DNA from: Thermoplasmatota archaeon
GTDB lineage: Archaea; Thermoplasmatota; E2; UBA202; JdFR-43
NCBI GenBank assembly: GCA_029258955.1
Contig: JAPDJT010000005.1
Coordinates: 1 to 64,000, forward strand
DNA: 64,000 bases
Reading direction: 5' to 3'
How positions within the stretch are numbered: position 1 is the first letter of the stretch; every line of letters starts with the position of its first letter. The notes beneath the pieces were generated by a model that had not been told where the DNA came from, did no database searches, and saw nothing but the letters and a program-made list of their open reading frames with translations. The position numbers and the translations under genes were made by a program. This document shows, piece by piece, positions 1 through 64,000 of the stretch.

Positions 1-1296
1 TCTTGGATAGAAGGTGAAGGATATAATAAGAAAATATTGTTCATTAAGTTATTTCCTGTACAATGGTATCCAAAGGAAAGAAAGGCTTCTATTATATTAA
101 AGGGCTTAATCAGAATTTGTTACAAAGGAGGAAGGCAAACTCATGCAACAGATAAAAACATAATTATCACCTCTCCTGAACTATATAATCAGGCAAAAAA
201 GTTAAAAGAATTTCATGAAAAAGAAGGAATTATAACCGGAATTTATAATACAACCTGGATTTATGAAAATTTTGAAAATGCTTCTGATCCACCCTATACA
301 GGATATAAAAATGCTTCATTTTATGGAAGAAATAAAATAAAAAATTACAACTACACTTTAGCAAAAAGAATAATAAATTTTCTTTCTTCAATAGAAGCAA
401 AATATGTAACAATTTTGGGGAATGCAAGATTAGTTACTCCAAGCTATTATTATTCTAAGGGAGGTGGCTTATACAATGATTGGGTTCCAACCGATTTCTT
501 TTATTCTTCTCCAGATTATGATTTAATACCAAATTATTTTGTAGGAAGAATTCCAGTTAACAGTAGCTATGAAGCGGAGCACGTTATAGAAAAGATAATA
601 AACTGGGAGACAAAAAATTTCTTTAATGCTGTTGTAGCTGGAGGACAACCTTTCAATACAATTTTCTTTATTGGTGAATTAATTACAGTTGACGCAATAA
701 ATAGAGGCTATTTCAATAAATTCAATATCACAAAATATTATAAAACAAAAAATTCATTTGATAAAGAGCATTTATTAAATGCATTATCTGGTAATATAGG
801 AATTTTGTATCATATTGGACATGGTAGTGGAAATGCTTGGTTATTAGAAGGAGATGCATTGTATGCAAAAGATGTTTTGGCTATAGAAAAAAACAATGCA
901 CTACCTATCGTAATTTCAATAGCTTGTATGAATGGAGCATTTGATACAAACATAATAAAATTTGAAGGTGGAGCATTTAATATATCATTTGGAGAATCTA
1001 TCCTTTTATCTGATGCAGGAGGCATCGCATATGTAGGAGGTGCTCGAGTAAATGCGGGCATTCCTAATTTTTATTTAGAAAATGGCTATCTCATTATCTC
1101 TGGAGAAAGTTATATGGCTAGCATGTTAACATATTTTGTTGAAGCGATTGGGAATGCAAGTTCCTTAGGAGAGGCTTATTCATGTGCGATACAAAAATTT
1201 ATTGAAAAAAACTATTTTGGGGATTGGTTAAATTATTTCACTCTTTTTGAATTTGTTTTACTTGGTGACCCTAGCTTAAAAATAGGAGGTTACTAA
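1..1296 (+). CDS. Gingipain-like cysteine peptidase (family C25), 5' end cut by window edge
   Basis: The frame is open from base 1, so this is the C-terminal part of a larger protein. It matches peptidase family C25 (gingipain-like): a nucleotide-binding-like first half (NIIITSPELYNQAKKLKEFH) and a caspase-like catalytic half. The probable catalytic His is in YHIGHGSGNAW (about 258-267 counting from the TTG at 37) and the probable nucleophile Cys in SIACMNG (about 297). The end, GDPSLKIGGY, is typical of C25 domains, and no C-terminal sorting domain follows. Such enzymes are normally secreted and digest extracellular protein; the signal peptide would lie outside the window. The next gene starts 2 nt after the stop, and its Shine-Dalgarno overlaps the end of this gene. 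Confidence 0.85.
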   Translation, partial: SWIEGEGYNKKILFIKLFPVQWYPKERKASIILKGLIRICYKGGRQTHATDKNIIITSPELYNQAKKLKEFHEKEGIITGIYNTTWIYENFENASDPPYTGYKNASFYGRNKIKNYNYTLAKRIINFLSSIEAKYVTILGNARLVTPSYYYSKGGGLYNDWVPTDFFYSSPDYDLIPNYFVGRIPVNSSYEAEHVIEKIINWETKNFFNAVVAGGQPFNTIFFIGELITVDAINRGYFNKFNITKYYKTKNSFDKEHLLNALSGNIGILYHIGHGSGNAWLLEGDALYAKDVLAIEKNNALPIVISIACMNGAFDTNIIKFEGGAFNISFGESILLSDAGGIAYVGGARVNAGIPNFYLENGYLIISGESYMASMLTYFVEAIGNASSLGEAYSCAIQKFIEKNYFGDWLNYFTLFEFVLLGDPSLKIGGY

Positions 1297-1298
1297 GT

Positions 1299-1808
1299 TT
1301 GAGCATTTACGAAAGGGAGCTTAGGGAGATACTGGCTGGCAATGAAAAAATCATTGAGAAAGTTGTTAAAAGCTTGAGTGAAGAAGAAAAGGAAAAATAT
1401 AAAAAAATTTTGAAAAAGCCGTTTATAACGGTAAGAGCTGCTGGCTCCTTAGGCATAGCAGATATTGTGGCATTGAGAGGCGATATATCCTTTATTGTTG
1501 AGATAAAAGTAAGAAAAGGAAGCGAAATACTCTTTAGTCATGAAGGAGGGAGAATGCAGAAAAAGGCAGAGGAGATGAAAAGAAAATGCACCATGGCAAG
1601 CATTCTTCCAATTTTTGCTTTCAGGAGAAAAGGAATAAGAGGAGATGCATGGAGAATATTTACAATGGAAATTGATGGAATGAAAGGAAAGGGAAGGGAA
1701 ATATATGATGTATTGCCAAAGCTTGAAATAACAAAAGATGGAAATTTTAGAATGAAATGGGAAAATGGAATGAAATTAGCAGATTTTATAGATATGATAT
1801 GTGATTAA
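1299..1808 (+). CDS. Hjc-like Holliday junction resolvase / archaeal nuclease
   Basis: A 169-residue protein resembling archaeal Hjc: ERELREIL near the N-terminus, then VRAAGSLGIADIVAL and FIVEIKVRKG, giving the E...D...ExK catalytic set of the PD-(D/E)XK fold. Hjc cuts four-way DNA junctions during recombination. It is longer than typical Hjc (about 120-130 aa) because of extra residues between the N-terminal Glu and the RAAGS motif, so a related nuclease role is possible. The start is TTG, supported by GGAGGT about 7 nt upstream inside the end of the preceding gene. Two-gene transcription with the C25 peptidase is likely, although the functions look unrelated. Confidence 0.75.
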   Translation: MSIYERELREILAGNEKIIEKVVKSLSEEEKEKYKKILKKPFITVRAAGSLGIADIVALRGDISFIVEIKVRKGSEILFSHEGGRMQKKAEEMKRKCTMASILPIFAFRRKGIRGDAWRIFTMEIDGMKGKGREIYDVLPKLEITKDGNFRMKWENGMKLADFIDMICD

Positions 1809-1811
1809 AAT

Positions 1812-2002
1812 AGGTTGAAAAATTAATGAATAAATTAATGAATAAAATGTTGCCACAATTATTCCATGCAAACATTGCAATGACAACCTATTCTTTTATT
1901 TGGGGATTATCGAAATACAATGAAAATGAAAGTCGTCTTAGTTATTTTCTTCCATATAACAATAGCCAATGGCAACCATTTCTTTCATTTTTTGACGAAC
2001 CG
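1812..2002. repeat. Degenerate inverted-repeat element (MITE-like), compound copy
   Basis: This region holds two core units of the repeat family described at 9630-9731. One unit contains TAACAATAGCCAATGGCAAC. The outer ends are inverted: GGTTGAAAAATTAATGAA on the left and TTCATTTTTTGACGAACC on the right. A 67-codon open frame inside it is a repeat artefact. Confidence 0.65.
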
Positions 2003-2058
2003 TTTTATTTGATATCTTCATTAAGATAAAAATTTTAAAATTAATTTTGTTTTTAAAT

Positions 2059-3159
2059 ATGCAACCAAAAATTGGATGTTTTATAATACCTTTTCTTTTA
2101 ATTTTACCGGTTAGTCCTATTGAATGGAGTGTAAATATTTCAATGCCTTTCAGTATTGATTATGGAATAGTTATGAAAAAAGTTTATGATGGATATATTG
2201 CTCTGGTAAGTAGTTTTAACTTACTGGAAAATAAATCATATGGTAGAATAATAAAAATAGACAGGGGAGGAAATATAGAATGGGAAAATAAATTTTTAAC
2301 AGATGGCAATGGAAATATGGGAATTTGTACTCAAAATAATAGCTATATCATTCTTTTTAGTTGTAATGGCAAAGCGTGTTTAACAAAACTAAATAAAAAT
2401 GGAAAAATAGAATGGAATAAAAGTTATGAATTTTTATTCTCCATTAAAGCTTCAAGATATATAATAAATGTTAATGGAAATCTCATTTTCTCTCTTCACA
2501 ATCTTGATATAGATGAAGAATCAATAATTGTAAAAACAGATGGCAATGGAAATATTTTATGGAAGAAATATTTCAATTATTCTACAGGTATTGTTGGATT
2601 AGAAGACGGATACGTTGTTATTGAACAACCAATAACATTTTGTAGGAATTATAGTCTGTTATTCAAGTACGATTTTAATGATATACTCTTATGGAAGAAA
2701 AGGATAGATGGAATAGGATATTCTATATATCCAGCTATAAATGGCTTTATCCTGTATCATAATCATACATGTATTAAATTTGATAAGAGAGGAAATAAGG
2801 AATGGGAAAAAGAGTTTGAGAAAGGAATAGAAATTTCATCATGTAGTATTGCTAAAAATGGCTATTTATTAGCTGGAACAAAAACATTTCCAAAGATTGA
2901 GGGCATTTTAATAAAATTAGATGAAAATGGAAATGAAATATGGAGAAAAACTTATTTCACGCGTTGTAATATTGGCATATTTATATTGAGAAATGTTGGA
3001 TTTTTATATGCAGAGGAAGTGAATGATAGCATTATAGGCATGTTGTATATAGATGCAGAGCCAAATGCAATTTTTGTCTATTTTCCTCCATTCTTTATTC
3101 TTCTAACATGGCTTTCCTTTATAGAAACAGATGTTGTTGTGGTAAAGATACATGTGTAA
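2059..3159 (+). CDS. Secreted or anchored protein with W-terminated beta-propeller-like repeats
   Basis: About 366 residues from ATG 2059. A TTG at 2047 is in frame, but the ATG puts the hydrophobic signal peptide (IGCFIIPFLLILPVSP) right at the N-terminus. The body repeats a unit of roughly 40-50 residues containing I-K-x-D-x-x-G-N-I-x-W (KIDRGGNIEW, KTDGNGNILW, KLDENGNEIW), as in PQQ- or WD40-like propeller blades of extracytoplasmic proteins. The C-terminus has a hydrophobic stretch (FVYFPPFFILLTWLSF), perhaps a membrane anchor. The function is unknown. It is convergent with the downstream ligase gene, and the stops are adjacent. Confidence 0.7.
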   Translation: MQPKIGCFIIPFLLILPVSPIEWSVNISMPFSIDYGIVMKKVYDGYIALVSSFNLLENKSYGRIIKIDRGGNIEWENKFLTDGNGNMGICTQNNSYIILFSCNGKACLTKLNKNGKIEWNKSYEFLFSIKASRYIINVNGNLIFSLHNLDIDEESIIVKTDGNGNILWKKYFNYSTGIVGLEDGYVVIEQPITFCRNYSLLFKYDFNDILLWKKRIDGIGYSIYPAINGFILYHNHTCIKFDKRGNKEWEKEFEKGIEISSCSIAKNGYLLAGTKTFPKIEGILIKLDENGNEIWRKTYFTRCNIGIFILRNVGFLYAEEVNDSIIGMLYIDAEPNAIFVYFPPFFILLTWLSFIETDVVVVKIHV

Positions 3160-4449
3160 TTATTTCCTTTTATCTATGACGCGCTTTGCTTTTCCTTCAT
3201 GTCTGGGTAGTGTATCAGGGTCTAAAACTTCTACCTTAGCATTCAAAGTAGTTATAATCCTTATTTCTTTTTTTAATTCCTCTGCTATTTTTTTCTTTTC
3301 TTCCTCGCTATATTTTTCTTTAGATTCAACTTGCACGATTAATTCATCCATATCTCCTTTTTTATCGATGATCATGAGCCATTCACTTCCAACTTTGCTA
3401 TTTTTCATTATCGCTTCTTCAATCTGGCTAGGAAATACATTAGTTCCTTTTACAATAACCATGTCATCGCTCCTCCCCTTTATAGGAGCATGTTTTATAT
3501 GGGTGCGTCCACAATTGCACAAGCCATCATAAATGAAAGTAATATCTCTTGTTCTATACCTAATTACAGGCATTCCTTCTTTAGTTAAAGTAGTCAAAAC
3601 AAGCTCTCCTTCCTCCTCTTTTTCCAGCCTTTCTCCTGTCTTTGGATCTATAATCTCAGCCAGAAAATGATCCTCCCATAAATGTAAGCCATCATGTTCA
3701 TCACAATCTGCTGAAACGCCAGGGCCACACATTTCAGTTAGTCCATATATATCATGAACATCCATATCCCAGGTTTCCATAATTCTTTTTTTCATTTCTT
3801 TGGTAAACATTTCTGCCCCAAAAATTCCATTTCTAACACTAAGCTCAGAAGGCTCTATTCCCATTTTTTTGGCAACACTTGCCAAATGCATTGCATAAGA
3901 GGCTATTCCAGCTATGAAAGTAACGTTATAATATTTCATTAACCTTATCTGCCTTTCAGAATCTCCCTTTCCAGTTGGAACAATTAAAGCTCCTATTTTC
4001 TGCCCGCCATAATGAAATCCAAATGCTCCAGTAAATGTTCCATATGGGATAGGAATCTGAAAAATATCTTTTTTAGTTAATCCAGCCATAGCTAAGCAAC
4101 GAGCCATAACTTCCGCCCACACTTCTAAATCATGTCTTGTATAGCAAACTGTAACTGGCTCACCTGTTGTGCCAGAAGAAGCATGTAATTCAACATATTC
4201 TTCCATTGGCAACGCAAGCAATCCAAAAGGAGCATTTTTACGCAGATCATCTTTTGTTGTAAAAGGAATCTTCTCTATATCTTCTAACTTTTTTATATCC
4301 TCAGGCTTTACTCCTGCTGAATCGAATTTCTCCCTATAAAAAGGAACATTATCATAGGCATATCTTATGATTTTTTTAAGCCTCTTTAACTGCAATTCTT
4401 CAAGCTTTTTCCTTGGCATTTTTTCCATTTTTGGATTAAACATATGCAT
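3160..4449 (-). CDS. paaK: Phenylacetate-CoA ligase family enzyme (copy 1)
   Basis: 429 residues of the PaaK branch of the adenylate-forming superfamily, full length for the family. The P-loop-like motif ASSGTTGEPVTV lies near residue 90, the adenylate-binding DIYGLTEMCGPG in the middle, and RYRTRD plus IKGRSDDMVIVKG mark the hinge into the C-terminal domain. It activates an aryl acid such as phenylacetate to its CoA thioester using ATP. In peptide-fermenting archaea such ligases often run in reverse to make ATP from aryl-CoAs; that role is inferred. A paralogue of similar length and layout lies at 6975-8261 on the same strand. Confidence 0.85.
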   Translation of the reverse strand: MHMFNPKMEKMPRKKLEELQLKRLKKIIRYAYDNVPFYREKFDSAGVKPEDIKKLEDIEKIPFTTKDDLRKNAPFGLLALPMEEYVELHASSGTTGEPVTVCYTRHDLEVWAEVMARCLAMAGLTKKDIFQIPIPYGTFTGAFGFHYGGQKIGALIVPTGKGDSERQIRLMKYYNVTFIAGIASYAMHLASVAKKMGIEPSELSVRNGIFGAEMFTKEMKKRIMETWDMDVHDIYGLTEMCGPGVSADCDEHDGLHLWEDHFLAEIIDPKTGERLEKEEEGELVLTTLTKEGMPVIRYRTRDITFIYDGLCNCGRTHIKHAPIKGRSDDMVIVKGTNVFPSQIEEAIMKNSKVGSEWLMIIDKKGDMDELIVQVESKEKYSEEEKKKIAEELKKEIRIITTLNAKVEVLDPDTLPRHEGKAKRVIDKRK

Positions 4450-4523
4450 TTATCATTGCCAAATATAAATTATTTACGAGTAAAAATGAAGAAAAATTTA
4501 ATGAAAAAGGTTTCTACTGCCTA

Positions 4524-4694
4524 GGGTGCATCGAATAAATGAAAGAGTAGTATCAATACTATTATTGCGTGTAAGAGAATGTAACACCCCCCTCAGAATT
4601 TGATGAAAAAATAAAATGAAATGGAATGTTGTTATGGTATATCTCCCCATGTGATTAATAGTCAATAGCAATATTTTTACTTATTCAACGACTC
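4524..4694. repeat. MITE-like inverted-repeat element, compound copy
   Basis: Two core units fill most of the 480-base gap between 4450 and 4930. The second contains AATGGAATGTTGTTATGG and AATAGTCAATAGCAA. The outer ends are imperfect inverted copies: GGGTGCATCGAATAAATGAA on the left and TACTTATTCAACGACTC on the right. The rest of the gap is AT-rich with no gene that I can see. Confidence 0.6.
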
Positions 4695-4930
4695 TTCTTT
4701 TTCATTATTTATTTTTAATAGACTTTATAAAAATGAAAGAAAAAATTAACTATTTATTGCAGAGGAATTCATATAACAATACTTTTTCATCATAGAATTT
4801 ATAATTAAATGAAAAAAAGCATGCCATTTGCATAAAAGAAATTGTAACAAAGCTTTTTATTCATTTATTCCAAATTCCGAAATTATTTCATTCTCATTAA
4901 AGATAACAATTTATGAAATGGAAAGAAAAA

Positions 4931-5364
4931 ATGGAGAAGAAAGATTTGCCTAAAATTGTTGAAGTGCCAGAGAAATGGAAGAAAAGATATGTGAAGGAAA
5001 AATGGTTATTCCAGCTCCAAAAGAAGTCATGAAAATAATGGAAAAAATCCCAAAAGGAAAAGTTATAACTGTTAAGGAAATAAGAGAAGTTTTAGCTAAA
5101 AAACATGGTGTAGATATAGCATGTCCTTTAACAACTGGAATTTTTATATGGATTGTTGCCAATATGGCAGAGGAAGAAAAGAAAAATATTCCTTACTGGA
5201 GAACTTTAAAATCAAATGGGCAATTAAATGAAAAATATCTTGGAGGGGTAGAAAAACAAAGAGAAAAGCTTGAAGAAGAGGGACATAAAATAATTAAGAA
5301 AGGAAAGAAATATGTTGTTGTAGATTATGAAAAGAAGTTATTTATTCCAACTCCATTTCCATGA
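4931..5364 (+). pseudogene. MGMT/ATL-like DNA-binding-domain protein, apparent 1-nt frameshift near 4990
   Basis: The main frame from ATG 4975 encodes 129 residues of the alkyltransferase (MGMT) DNA-binding domain: IPKGKVITVKEIREVL, ACPLTTGIFIW, PYWRTLKSNGQLNEKYLGG and LEEEGHKI. The PCHR active-site Cys motif is replaced by IPYWRTL, so it is not a suicidal methyltransferase; alkyltransferase-like lesion recognition or another DNA-binding role is more likely. From ATG 4931 a second frame reads MEKKDLPKIVEVPEKWKKRY, which looks like the normal N-terminus of this archaeal family. Restoring one base at TATGTGAAGG (about 4988-4993) would join the two as ...KKRYGEGKMVIP.... If there is no frameshift, the protein starts at 4975 and lacks 16-20 residues. 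Confidence 0.65.
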
Positions 5365-5752
5365 GATTGTCTTTCTTTACTCTTTTTATTTGTAGTTTTT
5401 CCAAAACATAAAGAACAATTTCATTTACTACCTTAACTTTTCCTTCCAACAAATGTCCTCCTTTTATAACATGATTTTTACAAGCCAAAGCTACGTGAGC
5501 ATGAATTACTGGCTCATTTTCATGTATGCCTATATTCCCCTGTAACGAAACGAGTTCAGCTGGCTCTTCTATTTTCTTTTTTAGATATTCCTTGCCGTTA
5601 AAATAGCCAATGACAGCATCTTCAAGCATTCCTATTCCATTTATGATTATAGCAGATTTTATGCTATGTTCTTTGGCTAAATTCCTCAAATTTTGAATAA
5701 TCTCTCCCTCTATAAACTTCGCTACAATAAAATTTCCTTCCTTTCCAATCAT
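5342..5752 (-). CDS. PPC-domain (DUF296) protein
   Basis: A 136-residue single-domain protein of the plant-and-prokaryote-conserved (PPC/DUF296) family. It has HENEPVIHAHVAL, with a His cluster near residues 76-85, and IKGGHLLEGKV. Archaeal members are small trimers, usually annotated as DNA-binding although the prokaryotic function is not settled; the clustered His residues may bind metal. It is convergent with the MGMT-like gene and overlaps its 3' end by 23 bp. The gene begins at ATG 5752 after an AT-rich leader. Confidence 0.8.
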   Translation of the reverse strand: MIGKEGNFIVAKFIEGEIIQNLRNLAKEHSIKSAIIINGIGMLEDAVIGYFNGKEYLKKKIEEPAELVSLQGNIGIHENEPVIHAHVALACKNHVIKGGHLLEGKVKVVNEIVLYVLEKLQIKRVKKDNLMEMELE

Positions 5753-5927
5753 GAAAATGAATTGTTTAAAGAAAGAAAAAGTTTTAGAAAAAATTAATGA
5801 AGAAATGTTTTGTAAGCAACTTTTCTAACAATATCAACAATGATAACAAACTTTACTTGTTTGGCATCAATATTATTTCTAATTTTTAGCAAAATCAACA
5901 AGCTTTTTAATCAATTTTCTTTCTCAT

Positions 5928-6974
5928 TTGGGGGATAACATTTTAGGAATAATTGATAAGATAATGCCATATATAACAGGTTTATGGACATTACCATGGA
6001 TAGTTGTTGGTTTTGTAGCAAATATTATTTTAACAAGAATTTATGGAGAGGAAAAGATAAGCAAAGCGCTTAAAAAAGCTGGGCTCATTCTTTTATTCAT
6101 CTTTATTCCAATTTTGCTTTTTAAACTCTTCCTAAATGTCCATTTTGGCGAAGAAGAGATAGATTTTGTAATTGTTTCTTCTGCTGTAATGGCTTTCCTT
6201 TATGTTATTGCCTATTTTTTTGCTATTTCAAAAGTCAAAAAAGTTTGTAAAGAGGATGAGCAAACAGAATTTTTGAAAACAGTAATAGTCAATCAGGGAA
6301 GAAGCGCCGCCTTTGTTGGAGGGGCGATGCTTGCTTTTAAAAAAATAGCAATACCTGCTGCCATTTATATAAGTCTGCTTGGCATTTATTTATTTGCTGC
6401 CATCCCATATATACTCTCATATTTGCATAAAAGAGAAGTTCATAAAAAGGAAAAGAGCCCTTTGCCACTTTATTTGAGAGTGTATCCATGGTATCTAATA
6501 ATATTTCCAATAACTGCGACTTTACTCCATAAATATTATGGAATTACTACGTCATCCTTAGAGTTTGGAAAATTACTTGAGTTTTTTGCAGCAATAACAA
6601 TTCCAGCAGCCCTATACTATGTTGGAGCTAGCATAAAATATAAGGATCTTCATATTAATGAACTCAAAAAGTTAATATATGCTCATAAAGGAGAAATGGC
6701 ATGGGTTAGAGAAATCTTAATAATGACCATTATAATCACTCCAGTTATAATTGCAATTATTTTTGGAACACTATTTATTTTAAATTTAATTCCTGCAGAA
6801 TGGTTCATCGTTTTATTTTTAAATTCGATTTTGCCAATAACAAGTACAAATATGTTTCTCATTCCTTATGGCATAAATAGAAGAGTAACTGCATTAGCTG
6901 TTACATGGTCAACAGTAATTTCAATACCACTCTTTATCTTATTTATGAATATCTTTTCTTATTTCTTAATGTAA
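5928..6974 (+). CDS. AEC-family permease (auxin efflux carrier-like)
   Basis: A polytopic membrane protein of 348 residues with about 9-10 hydrophobic segments. It has the two-half layout of AEC transporters and a C-terminal half with NSILPITSTNMFLIPYG followed by ALAVTWSTVISIPLF, which is typical of the family. AEC proteins carry organic anions or amphipathic metabolites; the substrate is not visible here. The start is TTG at 5928, and an in-frame ATG lies about 12 codons inside, so the first residues are uncertain. It is convergent with the second ligase, with the stops adjacent. Confidence 0.75.
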   Translation: MGDNILGIIDKIMPYITGLWTLPWIVVGFVANIILTRIYGEEKISKALKKAGLILLFIFIPILLFKLFLNVHFGEEEIDFVIVSSAVMAFLYVIAYFFAISKVKKVCKEDEQTEFLKTVIVNQGRSAAFVGGAMLAFKKIAIPAAIYISLLGIYLFAAIPYILSYLHKREVHKKEKSPLPLYLRVYPWYLIIFPITATLLHKYYGITTSSLEFGKLLEFFAAITIPAALYYVGASIKYKDLHINELKKLIYAHKGEMAWVREILIMTIIITPVIIAIIFGTLFILNLIPAEWFIVLFLNSILPITSTNMFLIPYGINRRVTALAVTWSTVISIPLFILFMNIFSYFLM

Positions 6975-8261
6975 TTATTCCTCTACAATTCTTTTTGCTT
7001 TCCCCTCACTTCTTGGCAATGTATTTGGCTTAACTATTTCAACAGGAATGCGCAAATTCAATATTGCATAAATTTCCTCCTCAATTTTCCTTGCCAAATC
7101 ATCTAAGTTTCCTTCCCTATATCTTTCCTCTGTTGGCTCCACTCTAACAATCAATGTAGTCATTTCCTTTTCCTTTTTCTTCACAAGCTGATAGTTCCCG
7201 CTAACTCCTTCAACTTTCATCATTGCTTCTTCAATCTGGCTAGGAAAAACAATAACACCCTTTACTTTCATCATGTCATCGCTTCTTCCTTTTATGCGAG
7301 TTTGTATAGGCAATGTTCGCCCGCAATCACAAGGCTCTTCCATATATCCAGCAATATCTCTCGTTCTAAAGCGAATTGCTGGAAATGCCTCTTTTGTTAA
7401 AGTTGTGAAAACTAACTCTCCCTCTTCTCCAGGCTCCAGCCTTTCTCCTGTCTTTGGATCTATAATCTCAGCCAGAAAATGATCCGCATTTATATGAAGC
7501 TTCTTTTCCTCACATTCTGTAACTACTCCCGGCCCTATTATTTCTGTTAGCCCATAATGTTCATGAGCAACAATTCCCCATGTTTCCTCTATTTTTTTCC
7601 TCATTTCATCGCTCCATGCTTCAGCTCCAAATAAGCCCAAACGAAGCTTGAAATCTTTATTTGGCTCATATCCCATTTGCTTTGCTACCTCTGCCATATA
7701 TAAAGCATAAGAAGGAGTGCATGCTAAGGCTGTTGTTCCAAAATCTTTCATTATATTGATTTGCCTCTTTGTATTTCCAGAGCTTGTTGGAACAACTAAA
7801 GCCCCTATTTTCTGAGCACCTTTTTCAAATCCATGAGCTCCAGTAAATAAACCATATCCATATGCATTCTGCAAAACATCTCCCCTTCTTAGTCCATTAG
7901 CCCATAAAGAACGAGCCATAACATCAGCCCACACTTCCAAATCATTTTTTGTGTACACCGCCACAACTGGCTTTCCTGTTGTGCCTGAGGAAGCATGCAC
8001 TTCTACGCAATCTTCCAGTTCAACGCATACCAAACCAAAAGGATAATAATGGCGGAGTTCATCTTTTGTTAAGAATGGAATCTTTTCCAAATCATCTAAA
8101 CTCTTTATATCATCTGGCTTAATTCCAGCAGAATCAAATTTTTTATGGTATATCTCATTATTTTCATAAGCATGCTTTATTACTTTTTTAAGTCTCTTTA
8201 ACTGCAATTCCTTTAAATCCTTTAAAGACATTGTTTCTATTTTTTCATCCCAGAATTTCAT
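6975..8261 (-). CDS. paaK: Phenylacetate-CoA ligase family enzyme (copy 2)
   Basis: 428 residues with the same architecture as the enzyme at 3160-4449: HASSGTTGKPVVAVYT near residue 90, HEHYGLTEIIGPG, RFRTRDI and IKGRSDDMMKVKG. The residues around the acyl-binding region differ between copies, so substrate preferences (phenylacetate, indoleacetate or other aryl acids from amino-acid fermentation) may differ too. It is separated from copy 1 by the MGMT-like, PPC and AEC genes, so the duplication is dispersed. No aromatic-2-oxoacid ferredoxin oxidoreductase is present in the window. Confidence 0.85.
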   Translation of the reverse strand: MKFWDEKIETMSLKDLKELQLKRLKKVIKHAYENNEIYHKKFDSAGIKPDDIKSLDDLEKIPFLTKDELRHYYPFGLVCVELEDCVEVHASSGTTGKPVVAVYTKNDLEVWADVMARSLWANGLRRGDVLQNAYGYGLFTGAHGFEKGAQKIGALVVPTSSGNTKRQINIMKDFGTTALACTPSYALYMAEVAKQMGYEPNKDFKLRLGLFGAEAWSDEMRKKIEETWGIVAHEHYGLTEIIGPGVVTECEEKKLHINADHFLAEIIDPKTGERLEPGEEGELVFTTLTKEAFPAIRFRTRDIAGYMEEPCDCGRTLPIQTRIKGRSDDMMKVKGVIVFPSQIEEAMMKVEGVSGNYQLVKKKEKEMTTLIVRVEPTEERYREGNLDDLARKIEEEIYAILNLRIPVEIVKPNTLPRSEGKAKRIVEE

Positions 8262-8494
8262 GCTGATAAATGAAAATGCAATATAAAAAATTTAAAGGAA
8301 AAATGAATGAATTTGATGCCATTTCTTGCTAGTCTCAAAAATGAGAATTCATTGTAGCAAAATTACCAATGAAAATTGTTAGCAAATTTTCCCCTGCCAA
8401 TGAGACAAACCGCAACGCAACAATTTCTTCTTTCTCTATTTTATTTATACATAGTTTATCCACAACATTTTAAAAATAAGAAAATATTCAAAAC

Positions 8495-9613
8495 ATGCCA
8501 AAGCTAAAATATGCTAAGCCATATTACCTCAACTTGACACAACAGCCATTAGGGGGAACTTCATTCAAAAATTGGCTTCGATTGCTAGTAGAGAATAAAT
8601 TTAGAATAGACTGGCAATTTATACCAAGAGCAATATATGTTACTTTGCTTATCCTTTCTTTAACCCCCTTTAGAATAAAAGAAAAAAGAAAAATTGAAGA
8701 GAAATTAAAGGATGTAAAAATCGTTCCGCCTCTTTTTATTGTAGGGCATTTTAGAAGCGGAACAACTTTCCTGCATTATTTAATGGGACAGGATAAAAGT
8801 TTGGCATATGTTTCAACTTTTGAAACAATGGCGCCTTGGGTACTTTTAAATGAAAAGCTTAGGAAGCTTGTTGAGGAAAGATTGCCAGAAAAGCGCCCAA
8901 TGGACGATTTAGAAATGGAAGCTGGTCTGCCCTATGAGGAAGAATATGCAATAGCAAATTTGTGCCCATACTCTTTTTATCATGGATGGTATTTTCCCAA
9001 AAGAATTTTTGATTATTTTAGGAAGTACGTTCTTTTTGAAGGAGTAAGTAATGAAATAAAAGAGGAATGGAAATACTGGTATGAATACTTACTTAAAAAA
9101 ATTACATTGAAACACGATGGAAAGAGGATTTTGCTAAAGAGTCCAGTTAATACAGGAAGAATAAAATTATTGTTAGAAATATTTCCAGACGCAAAATTCA
9201 TTCATATTTATAGGAATCCATATAAAGTTTATCTTTCAACTTGGCGACTTTATGAAAAAATATTACCAATATTTTCCTTTCAGCATGTTGAGAAAGAAAA
9301 AATCGATAGGCTTATAATAGAATTTTACAAGGAAGTTTATAAAAGATATTTTAAGGAGAGGGAGCTTATACCAGAAGGAAATTTAGTAGAAATAAGTTAT
9401 GAAGAATTTGTTAAAGAGCCTTTAAAAAAATTGAGATGGATTTATGAAGAATTAGGATTGGATGGATTTGAAAAAGCAAAACCATATTTTGAAAAGTATA
9501 TTGAAAAACACAAAAATTACAAGCCTCATGGTTGTCTGATAACAGATAAAATTAAAGAAAAGATATACAAAGAATGGAAATTTGCTTTTGAAAAACTGGG
9601 TTATGAAAAATAA
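8495..9613 (+). CDS. Sulfotransferase-family protein
   Basis: 372 residues with both PAPS-binding signatures: the 5'-phosphosulfate loop VGHFRSGTTFLHYLMG at about 82-97 and the 3'-phosphate motif FIHIYRNPYKVYLST at about 234-248. LLKSPVNTGR lies between them, as in the Sulfotransfer_3 family. It would move a sulfuryl group from PAPS to an alcohol or amine of a lipid, glycan or small molecule; the acceptor is unknown. It stands as a single gene. The 233-base gap upstream holds AT-rich sequence with only weak resemblance to the local repeat family. Confidence 0.8.
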   Translation: MPKLKYAKPYYLNLTQQPLGGTSFKNWLRLLVENKFRIDWQFIPRAIYVTLLILSLTPFRIKEKRKIEEKLKDVKIVPPLFIVGHFRSGTTFLHYLMGQDKSLAYVSTFETMAPWVLLNEKLRKLVEERLPEKRPMDDLEMEAGLPYEEEYAIANLCPYSFYHGWYFPKRIFDYFRKYVLFEGVSNEIKEEWKYWYEYLLKKITLKHDGKRILLKSPVNTGRIKLLLEIFPDAKFIHIYRNPYKVYLSTWRLYEKILPIFSFQHVEKEKIDRLIIEFYKEVYKRYFKERELIPEGNLVEISYEEFVKEPLKKLRWIYEELGLDGFEKAKPYFEKYIEKHKNYKPHGCLITDKIKEKIYKEWKFAFEKLGYEK

Positions 9614-9620
9614 AATTTAA

Positions 9621-9740
9621 GATTAAAATGGGTTTGTTGAACAAATAGAAGAATTGGCTATCATTGGTTATTATTGCATGGAAGAGAATTTACTATGACA
9701 CATCCTATTTCATTTAATTTTCGACAGACCCGATTAAAAT
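9621..9740. repeat. Perfect 9-bp target-site duplication flanking the repeat element
   Basis: The sequence GATTAAAAT occurs at 9621-9629 and again at 9732-9740, immediately outside both ends of the element at 9630-9731. This is what a transposition-generated target duplication should look like. Confidence 0.75.
9630..9731. mobile_element. 102-bp MITE-like element, best-preserved copy
   Basis: It begins GGGTTTGTTGAAC and ends TTTTCGACAGACCC, which are imperfect terminal inverted repeats (consensus GGGTYTGTYGAA). The core reads CATTGGTTATTATTGCATGG, then GAGAATTTACTATGACA, then TTTCATT. No coding capacity. It sits just upstream of the GH92 promoter. Confidence 0.75.
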
Positions 9741-9758
9741 GCAACAAAATCATTTCCA

Positions 9759-9773
9759 TTATAAAATTTTTAT
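9759..9773 (+). promoter_or_regulatory. TATA box for the GH92 gene
   Basis: TTATAAAATTTTTA lies about 25-30 nt upstream of ATG 9796, consistent with a short-leader or leaderless archaeal transcript. It starts 28 bp past the right end of the repeat element. Confidence 0.5.
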
Positions 9774-9795
9774 ATCATTTGAAATTTTTTTGCAT

Positions 9796-12060
9796 ATGAA
9801 AAAAATCTACATTATAATGATAAGCATTTTATTAATTTCAATGTCAGCGGAGCATATAGAATTTAAGTTTTCTTCAATTGAAGAAAAGAGCTATTTAACA
9901 GAAAAAGAAGATTTAACAAAATATGTTAATCCTTTCATTGGTACTGACATTTATTCAAAGCTAGGTGCAATGGGAAGAGCAAATTGTTATCCTGGTGCTG
10001 TGGTTCCTTTTGGAATGGTTCAACTTAGCCCTGATACAGATATGGATAATTTTGCTGGATATGGCTATGAAGATAAATATATTTTAGGCTTTAGCCATAC
10101 CCATTTGAGCGGTTGTGGTTGCCCCGGAATGGGAAACATTCTTGTTATGCCAATTATTGGCGAAATAAAAATTAAGGAAGAAGATTATAAGTCAGTATTT
10201 AGTCATGATGAGGAAGAAGCGACGCCTGGCTATTATATGGTTATGCTTAAAAGCTATGGAATAAAAGCAGAATTAACAACATCAACGAGAGTTGGTTTCC
10301 ATAAATATACTTTTCCCGCCAGTTCAAATGCTCATGTTATAGTAGATGTTACTCATACTTTAGAGGATGATGAACCAATAGATGCTTTTGTTAAGATTAT
10401 TGATAATGAAACTATAGTTGGCTATGTAACTATTCCAAATCCATTTTGTGGTGGTAAAACACCATATACAACCTATTTTGCAATGAAATTTAGTAAGCCA
10501 TTTGACGCCTTCGGAACTTGGAATGGAAATACCATTTATTATGAAAATTCTTCACAAAAAGGAGTTGATATTGGTGCTTTTGTGAATTACACAACATATG
10601 AAGGAGAGATAATAAAAATAAAAGTGGCTATATCTTATGTAGGCATAGAGCAAGCATTACTTAATTTAAAGGAGATTCCACATTGGGACTTTGAAAAAGT
10701 AAAGGAGGAAGCAAAAGAAGCATGGAACAAACTTTTACATTTAATAGAAGTGGAAGGAGGGACAGAAAGGCAGAAAACCATATTTTATACAGCTTTGTAT
10801 CATTGCTTCCTAATGCCCCATATTTTCAATGATATTAATGGCTTGTATATTGGTATGGATGATAAAATATACAATGCATCAGACCATATTCAATATGCAA
10901 CCTTTTCATTGTGGGATACTTTTAGGAGTGAGCATCCCTTACTCACTCTTTTACTTCCATCTGTGCAAAGAGATATGGTAATATCATTAATAGAATATTA
11001 CAAACAAGGGGGATGGTTCCCAAAGTGGCCTTTCCTAAATAGATATACAAATTGTATGATTGGAGACCACGCTGTTGCGGTTATTGCTGATACATATTTA
11101 AAAGGAATAAGAGATTTTGATATAATTACAGCTTATGAAGGATTACGAAAAAGCGCCTTGACTACACCTCCATCAACACATGATTATGAAGGGAGAGTAG
11201 CTCTTCCGTATTATTTGAAATATGGATATGTCCCATATGATAAAATATCTCAATCAGTTTCAAGGACTCTAGAATATGCATATGATGATTGGTGTTTAGC
11301 CCAATTAGCAAAAGAATTGGGCAAAGAAGATGATTATGAAATGTTTATGAAGAGGGCAATGTATTATAGGAATGTTTTTGATAACTTTACTAAATTTATG
11401 CGTCCTCGCTATTCTTCCGGCTCATGGAAACTCCTTTTCTTACCATCAAGTTGGAAAGGATTTACAGAAGGAAATGCTTGGACATATACTTGGTTTGTTC
11501 CTCATGATATAGATGGGTTGATCAAGCTAATGGGAAAAGAAATCTTTATAAAAAGATTGGACCATTTCTTTAAAAGATTTTCATACCCTGCTTGGTATAT
11601 GCCTTTTTCTCATTATTGGCATGGTAATGAGCCAGACCAACATGTTCCATATCTTTATAATTATGCTGGTGAGCCATGGAAGACACAATATATAGTTAGG
11701 AAAATAATGGCAGAGTTATATGATGATGCGCCTAGCGGAATCCCAGGAAATGATGATTGCGGGCAACTTTCTTCATGGTATGTTTTTAGTGCTATGGGCT
11801 TTTATCCTGTTTGTCCAGGAAATACAAGCTATCAAATAGGAAGTCCAATCTTTAGCAAAATAACAATTCATTTAGATGAAAAATATTATGGAGGAAAGGA
11901 ATTTGTGATAATAGCAAAAAATGTTTCTGAAGAAAACATATATGTAAGATCTATTACTTTAAATGGGGAAGAATTAAATAGAACATGGATTAAACATCTA
12001 GAAATTGTAAATGGAGGCACTCTTATTTTAGAAATGAGCAATATTCCAAGAAGAAATTAA
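9796..12060 (+). CDS. GH92 alpha-mannosidase, secreted
   Basis: 754 residues of glycoside hydrolase family 92, whose members are calcium-dependent exo-alpha-mannosidases. Signature stretches are YVNPFIGTD near the N-terminus, GFSHTHLSGCGCPGMGN, LWDTFRSEHPLLTLL, HGNEPDQHVPYLYNYAG and GNDDCGQLSSWYVFSAMGF. A signal peptide (KKIYIIMISILLISMSA) follows ATG 9796. An in-frame ATG at 9739 lies on the target duplication of the adjacent repeat and upstream of the TATA box, so 9796 is the better start. The protein would trim mannose from extracellular glycoproteins, in keeping with the secreted peptidases nearby. Confidence 0.9.
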   Translation: MKKIYIIMISILLISMSAEHIEFKFSSIEEKSYLTEKEDLTKYVNPFIGTDIYSKLGAMGRANCYPGAVVPFGMVQLSPDTDMDNFAGYGYEDKYILGFSHTHLSGCGCPGMGNILVMPIIGEIKIKEEDYKSVFSHDEEEATPGYYMVMLKSYGIKAELTTSTRVGFHKYTFPASSNAHVIVDVTHTLEDDEPIDAFVKIIDNETIVGYVTIPNPFCGGKTPYTTYFAMKFSKPFDAFGTWNGNTIYYENSSQKGVDIGAFVNYTTYEGEIIKIKVAISYVGIEQALLNLKEIPHWDFEKVKEEAKEAWNKLLHLIEVEGGTERQKTIFYTALYHCFLMPHIFNDINGLYIGMDDKIYNASDHIQYATFSLWDTFRSEHPLLTLLLPSVQRDMVISLIEYYKQGGWFPKWPFLNRYTNCMIGDHAVAVIADTYLKGIRDFDIITAYEGLRKSALTTPPSTHDYEGRVALPYYLKYGYVPYDKISQSVSRTLEYAYDDWCLAQLAKELGKEDDYEMFMKRAMYYRNVFDNFTKFMRPRYSSGSWKLLFLPSSWKGFTEGNAWTYTWFVPHDIDGLIKLMGKEIFIKRLDHFFKRFSYPAWYMPFSHYWHGNEPDQHVPYLYNYAGEPWKTQYIVRKIMAELYDDAPSGIPGNDDCGQLSSWYVFSAMGFYPVCPGNTSYQIGSPIFSKITIHLDEKYYGGKEFVIIAKNVSEENIYVRSITLNGEELNRTWIKHLEIVNGGTLILEMSNIPRRN

Positions 12061-12107
12061 AGATAAGTCTATTTGCATATGGAGAAGGTTATCCTTCATC
12101 TGTTTTT

Positions 12108-12206
12108 GGACTCGTTAAAAATTAAATTCGTGATTTCCCATGATGGCAAATTTTCTTATGCAATAATAACCAATGGCGCCATTTCTTCTATTGTTCAACA
12201 AACCCC
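12108..12206. mobile_element. MITE-like element with imperfect target duplication
   Basis: The ends are GGACTCGTTAAAAATTAAA on the left and TTGTTCAACAAACCCC on the right, with the core AATAATAACCAATGGC. Flanking direct repeats ATCTGTTTTT (12098-12107) and ACCTGTTTTC (12207-12216) match at 8 of 10 positions, consistent with an aged target duplication. It lies in the GH92-Nramp gap. Confidence 0.6.
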
Positions 12207-12251
12207 ACCTGTTTTCATAAATATTAAAAATATGCTATATTTCTCCATAAC

Positions 12252-13691
12252 ATGGAAAAAATAAAATTTCCAGAGCCAGATGATATTTTAAAAGAAAAAC
12301 CATCGATTAAAAAATATTTTAAGTATTTCCTTTTTTTTGGTCCTGGTGCAGTCATTGCTTCTGTTACTATTGGGCAAGGACAGTTGATTCTTGGTCCACA
12401 AATAGGAGCATTTGCTGGCTATAAATTACTTTGGCTAATTACAGTAAGTGCTGGTTCATATTTCCTAGCTTACTTATCTGCTCGCTTTATTTTGCTTTCT
12501 GGTATAAGCATGGTTGATTTATTTGCTGTAAAAACTAAAAAGGGTTTTCTAAATTGGATTTTTATAGCCATAATTCTTATTTTTATCCCTTTATTTGCAG
12601 CAACAATTACAACAACATTGGGGAGGTCATTACAATGGATTTTTGGTGTAGGTCATTATCTTTTTTGGGGCATTTCATTTAGTATTTTAGCAGCTTTGTT
12701 GGTTGTATTGGGAAGATATAGGATTGTTGAATATACCCAAGCAATTTTTGTTGCTGTTCTTGCTATAGGAGCAATAATCTCTGTAATAATGATAAAGCCA
12801 GATTTGCTGGATATAATTCCAAATTTCTTTAAAATTGGCTATACCCCAAAACAATATCCTCAATGGGTTTTGGATTATTTTGAAAGTGTTGGCGAGAAAG
12901 CAAAGCCAATTCCATTAATCATGCTAGGATATGTAGGCACATTAACTGTTACAATAATAACTCTCGTTGGCTACACTGGATGGGTAAAAATAAAAAAATG
13001 GGGAATTTTTAAAGATAAGGACAATCCTGAAGAATTTTCAAGAAATCTATTTAACATTTTTAAGAAAGAAGGAAAAATAAGTTATTTGCCAAAAGAAAAG
13101 GAGGAAGTAAAGAAAGCAGGTTTACTTCTTAAGCCAATTGCAATTGATATAACCCTTGCATTCATAATTGTTGCTGTTGTTTCCTCCGCCTATATGATAG
13201 CGGGGGCAAATTTATTGCCTCAAATAAAAAAATTGCCAACAGATTACCATCTGATAGAAGAGCAGGCAATCATATTTTCGAATATAGCTCCTTGGCTTAA
13301 GCCTTTGTATCAGATTAGCGTTTTCTTTGCCTTATTTGGTACAATATATGCTGGATTTGAAGCGGTTTCAAGGATGCTTTATGAAACAATGTCTGCAGTT
13401 AGCAAAAAAATTGAGAGAATACCATACAATAAATTTACTATGTATCTCCTCATCTATGTTTTATCTACCGGCATACCTCTTACCATATTAGGAGCAATGG
13501 GCCTTTCTATTATTTTAATACTTAGCATTACTTTATTGTTTATAGGAGTAATTGGAGTAATTATTTATGGGATAGGAGCATTGTATTTGAGCCAGAAAGT
13601 ATTGCCAAGAGAATATAGGTTAAGTAAGGCTGGCTTGATAGCTGGAATAATTTCAATTATCTTGCTCATAATTCCTCTATTGATGCTATGA
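12252..13691 (+). CDS. Nramp-like transporter with altered metal-site motif
   Basis: 479 residues with about 11 hydrophobic segments and an Nramp-type N-terminus: FFGPGAVIASVTIGQGQLILGPQIGAFAGYKLLW. Canonical Nramp proteins have DPGN in the unwound helix 1, where Asp and Asn bind Mn2+ or Fe2+. Here the aligned residues read GQGQ, so the usual metal ligands are missing. The substrate may therefore be Mg2+, another ion or not a metal at all; this is inference. The gene overlaps the following HAD gene by 4 bp (ATGA), so the two are probably co-translated. Confidence 0.75.
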   Translation: MEKIKFPEPDDILKEKPSIKKYFKYFLFFGPGAVIASVTIGQGQLILGPQIGAFAGYKLLWLITVSAGSYFLAYLSARFILLSGISMVDLFAVKTKKGFLNWIFIAIILIFIPLFAATITTTLGRSLQWIFGVGHYLFWGISFSILAALLVVLGRYRIVEYTQAIFVAVLAIGAIISVIMIKPDLLDIIPNFFKIGYTPKQYPQWVLDYFESVGEKAKPIPLIMLGYVGTLTVTIITLVGYTGWVKIKKWGIFKDKDNPEEFSRNLFNIFKKEGKISYLPKEKEEVKKAGLLLKPIAIDITLAFIIVAVVSSAYMIAGANLLPQIKKLPTDYHLIEEQAIIFSNIAPWLKPLYQISVFFALFGTIYAGFEAVSRMLYETMSAVSKKIERIPYNKFTMYLLIYVLSTGIPLTILGAMGLSIILILSITLLFIGVIGVIIYGIGALYLSQKVLPREYRLSKAGLIAGIISIILLIIPLLML

Positions 13692-14344
13692 AATGCTTTG
13701 CTTTTGACTTCGATGGTGTACTTGTGGATAGCTACTCGTGTTTGCCATCTGTTTATAAAAAGTTGGCAGAATATTTTGGCATAGAAAATGATGAGTTTGT
13801 AAAAGAAGCAATTATGCTAGAAGACAAATACGATGCAATGGAAATTTTTGACAAGAGAATATGGTGGAAAGATTTCTTCAAAAAATACGGAATTATGAAT
13901 GTAAATGAAGCAATGCAAATTTACTGGGATGAAAGAATAAAAGAAAGCAAGATAATGGAAAATTGTGTGGAAACGTTGAGATGGCTTAAGGGGAAAAGTA
14001 TTTTAGCTATAGTAGCTGGAGATGATGGTATAAAAAGTATGAAAAGGAAAAGAATAGAAAAAAGCAGGTTAGCAGAATTTTTTGAAGAAATTCTGATTGT
14101 TAATGAAGATATAAATAGCAAATTAGATGGAATTCTTTACTTAATGAAAAAATATGGGCTTAAGGAGAAAGAAATAATTTTTATTGATGATAAACCAATG
14201 CCTATAAATCAAGTGAAGAATAAGCTAAAAGATGTTATTACAATAAAAATGGAATTTCAGAGTATATTGAAGGAAGCGTGGAAAGGAAAATGTAATGCTG
14301 ATCTTAAGATAAAGAGTTTGATAGAGCTAAAAAATCTATTTTAA
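13688..14344 (+). CDS. HAD-superfamily hydrolase
   Basis: 218 residues with HAD motif I as DFDGVLVDS at residues 7-15 (nucleophile and acid Asp pair), a helical cap, and motif IV as IIFIDDKP near residue 165. Motif II is less clear (AIVAGDD). The PGP/beta-phosphoglucomutase-like branch fits best; the substrate is unknown. The start codon overlaps the stop of the Nramp-like gene, suggesting one operon. The 3' end overlaps the convergent trmO gene by 9 bp. Confidence 0.75.
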   Translation: MKCFAFDFDGVLVDSYSCLPSVYKKLAEYFGIENDEFVKEAIMLEDKYDAMEIFDKRIWWKDFFKKYGIMNVNEAMQIYWDERIKESKIMENCVETLRWLKGKSILAIVAGDDGIKSMKRKRIEKSRLAEFFEEILIVNEDINSKLDGILYLMKKYGLKEKEIIFIDDKPMPINQVKNKLKDVITIKMEFQSILKEAWKGKCNADLKIKSLIELKNLF

Positions 14345-14830
14345 AAATCTTCCATCATCTTTTGATGCTGGGAGCCTATGTATATTTTTTTCGAGCCATC
14401 CTATTTTGCAATCCTTTCTTATATCAAATTGAGGAACATATGGTTTGATATCAAGAAGAGGAGTTCCATCTACAATATCAACATCTTTAATGTGAAGTAT
14501 GTTGTTTTCTCTTCTAATGAGGCGAACTACTGATATACCTATTGGATTTGGTCTGGCAGGAGCTCTTGTTGCAAAGACACCATGTACATTCTCATCCATA
14601 TACGGTTTTACTAGCAAGCTATAATGTTTAGATAAGTGGAAGTGATAAATCAAAATAATATGAGAAAATCCTTCTAAATCCTTTAGTCCCTCTACGTATT
14701 CTGAAAAAACCTCAACCATTCCTTTGACGTTTTTAGCGGCTGTAGGCTGTATAGGCACTCCTTTTGCTTCTTTAAATGGAGAATGAATAGTTCCTATTGG
14801 TTTATATTTAATTTCAATCATATTGCTCAT
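14336..14830 (-). CDS. trmO: tRNA m6t6A methyltransferase TrmO family protein
   Basis: 164 residues of the TsaA/TrmO (UPF0066) beta-barrel family: YKPIGTIHSPFKEAKGVPIQP at the start, SHIILIYHFH, then VFATRAPARPNPIGISVVRL and VDIVDGTPLLDIKPYVP. Bacterial TrmO adds the N6-methyl group to t6A37 of threonine tRNA with SAM; archaeal members are annotated by similarity. It has a single short leader and is convergent with the HAD gene. Confidence 0.85.
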   Translation of the reverse strand: MSNMIEIKYKPIGTIHSPFKEAKGVPIQPTAAKNVKGMVEVFSEYVEGLKDLEGFSHIILIYHFHLSKHYSLLVKPYMDENVHGVFATRAPARPNPIGISVVRLIRRENNILHIKDVDIVDGTPLLDIKPYVPQFDIRKDCKIGWLEKNIHRLPASKDDGRFLK

Positions 14831-14864
14831 ATGCTTTTCTACTTAAAGGATTTGTGGAAAGGAA

Positions 14865-14950
14865 GGACATTAAAAAATAAAATGGAATGTGTTATGGCAT
14901 ATCTCCATTAATAGCCAACGCCAATAATTCATTTATTTATTCAACACACC
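14865..14950. repeat. MITE-like element
   Basis: The core AATGGAATGTGTTATGG ... TTAATAGCCAACGCC is followed by TTCATTTATTTATTCAACACACC at the right end. The left end, GGACATTAAAAAATAAAA, is a rough inverse. No clear target duplication was found. Confidence 0.55.
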
Positions 14951-15050
14951 TGCTCCGCCTATAGATGGAGAAATAAAAATTGCTGAAAAAGTGTCTAAAG
15001 AAGAGATAAAAGAATTTAAAAAAATTAGTATTATTGCTATTGGCATAAAA
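14951..15050 (+). pseudogene. Short coding-like remnant upstream of tRNA-Gly
   Basis: Between the repeat and the tRNA one frame reads PAPPIDGEIKIAEKVSKEEI and continues with KEFKKISIIAIG, with no start codon. The composition looks like real protein, so this may be the tail of a gene truncated by the repeat. The parent family is not recognised. Confidence 0.25.
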
Positions 15051-15056
15051 ACTACT

Positions 15057-15128
15057 GCGGGCGTGGTCTAGGGGTTATGACGCGAGCTTCCCAAGCTCGT
15101 TGCCCGGGTTCGAATCCCGGCGCCCGCA
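15057..15128 (+). tRNA. tRNA-Gly (CCC)
   Basis: Acceptor arm GCGGGCG pairs perfectly with CGCCCGC. The anticodon stem CGAGC/GCTCG carries loop TTCCCAA (anticodon CCC), and the T arm is CCGGG-TTCGAAT-CCCGG, with discriminator A and no encoded CCA. Its 3' end is duplicated at 37100-37120, so it is the integration site of the downstream element. Confidence 0.95.
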
Positions 15129-15132
15129 TAAA
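15112..15132 (+). other. attL core, left attachment site
   Basis: This 21-bp stretch from the T loop through the tRNA 3' end (starts GAATCCCGGCGCCCGC) is repeated exactly at 37100-37120. The adjoining bases differ, so the repeat length is exactly 21 bp. The tRNA gene remains whole. Confidence 0.85.
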
Positions 15133-15150
15133 TTTACCAGTAAATTTTAT
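15133..15150 (+). promoter_or_regulatory. TTTACCAGTAAA site overlapping the integrase-operon promoter
   Basis: The near-palindrome TTTACCAGTAAA directly abuts the attL core and runs into TTTTATATT, a TATA-like box about 25 nt upstream of ATG 15175. A protein bound here could control both recombination and transcription of the regulator/integrase pair. The same motif is at 37079-37090. Confidence 0.5.
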
Positions 15151-15174
15151 ATTCTTCTTTTCTTATTTTAAATC

Positions 15175-15714
15175 ATGGCAAGAAAGAAAGGCAGGGATAA
15201 AACCGAGACAATAAAACAGCGTGCCATTTATGTTTATCTTCCTTCCATTGAAATGGCAGAGGAATGGAAGAAAAGAGCTGAAAAAGCTGGCATATCCATC
15301 TCAAAGTTTGTTATAGAACATGTTGAAAATTCTTTGAGGCAAGAAGAAGGAGAGGATTTTGTTTCTAGAGCTGACTTAATAAAAAGAATAAGGGAACTTG
15401 AAAATGAAAATAAGGAACTGCAGAAGAAATACGAGATTTTATCGAAAGCATATGAAAAGCTGGAGGAAGAGCTGAAGTCATACAGAAGAATGCCATTTTA
15501 TGAAAAAGAGTATATTGGAGCAAGAGGATATGAGAGGGAACTAATAAAATTGTTCAAGAAAAAGAAAACTATAAGGAGTGAGGAACTGCTGGATGAACTC
15601 GGAGTATCTCCCCATGACACAGCTGCCATAAAGGCAATAAACAGGCAGCTGGAAAATCTAGAATTATATGGCTTAATCGAGCCCGTTATGGGGGGATGGA
15701 AATGGAAAGGATGA
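15175..15714 (+). CDS. Ribbon-helix-helix / coiled-coil DNA-binding regulator
   Basis: 179 residues in three parts. An N-terminal ribbon-helix-helix-like segment (RAIYVYLPSIEMAEEWKKRA ... ISISKFVIEHV) comes first, then a coiled coil (about 65-110, RIRELENENKELQKKYEIL), and last a winged-helix-like C-terminus (TIRSEELLDELGVSP ... INRQLENLELYGLIEPV). It lies beside attL, immediately before the integrase, and its stop overlaps the probable integrase start as ATGA. A role as autoregulator or recombination directionality factor is inferred from position. The TTTACCAGTAAA palindrome in its promoter is a candidate operator. Confidence 0.75.
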   Translation: MARKKGRDKTETIKQRAIYVYLPSIEMAEEWKKRAEKAGISISKFVIEHVENSLRQEEGEDFVSRADLIKRIRELENENKELQKKYEILSKAYEKLEEELKSYRRMPFYEKEYIGARGYERELIKLFKKKKTIRSEELLDELGVSPHDTAAIKAINRQLENLELYGLIEPVMGGWKWKG

Positions 15715-16643
15715 TTTTACTTGATGTAAATGAAATATTAAAGGAATACAGGCAAGATTTAGAAATAATGAACCTAACAGATGAAACTGTAAGAAACTAC
15801 TACTCAATGGTGAAAATTTTCATTGAATTTATGAGAAGAAATGGTTATGACATACTCAATGCAGAAAGATTCGCATTCATTCAGTTCCTCCAGTATTTAA
15901 AAAATGAAAGAAAAATTTCATTCAAAAGAATAAAGTACTATTTCACAGCTTTAGCATCATTCTATGATTTCCTTGTCTATGCTGGTTACATAAACTCAAA
16001 TCCTATTCCAGCAATAAGAAAAAGGTATCTGAAAAGCTATAAAAGAAATGATTCTCCAGCAAAAAGAAAATTGATAAGCGTTGAGGAAATGGCCGCCTTT
16101 ATTAATTCAATTATGGATCCAAGAGACAAAGCAATAGCAATCCTTCTTGCTAAAACAGGAATAAGAAAAGGAGAGCTTATAAGAATAGATGTGGATGATA
16201 TAAACTGGGAGGAAATGAGCATAACTTTAAAGCCAACACCAAAGAGAAGCAACAGAATAGTTTTCTTCGATGCAGAATGTGCAAAAATTCTAAAGAGATG
16301 GCTCAGAATAAGAGAAAAGCTGAATGTGAAAACAAAAGCATTATTTGTAAATCAATATGGAGGAAGATTGGAAAGAAATGGAGTTTATGAAGCAATTGTG
16401 AAATGGGCAAAGAAATTTGGCATATATGATGTAAATTCAGATAAACTGGAGGATCATTTCAATCCTCACTGCTTCCGCCACTGGTTCACAACAATGTTGC
16501 TGAGAAATGGCATGCCAAGAGAATATGTACAGGAACTCAGAGGAGACGCGAGAAACGAGGCAATAGATATTTATCATCATATTGACAAGGAAGAATTAAG
16601 AAAGGCTTATCTAGCTACAATACCAAAGCTGGGTGTGGAGTGA
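15711..16643 (+). CDS. Tyrosine recombinase (integrase of the element)
   Basis: About 310 residues of the phage-integrase/Xer superfamily. An N-terminal SAM-like core-binding domain (DETVRNYYSMVKIFIEFMRR) is followed by the catalytic domain with R in TGIRKGELIRI, HxxR as HCFRHWFTTML and the nucleophile Tyr in EAIDIYHHID. The second His/Trp position is unusual (LRGDARNEA). The start at 15711 is chosen for its ATGA overlap with the regulator; in-frame ATGs at 15696 and 15702 are alternatives. The gene is intact rather than split by integration, unlike SSV-type integrases. It very likely recombined at the adjacent tRNA-Gly. Confidence 0.9.
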   Translation: MILLDVNEILKEYRQDLEIMNLTDETVRNYYSMVKIFIEFMRRNGYDILNAERFAFIQFLQYLKNERKISFKRIKYYFTALASFYDFLVYAGYINSNPIPAIRKRYLKSYKRNDSPAKRKLISVEEMAAFINSIMDPRDKAIAILLAKTGIRKGELIRIDVDDINWEEMSITLKPTPKRSNRIVFFDAECAKILKRWLRIREKLNVKTKALFVNQYGGRLERNGVYEAIVKWAKKFGIYDVNSDKLEDHFNPHCFRHWFTTMLLRNGMPREYVQELRGDARNEAIDIYHHIDKEELRKAYLATIPKLGVE

Positions 16644-16705
16644 AAGATCCCTCAGTAAATTAAGAAAGTAGAAACTAATAAAAACCATTTATTAATTTGT
16701 CATAA

Positions 16706-18289
16706 ATGGAAGGGGGAAAACATTATCGTGATGTTTTAGGAGTATATTGGTGTAGAGAATGTAATGTCCCCCTTCTCTCTAAAAACTGCGGTAATTGTGA
16801 TTCGCAAGGAGAATATGTAGCAATAGATATGAAGCCAGTTTTTTCAAAAGAAAAGGAAATGTATGAAGAATATTTCAAGTTGAAGCTTCCAGATAATTTG
16901 TTTATTTCGAGAAATAGATTAATCTTGGATGGTGCAACTCTTTGCTCATTCAAAATGGATTTTCATAAAATGAAATTAATACTTATTACTGACAGAAAAA
17001 AAGTTTTAAAAAGAATTAAAGAAGCGGAAAATCGAAACAAAGATGAATTTTGGAAGGATGTTAAAAAAGCAAATGAAACATCATTAAATGAAAAGATTAA
17101 TGAAGCAATGGAATTTATTGAAAGAGTTTCTCATAAATATTCAGATCGATTCAAGGTAATTTCATTTAGTGGAGGAAAAGATAGCGAAGTTACTGCAGAT
17201 CTTGTTAAAAAAGTACTGGGTAAAGTGCCTTTATTTTTTGCAGATACCACGCTCGAATATGAAGAGACCATCGAATTCATAAAACGATTTGCTAAGAAAT
17301 ATGGTTTTGAGTTACTCACAGATGAAAATAACGATTTCTATCGTAATGAAAATTGCATTTGGGACATGATCAAAGAATTAGGTCCTCCATCAATCCCTTA
17401 TAGATGGTGTTGTTCAGTATTCAAAGCCTATCCGGTAAACTTATTTCATAAAAAAATAAATGAGAAAACACTAGCTTTCGATGGTATAAGAAAATATGAA
17501 TCCTTTAGAAGAAGGAAATACGAGCAAGTTTCTAGAATTAAAAAGATCGCAAACCAATTAGCTGCATACCCAATTTTTTACTGGAAAGAATTAGATGTAT
17601 GGTTTTACATCTTCTTTAACAAAATGATTTATAACCCTTTGTACGAATATGGTCATAGGAGAGTCGGATGTTGGTTATGTCCAAATGCAAGTCCTTTTAA
17701 CTGTTTTATTAGGAAAAAAACACATCCAGAAAAATGGGGACAATTCGAAAAAGTTTTGTTAAAATATGCTTATGAACATGACAGAGATAAAAATTGGGTT
17801 ATTGAAAACTACTGGAGATTGCGAAGACCAAAAAAGGATAAAGTTCCAAAGGTAAAAAGAGAAGCGAAAGCTAATAACGTATTTTTATACAGGTTTACCT
17901 CACCAATTGACGAGCGCGTGTTTGAATTCTTTAAACCTCTAGGGGAATATCAAGAGAGAATAATCCAGTCTAAAAGCATAGAAGAAAAAGTGATAAAAAT
18001 TGGGTCGGGCAATCCTATTTGCATTAAAGGTTTCATCGGGAAAAAAGAAATTATTGTAGAGATAAAGGAAAAAGACGAAATGAAAAATTTCGAAAGGCAA
18101 TTACTCAAAGCAATAAACTGTGTTGGATGTGGGGGATGCATAGGATATTGTCCCAACGGTGCACTGTACATAAAAAATAAGACGTTAATGATCGATGATT
18201 CGCGATGCACCAAGTGTAAGAAATGCGTAACAGCACCTTGTATCTCATTAAATTATAGGATTGAAAAAGCCATAATATTGGGGGGTTAA
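16706..18289 (+). CDS. PAPS-reductase/DndC-like PP-loop protein with N-terminal zinc ribbon and C-terminal ferredoxin
   Basis: 527 residues. An N-terminal zinc ribbon (WCRECN ... CGNCDS, about 14-34) is followed by a variable domain, and then a PAPS-reductase/ATP-pyrophosphatase domain with PP-loop FSGGKDSEVTADL near 153. Cys motifs YRWCCSVFK (about 235) and GCWLCPNASPFNC (about 321-333) follow, the second resembling the GCWxC of DndC. The C-terminus is a ferredoxin module (CVGCGGCIGYCP, then CTKCKKCVTAPC, about 471-515). Known relatives either reduce sulfonucleotides or, as DndC, take part in DNA phosphorothioation. It ends 1 nt before the DrmA-like gene and heads the operon. DNA sulfur modification is an inference; no DndA, DndD or DndE was found. 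Confidence 0.8.
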   Translation: MEGGKHYRDVLGVYWCRECNVPLLSKNCGNCDSQGEYVAIDMKPVFSKEKEMYEEYFKLKLPDNLFISRNRLILDGATLCSFKMDFHKMKLILITDRKKVLKRIKEAENRNKDEFWKDVKKANETSLNEKINEAMEFIERVSHKYSDRFKVISFSGGKDSEVTADLVKKVLGKVPLFFADTTLEYEETIEFIKRFAKKYGFELLTDENNDFYRNENCIWDMIKELGPPSIPYRWCCSVFKAYPVNLFHKKINEKTLAFDGIRKYESFRRRKYEQVSRIKKIANQLAAYPIFYWKELDVWFYIFFNKMIYNPLYEYGHRRVGCWLCPNASPFNCFIRKKTHPEKWGQFEKVLLKYAYEHDRDKNWVIENYWRLRRPKKDKVPKVKREAKANNVFLYRFTSPIDERVFEFFKPLGEYQERIIQSKSIEEKVIKIGSGNPICIKGFIGKKEIIVEIKEKDEMKNFERQLLKAINCVGCGGCIGYCPNGALYIKNKTLMIDDSRCTKCKKCVTAPCISLNYRIEKAIILGG

Positions 18290-18290
18290 G

Positions 18291-21200
18291 ATGAAGTTGG
18301 AGGAAAAAATCGTAGAGGAAATTTATGAAAGAATAAAAAACAGACTTTTAGGAAAAACAAATGAATATGATAGGATATTGGATAACAATCCAGATTCCAT
18401 AATATTTGTGGGTAAGTTGCAATCAAAGGAGACCAGCGAAAAATATACTCAATATAAGACAATAATAAGCCCTAATTCAATTGGAATGGTTTTTAATCTT
18501 GTTGTAAAAAATCCCGACCCAACCATAGATGTAATTGTAAATTTTTCCATTTACTATAGAGTATATCCTTCATTTGAAGAGCAGAAAAATGCTACAATAA
18601 GAGAAGATATAAGAAAAGTTTGGAAAAAAGAAACAATAAAAACTACTTTTTCTTGTAAAGTAAAGGAAGGATCATATAATTTTAAGGAAGAATTAAAAAA
18701 TAAAATTAAAGAAGCAATAGAGGGTAAATCTGGAAAACCATATTATGAAACAGTTTATAGAGCAAAAGGAAATGCTAATTTTATTCCAGAAAAGCACCTA
18801 AAATCTGAAGAAGATTTTATAAAATATTTAAAAAGCAGAAATGGCAAGATATATGATATACCATACAACATAGATTTAAAGGTAGATATTACAGAATGTA
18901 ATAACCATGAATTTAACATCAATATTACACTAGTTAATAATACATCGAGTAAATCCCATGTCTTTTGTACAACGCTTTTTGATCCAGAAATAAAAATAGA
19001 ATTAAAAGATAATAAGCTTGAAAGACAAAAACTGGAATTCATGCACGATGATGAAGGTAAAATATTTGATATTCCTGGAAAAGGTATTAACTGTTCTGTT
19101 GAATATGATGAGGAAAGTAACATTATAAAAACAACGGTAATACCTACGTACAAACAAAAAAGATTAAAACCGCGTTCATCCGTAGGGAAATGGACTCCTT
19201 ACTTCAAGGATTTGTCAACCGATCCTCTTCCTATTTTGGATGGGATATATTCAGAAATGGAAAACTACTTGAATACACTATCAAAAGAAAAAGTTGCAGA
19301 TAATGAGTTAGTAAAAGTAATGATGGAGCAATTTGAGGATGAAATTAAACGTTTTAGGAAAGGAATAGAATTTTTGCGACGAGATGAGAAGGCATTAATG
19401 GCTTTTAAGTTAATGAATAGAGTAATGTTCGAAGCTACGCGTTCATCTGATGGCCGATGGTATATATTCCAAATAATATTCATTGTATCCAATTTAGATT
19501 GTTGTTTATCTCAAGAAGTGGATAAGGTGGAGGTTTTGCATGTACCTACAGGAGGAGGAAAAACATGGAGTTATCTAGGGTTAGTTATTTTCTCTATTTT
19601 CTATGAGAGATTAAATAAAAAAGACTTTGGTGTAACGGCATGGATAAAGTTTCCTCTAAGGATGCTGTCACTACAACAACTTGAGATTATTACAACCTTT
19701 ATTTCCTATGCAAATAAAATTAAAGAAGAAACAGAATCTATTAGAGATAGTGATCCTATCTCCGTCGGTTATCTAGTAGGAGGAAAAAATACCCCAAACA
19801 CTTACAAACAAGCTAAGGAGTGGAAAGAGGATTTTAAGGTAGTAACAGACTGTCCATTTTGCAAGGGGAAAATAGAGATAGAATTTGATGATGATAAAGA
19901 GAGAGTGTACCATAAATGTACAAAGTGTGGAAAAATATTACCCGTAATGGTTATAGATTATGAAATTTATAGATATTTACCCTCTGTCATCGTTTCGACT
20001 TTGGATAAAGCTGCTGTCTTAAATTACAATTATCGAGCAAAAAGTTTATTTGGTGGCCCAATAATAAAATGTGAAAAAAATTATGGTTATTTACCATATG
20101 GCCCCAACTGGTGTCTAAAAAGTAGATCAAATCAAAATTTCTCAGGATGTAAATACTATAAAAATGGAAAATGTACAAAAAATAAAATAAATGGGAAACC
20201 TCCTATTTTGTTGATTCAAGATGAACTCCATATGGTAAGAGAATTTGATGGTTGTCTTGATAGTTACTTAGAAGGCATCATAGAAGAAGTAATAAAGGGT
20301 TATGGTGGAGCTGGTCTAAAGGTAATTGCTCCCAGCGCCACTGCTGCCGGTGTAGAAAGACAGGTGAAGCACCTATATTATAAGAAAGAGGCCAGAAAAT
20401 TTCCGTTATTTAAGGAATTTTATTTTGAGGAAAAAGAAGAAATTCATAGGATTTCAGTAGGTATTTTACCAGTAGGTAGAGCGATAAATTGGGCTACATG
20501 GCATATTATAAAGGAAATAGAAAAAACATTGCAACAGATGACTAAAGAGGCCAAAGATTTGAAGGATAAAGACAGATACCAAGTTTTGGAAAAATACTAT
20601 AACATAATACTTGCTTATCATAGGTCCAAAAGAGATGCAAATGAACTCCAAAGTGGTTTGATGGGAATAATTAATGAAGAATTAAGAAGAGAGGGATTCG
20701 AGCCCATCAATATTAGTAAAACAGAAATAATAACAGGTGAGAAAAGCTTGGGGGAATTGAGAAAATTAATGGAAAGAATCGTCACTAACGATAGGAGTAA
20801 AAGGATAAAATTAATCGGATCAACTCTTATAATTTCACACGGCATCGATTTTGATGAGTTAAACTTAATGGTATTTAGAAGCATGCCTAAAAGCGTATCA
20901 GAATACGAACAAGCAAGGAGTAGAGTTGGTAGAAAATTCCCTTCTCTTATATTCATAATATATCATGGCAATTTAGCAAGAGATCAAAGTTTTTACAAGT
21001 ACTTCATCCCCTTCCATGGAAATGTCAATAAATATGTTGAGAATATCCCCTTAAATAGATGGGCATCTAAATCAGTGGATTTGATGGCTCCTTCCGCAAT
21101 TTTATCCGTTATTCATTCTTATTTCATTGATAACAAAAATTTAAACATGAGTTTCATGGAATGTAGAGAATTAGTGAGGGCGATAAAATCCAAAAAATTA

Positions 21201-21563
21201 ACTAAGAATGAAATAATAGAGAAAGCTAGCGAATATTTGTATTTAAATTCAGCACCCCGTGCTTACCAAGAAAAGTTTAAAGAGGATGTTGAGCATTGGC
21301 TACAACTCCTGTTAGACTCGTGTCATTCCAAATCCCCACGAAATCAATTAGCCGAGATATATAAAAAAGAGGATAGGCCTGTTTACAGCCTTAGAACCAT
21401 TGAAAAGGAAGTCTCATTCTATCCTACCCCTGAAACCCATAGTATAGAGCCCGAAATTACCAAATCTGTAAATGTTGAACCTTCTCCTGAATATAGATAC
21501 ACGTCAACTGATGAAGAGCTAGAGGGTATTTACGTGGATACTGAAGAGGAGGTGAATGCATGA
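18291..21563 (+). CDS. drmA: DrmA-like DISARM helicase
   Basis: 1090 residues. The N-terminal 400 residues lack motifs I recognise. Then come Walker A as HVPTGGGKTWSYL (about 418-430), a zinc finger (CPFCKG ... CTKCGK, about 525-550), a DEAH-like Walker B as LLIQDELHMV (about 641), motif III-like APSATAAG, and an SF2 C-terminal lobe with IGSTLIISHGIDF and motif VI as EYEQARSRVGRKFPS. This layout and its position before a DUF1998 gene and a PLD gene match DrmA, the DISARM helicase. A GGGGGGTT Shine-Dalgarno precedes the ATG, and the stop overlaps drmB by 4 bp. Confidence 0.8.
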   Translation: MKLEEKIVEEIYERIKNRLLGKTNEYDRILDNNPDSIIFVGKLQSKETSEKYTQYKTIISPNSIGMVFNLVVKNPDPTIDVIVNFSIYYRVYPSFEEQKNATIREDIRKVWKKETIKTTFSCKVKEGSYNFKEELKNKIKEAIEGKSGKPYYETVYRAKGNANFIPEKHLKSEEDFIKYLKSRNGKIYDIPYNIDLKVDITECNNHEFNINITLVNNTSSKSHVFCTTLFDPEIKIELKDNKLERQKLEFMHDDEGKIFDIPGKGINCSVEYDEESNIIKTTVIPTYKQKRLKPRSSVGKWTPYFKDLSTDPLPILDGIYSEMENYLNTLSKEKVADNELVKVMMEQFEDEIKRFRKGIEFLRRDEKALMAFKLMNRVMFEATRSSDGRWYIFQIIFIVSNLDCCLSQEVDKVEVLHVPTGGGKTWSYLGLVIFSIFYERLNKKDFGVTAWIKFPLRMLSLQQLEIITTFISYANKIKEETESIRDSDPISVGYLVGGKNTPNTYKQAKEWKEDFKVVTDCPFCKGKIEIEFDDDKERVYHKCTKCGKILPVMVIDYEIYRYLPSVIVSTLDKAAVLNYNYRAKSLFGGPIIKCEKNYGYLPYGPNWCLKSRSNQNFSGCKYYKNGKCTKNKINGKPPILLIQDELHMVREFDGCLDSYLEGIIEEVIKGYGGAGLKVIAPSATAAGVERQVKHLYYKKEARKFPLFKEFYFEEKEEIHRISVGILPVGRAINWATWHIIKEIEKTLQQMTKEAKDLKDKDRYQVLEKYYNIILAYHRSKRDANELQSGLMGIINEELRREGFEPINISKTEIITGEKSLGELRKLMERIVTNDRSKRIKLIGSTLIISHGIDFDELNLMVFRSMPKSVSEYEQARSRVGRKFPSLIFIIYHGNLARDQSFYKYFIPFHGNVNKYVENIPLNRWASKSVDLMAPSAILSVIHSYFIDNKNLNMSFMECRELVRAIKSKKLTKNEIIEKASEYLYLNSAPRAYQEKFKEDVEHWLQLLLDSCHSKSPRNQLAEIYKKEDRPVYSLRTIEKEVSFYPTPETHSIEPEITKSVNVEPSPEYRYTSTDEELEGIYVDTEEEVNA

Positions 21564-23119
21564 AAAGAAGCATAACTGGTGCTATGTTTTACTATCATGA
21601 GGGTGCTTATTTCACTACAGCAAAAAATTATCGGGCTAGGGTTAAAAAGTGGGAAGAACGCCCATTGAGAATAGAAAACGAGGAGTCTGTAAAGAAAAAA
21701 TTTCTTAGAGAAATAGAAAGAGTGACTAAGACAAAAATAAAAATGGATGGTTTAGTGTTTATAGAGCCGTACAAAATAGAATATGAAATTAGTCCTTTGT
21801 TTTTTTATTGTTCAAATAATGATTGTGGGTGGAATATAAAATTTGATAATGTTGAACAATTAACAAAATATATTGAAAAGGAAAAGAATTTTAGATGCAA
21901 GAGGTGCGGTAGTTCATTAATCCAGTCTGGACATGTTTTTGCATGTACCTGTGGAAATATTCAAGACATGGATGAGAAATACTGTAGTGGAAAAAATAAG
22001 ACCCATACAAAACAGAAAATGGATTTTATACGTCCCTCGATATATGAAGTATATACTTGGAAGTATAAATGTCGTATATGTGGTAGAGAAATATGGCCTA
22101 TAATAAAGAAATGTGAAAATTGTGGAGAAAAAATGGACTTGAAACCCACCGAGGCTAGTGGATTAACAACTCCTTTAAGTTTTACTACACCTGCTTTTGA
22201 GACGCCTAATTATAAGTGGATTGCTAAATATTTAGAAATTAAATTATCCGATGAGGAAAAACAATTTTTAATTAAACATAAAGACAAGGTAGATGAAAAT
22301 AAATATTTCAAAAACAAGATCGAAGAATTTTTAAGGAACGATTTTAAAGAGTATGAATATATTTTAGAACGATTATCAGACTATGCCGCCATTAATGAGG
22401 GTATAAAATATCCTCCAAAAACTTATCCAGATTTAGGTATCAAATTCTATAAAACGGATAGAATAAATTTAGTTAAAGGAGTGTATGCGTATATTGTGAA
22501 TGCCATTAAACCTTCTTCTAAGACAAGTTTTAACTTTTTTATTCATAGTGGAAAATACAATGTGTTGGCTAATAAAATAGAAAACACTGAAGGGATATTA
22601 TTAGAATTTGATAGAAGCAAAATAATAGAATGGATGGAAGAAAATAATTTCCTTCAATTTTTACCCAGTAAAAAAGATTTGAAAAAATGGTTTATTGAAA
22701 TGGGGATGGAGGGAAGCATCAATAAAAAACTGCCAAATGATATCACAAATAAAATAATAACGCTTATCCATACAATTTCACATGGTTTCATCGTGAGTAT
22801 GCCCACTATAAGTGGCGTGAGTATAGACTCTGTTAGTGAACTATTGTTTCCAGAGATACCTGCTGTATTGCTTTATACTACATATACAACCTCAATTGGT
22901 CATTTGGAGAGTTTATTTGATAACATGATGGACGAATGGATAGCAAAAACAAAAGACGATACTCTAAAAAATTGTGTACATGATCCCATATGTCTAAAGG
23001 AGGACCATGCATGTGCAGGATGTATAATGATAAGTGAGGTAGTTTGTAGTAAATTTAACGAATTTCTAGACAGGAGATACGTAATAGGCGATGAGGATAT
23101 AAAGGGGTTTTGGGAATGA
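21560..23119 (+). CDS. drmB: DrmB-like DISARM protein (DUF1998)
   Basis: 519 residues. The first half has several zinc-binding pairs (CSNNDCGW, CKRCGSS, CTCGN, CRICGRE, CENCGE). The C-terminal 130 residues carry the DUF1998 pattern: IHTISHGFIVSMP, SELLFPEIPAVLLY, TTSIGHLESLFD, CVHDPICLKEDHACAGCIM, then SEVVCSKFNEFLDRRYVIG. DrmB pairs with DrmA in DISARM, where the complex binds phage DNA with unprotected 5' overhangs in published systems. GGAGGTGA precedes the start; both ends overlap neighbouring genes as ATGA, implying coupled translation. Confidence 0.85.
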   Translation: MKRSITGAMFYYHEGAYFTTAKNYRARVKKWEERPLRIENEESVKKKFLREIERVTKTKIKMDGLVFIEPYKIEYEISPLFFYCSNNDCGWNIKFDNVEQLTKYIEKEKNFRCKRCGSSLIQSGHVFACTCGNIQDMDEKYCSGKNKTHTKQKMDFIRPSIYEVYTWKYKCRICGREIWPIIKKCENCGEKMDLKPTEASGLTTPLSFTTPAFETPNYKWIAKYLEIKLSDEEKQFLIKHKDKVDENKYFKNKIEEFLRNDFKEYEYILERLSDYAAINEGIKYPPKTYPDLGIKFYKTDRINLVKGVYAYIVNAIKPSSKTSFNFFIHSGKYNVLANKIENTEGILLEFDRSKIIEWMEENNFLQFLPSKKDLKKWFIEMGMEGSINKKLPNDITNKIITLIHTISHGFIVSMPTISGVSIDSVSELLFPEIPAVLLYTTYTTSIGHLESLFDNMMDEWIAKTKDDTLKNCVHDPICLKEDHACAGCIMISEVVCSKFNEFLDRRYVIGDEDIKGFWE

Positions 23120-23961
23120 AAGAGTTAACTCCAGAACTAATTAACAAAGAGATAGTGCCTGCGATAAAGGAGTTATTTCAAACCAGAAAATATCTCAACG
23201 GATCCTCTATTATACAAGTATTTATCAAAAAACTCAATCTCCCTCATGATATAGCTGAAGAAGCTCTAAGATTATTGATCGGAGAGAAAGTTTTATTAAA
23301 TGTGAAACAACCAAAGGATTTATACAGTGATTATTTTAAATTAAATTACGAAATAATTGATAGTTATATTTATACTCCAAGTCCTGAGGAAGAACAAGAA
23401 TCCGAAATAATTAAAAGCGGAATAAAAAGTCTTTCTACCTATAAGGAAGAGGTTTATCCAGTCTTTGAGTTACCTCCTCATATAATTAGACAGTTAAATG
23501 TTGATTTTATCAGGCAGAAAGAATTATTTAGAAATTTGATATCAGGAGCGAAAAAAGAAATAAAAATAACATCTCCGTTTATGGATGAAACTGGATTAGC
23601 AAACTACATTTATGAATTAATTGAAAAATGCAAAAATGGAGTGAAAATTAAGATATTGACTCGCAATGACGAGAGTAGAAAAAGAGTTATAAACCTGTTA
23701 AAATCAACGTTATCAAAAATAAACCCAGATTTAGTTGAAATAAGATCTTACCACGAAACAGATGAGTTCGGTGTAACAGAATCTATTCATTCAAAAATGA
23801 TAATTGTTGATGACATTGAGGTATATATTGGAAGCGGAGAGATAAGAAAGAACAGTATTTTTGGGGTATTGTGCGAAGCAGGTATTTATATTAAAGGCCC
23901 TATTGCAAAAATATACTCAAAGTTTTTTGATGTCATATGGGGTGAGAGCCATCCAGTCTAG
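23116..23961 (+). CDS. drmC: DrmC-like phospholipase D-family protein
   Basis: About 281 residues from ATG 23116, which overlaps the drmB stop as ATGA. An N-terminal helical region is followed by a PLD fold: KKEIKITSPFMDETGLANYI opens the core, and a single HKD motif (IHSKMIIVDDIEVYIGSGEIRKN, in two halves) follows at about 228-250. One HKD per chain implies a dimeric active site. In DISARM DrmC is a PLD-type nuclease candidate, dispensable in some systems. The stop lies about 30 nt inside the next gene. Confidence 0.8.
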   Translation: MKELTPELINKEIVPAIKELFQTRKYLNGSSIIQVFIKKLNLPHDIAEEALRLLIGEKVLLNVKQPKDLYSDYFKLNYEIIDSYIYTPSPEEEQESEIIKSGIKSLSTYKEEVYPVFELPPHIIRQLNVDFIRQKELFRNLISGAKKEIKITSPFMDETGLANYIYELIEKCKNGVKIKILTRNDESRKRVINLLKSTLSKINPDLVEIRSYHETDEFGVTESIHSKMIIVDDIEVYIGSGEIRKNSIFGVLCEAGIYIKGPIAKIYSKFFDVIWGESHPV

Positions 23962-26164
23962 ACAACTTAGATGTTATCTTCCAAAAGACATTGCGATACG
24001 TTATAAAGATGGTGGGGGAAAAGAAAGAGAACTTAAACCCGGAAAAATATTTGAGATTTATTGCAGAGTGATTAATTACTATGCTTCAAAACGAAGAAAT
24101 CTGCTTATTTTCTTTCCCATCGAAAATTTTTACTATATACCTTTATTTGCTCTATCATTGTACTATTTTTATTTAGAGAGGAAAAATGTGGGACAATCGC
24201 AAATCTTGGTAATTTCGGGCAAATATAAACATCTGGAAAAATTATACCAAAACATATTCCACACATCAAGTAAACATTATGTCAAGTATTTTGCAAATAT
24301 TAAATTTACCTGTCGGTTACCCATTGTAAATGGAAACTATAATGCTATAGTCATAGATACGGCAAATTTTTCATCGTTACAACTTAGAAAGATTCTTGAA
24401 TATTGCCAAGATATAGACAAATTTTTATTGTTTGTATCTTCATTTTTTGATATAAATTTATACCAGTTTGTAAGGGAAAAATTAGATATTGGTTTCTTTG
24501 CTATTAATCCGAATGTGATAAGAGAGTATATCAAGGAAAACGAGAGAGAATTGTTGATCATAGATAATAATATACTAGATGTCCCAATTGATGTTTTCAT
24601 AAAAAATTTTTATGAGAAGATAAAAATAGAGTTTGTAAATGATGAATCTATAAATAATTTATTGACAAGATGTTGGAAAAACTATTACTACATTCTGGAT
24701 AAATATAAGGGTGATAAAAGAATTTATAAGTTTATAATGTTTTATCGGTTTACCTTGCGATATCTTTCCCAAGTTTATTTGCCCTCGAGTTTACTAGAAA
24801 AATATTCATCGTTTTACTCTAACATAAAATCACCGGACAAACTAATTGAACAGTTATTAAGGATATCTAGCGAATTGGATGAAAATATTCTCGAGTCTTC
24901 TGCACTCGATATAAAAAGATTGGCTGAATTGATTGAAGCTGGAAAAAAGAGAGTTTTTGAAAAAATAATTAAACAACTTGCTAAAACTGGAAGAAAGGTT
25001 CTTATAGTGGTTCATTCACTAAATGAAGGAAAAGCAGTTAAAGAATTGTTATGTACTCTTTTTGGTTGCGACGAAAAAGAAATCAAAAAATATGGTATAG
25101 AAGTTCATATAATGAGAGCGATTTTCAATATCAACAACATCTACGATTGGGTTATATTCCCTACCCCAACATATCATTATAAATCTTTTTCATTAATATC
25201 ATCGCCTCTTATAAAAAATGTTATTTTCTTGGCTTACCCTATAGAATATAAGTATTACCTAAAATTTATTGAATCTTTAGATAAAGAATGGAAAAAATAC
25301 ACCATAGAGGAATCACTCAGACCTTTTATCGATAATAAGCATCTAGAAAAGCTGAAGAAACATCACATAACAATAAAAACCTTCAGCAGAAATGAAGATA
25401 TTAAAAAAATATATGAAACATGGGATGATATAATAAAAGAAATTTTATCTGAGGATGAGGAACCACTAATTAACTTAGAAAACGATTACAGAAAAGTTGT
25501 TGTTCCGCTTGGTATTAAACAGTATTTAGTAAAGTTTGAGAATGGTGTAGAGTTAGTTTATGATGAGAATGAGCGAATCGATGTAATTGATGAAAACTAC
25601 AAGATTAAAACAAAACATGCATCAGAGATAAAACCCGGTGATTTGGTCATTATTTATGATCAAGAGTTCCGTAAAAATCGTTATGAATCACTCATAGAAA
25701 AATTGAAAGAGGAACCAAAATATAAGAGACATTTAATAAACATAGATATCTGGAAAAGAAGAGTTGCGGAGCTTTTGGAAGATAAAAATCTTGCAGAAGT
25801 TTTGACTAAAATGAAAAAGAAAGGTAGTAGACTACAACATCCCTCAACTTTATATGCATGGAAAATGGGATATGTAATAGGGCCAAGAGATCCAAAAGAC
25901 ATCCAAAGAATTGCTGAACTGTTTAATGATGAAGTATTAAAAACATTATGGAAAGACATCGCTATCTCTATTAAAAGAATACGTGGATTTAATATAGAGG
26001 CTGGAAAAATCTTATCTCGTACAATAAAAGAAATATCGGAGGGAATTTTTATGACCCAACCTCAAATACAAAAAGAGGATGTATTAGGTATTACGGTAGC
26101 CGAAATAGCCCAAAATATTGATATTTTGAGAGTAATAAGTAAGGAAATAATAAAAGAAGAATAG
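23930..26164 (+). CDS. drmE: DrmE-like large protein, last gene of the DISARM-like operon
   Basis: About 744 residues from ATG 23930; GTG 23942 is an alternative start, and both overlap drmC. The fold looks like a degenerate helicase pair: EIYCRVINYYASKRRNLLIF and LVISGKYKHLEKLY early, GRKVLIVVHSLNEGKAVKEL and YDWVIFPTPTYH later, with no intact Walker A. The C-terminal 170 residues have IKPGDLVIIYDQ and WKRRVAELLEDKNLAEVL, plus STLYAWKMGYVIGPRDPKDI, a pattern I associate with DrmE-type proteins. DrmE usually precedes drmA in class 2 DISARM; here it is last. The drmE assignment is tentative, but membership in the operon is clear. Confidence 0.6.
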   Translation: MSYGVRAIQSRQLRCYLPKDIAIRYKDGGGKERELKPGKIFEIYCRVINYYASKRRNLLIFFPIENFYYIPLFALSLYYFYLERKNVGQSQILVISGKYKHLEKLYQNIFHTSSKHYVKYFANIKFTCRLPIVNGNYNAIVIDTANFSSLQLRKILEYCQDIDKFLLFVSSFFDINLYQFVREKLDIGFFAINPNVIREYIKENERELLIIDNNILDVPIDVFIKNFYEKIKIEFVNDESINNLLTRCWKNYYYILDKYKGDKRIYKFIMFYRFTLRYLSQVYLPSSLLEKYSSFYSNIKSPDKLIEQLLRISSELDENILESSALDIKRLAELIEAGKKRVFEKIIKQLAKTGRKVLIVVHSLNEGKAVKELLCTLFGCDEKEIKKYGIEVHIMRAIFNINNIYDWVIFPTPTYHYKSFSLISSPLIKNVIFLAYPIEYKYYLKFIESLDKEWKKYTIEESLRPFIDNKHLEKLKKHHITIKTFSRNEDIKKIYETWDDIIKEILSEDEEPLINLENDYRKVVVPLGIKQYLVKFENGVELVYDENERIDVIDENYKIKTKHASEIKPGDLVIIYDQEFRKNRYESLIEKLKEEPKYKRHLINIDIWKRRVAELLEDKNLAEVLTKMKKKGSRLQHPSTLYAWKMGYVIGPRDPKDIQRIAELFNDEVLKTLWKDIAISIKRIRGFNIEAGKILSRTIKEISEGIFMTQPQIQKEDVLGITVAEIAQNIDILRVISKEIIKEE

Positions 26165-26241
26165 AGATTTTTAATAATAAATTTTAAAAATTAAATCTTG
26201 TAAATAATGCCTAATGATGCCTATAAGTTAAGTATGGAGAT

Positions 26242-26779
26242 TCATTGATTATTAAAATAATACCACATATATATCAATAAGATTAATATTATTATATCAA
26301 ATATAGCAAAAAAGCCGTAAATTAGGGCAACTCTTTTTAATATTGTATTATGTTTGCCACAAAATACTTTTAAATAGTCCTTAACAAAATCTTCACTTGA
26401 CTCGTACTTAGAGCCTTCCGAATACCACTCTGGATAAAGTATACTCTCATCTTTTTTTAAACACGTTTTTATTTACTCTTTTTAAATCTAATTCATCAAT
26501 TTTTATTTTACATGTAAGATTTCTTACCAAAAATCTAAAACTATATCTTGCTATTATAAATCCAATAATGCAAAGCGCTAAAATACATATTGGGATTATA
26601 AAGATTGGGATATAATTACCAGATTCTTTGCTTATCCATGTTATTAGCCCTGATTGAACAGTTAATAAACCAATAATCAGCGAGACGATAAATTTTACAT
26701 TACTCCAGATGAAATCGTGAGCTTTTGTAATTTGATCTTGAAACTGTTGTCTTAATATTAATAAATTATCAGTGTCCAT
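26242..26779 (-). pseudogene. Three-TM membrane protein split by a frameshift in an A7 run
   Basis: The first frame (26779 to 26447) encodes 110 residues with two membrane helices (FIVSLIIGLLTVQSGLITWI and IFIIPICILALCIIGFIIAR). It stops just after a run of seven A (plus-strand T run at 26452-26458). Removing one A would continue through about 68 more sense codons: KDESILYPEWYSEGSKYESS, then a third helix (LIYGFFAIFDIIILILLIYM) to a stop at 26242. The joined product would be about 178 residues. It is convergent with the DISARM-like operon, and its function is unknown. A small TM effector (SLATT- or S-4TM-like) is one possibility, without firm support. Confidence 0.55.
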
Positions 26780-26954
26780 AATAAAAAATTATTTTTGGTA
26801 TAAATTGTTATCGTCATTCCCGAGTACAGATATTTTACTCTTTTTCTTTCTATTTATTTCCACTACTCAATATTCTTTTTGCAGTTTCTCCATTCTTTAT
26901 AGCAGCATAAAGAAATGCCTTCATTATTGGAATTATTCAAAAGCCTATTTATAG

Positions 26955-27311
26955 GTTCTCAATAAATTATCGAATTCATGGAAAGTACCCCAAAAGCAAT
27001 AACATTGAGAGGGATGGGGGTAACATAACAGTCATCCTCACATAATTACTCACATGATTATTATTTATTATTATATTTATTATTAGACAAATGTTAGACA
27101 AAAAATAAAAAAAATAGTAGATAGTTAAGGTAGGTGAAGAAGTTGTAAATAAACGTAATTAAAAAATGAAGAGAAAGTGCAACAAGAAATAGAAAGGCAG
27201 AAAGTCTTTGCTGGAAATGTGTTGAGAAAGCAATGAGTATGAAAAACAGGAGAAAAATTGTTTCCGGAATTTAAAGAAAAGAGGAGGATCAGAAATTAAT
27301 TCTATTACCAC
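26955..27311. other. Intergenic region without a recognisable gene
   Basis: About 357 bases of AT-rich sequence between the split membrane gene and hicA. Some short stretches near 27170-27230 look coding-like on the plus strand, but stop codons break every frame quickly. I see no RNA gene or repeat of the host family here. Confidence 0.4.
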
Positions 27312-27560
27312 TCATATCTTTCCGAGCATTTCTATAAGTTTTTCCTTGGAAATGTTATTCCATATAGAAACCTTGGATAAAATATCATTTAATGTTCCTT
27401 TTGCCATTTCGGGATGTTTTGGAACGGTAATATTATGTTCTCCAGCTTCTGTAATTTTTCTCAATCTAACATGGCTTCCTTTCTGCCTTATTATTTCATA
27501 ACCCAGCTTTCTCAATAATTTTATTACCTGCTCCCCACTCACCACAGGAAGCTTAGGCAA
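27312..27560 (-). CDS. hicA: HicA-family mRNA interferase toxin
   Basis: 82 residues with the double-stranded-RNA-binding-like HicA fold: SGEQVIKLLRKLGYEIIRQK, then the catalytic His in GSHVRLRK, and HNITVPKHPEMAKGTLNDIL. HicA cleaves mRNA and is neutralised by HicB. The start is probably TTG 27560, overlapping the hicB stop by 8 bp; an internal GTG would shorten it slightly. The order antitoxin then toxin is common in archaeal pairs. It probably stabilises the element or contributes to phage defence. Confidence 0.85.
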   Translation of the reverse strand: MPKLPVVSGEQVIKLLRKLGYEIIRQKGSHVRLRKITEAGEHNITVPKHPEMAKGTLNDILSKVSIWNNISKEKLIEMLGKI

Positions 27561-27762
27561 CAGAATGCACCTCTGTTTCTGAAATAGATAAAATCTTTAC
27601 CTCCTCCCCCTTCTTCAACAATTCCTCAAAATGAACTTCAACAGCTTCCTTTATGTTATCCATAAGTTCATCAAGTGTTTTGCCTTGCGTAAAAATATCC
27701 ACACCTATACCCCGAGCACACCAGTATTTGCCATCGTTGTATATTTCAAATTTTACCAACAT
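27553..27762 (-). CDS. hicB: HicB-family antitoxin
   Basis: 69 residues with the partial RNase H-like HicB fold: FEIYNDGKYWCARGIGVDIF, then TQGKTLDELMDNIKEAVEVHFEEL. No C-terminal DNA-binding domain is present, as in many short archaeal HicB proteins, so autoregulation may need another factor. It is the first gene of the hicBA pair and ends in an 8-bp overlap with hicA. Confidence 0.85.
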   Translation of the reverse strand: MLVKFEIYNDGKYWCARGIGVDIFTQGKTLDELMDNIKEAVEVHFEELLKKGEEVKILSISETEVHSVA

Positions 27763-27979
27763 GTGATTTTAAGCATCAATGCTTATTTAAGCTTTCTTCT
27801 CTTTTTGTGTAATGATGGTAAGCTAAAACCAAAATTCAAAAAGTTTTAAAAGTAAAATTATGCAATTTTTCGTTAAATTATGCATTATATAGAATGTGGG
27901 GGGATGGGGGGAGCTATAGCAAGAGGAAGCTATAGCAATAAATAATATTATTATAATAGGCTAAAATTTTCCGATTTTC

Positions 27980-28107
27980 TTTACCATTTACCGCTAAAAA
28001 TTTACCGAATTTACCGTTAAATTTACTCTAATTCACCTACTGAATTTTTTTAATGAAAAAAATTTTACTAAAAATTACAATAATTTCCACAAAAATTTAC
28101 CGCTACA
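27980..28107. repeat. TTTACC iteron-like repeat zone, candidate replication or regulatory locus
   Basis: In the 386-base gap upstream of hicB lie TTTACCA (27980), TTTACCGCTAAA (27987-27998), TTTACCGAA (28001), TTTACCGTTAAA (28010-28021) and TTTACCGCTACA (28096-28107). The surroundings are extremely AT-rich. The same TTTACCNNTAAA pattern occurs at both ends of the element. An origin is inferred, not shown. Confidence 0.5.
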
Positions 28108-28148
28108 AAAGAAAAATAGACTAGTCTATTTTTTCTTTTCCAGTATAA

Positions 28149-28838
28149 TTAATTATACTTTCTTTCAATTTTTGCTGAAATTTTTACTTTTATTGCTTCC
28201 TTGATATTAATTTTTCTCCCCATGCCAAGCTCTTTCTCCACAAGTTTCTTTATTCTATTCATCGGAGAAAATTCATCTATTTTTCTCTTAACTATCCCTT
28301 CCAAAACCATTTCTTTAAACCTTTTTTCATACTCATCAGATGCTGTAAATGGATGCAAAATATTTCCTATTTTCCTTATTGTTTTTCCGGCAATCTCATA
28401 AAATGCACTTTCATCTTCTGGATATTCTTCAGCAAGCATAATTGTTCTCATCAGAACATAGCTTACTGCATTCCATGCCTCTATTATATATCTAACTGCC
28501 TCCTTTTCATCTATTTCCCCTCTCTTCAATTTTTCTTCCATCATTTTTAGGTACTTTTTTAGGTCTTCCATCAGGCTCTGAAAATCATCTACAAGTTCCT
28601 TCAATGGGTTCTTCTTCAGAACATAAACCGCCTCGTTTCTCTTGGCTACTCTCTTTTCAACGTATTTCTTCATGAGATGGTTCAGCTTTCTGTAAAATAC
28701 ACCTCTACTCAATCCAAGTCCTTCCTTCTCCAGCCTTTTTCTAGCTTCTTTCCACCAGTCCATTGCTCTCATTCCAGCTGGATGTTCTGAGATAACATCG
28801 AGCATAACAACGCTTCTTCTATCCAGTCCGGTGTTCAT
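28149..28838 (-). CDS. Winged-helix-like DNA-binding protein of the element
   Basis: About 229 residues from ATG 28838 (MNTGLDRRSVVMLDVISEHP). The N-terminal 80 residues look like a winged helix: VMLDVISEHPAGMRAMDWWK, LGLSRGVFYRKLNHLMKKYV and RNEAVYVLKK as the wing. The remainder is helical and charged, with no catalytic motif. It may control the element or act in its replication: it is transcribed away from a palindromic divergent promoter, and the TTTACC repeats lie just beyond its stop. Eleven further in-frame residues upstream of 28838 are unlikely to be translated, because they cover the TATA box. Confidence 0.65.
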   Translation of the reverse strand: MNTGLDRRSVVMLDVISEHPAGMRAMDWWKEARKRLEKEGLGLSRGVFYRKLNHLMKKYVEKRVAKRNEAVYVLKKNPLKELVDDFQSLMEDLKKYLKMMEEKLKRGEIDEKEAVRYIIEAWNAVSYVLMRTIMLAEEYPEDESAFYEIAGKTIRKIGNILHPFTASDEYEKRFKEMVLEGIVKRKIDEFSPMNRIKKLVEKELGMGRKINIKEAIKVKISAKIERKYN

Positions 28839-28870
28839 TCGGTGTCTATAAAATGAACACCTATATAACA
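28831..28870. promoter_or_regulatory. Divergent promoter with a perfect 9-bp inverted repeat
   Basis: GTGTTCATT (28831-28839) and AATGAACAC (28852-28860) are exact inverse copies with 12 bp between. On the plus strand CTATAAAAT (28846-28854) is a TATA box about 25 nt before ATG 28874. On the minus strand TGTTATATAG (28870-28861) is about 26 nt before ATG 28838. One protein at the repeat could silence both genes. Confidence 0.6.
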
Positions 28871-28873
28871 ATT

Positions 28874-29092
28874 ATGAAACTGAAGCCATGGGAAGAAATT
28901 GTAGGCTGGTTAGAAGAAATAAAAGATCTGAATGGAAATATAATTGCAAAGATATCTGGATATAGTGTGTTGCTTCCTAAATATATGAAAAAGAAACTGG
29001 AGAAATGCAAGGGAAAGAAGATAGGAATATTAAGGACAGACATTAAAGGAAAGGAATATTTGTTAAGAGTAGAGAATGGAAAAAATAATTAA
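28874..29092 (+). CDS. Small protein of unknown function preceding a recombinase
   Basis: 72 residues from ATG 28874 (MKLKPWEEIVGWLEEIKDLN); an ATG at 28853 is in frame but sits on the TATA box. It is basic, with a predicted beta-rich middle (IIAKISGYSVLLP) and no recognised family; SpoVT/AbrB-like or OB-like folds are possible. It overlaps the following recombinase gene by 17 bp, so the two are co-expressed. A role as recombination accessory factor is inferred from position only. Confidence 0.55.
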   Translation: MKLKPWEEIVGWLEEIKDLNGNIIAKISGYSVLLPKYMKKKLEKCKGKKIGILRTDIKGKEYLLRVENGKNN

Positions 29093-29801
29093 AGGAAAAT
29101 CAAAGAATACGATAAAGAACTATAAGTCAACTCTCAGAAAATTTATCAGAATCACAGGAAAGAAAATTGAAAAAGCAAGCATTGAAGATGTGAATAAATT
29201 TCTAGAAAAATTGAAGGAAGAAATGGAACCATCATCTGTTGCAAGACATGCCTATGCAATAAAATATTTTCTGAAAATGATGGGAAAATATGATGTTGCG
29301 AGTAAAATAGAAGTCGACCATATACAAAAGTTGCCACCAACACTTACTGAAAAAGAAATTGAAAAACTGATAAAAGCCATAGAGAGTATTGATGAATACA
29401 TCGTATTTACTCTAGGTTATTTCCTTGGGTTGAAAGCATCCGAAGTAGCAGGCATAAAAATAGAGGATATTGACTTTACTGAACGTAAAATAAAGATAAG
29501 AGAAAGAGTATTACACATTCCTTCGCATGTTATTGAACCGTTGAAAAGATGGATACAGAGCAACAATTTAACTACTTATTTGTTTGAGGAAAATGGAAGA
29601 AAAGTTTCACCGGAACGTATTTCTTCAATTTTCAGAAAATTGGCTGAAAGAGCAGGCATAAATGCTGCCTTCCATTCGCTGCGTAACACAAGAATATACG
29701 AAATGATCGACGAAAAGAATGCCGAAGAAATAATGAAATTTGCTGGCTTTAAAAGCATTGTATCAGTGGCAAGATTTTATGTTTTGAAAGAAAAACGATA
29801 A
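29076..29801 (+). CDS. Second tyrosine recombinase, with substituted catalytic residues
   Basis: 241 residues of the Xer/phage-integrase family, with a short core-binding domain (SKNTIKNYKSTLRKFIRITG) and a catalytic domain. The first catalytic Arg position reads GLKASEV instead of GLRxSE; HxxR is kept as HSLRNTR; the usual GH before the nucleophile reads AGFKSIVS; Tyr is present in RFYVL. With R-to-K and H-to-F changes, recombination activity is doubtful. It may be a degenerate copy, a DNA-binding helper, or a resolvase of altered mechanism. It shares a promoter with the 72-residue protein. Confidence 0.75.
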   Translation: MEKIIKGKSKNTIKNYKSTLRKFIRITGKKIEKASIEDVNKFLEKLKEEMEPSSVARHAYAIKYFLKMMGKYDVASKIEVDHIQKLPPTLTEKEIEKLIKAIESIDEYIVFTLGYFLGLKASEVAGIKIEDIDFTERKIKIRERVLHIPSHVIEPLKRWIQSNNLTTYLFEENGRKVSPERISSIFRKLAERAGINAAFHSLRNTRIYEMIDEKNAEEIMKFAGFKSIVSVARFYVLKEKR

Positions 29802-29974
29802 TTAAGCTTTTCAGAACTTAATTATTGTTATTACTTAAGATCTTGGTGACAAATTATTGTTATCTGGTTTATACTCGATATTTTATTTCTTCAGATAGTA
29901 TAGTAGTAAACAGAGATTGCATTCTTATATATTCGTACGGTTAAAAAGTGCCATAAATACGAGTTATGCGATTT

Positions 29975-29995
29975 AAATGCATCATTAATGCATTT
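29975..29995. promoter_or_regulatory. Inverted repeat upstream of the MBL-fold gene
   Basis: AAATGCAT (29975-29982) and ATGCATTT (29988-29995) are exact inverse copies with a 5-bp spacer, about 85 nt before the ATG at 30080. It could be an operator; no binding protein can be named. Confidence 0.3.
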
Positions 29996-30079
29996 TAAAA
30001 CAAAAAATAGTTTACCTATCTCGCCAAAAATGAAAAATATAAGAATAACTTATTATTTAAAACTTGAAGCGGGAATAAC

Positions 30080-31318
30080 ATGATAAAAGCAGAAACTGAA
30101 TTCACGTTTCATAATGTAGGAGAAGGACTATTTTATTCCGCTAATATTAAATTATCTACTTCCTCCTTTCGGTTCATTTATGATTGTGGTTCTCGGCAGA
30201 TAAAACTAATTGAGTCCGCAATTATTCGCTTTCTACACGATATCAAAAACAAAGAAATAAGTTTATTAATTTTATCTCACTTACACGAAGATCATGTAAG
30301 CGGGATAAATGAATTATTTTCTCATTTTAATATTCATGATGTCATATTACCGTATTTTTCTCCTATTGAAAGGTTATTAATTGCTTTAAGAAGATTAAAT
30401 TTGCCTAATTGGTATTATCAATTTCTATCAGACCCTGTTGATTTTCTCATTAAAAAAGGAGCTAAAAGAGTAATTATTATAGGTGGGAAAAAGGGAGGGG
30501 AAGGTGCAATACCACCATATGAAATTCCGCCTTCGACTGAAAACAAATCTCCATCAAAAATAAATATAGAGAGACTCCCAGATGATAAAAATCTCGAAAA
30601 ATTGGTTAGATCTAATGAAGAAAACTGGGAAAAGTACATGAGTTTGGGGAAATTATTGATAAAGAGTCATAATGGATTTGTGATTGCGAACGGATTATGG
30701 TTATTCAGGTTTTTTAATTATAAAGTCGGAGTACAGACACTCCAAACTTTCGAACGATGTTTACATGGATATAGGATTGATGAAAAAGATTTAAGAGAGG
30801 TGATTAGAAACAAAAAAAGTTTGAAGAGTTTAAAGGAGTGTTATAATCAAATTGCTACGAGTTTAAATAAAGACTTTAATAACACTTCATTAGTAGTTTA
30901 TCACGGCCCTGTGGGTAAAGTAAATGCTGAACATGATATATATTGTTTCCCACTAGGTTGTTTAAACTTTACATATCCATATTTTGATAGATTTCATGAA
31001 AATAAGTTTGGACAAATTTTCACAGGAGACATCAGTTTAAAATTTAGATATAATGAGTTAATAAATCATTTCCAAAATTATTTAAGAGAAGTTTTAATCG
31101 TCCAAGTTCCTCATCATGGCGCACGTAAAAATTGGAATGGTAACATCCTAAATGATTTTCCAAATAGTAAAGTTTGGGTAGTTTCTGCAGGCTGTAGAAA
31201 TATTTATGGACATCCATCTTTACATGTAATTAGAGACATTTTATTTATGAGAAAACGGCCCTTGTGGGTAAATGAGTTAAGTTATGTACAGATAAGGGGC
31301 TTTATAAAATGGCAGTAA
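30080..31318 (+). CDS. MBL-fold (metallo-beta-lactamase) hydrolase
   Basis: 412 residues. The metal-binding motif HLHEDHVSG is at about 68-76, with FRFIYDCGSR before it and IFTGDIS, VPHHGARKNW and YGHPS after it, completing the di-zinc site order of ComEC/RNase-like MBL proteins. A large insertion (about 110-250) separates the halves. MBL proteins of this kind occur in many defence loci as nucleases or phosphodiesterases; the substrate is unknown here. It opens the second gene block of the element and stands about 190 bases upstream of the next gene. Confidence 0.7.
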   Translation: MIKAETEFTFHNVGEGLFYSANIKLSTSSFRFIYDCGSRQIKLIESAIIRFLHDIKNKEISLLILSHLHEDHVSGINELFSHFNIHDVILPYFSPIERLLIALRRLNLPNWYYQFLSDPVDFLIKKGAKRVIIIGGKKGGEGAIPPYEIPPSTENKSPSKINIERLPDDKNLEKLVRSNEENWEKYMSLGKLLIKSHNGFVIANGLWLFRFFNYKVGVQTLQTFERCLHGYRIDEKDLREVIRNKKSLKSLKECYNQIATSLNKDFNNTSLVVYHGPVGKVNAEHDIYCFPLGCLNFTYPYFDRFHENKFGQIFTGDISLKFRYNELINHFQNYLREVLIVQVPHHGARKNWNGNILNDFPNSKVWVVSAGCRNIYGHPSLHVIRDILFMRKRPLWVNELSYVQIRGFIKWQ

Positions 31319-31517
31319 TGTTATAAGTAAACAGAAGCTTGCTCGTAGTAAAATTTTTAGTATCTTAATTTATAAAAATTTATGGTGAGTAAGTTTATAG
31401 ATATTCACTTTAACTCATATTTAGAAAGTTATGTGAATAAAACTATATTTTGCGTTAGTAGAAATTCCACATGTCGCCTTGGAAAATGTCACAGTTTCAA
31501 GAGGGTAGAAGGTGAAT

Positions 31518-32201
31518 ATGGTGATACCACAGGTTAGTTGTAAAATATATAAGTCAGAGATGATGAAAATAAACTTCTTACAAGAGCGATTAGAAAATTA
31601 TCGGAAGGAATATCGCGAAGAGGGAGTATCTAAACCTATTGTCGAGAACATAGAGAATTTTTCTTTAGCGAATAATGGAGTGGAATTTGTGTTTTTATTT
31701 GATTATATAGTGTCAATACCTTATAGAGAAGAAACACAAAAAGTGTTGAAAACAGCTAAAGCAGAAGTAAAAATACTAGACCTACAGAATTATAATTTAT
31801 ATTTAATATATTCATCATCAAAAATTGCAGATGGTATCAGGATTCGTTTAAGTAGAGCTTTATCTAATGTAGATGATTTTATCGAGAAAATTACAATACC
31901 TACAAGTGTATTAAAAGATATAGAAAATAACGATGCCATCGAAATAAAATATGGTTGGTGGAATGACATTGAAACGTATGCAAAAAAGGGTGCACTTAAA
32001 GGTAATCTTTCTAGAAGTAGATTTTATAGTGAGTTTGAAAATTCCGGAGAACCTACACTAATAACTTTTGAATCCAGAGGAACAGGAAGAACTATCAGAA
32101 TAACATCTCAAGGGGTGATTACTTTTTATGGACAAAATATTACAAAACAAGAAATTGAAAATTATGTAAGGCAATGGTTGATCCCGAGGTTGAGATTATG
32201 A
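31518..32201 (+). CDS. Uncharacterised protein, coupled to the following membrane protein
   Basis: About 227 residues from ATG 31518; a GTG two codons earlier and a GTG one codon later are alternatives near an AAGGTGA ribosome-binding site. I recognise no family. An N-terminal helix (NFLQERLENYRKEYREEG) precedes alternating beta strands (VEFVFLFDYIVSIPY, YNLYLIYSSSKI), ending with a compact segment (GRTIRITSQGVITFYGQN). No catalytic motif is obvious. The stop overlaps the next start as ATGA, so the pair probably forms one functional unit. It lies in the element between MBL-fold and nuclease genes, which suggests defence by association. Confidence 0.6.
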   Translation: MVIPQVSCKIYKSEMMKINFLQERLENYRKEYREEGVSKPIVENIENFSLANNGVEFVFLFDYIVSIPYREETQKVLKTAKAEVKILDLQNYNLYLIYSSSKIADGIRIRLSRALSNVDDFIEKITIPTSVLKDIENNDAIEIKYGWWNDIETYAKKGALKGNLSRSRFYSEFENSGEPTLITFESRGTGRTIRITSQGVITFYGQNITKQEIENYVRQWLIPRLRL

Positions 32202-32899
32202 ATGAAATAAATAACCTTTTTTGGATCATTGTAAGTGCAATAATTTCTTTTTTTGTTGGGTTATTCTTAGATGCGTTCTTACCAGATAAATGGAGGACAA
32301 AATTCCAGCTTCAGAAGAAAAAATTTTCTAAATGGAGGAAAAATCCATCATATATTGTTGGAATTTCTTCAAGGATCGATTTGAAACAAAACATAGATTT
32401 AGAAGAATTTAAAATTTCTTTAAAAAAGTTATTCTCTTCCAAAAATCCAACAATAAGAGGATCCGAAATTCTTTTTAAAAATTCCCAATCTGAGTATGAT
32501 ATCGATATTATATTACAGCCAGCTTACGAAGAAAGTGGGGACGAAGAACATGGTGGTGTATTACAAGTTTATAGTCTAAACATAACTACTGAGTCAAAAG
32601 TTAAGTATAGGGATTTAAGAAATCAAATAGATGATTTGAGGGCAACTCTCGATGGAATTGAAAAGATAATAATAAGAGAATTCAACGCATATCCAGCAAG
32701 AAGAACTCTATATGTTGAAATAGAATATTTGGAAGAATTTTCAGAAATTTTAGAAAATCTAAAAGCAAAACAAATTATGGGGATTGTCAAAGATACCAAT
32801 GCCCAATTCACATATTACAAGAATAGACTTACAATTGAAGGTGCTATTAATTCAAAAACAATCCAATGGTTTAAGGATATAGTAGCATATGTGGGATGA
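32198..32899 (+). CDS. Uncharacterised single-TM protein
   Basis: About 233 residues from ATG 32198, chosen for its ATGA overlap with the preceding stop. One N-terminal membrane helix (LFWIIVSAIISFFVGLFLDAF) is followed by a soluble domain with strand-rich segments (SEYDIDIILQPAYEESGDEE, TLYVEIEYLEEFSEIL). No recognised family. The topology (short outside end, cytosolic domain) would suit a membrane-linked partner for the upstream protein, perhaps an effector or sensor at the membrane. Confidence 0.6.
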   Translation: MNEINNLFWIIVSAIISFFVGLFLDAFLPDKWRTKFQLQKKKFSKWRKNPSYIVGISSRIDLKQNIDLEEFKISLKKLFSSKNPTIRGSEILFKNSQSEYDIDIILQPAYEESGDEEHGGVLQVYSLNITTESKVKYRDLRNQIDDLRATLDGIEKIIIREFNAYPARRTLYVEIEYLEEFSEILENLKAKQIMGIVKDTNAQFTYYKNRLTIEGAINSKTIQWFKDIVAYVG

Positions 32900-33065
32900 T
32901 GGTATGAAACCATTGCGTCCCAGTGTGTGAGACTCGCCTTTCAGATCTGCTAACAGCGGATAGGTTTGCATCTTCATTGCTTACCAAAATGTCACCGCCA
33001 AACTTATATTTTAACTAATAATTATCTATCCTTGATGAGGGCAGTAGCTTCACGTATCTGTCAGA
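32900..33065 (+). other. Less AT-rich intergenic segment with potential RNA hairpins
   Basis: This 200-base gap is visibly richer in G and C than its surroundings. It contains short stem-loops such as TGGTATGAAACCA (32901-32913) and ATCTGCTAACAGCGGAT (about 32945-32961). TTATATTTTAA near 33004 may be the TATA box of the next gene. A structured RNA is possible but unproven. Confidence 0.25.
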
Positions 33066-33099
33066 CATTATATGCCATATTCAAGAGAGGTGAAAATAG

Positions 33100-33720
33100 A
33101 TGGAGATATTGGTAGTTCGAGATAATGACATAGATATTGATATAAAAAAATGCACTAATATTCTAAATCAAATCTGTAAAAATGTAAAATTCAAAGGTTA
33201 TAACACCCCTATTAATCTTGGTAATCCAGATACTTATGTAGATATGGAAAAAGAAACCACCATTTTAAATCAAAAACTCTCTCATAGAAAGAGAGATTAT
33301 ACTCTATATGTTACTTATAGGAAACACCCGGATAATTACTTTGCCCATTCGATCAGAAACACCATGATTTGGTCATTTTGGGGATGGGAATATTATACCA
33401 ATCTGCCTCTGGAAAATGGTCTATTTTATATTATAGCAGATATCCTTGCGTTACGAATCGATAGAAGTTTTAGGCACAATGAATTAACTGGTTGTATTTA
33501 CGATTTTCTATGGGAGAAAACAGGTATAGATATTGGTATGAAAATGGCTCATATATGTGAAGGATGCCTTGAGAGGATCAAAAATAAAGTAGAAGGGTGC
33601 AAGACCTTGGAAGGTATTTTAATGGATTTGGTTGAAATATTGAATGTATTATCCAATGCATCGAGATGGGGGAAAAGTGTTTTTGATATATATATATGGA
33701 TGAGGATGCATTGGGTTTAG
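33100..33720 (+). CDS. Uncharacterised Cys/His protein, partner of the nuclease-TIR fusion
   Basis: 206 residues with a GAGGTGA Shine-Dalgarno 7 nt upstream. The first half is mixed alpha/beta (DYTLYVTYRKHPDNYFAHSI). The second half carries a conserved-looking H-x4-GCxYDF segment (FRHNELTGCIYDFLWEK) and AHICEGCLERI, suggesting a metal site made of His and Cys residues. I cannot name the family. It overlaps the next gene by 25 bp, so they are translated together; a sensor, adaptor or protease role for this partner is open. Confidence 0.6.
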   Translation: MEILVVRDNDIDIDIKKCTNILNQICKNVKFKGYNTPINLGNPDTYVDMEKETTILNQKLSHRKRDYTLYVTYRKHPDNYFAHSIRNTMIWSFWGWEYYTNLPLENGLFYIIADILALRIDRSFRHNELTGCIYDFLWEKTGIDIGMKMAHICEGCLERIKNKVEGCKTLEGILMDLVEILNVLSNASRWGKSVFDIYIWMRMHWV

Positions 33721-34538
33721 ATTGGTCTACATTTGAAGACGAAGTTGCGCAAATTTATAGAGAACTTGGAGCGAAAGTAAAACAAAATGTTAAGTTAGCG
33801 GGTTTTCAAATTGATTTATATTTAGAAGAAGAAACCCCATCCAAACAGAAAGTTCGTACTGCTGTTGAGTGTAAATTTTATCGTAGACAGAAAGTCGGAA
33901 ATAAGATAGTTAATGACTTTTATAGAGTTATAAAAACCTTAAAGGAAAAAGGATTAGTTGATAAGGGGATCATTGTTTCGTATTCAGGGTTTTCTCAAGA
34001 TGCATATTTAGTCTCTAAAGAAACTGGTATCGAATTATTATGTTTTAACGATCTAAAACAACTGACAAAAAAAATTCCTAAGAAACACACAGAAAAAGTT
34101 GAAACTCTAATTAAACAAAGAGCGGAACTGTCAGAAAAAAAGAAAGAAAAATCTCCAGATATTTTTGTTATCATGCCGTTTTCTCCAGAATTAGACGATG
34201 TTTATCATTTAGGAATTCGAGAGGTTGCTGAATCCTTAAAGTGTTCTTGTAAGCGCGTGGACGAAATGGAATTTACGGGAGATATATTAGATGAGATTTA
34301 CAACTCAATAGTTAATTCTAAAATCATTATAGCCGAGGTGAGTAGTCCCAATCCAAATGTTTATTATGAGCTCGGATATGCACATGCCTTAAGAAAACCG
34401 GTTATTCTTATTACAAAAGATATATCCGCATCACCATTCGACTTGAGGATGTATAATCACATAATATACGAAAACATAGTTGATTTACGAAAAAAACTAA
34501 AACGACGATTGGAGGTGCTACTTAGTGGCACTGTATAA
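33696..34538 (+). CDS. PD-(D/E)XK (Mrr-like) nuclease fused to a TIR/nucleoside-deoxyribosyltransferase-like domain
   Basis: 280 residues. The N-terminal domain has the nuclease core: FQIDLYLEE supplies the Asp and AVECKFYRRQKVG the ExK (about 30-65), followed by GIIVSYSGFSQDA, as in Mrr/RecB-like restriction enzymes. After a charged linker the C-terminal domain (about 150-275) reads DIFVIMPFSPELDDVY, RVDEMEFTGDILDEIYNSI, AEVSSPNPNVYYELGYAHAL and PVILIT. That is the pattern of nucleotide-binding TIR-like/NDT-like domains in defence proteins. A signal nucleotide or NAD could gate DNA cleavage; that is inference. Confidence 0.75.
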   Translation: MDEDALGLDWSTFEDEVAQIYRELGAKVKQNVKLAGFQIDLYLEEETPSKQKVRTAVECKFYRRQKVGNKIVNDFYRVIKTLKEKGLVDKGIIVSYSGFSQDAYLVSKETGIELLCFNDLKQLTKKIPKKHTEKVETLIKQRAELSEKKKEKSPDIFVIMPFSPELDDVYHLGIREVAESLKCSCKRVDEMEFTGDILDEIYNSIVNSKIIIAEVSSPNPNVYYELGYAHALRKPVILITKDISASPFDLRMYNHIIYENIVDLRKKLKRRLEVLLSGTV

Positions 34539-34917
34539 TTATTAGCTTTGGCTACCCAAGTCAAAATATCAAAAATATATTGGAGGTAAGAGGATGGAGG
34601 AAAGTACTTGACAGTATAATATACGGGTTTATTTTTAAGCATTTCATGATACCTTCTGAATGTTTCAGTTTGAAATAATATGAGAAAATTAAAATTTAGC
34701 AATTTTCTCATCTATATTTATTATATTTGGTAAAAGAGCAAGAGATATGATAATTATGATTTGGCAAAATATCTTATATACGTCTATCCTGCATATAACT
34801 TTTAGGGTTTGCTTTATCTTATGCGGAAGCGGGCTTAATGTATTATCACTAACTAAACATTGCATGTCGGTCATTATTTTTATCGGAAATTATTTCAATT
34901 CTATAATTTTTGAGAAT

Positions 34918-36108
34918 ATGGATAAAATTAGTGATGAAGTACTTAGAGGAATTGCTCGGTTGATTGGAAATGTAAAGACTGGTGAGGAAATCACTCAACT
35001 CTTTCATGATGCAGGATATCCTGAAATTATACACGATGGAAGTACAAAATGGCGTTTCGTATATAAAGTGTTTCAATCCTTTAAGGAAAAGAGAAAATTC
35101 GATGACATTAAGAGGGTTATTGAAAAATTTGCTGATCCTAAACAATATATTGGGAGAGAAATTTTGCATAGCAAAGTTATAGATGAATTGAATAAGATCC
35201 TTTCCTATGATGGTTTTAAAATCGATGAAAAAAATTATAAAGTTACACCAATAACTGCACAAGAGAGCAACCAATTTATGAGAGAAAAAGAAAAGGCGAT
35301 AGGTTTAATATCAGCAATCCTAGGTGCTGTTATGGGGAGAAAATCTATGGAGAAATTATTTCCAGCATTTTTTAGTAAAAGAAAGGATTTGGAATTTGCA
35401 GATAAACCTCGTAAAATAGAAGCAATACTATCTGAAGCTAAAAGTAAAGAAGAATTTAAAATTACACTCCAAGCCATAATCAATGTTCATGAAAATTATT
35501 TTACAAACAAGAAAAGGATAGAACAATTTAACGTTATTCTCGAACCGTTAGGACTTCGGTTAAATGACGATTTAACAATATATGAGTTATCATCGGATTT
35601 GGTTGCTGAATTAGAAAATATTTCTAGAGAAATTTCCGAATCAATTCTCTCAGAAATACTACCTGCAGATATTATCGAAAAAGGGAAGAAAATGGCAGAA
35701 GCATATACTTTTCTTTACTGTATCGAAAATTCACTAAGAATACTTATAGAAAAAAAACTTACTCAAGATTATGGGCCCGATTTTCTTAAAAGAATTAATA
35801 TTCCTAGAGAGACAATCGAAAAAGTTAAAAAAAGAAAGATAGAAGAAGAAAAGAATAAATGGATTCCTACTCGTGGTAGTAGTGATATTTTTTATATGGA
35901 CTTTCGCGATTTGGGAAAAATAATACAAACAAATTGGTCTTCCTTTAAGGATGTATTTCCTGATCAGCAATGGATCCTAAGTAAAATAAACGAAATAGCA
36001 CAAATTCGAAACCTAATTGCTCATAATAGTTATATAAAAGAAGATGAAAGGGGGTTATTAAAACTTTATTACAGACAGATCCTCAAACAGGTAGAAAATA
36101 AGTTGTAA
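34918..36108 (+). CDS. Swt1-type HEPN protein with AbiJ-like N-terminal region
   Basis: About 396 residues from ATG 34918; the 57 in-frame codons upstream are not protein-like, and a TATA-like CTATAATTT lies near 34898. The N-terminal 110 residues (TGEEITQLFHDAGYPEIIHD ... VIEKFADPKQYI ... IDELNKILSYDGFKI) resemble the sensor half of AbiJ/TIGR02391-type defence proteins. The C-terminal region is a Swt1-like HEPN: CIENSLRILIEKKL, DFRDLGKIIQTNWSSF and the RNase motif RNLIAH (Rx4H). Its likely role is RNA cleavage causing abortive infection; the trigger is unknown. Confidence 0.65.
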   Translation: MDKISDEVLRGIARLIGNVKTGEEITQLFHDAGYPEIIHDGSTKWRFVYKVFQSFKEKRKFDDIKRVIEKFADPKQYIGREILHSKVIDELNKILSYDGFKIDEKNYKVTPITAQESNQFMREKEKAIGLISAILGAVMGRKSMEKLFPAFFSKRKDLEFADKPRKIEAILSEAKSKEEFKITLQAIINVHENYFTNKKRIEQFNVILEPLGLRLNDDLTIYELSSDLVAELENISREISESILSEILPADIIEKGKKMAEAYTFLYCIENSLRILIEKKLTQDYGPDFLKRINIPRETIEKVKKRKIEEEKNKWIPTRGSSDIFYMDFRDLGKIIQTNWSSFKDVFPDQQWILSKINEIAQIRNLIAHNSYIKEDERGLLKLYYRQILKQVENKL

Positions 36109-36110
36109 AT

Positions 36111-36145
36111 TTTTTACTAACAAATCTGTATCAAAATCTTGGCAC
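36111..36145 (+). other. Diverged copy of the attR inner arm and core
   Basis: The stretch beginning TTTTACTAACAAATCTGT aligns without gaps to the arm/core at 37077-37107 (TTTTACCAGTAAATCTGT...). The 8 differences seen over about 31 positions are all transitions. It lies directly after the HEPN gene and may be a relic attachment site. Confidence 0.45.
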
Positions 36146-36187
36146 CATTATCTGCTATAAAATTTAAAAAGCCAGTTAATTTAGTAT

Positions 36188-36917
36188 ATGGAAATGCACC
36201 AAAAGAAAATCCCTACATTTTTAGATATATGTTGGGCTGTAATTATTTGGAAAATTTTGGGTTGGAATAAAGATTATGACGAACTAATGGGGGAAAAAGA
36301 ATTTTTAGAAAAATTAAGAAAAAAATCTGAAAGACTGTCTATAGAAGAAATAGAAGAACATCTATTGAAATTTCTTAATAAATGGGGGTGCAGAATAACA
36401 AAGGAAAAATACGATATTGTAGCTCAAAAACTTAAAAAATTTTTTAATGAATATAAAGATGAGTTTTTCTTCAGAGAAGAAGATGATATTTTAACGTTTG
36501 ATTTTGGCAAATATAAGGAAAAACTTGCTAAAATAATAGAAAAACTCAATGCTATAGACGAAATTGGCCCAACTGCTATATCGAAGATTTTACACATTAA
36601 ATCCACACCTATTTGTGATGTGGGATATGAAAATTGCAAAAGGATTAGGTTTTGAACATTCTAAAGAGGGCTATATAAAATTTTTACAAGAAATGCAAAA
36701 ATATGCAAAAAACGTTGATAAAACATATAGAATGAAAACACAGTGCTCGGAAAAGAATATAGAAACATTTCTCAACAAAAAATTAGGGTTAAAAATAAAA
36801 TATACTTTAACTAAGTTTATCGATGAATACAATTGGATAAGATATACAAAAGAAGGAAAATTGCCTACTGAATGGAATAAAGCTGAAGAACTATTGAAAG
36901 AGTTATACTGTGAGTAA
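36188..36917 (+). pseudogene. Uncharacterised gene split by a frameshift near 36597
   Basis: Frame one (36188-36655) gives 155 residues ending ...IGPTAISKILHIKSTPI. A second frame (to 36917) contains LNPHLFVMWDMKIAKGLGF and continues to LLKELYCE. Adding one base at CACATTAAATCC (about 36593-36603) would join them as ILHILNPHLFVMWD, a natural-looking continuation. The intact product would be about 242 residues. I recall the SKILHLxNPxLFVMWD pattern from uncharacterised prokaryotic proteins but cannot assign a function. It lies between the diverged att copy and attR, so it may have been picked up separately from the rest of the element. Confidence 0.6.
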
Positions 36918-36944
36918 TTATTAAATCATACTAACCCAGAAAAT

Positions 36945-36969
36945 AAAGAAATTTTTATAAAATTTCTTT
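36945..36969 (+). terminator. Perfect 11-bp inverted repeat, probable terminator
   Basis: AAAGAAATTTT and AAAATTTCTTT are exact inverse copies with a 3-nt loop, followed by more T residues. It lies 28 bp after the last gene of the element, so it probably ends that transcript. The stem is AT-only, hence weak. Confidence 0.45.
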
Positions 36970-37078
36970 TTGTGTGCATTTCCTAATGTTTCTCTATTTT
37001 GCATGATCATATAACTATAAATCCCATCGCATCTGCAGCAGACCAATTTTATTTCTATTAAGTAAAAGTAAATGAGAT

Positions 37079-37090
37079 TTTACCAGTAAA
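37079..37090 (+). promoter_or_regulatory. TTTACCAGTAAA arm site at the right end of the element
   Basis: Identical to 15133-15144. In the excised circle the two copies would flank the attachment core, 9 bp to its left and adjacent on its right, as expected for integrase or accessory-factor binding sites. Confidence 0.5.
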
Positions 37091-37099
37091 TCTGTGTCA

Positions 37100-37120
37100 G
37101 AATCCCGGCGCCCGCATAAA
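37100..37120 (+). other. attR core, right attachment site
   Basis: An exact 21-bp copy of the tRNA-Gly 3' segment at 15112-15132. It contains only the T-stem and acceptor 3' half, so it is not a working tRNA gene. Host sequence resumes immediately after it. Confidence 0.85.
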
Positions 37121-37128
37121 ATGTTAAA

Positions 37129-37746
37129 TTATACATACATGCCAGAGTCTTCTTTTTCTTCTTTGAGAATTTCACTTACTATTTCCTCTGCAATGTCCTT
37201 GCTTAATTTGTAAGTTTTCGCAATAAAGCTAACAATTTCTTCTTTACTTTTACCACTCTTAGCTTTCTGTAAAATCAAATCAGCTACATGAATAAGCTGT
37301 GCCTCTTCATAGATATCTTCCAAATTCAATTTTTTAACTAAATCATTCATTGCAAATAGTGTTACAGTTAATGCATCGCTAAATTCATCTCTGCTTAACG
37401 AAACTAAATCTAAATCAGTTATAATTACAATTTCTTCATCTTCTCCAACTAATGCATATTTTACCATTCTCCATTTGTTATTCAAGAGTAGAAGAGACCT
37501 ATATATTTTGAGCCTTTCATGCGAATCAAGAATAGCTGTTTCTACACCAGTTTTAATTTTTAGAGTTGCGAATCTTTTGCCAACTTCAACTAAAACGCTA
37601 TAAGGGCGATATGGACTACTAGCTCTTATTAACTTTCTTCCATTTTCCTCCCCTATTTCTACTTCCCAATGCTCATCTAATGGCTTATCAGAATCAGCAA
37701 TCTCTTCTTCAAACCATTTAACAAATTTATCAGTCCAATTTTGCAT
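37129..37746 (-). CDS. Uncharacterised host protein adjoining the element
   Basis: 205 residues and acidic (DKFVKWFEEEIADSDKPLDE at the start). A middle region alternates strands (ATLKIKTGVETAILDS, EEIVIITDLDLVSL) and a helical tail contains a UBA-like or two-helix segment (SKEEIVSFIAKTYKLSKDIA). It faintly resembles YbjN/secretion-chaperone-like archaeal proteins; no confident family. Its stop lies 9 bp beyond attR, so before integration it would have been the convergent neighbour of tRNA-Gly. Confidence 0.6.
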   Translation of the reverse strand: MQNWTDKFVKWFEEEIADSDKPLDEHWEVEIGEENGRKLIRASSPYRPYSVLVEVGKRFATLKIKTGVETAILDSHERLKIYRSLLLLNNKWRMVKYALVGEDEEIVIITDLDLVSLSRDEFSDALTVTLFAMNDLVKKLNLEDIYEEAQLIHVADLILQKAKSGKSKEEIVSFIAKTYKLSKDIAEEIVSEILKEEKEDSGMYV

Positions 37747-37891
37747 AATAGAAATTCATAAGGTAGTATAAAATTCATTCTTATTTTTAATTAAAATGAA
37801 CAATCGTTCTTACATCTGCTATTTGCACAGAGAAATTGCAATGAAAATGATGGGGTTTTATTCTTATTTTCCAAATGTTACTGCTTTTTGA

Positions 37892-38036
37892 GTCCAACAA
37901 ATGAAGGAAATTTTGTCTATGAGTCTATCATCGTATTAGGAAAATTACCATAGCAACATCCTTCTCATTTTTTTTCGGTTCGTCGAAAAAATGAACTAAG
38001 ACAACTTTCCTTTTCATTGTATTTTCGACGAACCCC
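37892..38036. repeat. MITE-like element containing a near-perfect 58-bp inverted-repeat unit
   Basis: The core GAAAATTACCATAGCAACATCC is preceded by GAGTCCAACAAATGAAGG. Nested at its right is 37977-38034, whose ends GGTTCGTCGAAAA and TTTTCGACGAACC are exact 13-bp inverse copies. It fills most of the 330-base gap before the aRNase J gene. A weaker copy is near 37797-37860. Confidence 0.65.
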
Positions 38037-38077
38037 CATTTTTCACAATTTCTTTATAAGACGGCATATTTCATTTC

Positions 38078-39379
38078 ATGCTTAGAATACATGGTGTAGG
38101 GGGATATGAAGAAGTTGGAAGGAACATGACTTGCATTGAAATAGATGATGAAGCACTCATTTTGGATATGGGATTGTATATGGACAGATTTGTTGCTTTA
38201 CAGGAAAAGAAAATTAAAATGAATAGAGAAATTTTGTTGAATGAAGACGCAATTCCAAATGATAATGTTATAAAAAGTATAAAGAAAAAAATAAGGGCTA
38301 TTGTAATAAGTCATGCTCATTTGGATCATGTAGGAGCAGTTAAATGGATGGCACCTAACTATGAATGTCCTATTGTTACAACACCTTATACTGCAGAATA
38401 TATAAAAAGAACAGCAAGAATAAAAAATAAGATAATAAGAGTGAATGTTAATTCGAGCTATAAAATTTCTAAAAAATTGGAAATTGAATTTATAAATGTA
38501 ACACATTCTATTCCTCAGTCTACAATGGTTAGAATTTCAACACCATACGGAGATATTTTGTATGGATTAGATTATAAAAATGATAATCATCCAATGCTTG
38601 GAAGAAAAACAAATATTAAAAGGCTAAGAGAACTTGATAATGTTATTCTTTTAATTGCAGATTCAACAAATGCAGATGTTGAAGGAAAAACATTTTCAGA
38701 AGCAATAGCAAGAGAAATGCTCAAAGATATATTGTTTAGCTTGGAAATGGAAGAAAATGGACTTTTTCTAACAACCTTTTCATCTCATATTGCAAGGCAG
38801 AAAACAATGCTCAAGCTAATTAAAGATATTGGGAGAGAAGCAGTTTTTATTGGAAGGTCTTTATATGACTATATAGAATCTGCAGAAAAGCTAAAGCTCA
38901 TTGATTTTTCAAGTCATGCGAAGCTTATAAAAAATGCAAGAGATGCTGAAAAATTACTTAATGAAATGAACAAGAAAAAGAATGAATATGCATTTATTGT
39001 AACAGGAGGAATGGGAGAAAAAGATGCTATTCTTTCCCAGATTGCAAATGATGAGTTAGCATTAAAAATCTCTCCGCAAGATATTGTTATATTCTCTAGT
39101 GCTGTTATTCCTACGCCAACTATACAGGCAAACAGAAAAATTTTGGAGCAAAAGTTACACAGGAAAAAAGCCAGGATATTCAAAGATGTACATGTCTCTG
39201 GACACGGTTCAAGGGAAGATTTGAGAGATTTAATAAAAATTGTTTCTCCCCAGCACATTTTGGCTGCGCATGGCGACATGAATAAATGTGCTTCATTGGC
39301 AACTTTGGCAAATGAAATGGGATATATTTTGGGAAAAAATGTGCATTTAATGCAAAATGGACAGACTTTGAAGATTTAA
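38078..39379 (+). CDS. rnj: Archaeal RNase J (metallo-beta-lactamase/beta-CASP)
   Basis: 433 residues. The MBL metal site is SHAHLDHVGAVKW at about 77-89. LLIADSTNA (with Asp ligand) and the beta-CASP domain motifs (TTFSSHIARQ, VHVSGHGSREDL and ILAAHGDMNK) follow. This is full length for aRNase J, a 5'-3' exoribonuclease that degrades mRNA with 5'-monophosphate. It starts at ATG 38078 about 40 bp after the repeat. It is convergent with the EamA gene and overlaps it by 4 bp. Confidence 0.85.
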   Translation: MLRIHGVGGYEEVGRNMTCIEIDDEALILDMGLYMDRFVALQEKKIKMNREILLNEDAIPNDNVIKSIKKKIRAIVISHAHLDHVGAVKWMAPNYECPIVTTPYTAEYIKRTARIKNKIIRVNVNSSYKISKKLEIEFINVTHSIPQSTMVRISTPYGDILYGLDYKNDNHPMLGRKTNIKRLRELDNVILLIADSTNADVEGKTFSEAIAREMLKDILFSLEMEENGLFLTTFSSHIARQKTMLKLIKDIGREAVFIGRSLYDYIESAEKLKLIDFSSHAKLIKNARDAEKLLNEMNKKKNEYAFIVTGGMGEKDAILSQIANDELALKISPQDIVIFSSAVIPTPTIQANRKILEQKLHRKKARIFKDVHVSGHGSREDLRDLIKIVSPQHILAAHGDMNKCASLATLANEMGYILGKNVHLMQNGQTLKI

Positions 39380-40227
39380 TGTTTTTGCAAAATTATGCCA
39401 GTTATTATTAAAATCAAGCCAGCCAATGTTGAGATGTAAATTTCTTCACCAACTATAAAATGAATCATTATTAGGGATAGAAAAGGGGAAAGATAAACTA
39501 AATTTCCTACTTGGGCAGTTGTATTTGCATATTGCAAGGCTTTGAGCCATATGAAAAATGTGACGCCCATTTCAAATGTTCCTATATAAATGCAACCTAA
39601 GATTCCTTCAAAATTATATTTTAAATGAGGGAATGAAAAAGCAAAAATAAATGCAAAGCCAAATAGGAAATTAGTGAGTAATTTTATTGCGTCATCTCTT
39701 CCATCCTTCATATTTAAAATCCAGAATGAAGCCCATAAAATTGTTGTAGATAAAGCAATGAGTGAGCCAGTAATATTTGTTATTCTAAAGCCTAAAACAT
39801 CACCTCTTGTAATTATAATTACAACACCAAAAAAGCTTAACAAGATAGCAAATAAATTTATTGCTTTAATTTTCTGCTTTAAAATAAAAATGGACATGAT
39901 AACAAGAACAATTGGCCATGTATAATTTAAAACCAAAGCTTCTTGAGCAGGAAGTATAGAATATGCTTTAAAAAGAGCTATGTAATAAAGGAAAGGATTA
40001 AGGAGACCCATTATAGCAGATTTTGCAAAATCATTTTTTCCTTGTTTTAATATCATATGAAATTTTTTTGTTGCTATTGCAATACATGTTAATACCAATA
40101 TAGAAAAAAATGTTGAAAAAAATAGCATAGAAATGTAATCAATATGCCTTAAAGTAAGCTTAAATGCAGATGCAACAGTAGCCCACATAAAAACAGCCAG
40201 CAAACCATATACATATGCCTTCTCCAC
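39376..40227 (-). CDS. EamA-family (DMT superfamily) transporter
   Basis: 283 residues with ten hydrophobic segments in two five-helix halves: AVFMWATVASAFKLTLRHI and PFLYYIALFKAY in the first half, SLIALSTTILWASFWILNMK and GTFEMGVTFFIWLKALQY in the second. This is the layout of EamA/RhaT-type drug or metabolite exporters. The substrate cannot be inferred. It is a single gene, convergent with the aRNase J gene. Confidence 0.85.
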   Translation of the reverse strand: MEKAYVYGLLAVFMWATVASAFKLTLRHIDYISMLFFSTFFSILVLTCIAIATKKFHMILKQGKNDFAKSAIMGLLNPFLYYIALFKAYSILPAQEALVLNYTWPIVLVIMSIFILKQKIKAINLFAILLSFFGVVIIITRGDVLGFRITNITGSLIALSTTILWASFWILNMKDGRDDAIKLLTNFLFGFAFIFAFSFPHLKYNFEGILGCIYIGTFEMGVTFFIWLKALQYANTTAQVGNLVYLSPFLSLIMIHFIVGEEIYISTLAGLILIITGIILQKH

Positions 40228-40400
40228 AGTTGCAATTGTTGCTTATTATTAAATTTTAATGAAAAATTAGGCAATAAAAGATCGAAAATTACAGAGCAGT
40301 TTGGAGTGGCTATGAAAAACTATTTTTATACCCTAAATTTGGCTTAAAATCGCCCCTGATATTATAAATATTAAGGAAATATAGAAATGTTTTAAATGTT

Positions 40401-40517
40401 TTATAAGTAAATAGCCCACCCAAAACCGAGAGAGAATAAGATTATGATAAACAAGCCAGCCAACCAGTCTCCACCTGCTATTGCGATTATTTTTGCTAGA
40501 ACCTTGATAAGCTCCAT
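40401..40517 (-). CDS. Small single-TM protein
   Basis: A 38-residue frame beginning MELIKVLAKIIAIAGGDWLA and continuing GLFIIILFSLGFGWAIYL to a stop at 40401. One membrane helix follows a short amphipathic start. A TATA-like ATATATAGG lies about 20-25 nt before ATG 40517; an upstream in-frame ATG would add 13 residues. No family recognised. It lies in the 470-base gap between the EamA gene and tRNA-Pro, which otherwise shows nothing. Confidence 0.4.
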   Translation of the reverse strand: MELIKVLAKIIAIAGGDWLAGLFIIILFSLGFGWAIYL

Positions 40518-40699
40518 TTCTGGATCAATTCCTATATATGTGTGAGTATTCCGCATGCAAAACTGCTTAAAAATGATAAATTATCATAAGAACTCATTTT
40601 CTCATTATGATATGTATAAAAAGGGAGTAAATAAAAGATTAACCCATAATTATTCTCAAAGCATTTAAATACCCTCTGCAACCCTTGCCATATAATAAA

Positions 40700-40772
40700 T
40701 GGGCCCGCCGAGATTTGAACTCGGGTTACCAGCACCCCAAGCTGGAAGGATACCAAGCTACCCCACGGGCCC
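40700..40772 (-). tRNA. tRNA-Pro (GGG)
   Basis: On the minus strand GGGCCCG pairs with CGGGCCC. The anticodon stem CCAGC/GCTGG encloses TTGGGGT (anticodon GGG), and the T arm has loop TTCAAAT. Discriminator A; CCA not encoded. Confidence 0.93.
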
Positions 40773-40874
40773 TCAATTGCAATAGATTGGCATAGAATAA
40801 AAATTTTACTGCTTCAATAAAAGAAAATTAATGAAAACGATGATTTGGGATATTGAAATAGTCTTTTTTTAAAT

Positions 40875-41822
40875 TTAGCTTTTTCTCCTTACAATTTTAT
40901 TATTCTCCAGAAAATCAAGCAAAGTTTCCTTTGTTGAATATTCAGGTTTAAAACCAGCTTTTTTAGCTTTTTCTCCGCTTGCCACCCACCTATATTTTAT
41001 GAAATCCAGTATTTGAGGAGGAAATTGCATAAGGCGGAGATGCCAAGAAAGGGAAAGAAGTGGATAAAGGAGCTTGCCAGGCAATTTAACCGCTCTTTTT
41101 CCAGCTGTTTCTATAACTTCCTTCCATTTCATAGTTCCTTCTCCAACTATGTTGAATATGCCTTCTATATCATTCATAATGAATAACTCATATGCTCTTG
41201 CCAAATCATCTTCATGCAAAAATTGCATATCTGGATTTTCTCCATCCACCAATGGCAAAACAGGCCAATTTAGCAAGCGGGCATAAAAATGATCTACAGT
41301 TGGACCAAGAACAAGGCAAGGGCGGAGAATAGCCATTTTTATTTCAGGATTTTCTTCCATAAATTGTTTGCACAATTTTTCCACTTTAACCTTATCTTGA
41401 TTATAGTAATATGTGGGATGCCCCCTTAATGGGCTTTCTTCTGTAAGAAATTTTGGATTATCTGGCCATGCTCCATATACCATTGTACTGCTTGTCATAA
41501 TTATTTTTTCTATTCCTATTTCCTTACAAGCATTTAGAACATTCTTTGCACCATTTACGTTTATATCTCTCATTTCTTCTCTATCATGAGTTGGGTTTAG
41601 AACAAAAGCTAAATGAACAACAATATCAACATCATATTTCTGGAACAGATCCTTTAGTTTTTTATCTCTAACATCCATTTGGTGATATTGGAGCTTTTTA
41701 AAAGGATGTTTAAAATTCCTCCTAGAAATTCCCACAATAAGCTCACATTCATTATTTTCCTCTAGTCTTTCTATAATTTTCCTTCCGAAATATCCTGCTG
41801 CTCCTGTTATTGCTATTTTCAT
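40875..41822 (-). CDS. NAD-dependent epimerase/dehydratase (extended SDR)
   Basis: 315 residues with Rossmann motif ITGAAGYFGRKI at about 4-15, DVDIVVHLAF, the Ser in IIMTSSTMVYG and the catalytic YxxxK in YYYNQDKVKVE (about 139-149). Extended-SDR enzymes of this type act on nucleotide sugars or related substrates; which one is not clear. A downstream segment (LRPCLVLGP, FLHEDDLARAYELFI) fits the family. It is a single gene between tRNA-Pro and a host repeat. Confidence 0.85.
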   Translation of the reverse strand: MKIAITGAAGYFGRKIIERLEENNECELIVGISRRNFKHPFKKLQYHQMDVRDKKLKDLFQKYDVDIVVHLAFVLNPTHDREEMRDINVNGAKNVLNACKEIGIEKIIMTSSTMVYGAWPDNPKFLTEESPLRGHPTYYYNQDKVKVEKLCKQFMEENPEIKMAILRPCLVLGPTVDHFYARLLNWPVLPLVDGENPDMQFLHEDDLARAYELFIMNDIEGIFNIVGEGTMKWKEVIETAGKRAVKLPGKLLYPLLSLSWHLRLMQFPPQILDFIKYRWVASGEKAKKAGFKPEYSTKETLLDFLENNKIVRRKS

Positions 41823-41914
41823 GGAATGAAAAAGAGAAAATTTAATAAAATCTTAGGTAAAGAAAAATTTAGTAATTTTGAATTGTAATTAAAATTGTTA
41901 TTGTCCTCGCCCCA

Positions 41915-41983
41915 CTAATGAAAAGAAATGCTTTCATTGGTTATTATTGCATGGAAGAGAATTTACATCGGCAAAATCTCTCT
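41915..41983. repeat. MITE-like element abutting a gene end
   Basis: ATGAAAAGAAATGCTTTCATTGG, then TTATTATTGCATGGAAGAGA, then CTCTTCATTTTTGTG at the right, matching the core of 9630-9731. Its right edge meets the stop of the YkgJ-type gene. Confidence 0.55.
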
Positions 41984-42415
41984 TCATTTTTGTGACTTCA
42001 ATTCATTTGCCAGTAATTTTTCAAGCTGAGTTAATGAAACTTTTACAACATTTGTTTTTTCTTCCCCTCCCAATTTTTTATATATTTCCTTAGCAAGCTG
42101 GCATTCATTTATATTAACTAAAAATAATCCTTCGTTTAGCAAAAGAAAAGGATACATTCTGCATACTATTGGGCGAGCTGGATAAATTTTGCATTCATTT
42201 TTTTCCAAAAATGGACAGGGCGGTTCTATATAACCATTTGATAAAGTTTTTTGAATCTCATCTAAGGATATGCCCAAATAATTTGCTATTTTTTGCTTAT
42301 CTTCTTGCAAAATAGGGATGCGATAATAGCAACACCTGCTACATCTACTACAAGCTCCAATCATGCTGTTTATTTTTTCACATATTTCAAGGACTTTGTC
42401 AACCAAAGCCCTCAT
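41984..42415 (-). CDS. YkgJ-type cysteine-cluster protein
   Basis: 143 residues from ATG 42415; a longer frame runs back through the tRNA-Ala gene and is not the real start. The Cys cluster CSRCSRCCYY near the N-terminus, CPFLEKNECKIYPARPIVCR in the middle and NINECQLA near the end follow the UPF0153/YkgJ pattern, thought to bind a metal or Fe-S cluster. Function unknown. It is possibly co-transcribed with the tRNA immediately upstream. Confidence 0.8.
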   Translation of the reverse strand: MRALVDKVLEICEKINSMIGACSRCSRCCYYRIPILQEDKQKIANYLGISLDEIQKTLSNGYIEPPCPFLEKNECKIYPARPIVCRMYPFLLLNEGLFLVNINECQLAKEIYKKLGGEEKTNVVKVSLTQLEKLLANELKSQK

Positions 42416-42459
42416 ATTAAAAATTCGAAATGAATATGAAATGAAAAATAAAAATTTTA

Positions 42460-42531
42460 TGGACCGGACGGGATTTGAACCCGTGACCTCCACCATGCCA
42501 AGGTGGCGATCTTCCGCTGATCTACCGGCCC
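42460..42531 (-). tRNA. tRNA-Ala (GGC)
   Basis: On the minus strand GGGCCGG pairs with CCGGTCC (one G-T pair). The anticodon stem CCACC/GGTGG holds TTGGCAT (anticodon GGC), and the T arm is CGGG-TTCAAAT-CCCG. Discriminator A; CCA not encoded. Confidence 0.93.
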
Positions 42532-42587
42532 TATTATGTATATCCATATATTCATAAAAGTTTTGTTAAAGACGGAATTATGATTAA

Positions 42588-42665
42588 ATGAAAAATGCTA
42601 TCAATGACTATCATTACATGGAGAAATTGCCATTACAATATCCATTTTTTTAATTTTTTAAACCT
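42588..42665. repeat. MITE-like element
   Basis: ATGAAAAATGCTATCAATGACT, then ATTACATGGAGAAATTGCCA, matching the host family core. It occupies most of the gap between tRNA-Ala and the metzincin gene. Confidence 0.5.
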
Positions 42666-42728
42666 GAGGAATAATAACCAGTAACTAATTTTTCCAATTA
42701 TTCGATGAGCTAGGCAAATTGGATAATT

Positions 42729-44627
42729 TTATTTTTCTTTTAGCTTTTCCATAGCTTCATTGATTAGAGATTGCTGGGAATAAAATTCCACTTTACCATC
42801 AATCAATTTACCTTCTGCTACAAGGGAATAAACTGCAAAAACTGGCTCAACTTTTGGCTTTGCATAAACCCGCAAATTATATTCATTTTCCTTAGCATTT
42901 TCTTTCACAAGCACTTTTATGTCTGCATCTGTATTTTTTATGAAAACAAACTTTTTGAATTCATTTGCATATTTTTGAGTTAAATTTTCATCATATTTCC
43001 ACCCCTTTGCTACCAATTCTGGATAATCTCTAACAGGCTTAAAATCTTCAAATGTCTCTATTGATGGGTCCTCATAAGCTGGCACATCAATCTGAAAAGT
43101 TGGCAAATAAATGTGCTCCCAATCATTCCAGTCATATGGCAAGCCGTTGCTTCCGTCAGAATAGTCAAAAAGGTAACTTCTGTTTTCTGAGTAAAACCAT
43201 GGTTTATTATAGATATACTGATAATTCATCACACTATAGTATTTCTCTAAATAGGCGTTATATTCATCATCTGGCATGCTTGGATATCTATCATAAACTC
43301 TCCTGCTAACAATATCGATGCCTGGAAATAAGCCGGGCATTAAGCCGAGAGAATGTCCAAGTTCATGCAAAATCGCTTTTGCAAGCATAACCCTTATCTC
43401 TCTTGGAGTAAAAGCAATTCTTGTTATCATTGAATTGAAATCATTGCTGACATAAATTGCATCAAATCTGTTGTATTTGACAGGAGTTATGAATCCACCT
43501 CCATCCTGTCTTACGCCAACTACGACATATCTAAAAACACCTTTCCTTTCATCTGGAAAATTATGTTTATAAAAAGCAAGTAGTTGTTTTCCAAGTATAT
43601 CATCTAAATTTGATTGATATGGTAATAATTCCCCTCCTCCGTTTGGCACTGCATTCCATCCATCATCAATATAAACGTTTATTCCATGCCTTGCAAACCT
43701 TTCAATGATCATTTGCTGACTCTCTTTATAAAATATATGAGGTAAATCAAATATGCCTTTTCTCTCCATTCCATCAGTTTCAATATATATGTCTGGCTGG
43801 AAAGGATTTGCAAAATAATCTCTTAGCATATACTCTTCAATATTTTCAATGCCATCTATATCTGGATCAAGCTTACTGTGTTCATTATAAGTAAATGGGT
43901 CATAGCCAAACCTCCATTCCCAATCTGTTGGAATTCCATCATTATCTGGATCTAGCTTACTATCATCTACTGTTGGATCAGTTCCAAGAATGTTTACTTC
44001 TACCCAATAAGGAATTCCATCATGATCATAATCAGCTTGATATAGGTTAAACCAAACTTCATAATTTTTGCCAAGATAATGTCCCATCCCATCTTTATCC
44101 ATGAAATAGTCATCTCCGGTCCATCTACCAGTTCTATAATCATATTTTAATTCAATCCTTTCCTTTTCTACTTCCTTTACATTTCTTCCGAATAATCCAG
44201 TTGGCACTAATTCAATAATTGAAATTACAACCTTAGAATATTCTTTTTCTTCTTCAACATCAAATACCATTGAACTTTCGTAGCCTATGGTATCCCAGGT
44301 AGTATATACTCCTGTTTCCCCAACATTTCCTTTTGAACTCCCCTTTTTGCCATCAACTTCAATCACATAATAAAAAGAAGGTGGATTTCTCCAATCTAAG
44401 CCATAACTAAGCATTTTATCCATTAAGCCTCTGTTCCTTATTCTCAAAATTTCAACAAACAATGCCTGATTTTCTAAAGGGCTTATTCTATCATCAAAAA
44501 CTTTTTCTTCCTTTTCTTCTACTGGTGCTTTTTGAAATTGTAAGAGTGTTGCGAGAATAAAAATAATAATTATTATTACTCCAATTGCTACCTTTTCCCT
44601 TTTAACCAACATTATATGAATAAACAT
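42729..44627 (-). CDS. Membrane-anchored metzincin-type metalloprotease with calcium-binding repeats
   Basis: 632 residues. An N-terminal membrane helix (VAIGVIIIIIFILATLLQF) indicates export or anchoring. At about 195-275 are thrombospondin type 3-like calcium loops (DYDHDGIPYW, LDPDNDGIPTDWEW, LDPDIDGIENIEEY). The zinc motif is HELGHSLGLMPG at about 417-428, followed by a possible Met-turn in YYSVMNYQY. This combination points to a secreted zinc endopeptidase acting outside the cell. It fits the C25 peptidase and GH92 enzyme as part of a detrital-protein lifestyle. Start at 44627 or an in-frame ATG five codons later. Confidence 0.8.
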   Translation of the reverse strand: MFIHIMLVKREKVAIGVIIIIIFILATLLQFQKAPVEEKEEKVFDDRISPLENQALFVEILRIRNRGLMDKMLSYGLDWRNPPSFYYVIEVDGKKGSSKGNVGETGVYTTWDTIGYESSMVFDVEEEKEYSKVVISIIELVPTGLFGRNVKEVEKERIELKYDYRTGRWTGDDYFMDKDGMGHYLGKNYEVWFNLYQADYDHDGIPYWVEVNILGTDPTVDDSKLDPDNDGIPTDWEWRFGYDPFTYNEHSKLDPDIDGIENIEEYMLRDYFANPFQPDIYIETDGMERKGIFDLPHIFYKESQQMIIERFARHGINVYIDDGWNAVPNGGGELLPYQSNLDDILGKQLLAFYKHNFPDERKGVFRYVVVGVRQDGGGFITPVKYNRFDAIYVSNDFNSMITRIAFTPREIRVMLAKAILHELGHSLGLMPGLFPGIDIVSRRVYDRYPSMPDDEYNAYLEKYYSVMNYQYIYNKPWFYSENRSYLFDYSDGSNGLPYDWNDWEHIYLPTFQIDVPAYEDPSIETFEDFKPVRDYPELVAKGWKYDENLTQKYANEFKKFVFIKNTDADIKVLVKENAKENEYNLRVYAKPKVEPVFAVYSLVAEGKLIDGKVEFYSQQSLINEAMEKLKEK

Positions 44628-44689
44628 CCCTATTTTTATAGGTTATGATATAAGTTTGTGATACTGCTAAGAAATTCTTGAAAGCTAAA

Positions 44690-44760
44690 TAAAAACGATA
44701 CTATTGGATTGCATGAAAGAGAATTGCCATAGCAACAATCAATTCATTTTGATTTCTTAA
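44690..44760. repeat. MITE-like element
   Basis: Core ATTGCATGAAAGAGAATTGCC followed by ATAGCAACAATCAATTCATT, matching the host repeat family. It lies between the metzincin gene and alaS. Confidence 0.55.
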
Positions 44761-44852
44761 TATTAAATTTGAAAAGAGGGCCGCCATAGATAAGTCTCTA
44801 TATGCAATAATATAGCATTTTAACACCATTTCATTTGAAGCTAAAATAAAAA

Positions 44853-47378
44853 CTAACTCTCTTCCAACCCCTTTTTCACCATTTTCTTTACTTCTTTTTT
44901 TGCTTCTTCGATTTTGTTTATTTCTATACCAGCCTGCCCTATTGTTTTCCTTCCTCCCCCTCCTTTGCCAAATTTAGTTCCTATTTCTTTTGCAATTTTT
45001 GCGCAATCTAATGGCAAATCATCAGAGCAAGCTATTGTAAGCAAGGCATTTTTTCCTTTTTTGCTGGCAGATATTACAACTGTTTTTTTCTTAGTGAGTT
45101 CTCTTATTGCTTGCGTTGCTAGCTCATCTTCAACAATAATTTTCACTCCTTTATATTCCTCAGCTTTTTCCTTTCCTAATTTTTCCTGTAATCTTTCTAT
45201 TTCCTTCTTCAACCTTTTTCTCTCCTCAATCAGCTTTTTAACAGCTTCTGCAATTCTAGATGGCTCAGTAGCCAATAGACTGGAGGCTTCTTTAAGCAAT
45301 TTTTCTTGCTTTTGTACATATTCTAAAGCTTTTTCTCCAGCACAAAATCTTATTCTCTCTACTCCATCCTGAACCCTTTCTACACCAATAATTTTAATAA
45401 ATCCTATTTCAGCAGTGTTATTTACATGTGTCCCTCCACATGCCTCCGTTTCCAAATCAGCAATATTGACAACTCTAATTACTCCTCCCTTGGGAGCCCC
45501 TCCTTGATAGAGTCTGAATCCATATTTCTTTTCTGCCTCATTTCTTTCCATAAATTTCTTTTCAACAGGCAGAGATTTCCTTACCATTTCATTTGCAATC
45601 TTTTCAATTTCCATAGCTTCTTCCTCGCTTATCCTTTTGTAATGAGTAACATCAAGCCTTGCCTCATTTTCATCCAGATAGCTACCAGCCTGCCATATAT
45701 GGCTTCCTAAAACTTTTCGAGCAGAATAGTTTATGATATGCGTTGCTGTATGATGACGCATCATAGCATATCTGCGATGCCAATCTATTACACCATGAAC
45801 TTTTCCTTTCTCCAAGCCATTTTCTACATAATGAAGAATTGCATTTCCAGCTTTTTCTACCTTTTTAACTCTAATTTTTCTTCCATTTTGAATGAAATAG
45901 CCAGTATCATATTTTTGTCCTCCTCCTTCTGGATAAAATATCGTTTTATCTAAGATAACAGCATTTCCTTCTTTATGAACAACTTCTGCATCAATTTCCT
46001 TTTTATATTCATCTTCATAATAAACTGGTTTTGTTTCATAATCAAATTTTTTCTCTTCCTTCTTTTCTTCCTTCTTTGCCTTTAAATGTCTTTCTGCCAC
46101 TTTTGATTCAAAATCAGGAGGAATTTCAATATCAACAATTTCCTTTACAATTTCTGGATGGATACCATGTGAATCATAAAGCTCAATAAGCTTTTCTTCC
46201 GTTAATTCTCCCTTGCTAGCATATCTTTTTACCATTGCTCTCCCCTTTTCCAATGCATTGAAAAATTTCTCTGTTTCAATTTCAAGAATTTCTTTTATTC
46301 TTCTTGCTTCTTTTTTCAACTCAGGAAAATCTTTTGCCAAATATTCCAGATGCTTTTCAACTATTGAATATAAATCATCATCATACCCAATTTTTTTCAT
46401 GAAGCGCAAAGCTCTCCTTATGATTAACCTAGCTAAATAACCGGCTCCAGAATTAGAAGGAACTATTCCATCTCCAAGCATGAAAAGGAGACATCTTGCA
46501 TGATCAGCGATGGCATAAATGCTCTCCATATCTTCTTTTTTTGCTTTGTTTCTTATCTCTTCAATTGCATATGGGAAGATAGCATCATAAACTGTTTTAT
46601 TTCCATTGACAAGCCATACAAGCCTCTCTAATCCATATCCTGTATCAACAATTTTCAAAGGCATTTCTGAATATCTCTCTCCTTTAACAACATATTCCCC
46701 ATTCTCGTTTAATTCCAAATTCATGAAAACAAGTGTAGCTATTTCCAATCCATGGCTAAGCACTTCCAAGCATGCTCCAGCATTTCCTCCGCCTGCCCAT
46801 TCTGCCTCCTTGTATGTAACATTTTCTATGCCTATTTCATTTAAAAATTCATGGCAGTATTTTGCTGTTTCCTCTGTCCAGTAAATGAATTGGCTATCGT
46901 TGAATGCATGATGCCCCATCATTTCAAAAAGAGTAAGGTGGCGACCACTTTTCCCAACTTCTTCTAAGTCATTGAGTCTTATGCTTGGCTGAGAAATTAC
47001 GAGAGGATTTGCAGGTGGAGGAACCTCACCACTTGTAACATGAGGCTGAAAATCTGCTATGGAAGCGATGGTTAAATAAATATCATCTCTCCATCTTGCA
47101 ACTACAGGATATCTTTTTAGGCGAGTGTGGTTATGGCGTTCAAAAAATGAAAGAAATGCCTCCCTCATTTCATGTAAATCCATTTTTTTGCCAACTGGAT
47201 TTCCTATAAAGGAATAGTTAACACAAGGGGCATCTCCACATAACTCCTGCTTATCATCCTTAGTCCAGAAATAAGCTCCGCATTTCCTGCATTTTTTTCT
47301 TATGAATCCCTCCTCTTTGAAGAATCTAAGTTGTAATGTTTTTTCCAGTTTAGGATGCATTGTTGTATATAAAGGCAT
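44853..47378 (-). CDS. alaS: Alanyl-tRNA synthetase (archaeal type)
   Basis: 841 residues with archaeal AlaRS features: an N-terminal zinc-binding CRKCGAYFWT ... CGDAPC, class II core FEMMGHHAF and YGLERLVW, the editing domain with RHHTATHII and CGGTHV (cysteine and histidines that coordinate zinc), and a C-terminal DHHA1 domain (GKGGGGRKTIGQAG). It charges tRNA-Ala and clears Ser/Gly mischarges. Slightly shorter than the usual 870-915 aa. A short leader precedes ATG 47378. Confidence 0.95.
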   Translation of the reverse strand: MPLYTTMHPKLEKTLQLRFFKEEGFIRKKCRKCGAYFWTKDDKQELCGDAPCVNYSFIGNPVGKKMDLHEMREAFLSFFERHNHTRLKRYPVVARWRDDIYLTIASIADFQPHVTSGEVPPPANPLVISQPSIRLNDLEEVGKSGRHLTLFEMMGHHAFNDSQFIYWTEETAKYCHEFLNEIGIENVTYKEAEWAGGGNAGACLEVLSHGLEIATLVFMNLELNENGEYVVKGERYSEMPLKIVDTGYGLERLVWLVNGNKTVYDAIFPYAIEEIRNKAKKEDMESIYAIADHARCLLFMLGDGIVPSNSGAGYLARLIIRRALRFMKKIGYDDDLYSIVEKHLEYLAKDFPELKKEARRIKEILEIETEKFFNALEKGRAMVKRYASKGELTEEKLIELYDSHGIHPEIVKEIVDIEIPPDFESKVAERHLKAKKEEKKEEKKFDYETKPVYYEDEYKKEIDAEVVHKEGNAVILDKTIFYPEGGGQKYDTGYFIQNGRKIRVKKVEKAGNAILHYVENGLEKGKVHGVIDWHRRYAMMRHHTATHIINYSARKVLGSHIWQAGSYLDENEARLDVTHYKRISEEEAMEIEKIANEMVRKSLPVEKKFMERNEAEKKYGFRLYQGGAPKGGVIRVVNIADLETEACGGTHVNNTAEIGFIKIIGVERVQDGVERIRFCAGEKALEYVQKQEKLLKEASSLLATEPSRIAEAVKKLIEERKRLKKEIERLQEKLGKEKAEEYKGVKIIVEDELATQAIRELTKKKTVVISASKKGKNALLTIACSDDLPLDCAKIAKEIGTKFGKGGGGRKTIGQAGIEINKIEEAKKEVKKMVKKGLEES

Positions 47379-47401
47379 CTATATATTATCTTTTGTTTTG
47401 A

Positions 47402-47490
47402 CGAATTGAGTAATGAAAGGAATGGTTGGCGTGGCTATTATGCTTGGAAGAGAATTACCATAGCAACAATCATTTTATTCCTTTTCATGA
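47402..47490. repeat. MITE-like element overlapping the E1-like gene end
   Basis: GACGAATTGAGTAATGAAAGG, then GGCTATTATGCTTGGAAGAG, then ATTACCATAGCAACAATCAT. It fills the gap between divergently placed gene ends, and its right edge contributes the last codons and stop of the E1-like gene. Confidence 0.55.
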
Positions 47491-48251
47491 TTTGGACAAT
47501 TTGGATTTATTGGCAATTCAAAGACATCTGCAAAATTTCTTGCTCCATCATAATAAAAAATGTTTTTTATATAATTACTCATTCCATGAGTTAATTTTAA
47601 GGCTTCTTGAACTTGTATAGCTGCTATTATGCTTGTTGTATTAACATCTGCTGCAATTTTTGGCTCAAAAAATTTTGTGTCTTTACCAGTGCAGCTAAAT
47701 CGCAACTGCAAAATTTTTGAATGCGTAACATTCATTCCACATTCCAAACAACTTGTATGTGGGGGCAAAACAACTTGAACTTTTCCAACCTGACCATGAG
47801 TAGCACCATCTATATAAGGAATTTTATTATGATAGCAATGAGCATTTATATGGAGGCGGGCTTTGACATTATCAACGCACCCTAAAACTATATCATGTTT
47901 TGTAATAATATCAAGCTTTTCTATTTCCTCTGTATAGTAATTTATGTTTAGCTTTTTATCAAACATTTTCAATTTTTCTGCTATTACCTCTGCTTTATAT
48001 CGCTTTCTCTCAGCATCTTCATCATTAAAGAAAATACATCTATTCAAATTTGATTTTACTACTCTGTCCATATCAACAATAGTTATATTTTTATAGCCAT
48101 TTAAAACCAAATTTTTACAAACTTCATTTCCTAAAGCGCCAGCCCCCACAACAAGGATCCTTGCTCTTAAAACTTTATTTAAATCAAACCATTCATATAG
48201 TCTAAGTCTGCTATATTTGTCTTCATCAATATCTCCAACCTTTATTTCCAC
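47475..48251 (-). CDS. E1-like adenylyltransferase (ThiF/MoeB/UbaA family)
   Basis: 258 residues. Nucleotide-binding VVGAGALGNEVCKNL at about 33-47, VDMDRVVKSNLNRC, and the adenylation Asp region CVDNVKARLHIN. Zinc pairs CLECGM and PNCPNH are present, with a possible catalytic Cys in RFSCTGKD. These enzymes adenylate the C-terminal Gly of ubiquitin-like or sulfur-carrier proteins (ThiS, MoaD, SAMP). No carrier protein gene is next to it. The C-terminal HEKE is encoded within the adjacent repeat, hinting that the repeat trimmed or replaced the original gene end. Confidence 0.8.
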   Translation of the reverse strand: MEIKVGDIDEDKYSRLRLYEWFDLNKVLRARILVVGAGALGNEVCKNLVLNGYKNITIVDMDRVVKSNLNRCIFFNDEDAERKRYKAEVIAEKLKMFDKKLNINYYTEEIEKLDIITKHDIVLGCVDNVKARLHINAHCYHNKIPYIDGATHGQVGKVQVVLPPHTSCLECGMNVTHSKILQLRFSCTGKDTKFFEPKIAADVNTTSIIAAIQVQEALKLTHGMSNYIKNIFYYDGARNFADVFELPINPNCPNHEKE

Positions 48252-48299
48252 AATGTTAAAACATATATGATAAGAAAAATTTTCTGTTTGAAGTATTGA

Positions 48300-48540
48300 A
48301 AAATAAATGAAATGAGATGCTGCTATAGCAATTTCTCATGTAACAGCCAATGACAACTATTTCTTTCATTTTGAGAGAATCATTAAAAATAGTAGAAGGA
48401 GAATGTTATCATAACTCTTTTATATGTAAGAGCATTCTTCATTCATTTAAAATTTAGTCAAATTAAAAATGAAATGGAATGTTGTTATAGCAATTTTTTA
48501 TGCAATAAGCCCAGTGGCAACTTTTTCATTCATCTAAACC
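48300..48540. repeat. Two MITE-like elements in tandem
   Basis: Unit one (48300-48385) has ATGAGATGCTGCTATAGCAA and AACAGCCAATGACAAC; unit two (48465-48540) has AATGGAATGTTGTTATAGCA and AAGCCCAGTGGCAAC. Together they fill most of the gap between the E1-like gene and the small membrane protein. Confidence 0.55.
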
Positions 48541-48587
48541 AAAATTTTTCCTAAAATTTTTTATTTATATTTGCATTCCCCTTTACA

Positions 48588-48749
48588 ATGAAAATGAAAA
48601 ACATATTGTATGCAATAGTAGCATTTGTTCTGCCTTGGATTCTGCTAATAGGAGGAGCAATAGCAGATATCTATAATGTATGGCTTTATGTAGGGAGTAT
48701 AACATGGTTTATAATGGCTCTTCTCATTTTCCTTTCCCATTATAAGTAG
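48588..48749 (+). CDS. Small two-TM membrane protein
   Basis: 53 residues: a first helix (ILYAIVAFVLPWILLIGGAI) and a second (WLYVGSITWFIMALLIFL), ending SHYK. A good TATA-like box (TTATTTATATTTG, 48560-48573) lies about 22-25 nt before ATG 48588, so it looks like a real, short-leader gene. The family is not recognised. Confidence 0.65.
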   Translation: MKMKNILYAIVAFVLPWILLIGGAIADIYNVWLYVGSITWFIMALLIFLSHYK

Positions 48750-48764
48750 ATTAAATACTATTTT

Positions 48765-49112
48765 TGTGAATATGAGATTGTGTTGTGGTTTTTCAACTTC
48801 GATATTTTGAGATAAAGATAAATGAAAAAGAGAATGTGGCTATTCCTAATCAAAACGCAATAAATTGACCATTCCATATGCTGAAATAATCCGCCGTAGC
48901 AACACATTTTGGAGTTCGCCAATAAATGAAAAAGGTTGTAGCTTTGTTGCATGGAATTATTATGAAACACCCCCCATTTCATTAATTTTTGACAATTTCC
49001 GATATTTGATATTGACGAAAAATAAAATGAAATGGAATGTTGTTATGACATATTTTCCCCATGTGATAATAGCCAATGGCAATAATTTCATTCTAATTTT
49101 TTCAACGAACCC
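48765..49112. repeat. Cluster of degenerate MITE-like elements
   Basis: Several core units: GAATGTGGCTATTCC near 48832, GGTTGTAGCTTTGTTGCATGG near 48932 (parts of two units), and a clear unit at 49022-49112 (AATGGAATGTTGTTATG, TAATAGCCAATGGCAA, then TTTTTCAACGAACCCC). Open frames in this gap come from the repeats. Confidence 0.6.
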
Positions 49113-49162
49113 CAATATTTTGAAAAGTTTTTATAAATAAAAAGTATTTCAAATTGATTAAG

Positions 49163-49498
49163 ATGATATTTGGAAAAAAGAGCGAGGGTTATATAGATTT
49201 GGAAGAATATGAGGTGGGAGAGGAGGGGCAAGAAGAGGCAAAAATGTATGTAAAGGTGGCGGAGGTGCAAAAATTCGATGATTTAAAAGATTTTGCAAAG
49301 TATATCTATGAAGGCAACCTTTTGATTTTAGATGTTTCACCAATTTCAGTAGATGATATTGAACTGGAGAGAGTGACAAATGAGCTGAAAAAAATAGTTA
49401 GAGATATAAATGGAGATATTGCAGGATTAGATAGAAATCATTTTATAGTTACACCAACAGGAGTAAAAATAGATAGAAGAAAGCTTAGGAAATTCTAA
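49163..49498 (+). CDS. sepF: Archaeal cell-division protein SepF
   Basis: 111 residues from ATG 49163 (TTG 49154 would add three). The N-terminus MIFGKKSEGYIDLEEYEV resembles the membrane-targeting and linker part of SepF, followed by the SepF/DUF552 fold (YVKVAEVQKFDDLKDFAKYI, NLLILDVSPI, GDIAGLDRNHFIVTPTGVKI). SepF anchors FtsZ to the membrane in archaea that use FtsZ-based division. It is a single gene, convergent with RaSEA and overlapping its stop by 4 bp. Confidence 0.88.
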   Translation: MIFGKKSEGYIDLEEYEVGEEGQEEAKMYVKVAEVQKFDDLKDFAKYIYEGNLLILDVSPISVDDIELERVTNELKKIVRDINGDIAGLDRNHFIVTPTGVKIDRRKLRKF

Positions 49499-50472
49499 CC
49501 TTTAAAAAATTCTTCTATTTCAAGTAAATCCTTCCATTCCTCTTGGCATGCACATTTTAAATTATCAAATTCTTTTACATTTTGAGTAAAATTAAAGTTT
49601 TTTATAGCTTTTAACACGTCCTTATCACATTTTCCACAATTATGACTTCCTCTTTCTTTTCCTCCTGCAATAACATCGCATTTTATATATCCATCATAAA
49701 TTTTTCTTGTTTCTTTTAATACTTCAACAACGCTCCAGAGCCATGGAGGAGAATATAAACCCTTTTTCCAAAGGTATTCTACTAAAGTTTTTCCGTGGAT
49801 AGAAACTGGATTAAATGAAATTGTTGTTGCTATGCCTTTTACTTTTTCAGCACTTCTTATAGCATCTTTTATAGCATCCTTTTCTGTTAAAAAAGGTGGC
49901 TTAATAAGTATATATACTTTTAATTCTCTTCCATAAGAAATAACTTTCTCCGCCGATTTCCTCCATTCTTCGAAAGTAAATCCTTTATTTATTGAATACT
50001 CCAAAACTTTATTATTGGCTGATTCAAGCCCCATTGCTACTTCAAGCCTTATTTCACTGCTTATTTCTTCCAATGCATCAACAAATTCTGGGCGAGTTTC
50101 AACTATTATTTTTTTAGCTTTTGAAAATTTTTTAAAAATGTAATCTCTTAGCTCCTTAGGCACTTCCCTTTCATCAAGAAAACTTCCAGAAGTAAATATT
50201 TTTACTATCTCTTCTCCCTCATATTGCATATATGCTTCATCAATTTGCTTTTTTATTTCTTCATAGCCAGCATCATATGTTTCCCTATAATAGCCACACA
50301 TTGAACAGCCAGATTCCTTTGCCCAAAAGCAACCCTTTGTTCTTAAAATCAAAACAAATGCATTTACTACCTTTCCATCTAAAACATCCTTTTCCTTCCA
50401 TATTCTGGGCTTCTTTACTTTCTTAACTATTTCCTTTTTAAAATTTTTAACTACTTCTTCAAATTCTTTCAT
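49495..50472 (-). CDS. raSEA: Archaeosine radical-SAM enzyme RaSEA
   Basis: About 325 residues from ATG 50472, overlapping the stop of the DUF47 gene as ATGA. The radical-SAM cysteines are in TKGCFWAKESGCSMCGYY, as in RaSEA, with IFTSGSFLDEREV, ETRPEFVD, AMGLESANNKVLEYSINKG and a C-terminal Cys set (NCGKC ... CACQ). RaSEA works with ArcS to turn preQ0-lysine at tRNA position 15 into archaeosine, an archaeal signature. Its position behind the phosphate-transport pair is probably incidental. Confidence 0.85.
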   Translation of the reverse strand: MKEFEEVVKNFKKEIVKKVKKPRIWKEKDVLDGKVVNAFVLILRTKGCFWAKESGCSMCGYYRETYDAGYEEIKKQIDEAYMQYEGEEIVKIFTSGSFLDEREVPKELRDYIFKKFSKAKKIIVETRPEFVDALEEISSEIRLEVAMGLESANNKVLEYSINKGFTFEEWRKSAEKVISYGRELKVYILIKPPFLTEKDAIKDAIRSAEKVKGIATTISFNPVSIHGKTLVEYLWKKGLYSPPWLWSVVEVLKETRKIYDGYIKCDVIAGGKERGSHNCGKCDKDVLKAIKNFNFTQNVKEFDNLKCACQEEWKDLLEIEEFFKG

Positions 50473-51152
50473 TTTGCAATCATTGCTCTGAGCCAATCAG
50501 CAACATTTTCTGCATGGTCAGCAATATCATCAATCCAATCCACAATCTTAAGCAAATGATACTCATCCATTGGACTCAACTTGTCTTCAATTTCATAAAT
50601 TTTCTTAGTTATTTGATAGCGAAGCTGGTCAGCTTCCCATTCTTTTCTATGCACTCTATGAATAAATTCTTTTGTTTCCTCTCTTTCCTTCCCAACAAAT
50701 CCTGTTTCCAACAATTTTTTAACATTTCCTACAGCTTTTTCCATTTCTTCAACTGTCTCTGCTACCAATTCCATATGCTTTTTAAAATCATCCTTTAGCT
50801 CATCTGGTATTTTAGTATGTCTCAAATCTAAAAGCTGAGCTAAGTTTTCTGCATGATCTAAAATCGCATCTTGCTCTCTTAACAACCACAAAAAATATTT
50901 TTTATCTACTGGCATAAATACAGAGCGAGGTAAATGCGCCCTAATATTTCCTTTTATTAAATCTGCTTCATGCTCAAGCTTAGAAACTTTCTCTGCAACT
51001 TCATGAAAATTCTCATACTCTCCATCTATATATCTGAGCACCCCTTCCTTCAATAAAGCCACACACTCTTTTACTTTACTCATATGCTGAAGTAGCCCTT
51101 CAAATGGAGATTTCTTTCTATAAATTCCGTCTACTGCAACTCTATAAGGCAT
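50469..51152 (-). CDS. DUF47/PhoU-like phosphate-transport accessory protein
   Basis: 227 residues, all helical, in the DUF47 (TIGR00153) family: SPFEGLLQHMSKVKECVALL, VSKLEHEADLIKGNIRAHLP, HAENLAQLLDLR, HRKEWEADQLRY and DWIDDIADHAENVADWL. Conserved E/DxxxD patterns on helices bind metal in PhoU-like folds. It directly follows the Pit transporter gene (stop and start share one base), the usual pairing, and probably regulates phosphate uptake. Confidence 0.88.
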   Translation of the reverse strand: MPYRVAVDGIYRKKSPFEGLLQHMSKVKECVALLKEGVLRYIDGEYENFHEVAEKVSKLEHEADLIKGNIRAHLPRSVFMPVDKKYFLWLLREQDAILDHAENLAQLLDLRHTKIPDELKDDFKKHMELVAETVEEMEKAVGNVKKLLETGFVGKEREETKEFIHRVHRKEWEADQLRYQITKKIYEIEDKLSPMDEYHLLKIVDWIDDIADHAENVADWLRAMIAK

Positions 51153-52348
51153 TAGAATAATATTGTTAATCCACTATAAATTAATATCGATAAAATGGCT
51201 GTGGAAGGCAAAGTAAGAAGCCATGAATAAATTATTTTCTTTATAATAGATAAATCTATAGCTTCCAGCCCTCTTGCTAATCCAACGCCTATAACAGCCC
51301 CTACTACAGCATGACTTGTTGAAATGGGCAACCCTAATTTTGAAGCTACTAGCACAACAGTAGCTGCTGCGAAATCAACGCTGAAACCCCTTGTATTAGT
51401 TAATGCTGTTATTCTTCCTCCAACTGTTTTTATAACCTTGTATCCCCATGTTAATATGCCCAGTGCAATTCCTATTCCTCCAAAAGCAAGCAAATATATT
51501 GCATCTACTTCTTTCCATGCTATAGAGATTACAACAGCAACAGGGGCAACAGCATTTGCAACATCATTTGCACCATGAGAAAAAGCAACATAGCAGGAAG
51601 TCATTATTTGAAGGCGTCTAAACAAATTTTCTACAATTTCATATCCCTTGCCAATGAAACGCTTTGCGAAAAAAATCCCAATTAAGCCAGCAATAAATGC
51701 AAAGAAAAGAGAGATTATAATATATTCTTTTGTTTCATATCCTAAAATAACACCAACTCTCGTTTTCATAAAGATGGACAGCAAAATGATAAAAATAGTT
51801 AAAGCAACAAAAAATGGGCTAACATATCTTGCCCATTTAACAGGATCTTTCCTTGCAAAAATAAAGAGCCTTATTATTCCAAACATTAAAAAAGCCAAAG
51901 CAGCTCCAGCAATGGGCGAGATAACCCATGAAGCTGCTACTTGCCCTAAGGTTTTCCATCTTACAGCTTCCAGCCCTCCTTGAATTAAGCCAAAGCCAGT
52001 GATGCCCCCAATTATTGCATGTGTTGTAGATACTGGCAATTCCTTCCATGTTGCCAATGTAACGAATATTGAAGCTGATAATAAAGAAGCTAAAAATCCT
52101 AATGCAACTAATGTAGGCTCTATAGAGGCAGTATCAATTATTTTTCCTTTAACTGTATCTGTAACATGTTTCCCAACCAAAACAGCTCCTAAAAAATCCA
52201 GAACAGCAGCTATAATTAAAGCCTGTTTCATTGTAATTGCCTTTGCTCCAACAGCAGTTGACATTGAATTTGCAACATCATTAGCTCCAATGTTCCAAGC
52301 CATATATAAACCAGAAAAAACAGCAATAATGACTATAGCAAGAAGCAT
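51152..52348 (-). CDS. pit: PiT-family phosphate transporter
   Basis: 398 residues with about ten membrane helices and the paired PiT signatures GANDVANSMSTAVGA (N-half) and HGANDVANAVAPVA (C-half), plus ATWKELPVSTTHAIIGGITG and SKLGLPISTSHAVVGAVIG. It imports inorganic phosphate (as metal-phosphate) driven by H+ or Na+. First gene of a Pit-DUF47-RaSEA run; divergent from the RAM-domain gene at 52400. Confidence 0.92.
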   Translation of the reverse strand: MLLAIVIIAVFSGLYMAWNIGANDVANSMSTAVGAKAITMKQALIIAAVLDFLGAVLVGKHVTDTVKGKIIDTASIEPTLVALGFLASLLSASIFVTLATWKELPVSTTHAIIGGITGFGLIQGGLEAVRWKTLGQVAASWVISPIAGAALAFLMFGIIRLFIFARKDPVKWARYVSPFFVALTIFIILLSIFMKTRVGVILGYETKEYIIISLFFAFIAGLIGIFFAKRFIGKGYEIVENLFRRLQIMTSCYVAFSHGANDVANAVAPVAVVISIAWKEVDAIYLLAFGGIGIALGILTWGYKVIKTVGGRITALTNTRGFSVDFAAATVVLVASKLGLPISTSHAVVGAVIGVGLARGLEAIDLSIIKKIIYSWLLTLPSTAILSILIYSGLTILF

Positions 52349-52399
52349 GATGGTAATACATGGCTAAAATTTATAATTTATCATGGAATTCCTTATTTA

Positions 52400-52639
52400 A
52401 TGATAAAAGCTTATATTCTTATCCTTACATATGTTGGAAACTTAAAAGCTGTATTGGAAGAGATGAGGAAGCTGGAAAATATTGAAAGTATTGCTGTTGT
52501 TGCTGGAGATTATGACATTATAGTTAAAGCTAAGGTGAATAGTTTAGAAGAATTGATGGAATTGACTGATAAGATTCATGCAATAAAGGGAGTAAAGAGA
52601 ACGAATACTCAAGTTATAGAAAAAGAGATTGAAACATGA
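52400..52639 (+). CDS. Stand-alone RAM (Lrp/AsnC effector-binding) domain protein
   Basis: 79 residues forming only the ligand-binding alpha/beta domain of Lrp/AsnC regulators: KAYILILTYVGNLKAVLEEM, SIAVVAGDYDIIVKAKVNS and KGVKRTNTQVIEKE. There is no helix-turn-helix. Such proteins form rings that bind amino acids. It overlaps the next gene by 4 bp, whose own C-terminus carries a similar domain, so both probably sense the same ligand. Confidence 0.85.
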   Translation: MIKAYILILTYVGNLKAVLEEMRKLENIESIAVVAGDYDIIVKAKVNSLEELMELTDKIHAIKGVKRTNTQVIEKEIET

Positions 52640-53856
52640 GGATTAGAAAAAAATATTTGTTTTATTTGTTAGGCATTCTTTCATCATTAACAGGAGCTAT
52701 TGTAACAACTATAGATGCTTATATTTCTTCAATTGTTATTACCGATCCATGGGCTTTATGTGTTGTTATTTTTTTAGCTGGAATAGTAATAACCTTTATT
52801 TTGTGCTTAATCCTATCCCTGCCATTTAAACAAAAAAGCTTAGGGGCAAGAATAGACCCATCATTTAAAAGGCTTAGGTTGTTAAAAAAAGAGGAAATTC
52901 CATATCATTTGATGGCAGGTATTGGAAATGCTGTTGCAACAATAGCTTACTTCTTAATCATATCTACATATAAAGACCCTTCAGCAACTCTCGCCTTCTT
53001 TCAAATAGTTATTTTGTATTTGCTTTTTATAGAATCCATAGTCGAAAAGAACGCGCCCACAATGGCGGAAATAGAATCATCTATGATTGTTACTTTTGGA
53101 GCTTTGCTTGCATCTTTTTCTCTAAAAGGAGAGATAAATACATATGGTTTAATGATTGTTTTTTTGCTTTTGAATCCTGCTTGGGTTGTGTTTTCTATCT
53201 ATCAAAGAAAGCTAAAGATAATGAGGATAAATGACTCATATAATGATTCAATAAACATAAGATTTTGGAATCTTGTTTTTACGACTTTATTCGCCATTAT
53301 CTTAGTTTATTTCATTAAAAGAGATGCAATTTATTTGGCAATTGAATCATTAAAATATTGGAAGTATTTCTTCCTTTCAATGGGAATAACATTCTTTTCT
53401 TATGTTCTTTATATTAGAGCTCTAGGATTAGGGAAAGCAAGCGTAACCCAAGCTGTAAAGTCATTTACCATCATATTCTCTATACCATTTTCATTAGCAT
53501 TGTCAAAATTCATCCATATAACTCTATTTGAATCTCCAACTCATGCTGTAATAAAACTTATTGGAATAATACTTGTAGTAATGGGAGTAATTTCATTTGC
53601 CTTAACAGAAGTTAGAGCCTATATTTTTATAAAGGCAAAAACTGGTTATTCTATAAAGGAGTTACTCAATACAATATGGAAAATAAGGGGAATAATAAGT
53701 GTAGCTGCAGTAGCTGGGAAATACGACATAATTGCAAAAGCTAGAATGAGAACATTGGGTAAGGGATACGAAAGAATAATAAGGGCTTTAGAAAAAGTGA
53801 AAGGAATAGAAAGATTTGAATGGCATTCCATATTAAAAGAATGGGAGGAAGTATGA
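52636..53856 (+). CDS. EamA/DMT-like transporter fused to a C-terminal RAM domain
   Basis: 406 residues. About ten membrane helices (YLLGILSSLTGAIVTTIDAY at the start; YKDPSATLAFFQIVILYLLF; LGKASVTQAVKSFTIIFSIP) make up residues 1-320 in a drug/metabolite-transporter layout. From about 330 a cytosolic domain (IRGIISVAAVAGKYDIIAKA ... VKGIERFEWHSI) repeats the fold of the stand-alone RAM protein just upstream. A ligand-gated exporter of an amino acid or related compound is a reasonable inference. The stop overlaps the next start as ATGA. Confidence 0.75.
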   Translation: MRIRKKYLFYLLGILSSLTGAIVTTIDAYISSIVITDPWALCVVIFLAGIVITFILCLILSLPFKQKSLGARIDPSFKRLRLLKKEEIPYHLMAGIGNAVATIAYFLIISTYKDPSATLAFFQIVILYLLFIESIVEKNAPTMAEIESSMIVTFGALLASFSLKGEINTYGLMIVFLLLNPAWVVFSIYQRKLKIMRINDSYNDSINIRFWNLVFTTLFAIILVYFIKRDAIYLAIESLKYWKYFFLSMGITFFSYVLYIRALGLGKASVTQAVKSFTIIFSIPFSLALSKFIHITLFESPTHAVIKLIGIILVVMGVISFALTEVRAYIFIKAKTGYSIKELLNTIWKIRGIISVAAVAGKYDIIAKARMRTLGKGYERIIRALEKVKGIERFEWHSILKEWEEV

Positions 53857-54596
53857 AAATAGGAATAATAGGAGGAACTGGCTATTATAAATGGAAAGGA
53901 GAAGAAATGCAGATTGAAACATCTTATGGAAATGTTATAGTTTTTTACTTCAAATTGCATGGAAGAGATGTTTTTTTTCTTCCAAGACATGGGAAGAAGC
54001 ATAAGCCAGCTCATGCAGTAAATTATCATGCTAACATTGAAGCAATGAAAAATGCTGGTGTAGAAGCAATCATTTCAATAAATACTGTAGGTTCAATGAA
54101 AAGAGAAATTGAGCCTGGCTCAATTTTTATTCCAGATGATTTTATTGATTTTACAAAAAGAAAAACAACATTTTATGATGACGTTGCTATCCATATAGAT
54201 ATGAGCATACCATTTTGTCCTGTAGTAAGAAAGGTGTTAGTTGAGGAAGCAAAGAAAAAAGAAGAAATCTATGAAGGGATATATGTTGCAACAGAAGGTC
54301 CAAGGTTGGAAACGAAAGCGGAAATAAAAATGCTGAGCAATTTTGCAGATGTTGTTGGCATGACTTTGGTGCCAGAAGCAATATTGGCGAGAGAAAAAGA
54401 AATTTGCTATGCTTCCATCTGCTTAGTTTCAAATTATGCAGCTGGTTTGCAAAAAAGTTTAGATGTAGAAGAAATTAAGAGGATGACAGAGGAGAAGAAA
54501 GGCACAATTATTGAAATTATCGAAGAATGCATAAAGAACCTGCCGGAAAAATGGGATTGTGTGTGTAAAAATGCAATTGAAAAAGGGAAGCTATGA
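53853..54596 (+). CDS. MTA phosphorylase-family nucleoside phosphorylase
   Basis: 247 residues from ATG 53853 (ATGA overlap with the preceding stop). Phosphate-binding GIIGGTGYYKW, FLPRHGKKHKPAHAVNYHAN, SINTVGSMKREIEPGS, and the base-binding region ATEGPRLETKAEIKML ... VGMTLVPEAILAREK match MTAP/MTI-phosphorylase enzymes. It would split 5'-methylthioadenosine or methylthioinosine in methionine salvage; which substrate is not certain. Confidence 0.85.
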   Translation: MKIGIIGGTGYYKWKGEEMQIETSYGNVIVFYFKLHGRDVFFLPRHGKKHKPAHAVNYHANIEAMKNAGVEAIISINTVGSMKREIEPGSIFIPDDFIDFTKRKTTFYDDVAIHIDMSIPFCPVVRKVLVEEAKKKEEIYEGIYVATEGPRLETKAEIKMLSNFADVVGMTLVPEAILAREKEICYASICLVSNYAAGLQKSLDVEEIKRMTEEKKGTIIEIIEECIKNLPEKWDCVCKNAIEKGKL

Positions 54597-55095
54597 TTTA
54601 GATGATTTGGTAAAATTTGTTTTCAGCACATATAAGGCAACAAATGGAGCGTATCCCTTGTTGAAATGGGTTGAAAAAAAGCCAAGCATAGATGATTTTG
54701 CAACATTTGAAAAAATTTATAAGCCATTTTTAAAGAAAAGAATGGAGGAAGAATTTGATGAATTTTATTTTATTGAAGAAAATGAACTTATTGGCATAGT
54801 TGCTTTAGTCTATAAATTTAAGGGAAAGGAAATAGAATGGATTCCAAAAAGGTTAAAAAGAAAAGAAAATGGATTTATTGAATTTCTACTTGTTTCACCG
54901 GTTCATCAAGGAAAGGGATATGGAAGAATGCTGTTAGAATTTGCAATAAAAAGGCTTAATGAATTGAATAAAAATGCATATGTTGTTACATCAAAAAAGC
55001 TGCCAGCTTTTAACTTTTACAAAAAATTTGGATTTGTAGAGTATGGTGATTATAATGGATTTGTTATACTGATGTATAAGGGTGAAAAATGCTAA
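54571..55095 (+). CDS. GNAT-family N-acetyltransferase
   Basis: About 174 residues from ATG 54571; a start at 54559 is also open. The acetyl-CoA loop is FLLVSPVHQGKGYGRMLLEF (about 110-129), followed by the C-terminal PAFNFYKKFGFVEYGDY typical of GNAT proteins. The acyl acceptor is unknown. It overlaps the MTAP-like gene by about 26 bp, so they are probably one transcript. Confidence 0.8.
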   Translation: MQLKKGSYDLDDLVKFVFSTYKATNGAYPLLKWVEKKPSIDDFATFEKIYKPFLKKRMEEEFDEFYFIEENELIGIVALVYKFKGKEIEWIPKRLKRKENGFIEFLLVSPVHQGKGYGRMLLEFAIKRLNELNKNAYVVTSKKLPAFNFYKKFGFVEYGDYNGFVILMYKGEKC

Positions 55096-55132
55096 ATGGA
55101 GAAACAAAGTGTCTCTCATTTTTTTCCGAATT

Positions 55133-55200
55133 TAGCAAATGAAGGAAAGAATAGTTGTCGTTGGCTATCTGCAAGAAAGTTTATCTTCCCAAAATAATAA
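55133..55200. repeat. Possible degenerate MITE-like element
   Basis: ATGAAGGAAAGAATAGTTG, then GTTGGCTATCTGCAAGAAAG, partly matching the family core. It covers the region just before the pyrF-like start. Confidence 0.35.
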
Positions 55201-55223
55201 AATCATGCAATACATATCTTTTT

Positions 55224-55928
55224 ATGTTTGAAAGAGAGCATGGAGTCATTGTAGCTTGTGATGTAGATGATTTAGAAAAGTTAGAAGAGCTTGTTGAAAA
55301 AACTTATGGAATAGAGGGCATAGTTGGATATAAAATAGGGGCAAATCTTGCTTTACAATATGGGTTGAAAAACATTATGGAAGAGATAGATTTTCATTTG
55401 CCTGTAATATATGATCATCAGAAAGCTGGAACAGATATACCATATATAGCTGAAAAATTTGCTATGGCATGTAAAAAAGCAAATATAAAAGGTGTAATAA
55501 TTTTTCCAATGGCTGGAAGAAAAAGCGAAGAAGCATTTATTGAAGCCATATTTAAATATGAAATGATTCCAATGGTTGGTGGAGAAATGACCCATGAAGC
55601 TTATTTGGCGGAAGATGGTGGATTTTTGCTTGATGATGCTCCAGGCAGAATGTATGAAATTGCCGCCAAAAAAGGCGTAGAATATTTTATTTTGCCCGGA
55701 AATAAGGAAGAAGCATTAAAGAAATATCATCTTTTGCTCACAAGCTTGATAAATGAGCCAAAATATTGCATGCCAGGCATAGGAAGACAAGGAGGGGAAA
55801 TAAGAAAAGCATTTGCTGTATTGCGAGGCTATCCATGCTATGCTATTGTAGGCTCTGCTATATATAAAAGCGAAAATATAGAAGAAGCTGCGAAAAGATT
55901 TGCAAAGGAGGCGATGGAGTTTGAATGA
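55224..55928 (+). CDS. pyrF: Orotidine-5'-phosphate decarboxylase-like protein
   Basis: 234 residues from ATG 55224, a normal length for OMPDC. The TIM-barrel motifs are VIVACDVDDLEKL at the start, a Lys in GYKIGANLAL, the catalytic D-K-D set as VIYDHQKAGTDIPYI, and GIGRQGGEIRKAFAV plus AIVGSAIYKS for phosphate binding. The spacing DHQKAGTDI has extra residues compared with the classic DxKxxDI, as in a divergent archaeal branch. It is followed at once by a pyrE-like gene, which supports UMP synthesis. Confidence 0.75.
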   Translation: MFEREHGVIVACDVDDLEKLEELVEKTYGIEGIVGYKIGANLALQYGLKNIMEEIDFHLPVIYDHQKAGTDIPYIAEKFAMACKKANIKGVIIFPMAGRKSEEAFIEAIFKYEMIPMVGGEMTHEAYLAEDGGFLLDDAPGRMYEIAAKKGVEYFILPGNKEEALKKYHLLLTSLINEPKYCMPGIGRQGGEIRKAFAVLRGYPCYAIVGSAIYKSENIEEAAKRFAKEAMEFE

Positions 55929-56595
55929 AAAAGAAATTTTTATTGAATTGTATAAGAGAGGTTTAATAAAAACAATAAGGCATAAGCCTGAGGGATGGAA
56001 GCTTGTATCTGGCATATGGAGTCCTTTTTATATCCAGCTTCGCCTCCTTCCATCTCATCCAGATTTATTGAATGAAATAGGGATTTTGCTTGGAAATAAA
56101 ATAAAAAGCTTTGGAAATAAGTTGCTGGGTATAGCAATGGCAGGCATACCAATAGCCACTTCCATTTCATTGCATCATGGTATTCCTTTATGCTATACAA
56201 GAAAATTGGCAGGAGTGAAAAGCATAGAAGATTTAGAAAAATATAGCAAAGAATATGGAGAGCATTCTTTGGTGGAAGGAGAAATTAATGATGGAGATGA
56301 ATTTGTTGCTATAGACGATATTGTAACAAAATTTGATAGCAAGCTTTTAGCAATAAAACAGCTTGAGATTGAAGCAGAAAAAAGGAAATGCAATATAAAA
56401 TGCAAACACGTTGCTGTTGTTATAGATAGGGAACAGGGAGCAGAGGATATAGCAAAGCAACATGGAATAAAGCTTCATTCCTTAATAAAATTCAGGGAAG
56501 CCATAGAATGGATAAAAGATGTTATGGAAGAAGAGGAATATGAAATAATAATAGATTATCTGGAAAATCCAGAGAAGTATGAAAAAATGAAGTGA
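55921..56595 (+). CDS. pyrE: Orotate phosphoribosyltransferase-like protein
   Basis: About 224 residues from TTG 55921, with a GGAGG ribosome site 10 nt upstream; the start overlaps the pyrF-like stop. N-terminal LYKRGLIKTIRHKPEGWKLV and GIWSPFYIQLRLL, GIAMAGIPIATSISL, and the PRPP loop EFVAIDDIVTKFDSK (in place of VVIDDVxTTG) fit OPRT. It adds orotate to PRPP to form OMP, the substrate of the preceding enzyme. Confidence 0.8.
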   Translation: MNEKEIFIELYKRGLIKTIRHKPEGWKLVSGIWSPFYIQLRLLPSHPDLLNEIGILLGNKIKSFGNKLLGIAMAGIPIATSISLHHGIPLCYTRKLAGVKSIEDLEKYSKEYGEHSLVEGEINDGDEFVAIDDIVTKFDSKLLAIKQLEIEAEKRKCNIKCKHVAVVIDREQGAEDIAKQHGIKLHSLIKFREAIEWIKDVMEEEEYEIIIDYLENPEKYEKMK

Positions 56596-56636
56596 CGCCA
56601 GTGTTATTTTTATAAATTCCTTTTCATTAAAAATTT

Positions 56637-58160
56637 ATGAGGAGAATAATTTTAGCTTTCCTTATTTTGCAATTATTTGTTTTTAGCTGCGAAGCACCAA
56701 TATTTACTCAAATTAAATTTGCCCATAAGGAAAACAACTATAACCTACTACATAGTGAAAATCTTATAGAAGAATATACATGGGCAGTAATAAGATATGA
56801 TAATCCATTTCAACCATCAATAAATTTTGGTTTGATAAAATGGCCTAAGCCAAGCATAGGCACAATTTTAGTTGTTGCTAATATGTTGTCAGAAAAACTT
56901 TGTGAAATTGCAGCACGAATTTATAATGAGAGTAAGTATGAAACGTTGAAAGCTTTGGTAGAATATGACATAAAAAATATGAAACACTCTAAGCCAGCAA
57001 TGATTCCAAAATATGATGAATGGAGTTCCCCTGGCTTAAGAAACGCAAATAGAAAAGTTGCAACACATGAAATGTTTTGTTTAGGCGAAAAATGCATCTC
57101 TCCATATGCAAATATTATTGGGGATTGTTATTCCTTAGCTTCTTTTAATACAGCTCTTCTTAGATTATGCGGATTTAAAGCAGAAGAAGTATTTACTCTT
57201 TTAATTCCTCCACATGCTGTAAATGCAGTAAGAATTGACAAAAAATGGTATATAATTGATCCAACTTTGGCGAGTAATGTAAGATTAGGAAAATTAAACA
57301 CCATCTTATTCGAAAATTATAACTTTAGTCAGATATACGGATATAAATGCATATTTTTAGGGTTAGAAAATGATCGATATATGGTACATTTTGGAATCTA
57401 TGATTACATAGAGCCTTCTTCCAACATGAACGGAAGCTTATTAAAAGAAATTGTAGAAAGTCTTTTACCAGTGATTAATAATCCACCTTTAGGAACAAAA
57501 AATTGGTTATTAGATGATTTTATTGAGACAGCAAAGCCTCATCCAGAAATGCTCAACATTTCCATGCCATATAGTGTAAAAGATGTTGCTGGTAATGAGA
57601 CAGAAAAAGGAGAAAAACTCGCCAAAATGAATCTAGAATTTGTATGCAGCATAATCAATGAAGATGATCCTAGCCAATATAGCAGGGCGTTATATGCTTA
57701 TAATTTATTAGATGTTAAATATCCAGAAGCTTATGCAAATGCAGCCAAATATGCTGCATGGACTAGTTGGTTAGGGGTGAAATTAGATGCAGATACTGCA
57801 TATAAAGATGCCATTCGAACACTGAGATGGATTAGTTTAGTTATAAAACCACAAAGAATTTTAAATGATAATCAGGTTGCTTTTTCTGATTTGACATATT
57901 TGATGCAAAGAGGTTCTACAATTGATAAAGCAATTGTTGCATATGGAATGCTTAGGAATATGAAAAAAGAAAGCTATATGTTCTGGAGCCCAGAAGATTT
58001 ATACGTGATAATTACTGAAAATAACAGAGGATATTTGGCTATCAATATCTCTGGAACATGGTATTATTTAGATTTCTATGAAAAGAAAATAGATAATGAA
58101 ATTCCTTATAAGGTAAAAATAGCTTTTAATGAAGAAAAAGCGCTATATGAATGGCTCTAA
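56637..58160 (+). CDS. Secreted transglutaminase-like (papain-fold) protein
   Basis: 507 residues with a signal peptide (IILAFLILQLFVFSCEAP; a lipobox-like Cys follows). The transglutaminase-core triad appears as Cys in IIGDCYSLASFNTALLRLCG (about 161), His in LIPPHAVNAV (about 195) and Asp in KWYIIDPTLA. A long C-terminal region has no recognised motif. It may be an extracellular peptidase or protein-modifying enzyme. It begins shortly after the pyrE-like gene, with its own AT-rich leader (TTTTTATAAATTCC). Confidence 0.75.
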   Translation: MRRIILAFLILQLFVFSCEAPIFTQIKFAHKENNYNLLHSENLIEEYTWAVIRYDNPFQPSINFGLIKWPKPSIGTILVVANMLSEKLCEIAARIYNESKYETLKALVEYDIKNMKHSKPAMIPKYDEWSSPGLRNANRKVATHEMFCLGEKCISPYANIIGDCYSLASFNTALLRLCGFKAEEVFTLLIPPHAVNAVRIDKKWYIIDPTLASNVRLGKLNTILFENYNFSQIYGYKCIFLGLENDRYMVHFGIYDYIEPSSNMNGSLLKEIVESLLPVINNPPLGTKNWLLDDFIETAKPHPEMLNISMPYSVKDVAGNETEKGEKLAKMNLEFVCSIINEDDPSQYSRALYAYNLLDVKYPEAYANAAKYAAWTSWLGVKLDADTAYKDAIRTLRWISLVIKPQRILNDNQVAFSDLTYLMQRGSTIDKAIVAYGMLRNMKKESYMFWSPEDLYVIITENNRGYLAINISGTWYYLDFYEKKIDNEIPYKVKIAFNEEKALYEWL

Positions 58161-59188
58161 CATATCCTTGGTATTGGGTCTCCTATAGGAGCATCTATAA
58201 CACGTTTTCCTCCTACTTTTGTTTCCATTACAACTTTATTTCCTTCTACAACTTCCCCTATAATTTCTGCTTTTTTCCCATATTTATGCTTCTGTATTGC
58301 CTTTAAAACACCCTCAGCTTTTTCCTCTGTTACTCCCAATAGCATTTTTCCCTCATTTCCTATTGTTAGTGGATCCAATCCAAGCATTTCGCATGCTGCA
58401 AGAGTTGCATCATTTATTGGTATCTTATCTTCATAGATTACTATGCCTACACCTGACTTCTCCGCCATTTCATTTAAAGCATTTGCTATTCCGCCTCTTG
58501 TAGCATCTTTTGCTGCTACTACGCCTCCTTCTTTTAAAGCTTCCTCCATTAAGTTATTTAAGGGAGCAACATCAGATACAACGCTTCCTTCAAATCCGTA
58601 TCCTTCCCTTTTTGAAATTATTGCAATGCCATGGTCTGCTATGCAGCCATTTATTATTATTTTGTCTCCTGGCTTTAACATGGAATCAAGAAGCCATTTT
58701 CCTTTTCTTCCTGCTATTTCCCAATTGCTTTTGAGCCATTTACTTTCCTTTCCTATAGCAGAAGTTGTAACAACAATATCTTTTACTCCTCCTTTTTCTA
58801 CAACTTTTGTATCTCCTGTAATTATCTCCACGCCAGCTTCATTTGCAACGTTTGCCATGCTTTTTAAAATTTTATCCAAATCATCCATTGAGAATCCTTC
58901 TTCTATTACCATTGCAACTGACATTGCAATAGGCATAGCTCCTAAGCAAGCAATATCATTTACTGTTCCCGCAACAGCCAGCTTCCCTATATCTCCTCCA
59001 GGAAAGAAAACTGGCTGAACTGTATGGCTATCTGTTGTAAAAACAATATCATTTATGACGGCAGAATCATCTAAAGCTTCTAAAGGTACTTCTGCTTCAT
59101 TATTTTTAAAATTTTTGAGAATATACTCTTTAATAAGCTCTCCCATTCTTTTTCCGCCAGCTCCGTGAGCTAATTCAATGCGTTTCAT
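58157..59188 (-). CDS. hypE: Hydrogenase maturation factor HypE
   Basis: 343 residues of the AIR-synthase-like HypE family: LAHGAGGKRMGELI, EVPLEALDDSAVI, VFTTDSHTVQPVFFPGGDIG, GDTKVVEKG, and the diagnostic C-terminal PRIC whose Cys carries the carbamoyl then cyano group. HypE with HypF makes the CN ligands of [NiFe] hydrogenase. No other hyp genes or hydrogenase subunits are in the window. It follows radA on the same strand with no gap. Confidence 0.92.
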   Translation of the reverse strand: MKRIELAHGAGGKRMGELIKEYILKNFKNNEAEVPLEALDDSAVINDIVFTTDSHTVQPVFFPGGDIGKLAVAGTVNDIACLGAMPIAMSVAMVIEEGFSMDDLDKILKSMANVANEAGVEIITGDTKVVEKGGVKDIVVTTSAIGKESKWLKSNWEIAGRKGKWLLDSMLKPGDKIIINGCIADHGIAIISKREGYGFEGSVVSDVAPLNNLMEEALKEGGVVAAKDATRGGIANALNEMAEKSGVGIVIYEDKIPINDATLAACEMLGLDPLTIGNEGKMLLGVTEEKAEGVLKAIQKHKYGKKAEIIGEVVEGNKVVMETKVGGKRVIDAPIGDPIPRIC

Positions 59189-60124
59189 TTAATCTCTTAT
59201 TCCTTCTTCTCTTACAGTAAAAACAGCTTCTCCTTCTGGCAAATGTGGAGAGTCAATAAGGCGAGCTATTCTTTTTCCTCCTTTTGACTTCCTCAAATAA
59301 ATTCTGAACATTGCTGTATGTCCAACTATATGTCCTCCTATGGGCTGGGTAGGATCGCCAAAGAAAACATCTGGACGTGCTGCCACTTGGTTTGTAACAC
59401 AAACTACAGCATTGTAAATGCGAGCAAATTTAAGCAGTGAATGCATATGCTTATTCAATTTTTGTTGCCTTTCCGCCAATGCGCCTCTTCCTATGTATTC
59501 TGCTCTAAAATGTCCAGTCAAAGAATCAACAACTAAAAGCTTTATTGGATGTTCCTTTGCAACTTCCATTGCTTTATCAACAAGCATCATTTGATGATTT
59601 GAATTGAAAGCACTTGCCACATGAATCTTCTTTAAAGCTTCTTTCCCATCTAATCCCAAAGCCTCCGCCATTTGAAGAATTCTCTCCGGTCTGAAAGTAT
59701 TTTCGGTATCGATAAAAATTGCTTCTCCATCTAAACCGCCCTCTTCTTCTGGCAATTGAACATTCACGCATAGCTGATGAGCTATCTGGGTTTTTCCAGA
59801 GCCAAATTCTCCAAATAATTCAGTTATAGCCTGCGTTTCAAATCCTCCTCCAAGCAATTCATCTAAAGCTTTGGAGCCAGTTGTTAAATGCTTCCTCTCT
59901 TTCAATTTTTCCAGCAAAACATCTCCTGTTTCAAATCCACCAACGTCAGCCTTCTCACGAGCCGCCTGAATTATCTTTGCAGCTGTGCCTTCGCCAATAT
60001 CAGCTACCTCCGCCAGCTCAGCAGGAGAAGCAACAGCAATAGCCATTAAATCAGTATAGCCAGCTTCCTCAAGCTTTTTAGCAATTGCTGGCCCTACACC
60101 TGGCAAATCCTCCAGCTCAAACAT
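59189..60124 (-). CDS. radA: DNA repair and recombination protein RadA
   Basis: 311 residues. An N-terminal helix-hairpin-helix domain ([20 protein letters not shown]) precedes the RecA core with Walker [13 protein letters not shown] (about 105), Walker [20 protein letters not shown], and loop regions ([20 protein letters not shown]). Archaeal RadA forms filaments on ssDNA for strand exchange. Full length. The 580-base upstream gap is made of host repeats. Confidence 0.95.
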
Positions 60125-60204
60125 TCTATCAATTTTTCAATGCATGTTGCATTTATAAACATAATGGCCTCTCTACTATTTAAAAATCTTTTGGCGAGAA
60201 AGGG

Positions 60205-60640
60205 AGGAAAGTCAAGAAATAGCCATAGCAACATCTCTTTTCATTTTTATTGAAGCCAATCTAACATATGAAAGTTAATTAAAAAGAAAAATAATGATGC
60301 ATTTGCTATTTGTTAATGAAAAAGCTATAGCAACTATTATTTCATTTTGATTTCTTGACATTCTCGGAAAATGAAATGGATTGTTTTTATGGTATTACTC
60401 TTTATTGCAGTTTATAGCAATGATTATTTTTGATGAACAGAAAGATGACAATAAATGGAAATGAAATACTGATATTTTATAGGCAGCTTCCATAGCAACA
60501 CTTCTTTTTTCAAAATTATGAATTGGGGATAAGATTTGCCATAACAATTTCGTCTATAATGACATTAGATATTTTTCTTTATCATATTCCCATCCATTAA
60601 TTCATTGAAATGAAAACGTGCTGTTGTTGCGAAAACCAAT
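60205..60640. repeat. Run of MITE-like elements between radA and hisS
   Basis: At least four degenerate units: AAGAAATAGCCATAGCAACA (60215), AATGAAAAAGCTATAGCAAC (60315), AATGGATTGTTTTTATGG ... TTTATAGCAATGATTATTTTTGATGAAC (60372-60435, in parts), and GCTTCCATAGCAACAC (60485). This explains most of the 580-base gap; the rest is the hisS promoter region (TTTAAATAG near 60677). Confidence 0.55.
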
Positions 60641-60705
60641 TATCAACAATGCATTATTTTTGAATTATCTCTTACATTTAAATAGTTCTTTTCATTTTTT
60701 ATTTC

Positions 60706-61902
60706 ATGATTTCAAAGCCAAGAGGAACAAGAGACTTCACACCAGAAGAAATGAAGAAAAGAAGATGGCTAGAAAACAAAATGAGGAGAATTTTTGAACT
60801 ATATGGTTATGAAGAAATTGCAACTCCAACAATAGAGCATTTAGAACTTTTTACAATAAAGTCTGGAGAGGCTATCATTGAAGAAACATATGCCTTTGAG
60901 GATAAATCTGGAAGAAAACTTGCTTTGCGCCCTGAGCTTACTGCGCCAGTTATGAGATTTTATATAGAAAAATTTCAGATGGAGCCTAAGCCATTAAAGT
61001 TCTATTATTTCGCAAACTGTTTTAGATATGATAGGCCTCAAAAAGGAAGATATAGGGAATTTTGGCAGTTTGGGTGCGAGCTTATAGGAACAGATAAGCC
61101 GGAGGCAATAGCGGAGCTTATAGCAATGGCATATCATGTGCTGGAAGAAGCTGGACTTAGAAATATAATTTTAAGGATAGGAAATCTTGATATTTTAAGG
61201 AGATTTTTAGATGAGTTGGGAGCAAATGATGCTAATATAATGAGGCTTATTGATAAAAAAGATTTTGATAGCTTAAAAGAAAAAATAGATGATTTTGAAA
61301 AATTCCAAGAATTTATTGAAAGAAAAAGCTTAGATGGAATAGAATATAAAGAAGTAGGGAGAATGGAAGAAGTCCTTAAATTTTTAGAAGAATATTCAAT
61401 TCCATATAATCTCGATTTATCAATTGCAAGAGGCTTAGATTATTACATTGGAATAGTTTTTGAAATCGATGCTCCAAAACTTGGAGCAGAGAAGCAGATT
61501 TGTGGAGGAGGAGAATACAATTTAATACCATTGCTTGGAGGGAAAGCAACACCAACAGCAGGATTTGCAATTGGTTTTGATAGAGTATTGCTTGCACTGG
61601 AGATGGAAGGAATTGAATTTAATGCAAAAGAAAAGCCAGTTTATATTGCATACCTGCATGGAATGATAAAGGAAGCGATTAAAATTGCAAAAATGCTTAG
61701 AAAAGAAGGGATAAAAGTAGAAATGGACTTGATGAGAAGAAGCATTTCAAAGTCATTAGATTATGCAAATAAAAAAGGAATTGAGAAAGTTGTTATTGTT
61801 GCACCTGATGAATGGAACAGAGGAAATGTTGTAATAAAAGATATGGAAAAAGGAAAACAAAAAGAAGTTAGCATTGAAAACTTGTTAAAAGAGCTGGGCT
61901 AA
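60706..61902 (+). CDS. hisS: Histidyl-tRNA synthetase
   Basis: 398 residues of class II HisRS: RGTRDFTPEEMKKRRWLENK, motif 2 region KFYYFANCFRYDRPQKGRYR, LALRPELTAPVMRF, the HisRS signature GLDYYIGIVFEID, and GFAIGFDRVL as motif 3. The C-terminal anticodon-binding domain is intact. It ligates histidine to tRNA-His. It is convergent with the carbamate kinase and overlaps it by 4 bp. Confidence 0.95.
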   Translation: MISKPRGTRDFTPEEMKKRRWLENKMRRIFELYGYEEIATPTIEHLELFTIKSGEAIIEETYAFEDKSGRKLALRPELTAPVMRFYIEKFQMEPKPLKFYYFANCFRYDRPQKGRYREFWQFGCELIGTDKPEAIAELIAMAYHVLEEAGLRNIILRIGNLDILRRFLDELGANDANIMRLIDKKDFDSLKEKIDDFEKFQEFIERKSLDGIEYKEVGRMEEVLKFLEEYSIPYNLDLSIARGLDYYIGIVFEIDAPKLGAEKQICGGGEYNLIPLLGGKATPTAGFAIGFDRVLLALEMEGIEFNAKEKPVYIAYLHGMIKEAIKIAKMLRKEGIKVEMDLMRRSISKSLDYANKKGIEKVVIVAPDEWNRGNVVIKDMEKGKQKEVSIENLLKELG

Positions 61903-62822
61903 GGAAGTATTTGTGTGCCAGCTTTTCCTTCTAATGCCTCCCATGCTTTTCCTATAGAAGTAATTATTGCTCTTTTTCCACCATTCCTAACAAAATTGAT
62001 AGAAGCCTCAACTTTTGGTCCCATTGAGCCAGATGGAAAATGCCCTTCTTTATAATGTTTTTCCAGCTCATCAGCAGAAATTTCGTGTATTGCCTCTTCA
62101 TTTTCCTTTCCATAATTAAGGAAAACAAAATCTACATCAGTAAGAATAAGCAAAATATCTGCCATAATTTCATTTGCAAGCTTTTGTGAAGCTAAATCTT
62201 TATCTATTACAGCATCTACACCAATAAGAGATTCTCCCCTTTTTACAACTGGAATTCCTCCCCCTCCAGCAGCAATTACAATAATGTCTTTTTCAGCCAG
62301 CTTTTTTATTATTTCTGCCTCAACAATTGATATTGGCTTAGGAGAAGGAACTAAAATTCTCCATCCATCCTCAACTTTTCCCATTGTGTAATATTTCATC
62401 ATTTTCTTTGCCTCTTCTTCTCCATAAATTGGACCAATAGGTTTTGTTGGCTTTTTAAAAGCTGGGTCATTTTCATCAACGAGAACTTGAGTAATAACAG
62501 TTACAACATCTCTTTTTATTCCCTGTCTTTTAAATTCATTTAGAAGACATTGCTGAACAACATAACCAATTTGTCCCTGAGTCAAAGCAACGAGAACATG
62601 CAATGGCATTTGAGGTACTTCAGCCATAGAAAGTTTTTGCTGTAAAAGCAAAGCGCCAACTTGCGGACCATTTCCATGTGTGATAACAATATGCCATCCA
62701 TTTTTAATCATCTTTACAATTGATTTTGCTGTTTCTTGTGTTGCTTCAAACTGCTTATCTATATCTGCCTTTCTGTCCTTTCCTGTTAAAGCATTGCCTC
62801 CAAGAGCAACAACAGCTTTCAT
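61899..62822 (-). CDS. arcC: Carbamate kinase
   Basis: 307 residues of the amino-acid kinase fold: VVALGGNALTG at the start, ITHGNGPQVGALLLQQ, VVTVITQVLVDENDPAF, IVIAAGGGGIPVV, ADILLILTDVDFVFLNYG and EASINFVRNGGKRAIITS. In fermentative archaea it makes ATP from carbamoyl phosphate in arginine or agmatine breakdown, or supplies carbamoyl phosphate. No arginine deiminase or ornithine carbamoyltransferase is present in the window. Confidence 0.93.
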   Translation of the reverse strand: MKAVVALGGNALTGKDRKADIDKQFEATQETAKSIVKMIKNGWHIVITHGNGPQVGALLLQQKLSMAEVPQMPLHVLVALTQGQIGYVVQQCLLNEFKRQGIKRDVVTVITQVLVDENDPAFKKPTKPIGPIYGEEEAKKMMKYYTMGKVEDGWRILVPSPKPISIVEAEIIKKLAEKDIIVIAAGGGGIPVVKRGESLIGVDAVIDKDLASQKLANEIMADILLILTDVDFVFLNYGKENEEAIHEISADELEKHYKEGHFPSGSMGPKVEASINFVRNGGKRAIITSIGKAWEALEGKAGTQILP

Positions 62823-62894
62823 ATTGGATAATAACCATATAATATAAAAATTTCAGGGAAAATAAGTTGTCAAAAATGACAGAATGTATGCCGG

Positions 62895-62960
62895 ATAAAT
62901 GAAAAAATGGTTGCCACTAGCTATTATGCATGGAAGATATGCTAACAACAACTAAAATAT
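62895..62960. repeat. MITE-like element
   Basis: AAATGAAAAAATGGTTGCCA, then CTAGCTATTATGCATGGAAG, matching the host family core in the gap between arcC and the prenyltransferase gene. Confidence 0.5.
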
Positions 62961-63065
62961 ATATGGTACAAGCAGGATTTTTCTATAAATGATGTAAACA
63001 ACTCATCACTTTTTCATTATAAACAAATACTTAACTATATAAAGTCAGTGAGATAATAATAAAAA

Positions 63066-63935
63066 ATGAAATTTAAAAGCAAAATCGAACAATGGAAATA
63101 TAAGGCTATAGAAACAAATTTTGCAAAACAAGTAATTAACAAATTGAAGCACAATAAGCTATTTAGAATAATTTACAGAGAAATGGAAAAACTAATTGCT
63201 CAAAAAATGCTAGAGGAAATTAAAAAGTACCCTGTCCCTCAACATCTTGCTATCATAATGGATGGTAATAGAAGATATGCATTACTCCAAGGTATGCCCC
63301 CTTATAAAGGGCATGAAATAGGCAAAGATAAATTGGAGGAAGTTATAGAATGGAGTCATGAAGTGGGCATAAAAGTTTTGACTGTATTTGCCTTTTCAAC
63401 AGATAATTTTAAAAGAAGCAAGGAGGAAGTGGAGCATTTAATGAACTTATTTGAAAAAGATTTGAAAAAACTTGCTAATGATAAGAGAGTGCATGAGAAT
63501 CAAGTTAAAATAAAGGTTATAGGAAACATACAGCTATTGCCAAAGCATGTGAGGAAGGCAGCTATAGAAGTAATGGAGAAAACGAAGAATTATAACAGAT
63601 ATTTCTTCAATATTGCTATAGGATATGGAGGAAGAGAAGAAATTGTTGAAGCTATGAGGAAAATTGCTGAAGATGTTAAGAAAGGAAAAATAGAGCCAGA
63701 TGATATAAACAAAGAGTTGCTCTCCTCATATCTATATACTTCCCATCTTCCTTTCCCAGATCCGGATTTGGTTATGAGGACCTCAGGAGAAGAAAGAATA
63801 TCAAACTTTTTATTATGGCAGTTGGCATATTCAGAACTTTATTTTACTGATGTTTATTGGCCTGCATTAACTAAAACAGAATTTTTGAAAGCAATAAGGT
63901 CTTACCAAAGGAGGCAGAGGAGATATGGAAAGTAG
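63066..63935 (+). CDS. uppS: Cis-prenyltransferase (polyprenyl diphosphate synthase, UppS-like)
   Basis: 289 residues. HLAIIMDGNRRYALLQG holds the catalytic Asp; VLTVFAFSTDNFKRS, GNIQLLPKHVRKA, NIAIGYGGREEIVEA, and the C-terminal DLVMRTSGEERISNFLLWQL plus AYSELYFTDVYWP are all family signatures. It builds the long-chain polyprenyl carrier for N-glycosylation. The N-terminal 55 residues are longer than in bacteria, as is usual in archaea. The next gene starts 11 bp before its stop. Confidence 0.92.
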   Translation: MKFKSKIEQWKYKAIETNFAKQVINKLKHNKLFRIIYREMEKLIAQKMLEEIKKYPVPQHLAIIMDGNRRYALLQGMPPYKGHEIGKDKLEEVIEWSHEVGIKVLTVFAFSTDNFKRSKEEVEHLMNLFEKDLKKLANDKRVHENQVKIKVIGNIQLLPKHVRKAAIEVMEKTKNYNRYFFNIAIGYGGREEIVEAMRKIAEDVKKGKIEPDDINKELLSSYLYTSHLPFPDPDLVMRTSGEERISNFLLWQLAYSELYFTDVYWPALTKTEFLKAIRSYQRRQRRYGK

Positions 63936-64000
63936 GTTGCCAGCAATACTTTTTATCTCAGGAATAGCTTTACTAATTTTGGCATTAATTACTGGAGAAG
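63925..64000 (+). CDS. Membrane-protein gene, 3' end beyond window
   Basis: ATG 63925 opens a frame to the window edge: MESRLPAILFISGIALLILA and LITGE. A membrane helix starts almost at once, and an AGGAGG-like site lies about 12 nt upstream within uppS. The family cannot be judged from 25 residues; DUF131-type small membrane proteins are one possibility. Confidence 0.5.
   Translation, partial: MESRLPAILFISGIALLILALITGE

Follow-up and report, generated by a model that had tools for sequence, protein, structure and literature searches.

The analysed window (64,000 nucleotides, positions 1 to 64,000 of contig JAPDJT010000005.1 of a Thermoplasmatota archaeon) contains a mobile element of about 22 kb, which is inserted at a tRNA-Gly gene and bounded by 21-bp att repeats. 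The cargo of this element is an operon of five closely packed genes (16706-26164) in the order PP-loop/ferredoxin protein, DrmA, DrmB, DrmC and DrmE, with the integrase gene lying upstream of the PP-loop gene. The features are as follows:

15056-15129, forward strand: tRNA-Gly (CCC), the integration target (ARAGORN)
15112-15132, forward strand: left att copy, GAATCCCGGCGCCCGCATAAA, a perfect 21-bp direct repeat overlapping the 3' end of tRNA-Gly
15696-16643, forward strand: XerA/XerD-type tyrosine integrase of the element (Phage_integrase 1.7e-28; recomb_XerA_Arch 9.9e-55)
16706-18289, forward strand: BrxP/long-SspD-like PP-loop protein, first gene of the operon
18291-21563, forward strand: DrmA, SF2 helicase of the DISARM/YprA type (motifs VPTGGGKT, QDELH, SRVGR)
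21560-23119, forward strand: DrmB, DUF1998/MZB (PADLOC DrmB 3e-44; MZB 3.5e-5; 7s9v_B 2.5e-4)
23116-23961, forward strand: DrmC, PLD-type nuclease with a single HxKx4D motif (HSKMIIVDD), start ATG at 23116
23930-26164, forward strand: DrmE, a predicted degenerate SF2-helicase-like core without Walker A followed by a DrmE_C domain, start ATG at 23930
37100-37120, forward strand: right att copy, 21-bp direct repeat

The PP-loop gene is separated from drmA by 1 nt, drmA overlaps drmB and drmB overlaps drmC by 4 nt each, and the drmC/drmE overlap is 32 nt. The coordinates, gene order and packing reported in the initial annotation are thus correct, and searches with PADLOC, Pfam and NCBIfam profiles agree with the DrmA-, DrmB-, DrmC- (PLD) and DrmE-like identities that it had proposed. 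DrmA matched the PADLOC DrmA model at 1.9e-105 and, by profile, the solved DrmA of Serratia DISARM (7s9v, chain 7s9v_A) at E = 8.6e-89; its score of 310 bits lies under the NCBIfam equivalog cut-off of 950 bits, therefore this DrmA is divergent. DrmC was recognised by PLDc_2 (1.9e-12) and by the DrmC model (9.5e-14), and DrmE by DrmE_C (6.9e-30) and by NCBIfam DrmE_fam (155 bits, cut-off 80). The predicted structure of DrmE (pLDDT 73) gave weak PDB matches to SF2 helicases with TM-scores of about 0.3, which is a hint only. A scan with a bacterial-type promoter model, which is ill-suited to archaea, found promoters at chance level. A contaminant contig was ruled out: the flank of the element shares up to 72% DNA identity with genomes of the same family.

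Recurrence of the operon in a second archaeon

The initial annotation called for a search for PAPS-reductase genes beside DrmA homologues across archaea, and this search recovered the pairing at a second locus. The independent contig JALTZH010000176.1 (locus L032) has all five genes again, with order and packing unchanged and identities of 71% (BrxP), 57% (DrmA), 57% (DrmB), 54% (DrmC) and 43% (DrmE); no further example came up in the 80 nearest DrmA loci that were retained or in some 400 genomes of the phylum. Since the divergence at four-fold sites is alike across all five genes (0.59-0.73), the genes appear to have diverged as one unit, and by sequence comparison BrxP appears to be under the tightest constraint of the five. 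The recurrence of the five genes in the same order makes the operon look like a real variant, an association beyond chance. Scans of viral contigs gave no matches to BrxP and one DrmA locus with methylase-like neighbours, and scans of plasmids and phages with BrxP gave BREX-4, Ssp and phage relatives, none of which had drm genes nearby in the regions inspected.

The PP-loop/ferredoxin enzyme and its relatives

The first protein of the operon consists of an N-terminal Zn ribbon, a PP-loop PAPS-reductase-like domain (SFSGGKDS), a CC...GCWLC cluster motif and a C-terminal 2[4Fe-4S] ferredoxin (PAPS_reduct 1.8e-41, plus Fer4_7); neither a PUA domain nor the ECGxH sulfonucleotide-reductase motif was found in its sequence. 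It had been described as a DndC-like PAPS-reductase/ferredoxin fusion: the fusion is real, whereas the DndC label is the poorer fit, as the PADLOC BrxP model matches at 4.3e-68 and the DndC model at 2.6e-9. Judged by its sequence, the protein is better named BrxP/long-SspD-like. Against the PADLOC BrxP model it scores 228 bits (model positions 102-500 of 779), compared with 818 bits for a genuine BREX-4 BrxP and 163 bits for the housekeeping copy of the host. In the larger tree the operon BrxP and its L032 counterpart group with type 4 BREX BrxP and long SspD (88/93); the BrxP branches are long, and this grouping with the phosphorothioate branch is moderately supported. A Treponema plasmid and two faecal contigs encode full-length relatives, whose operons also contain DUF4007/SspB, SspC and a cysteine desulfurase. 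An AlphaFold model of the BrxP-like protein was set aside (pLDDT 38, two-sequence alignment).

One could argue that a housekeeping sulfur-assimilation enzyme came to lie beside drmA by chance, as proteins of its family are frequent (matches in 129 of the 390 genomes of the phylum). Chromosomal archaeal PRK13795 proteins share the Zn ribbon, PP-loop and ferredoxin domains with the operon enzyme. However, the host has a separate housekeeping paralogue on another contig (C24), which bears a PUA domain and exceeds two PRK13795 NCBIfam cut-offs, whereas the operon copy falls far under both (269/588 and 252/456 bits) and lacks the ECGxH catalytic motif. In the tree, the operon and L032 proteins stand outside the clade of chromosomal copies (100/100). 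Additionally, the operon copy abuts drmA and does so again in L032, while no drm genes were seen beside the chromosomal PRK13795 copies at loci L029, L174 and L175. Thus the operon enzyme is not the housekeeping copy of the host, as the sequence comparisons indicate, and chance adjacency, a most improbable explanation, was rejected in practice on the strength of the conserved operon in L032. An origin by recent duplication of the housekeeping copy was likewise rejected.

The PUA domain of the host paralogue, which is RNA-binding, raises a further question, namely whether the operon enzyme is a thiolase of RNA (tRNA) that the operon employs in an RNA-directed defence or stress response; PP-loop enzymes that thiolate tRNA do exist. 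We regard this as improbable: the operon copy and its phosphorothioate-type relatives have no PUA domain, and in the operon the enzyme is accompanied by a DNA helicase and a PLD nuclease.

Methylases, partner proteins and the candidate self mark

DISARM is described as drmABC together with a methylase, and how DrmAB discriminates self from non-self is still debated. Searches for DNA-methylase motif IV and for methylase Pfam domains found none in the element, as the initial annotation had stated; a DrmMII/C5 methylase was likewise absent from the element, and none scored above the cut-off in the genome. It could be that self-marking is performed by a methylase encoded elsewhere, with BrxP as an accessory. 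Two PF01555 and two HsdM-type methylases are indeed present in the resident genome, and in L032 a PF01555 methylase lies about 0.7 kb past drmE; these genes leave room for a methylase acting in trans. However, the resident methylases lie on other contigs, where each has a candidate restriction or specificity gene of its own as a neighbour. In L032 an opposite-strand ORF stands between drmE and the methylase, whose homologues in the resident genome belong to these same cassettes. We therefore consider this explanation quite unlikely.

Gene content and recurrence in L032 bear out the earlier view of the locus as a DISARM-like operon without a methylase in which a sulfur-chemistry enzyme is the partner. 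Our preferred reading, to which we give an even chance, goes further: the operon would represent a methylase-less mobile DISARM lineage in which the BrxP-like enzyme supplies a sulfur-based self mark, probably phosphorothioate. By analogy with known systems we infer that this enzyme fills the modification slot, while DrmA-DrmB (helicase and DUF1998 protein), DrmE and the PLD nuclease DrmC would form a module that senses the invader and destroys its DNA. The enzyme would most likely use ATP to activate DNA, judging by its homology to type 4 BREX BrxP and SspD/DndC, and sulfur would pass from a host cysteine desulfurase (a candidate lies at C3:35168-36247, 310 bits) through it to a mark on host DNA, probably phosphorothioate, that would keep DrmAB off self DNA. 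Known phosphorothioate systems require DndD and DndE or SspB and SspC. DndE/SspB- and DndD/SspC/BrxC-type partners are absent from the operon, and neither the SspB (DUF4007) and SspC pair nor the DndD and DndE pair is in the element; DndD had no match in the resident genome, and DUF4007 had none in the resident genome or the phylum, the control genomes giving none either. DrmA/B/E may substitute for the absent site-recognition and ATPase partners.

The absence of these partners would also fit an effector or sensor role, in which the BrxP-like enzyme acts, for example, on invader DNA or nucleotides after triggering by DrmAB and self is known by DNA structure alone. DrmAB reportedly discriminates through the structure of the DNA (5' overhang, trigger loop), and phages without methylation sites are subject to DISARM restriction (PMC9142583). 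Nevertheless, the better-characterised relatives from defence loci, i.e., DndC, SspD and BrxP, are modification enzymes, and other modification-type enzymes occupy the operon in the same lineage; an effector role is thus not likely. A 7-deazaguanine (Dpd-type) modification was rejected because the operon contains no Dpd-type gene.

Self-marking with sulfur is in line with type 4 BREX (brxP, brxC, pglZ, brxL), where a PAPS-reductase replaces the methylase and makes phosphorothioate (PMC12839542, PMC11931770). Our operon resembles that system in having a BrxP-like PAPS-reductase/ferredoxin enzyme where a methylase is expected, but it lacks BrxC, PglZ, BrxL and the DUF4007 fusion, and its helicase/nuclease module is of the DISARM type. 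With SspABCD systems that have a long SspD the similarity is full-length (28-30% over 94-96%) and takes in the Zn ribbon and the ferredoxin, whereas SspB/DUF4007, SspC and the cysteine desulfurase are missing from our operon. DISARM class 2 is defined by DrmA, DrmB, DrmC, DrmE and DrmMII (PMC9252829); the operon unites the first four, but has neither drmMII nor another methylase and begins with the BrxP-like enzyme, and drmE is its last gene, whereas it precedes drmA in the methylase-type relatives sampled. The suspicion that the pairing of a BrxP-like enzyme with drmABC-drmE is undescribed holds for the literature searched, so this is apparently a new variant.

A possibly exchangeable modification slot

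In the DrmA tree the operon and L032 form a pair whose sister group (98) consists of archaeal drmABC-drmE operons, for which no description was found in the literature searched. A radical-SAM gene is present in 13 of the 15 loci of this sister clade and a methylase lies nearby in only one of the 15. These operons share with ours a drmE placed after drmC and, mostly, the lack of a nearby methylase; they differ in having a B12/radical-SAM enzyme, usually as the last gene, instead of BrxP. With the balance slightly against it, we would propose a third DISARM chemistry: a lineage with sulfur (phosphorothioate) self-marking within a wider methylase-less branch, whose slot is filled by iron-sulfur enzymes, either BrxP-like or B12/radical-SAM. 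If phosphorothioate is made, self marks of unrelated chemistry would be acceptable to the DrmAB module, and a route of DNA sulfur modification would be added outside Dnd, Ssp and BREX-4; the question of the DrmAB self mark could then be put to a direct test by exchanging modification modules. The radical-SAM-containing drm operons suggest that the exchange of modification enzymes in the DISARM family is commoner than described. In related clostridial operons, radical-SAM genes (17 loci) and N6-methylase genes (8 loci) share the slot after a NERD gene, an alternation suggestive of an exchangeable modification slot.

The drm operon and its recurrence

The initial annotation had read five ORFs in this operon, and both ORF reading and profile searches agree with their positions and families:

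16706-18289: BrxP-like PP-loop protein, PAPS_reduct and Fer4 matches
18291-21563: DrmA, DrmA profile match
21560-23119: DrmB, DrmB profile match
23116-23961: DrmC, PLD/DrmC profile match (ATG; an alternative TTG start at 23110 is possible)
23930-26164: DrmE, DrmE profile match (ATG; a longer TTG ORF runs from 23861)

The solved DrmA of Serratia DISARM (7s9v) matched the window DrmA profile with E = 8.6e-89, as against 0.0017 for the helicase YprA; the aligned part excludes the N-terminal trigger-loop region and the C-terminal region with the proposed methyl-sensing V1296 of the Serratia protein. A degenerate SF2-like core is predicted in DrmE from weak matches.

The association between DrmA homologues and a neighbouring PAPS-reductase gene recurs. 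A three-sequence DrmA alignment was scanned against ~85,000 species genomes, and the best 80 loci contain one further case, L032 (contig JALTZH010000176.1, archaeon MAG S141), with five genes identical in kind and order. The proteins share 71% (BrxP), 57% (DrmA), 57% (DrmB), 54% (DrmC) and 43% (DrmE) identity, and differences at four-fold sites are alike across all five genes (0.59-0.73). No BrxP-like gene was in range at the other loci among the best 80, and the sampled genomes of the phylum (390) and class (80) contained no further brxP-drm case. Therefore, the operon is a real and recurring DISARM-like variant with a BrxP-type enzyme, but rare in the collections searched, and this enzyme almost certainly belongs to it.

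The operon falls outside the strict definition of DISARM class 2, because the methylase is missing. The absence of methylase motifs from the element, noticed earlier, holds for motif IV in ORFs of at least 100 aa. A methylase encoded elsewhere could serve the locus, though this is less likely: of the two PF01555 methylases (contig C1) and the two HsdM (C20 and C13) in the genome, each adjoins a candidate restriction or specificity partner of its own (neighbours assigned by sequence reading, not profile search). No cytosine-C5 methylase in the genome scores as high as its cut-off. The main caveat to calling the variant 'methylase-less' is a PF01555 (N4/N6) methylase at L032:10481-11404, ~0.7 kb downstream of drmE, past an opposite-strand ORF.

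The suggestion that the pairing may be undescribed stands for the literature searched (5.39 million papers), where a single paper names both DISARM and PAPS reductase, without connecting the two, and where a survey of the YprA family mentions neither PAPS reductase nor phosphorothioate; the original 2018 DISARM description and the type 4 BREX study lie outside this scope, and an earlier mention is possible.

Identity of the PP-loop protein

The initial annotation called this protein DndC-like. Its GCWLC motif and ferredoxin were confirmed, but the affinity to DndC is weaker: PADLOC gives 228 bits for BrxP, 42 for SspD and 35 for DndC. The protein also has an N-terminal Zn ribbon, SFSGGKDS and a CC cysteine motif, and its ferredoxin carries two 4Fe-4S sets; the ECGxH motif of sulfonucleotide reductases was absent on motif reading.

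One might take such a protein for a common housekeeping enzyme. However, the housekeeping copy is separate, in another clade, and it is the operon copy whose link to drm genes recurs in L032. The chromosomal paralogue (L029; G000:C24:7407-9158), itself family-wide, has an architecture of Zn ribbon, PUA, PP-loop and ferredoxin, suggestive of RNA thiolation, and exceeds two cut-offs of PRK13795, a chromosomal archaeal family (594.9/588 and 573.6/456 bits), whereas the operon copy is far under them (269/588 and 252/456 bits) and has no PUA domain.

A 21-row tree separated three clades: chromosomal proteins (100/100), type 4 BREX (BREX-4) BrxP with long SspD of Ssp phosphorothioation systems (99/98), and the window with L032 (100/99). 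The last two join in a 42-row tree (88/93); such deeper joins are uncertain because the branches are long. On a Treponema plasmid (L112) and on each of two faecal contigs (L183, L184), the gene of a full-length relative precedes those of DUF4007, an SspC-type ATPase and a cysteine desulfurase, by gene content a phosphorothioation cassette. The faecal contigs (MT835506.1, MT835493.1) are unannotated 'Bacteriophage sp.' entries with complete-looking long-SspD/DUF4007/SspC/desulfurase cassettes; another such contig, L185, has a BREX-4-like locus.

The gene beside drmAB and the proposed sulfur mark

In a FastTree tree of 88 DrmA proteins the window and L032 (100) are sister (98) to 15 nearly all archaeal proteins. 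A radical-SAM gene accompanies 13 of these 15 (B12-binding or Radical_SAM matches, weak to moderate), with a methylase as well in only one locus, L035. A separate group, mostly clostridial, has the order UvrD-drmA-drmB-NERD; there either of two genes comes next, which suggests interchangeable modification modules (the counts include some near-copies):

Radical-SAM gene, 17 loci: L036, L043, L049, L050, L052-L055, L058, L063, L068, L069, L075-L077, L079, L107
N6 adenine methylase, 8 loci: L089, L094, L096, L102, L103, L108, L110, L111

Taken together, the sister clade and the clostridial alternation suggest that modification modules can be exchanged at the position next to drmAB, a slot which BrxP would fill in the window operon.

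Radical-SAM drmABC-drmE operons, mostly archaeal, were seen at L021, L034, L035, L037, L040, L048, L051, L059, L072, L074, L084, L091 and L100, with no methylase detectable nearby except in L035. In two of them a DGQHR-type protein (L091:7756-9228 and L100:7701-9122) separates the radical-SAM gene from drmA; it matches Pfam DndB at up to 8e-11 and, in L091, PADLOC DpdB at 9e-13. The literature searched gave no description of these B12/radical-SAM operons, and the titles, abstracts and term counts of ten papers that name both DISARM and radical SAM no apparent joining of the two in this sense; these operons may be a greater novelty than the BrxP variant.

DrmAB loads on 5'-overhang DNA, is autoinhibited by a trigger loop and hydrolyses ATP more slowly on methylated DNA (PMC9142583), and type 4 BREX makes phosphorothioate with a PAPS-reductase replacing the methylase (PMC12839542, PMC11931770). 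By analogy, the BrxP-like enzyme would put a sulfur mark on host DNA, and DrmAB, DrmC and DrmE would attack DNA without it. We give even chances to sulfur marking by the operon; phosphorothioate in particular is a tentative choice of mark. SspB/DndE-type and SspC/DndD-type partners being absent, DrmA, DrmB or DrmE would have to bring the enzyme to DNA, which is the step with the least support. A candidate cysteine desulfurase lies at C3:35168-36247.

The integrative element

Three features make the operon cargo of a 22-kb integrative element:

15056-15129: tRNA-Gly gene, overlapping a perfect 21-bp repeat
37100-37120: second copy of the repeat
15696-16643: XerA-type integrase, just inside the element

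The contig of this 1.7-Mb draft genome of a Thermoplasmatota archaeon is native, since the flank of the element matches same-family genomes with up to 72% DNA identity. The element also encodes a metallo-beta-lactamase-fold protein and a second, shorter tyrosine integrase (29076-29801), which suggests a composite or nested element. An Mrr-type restriction endonuclease fused to a nucleoside-deoxyribosyltransferase-like domain (33696-34538) and the HEPN_Swt1 protein after it (34747-36108) are likely more defence cargo. Contig C1 carries, near its end, a close copy (L167:11400-12787) of an uncharacterised gene pair of the element (31512-32899).
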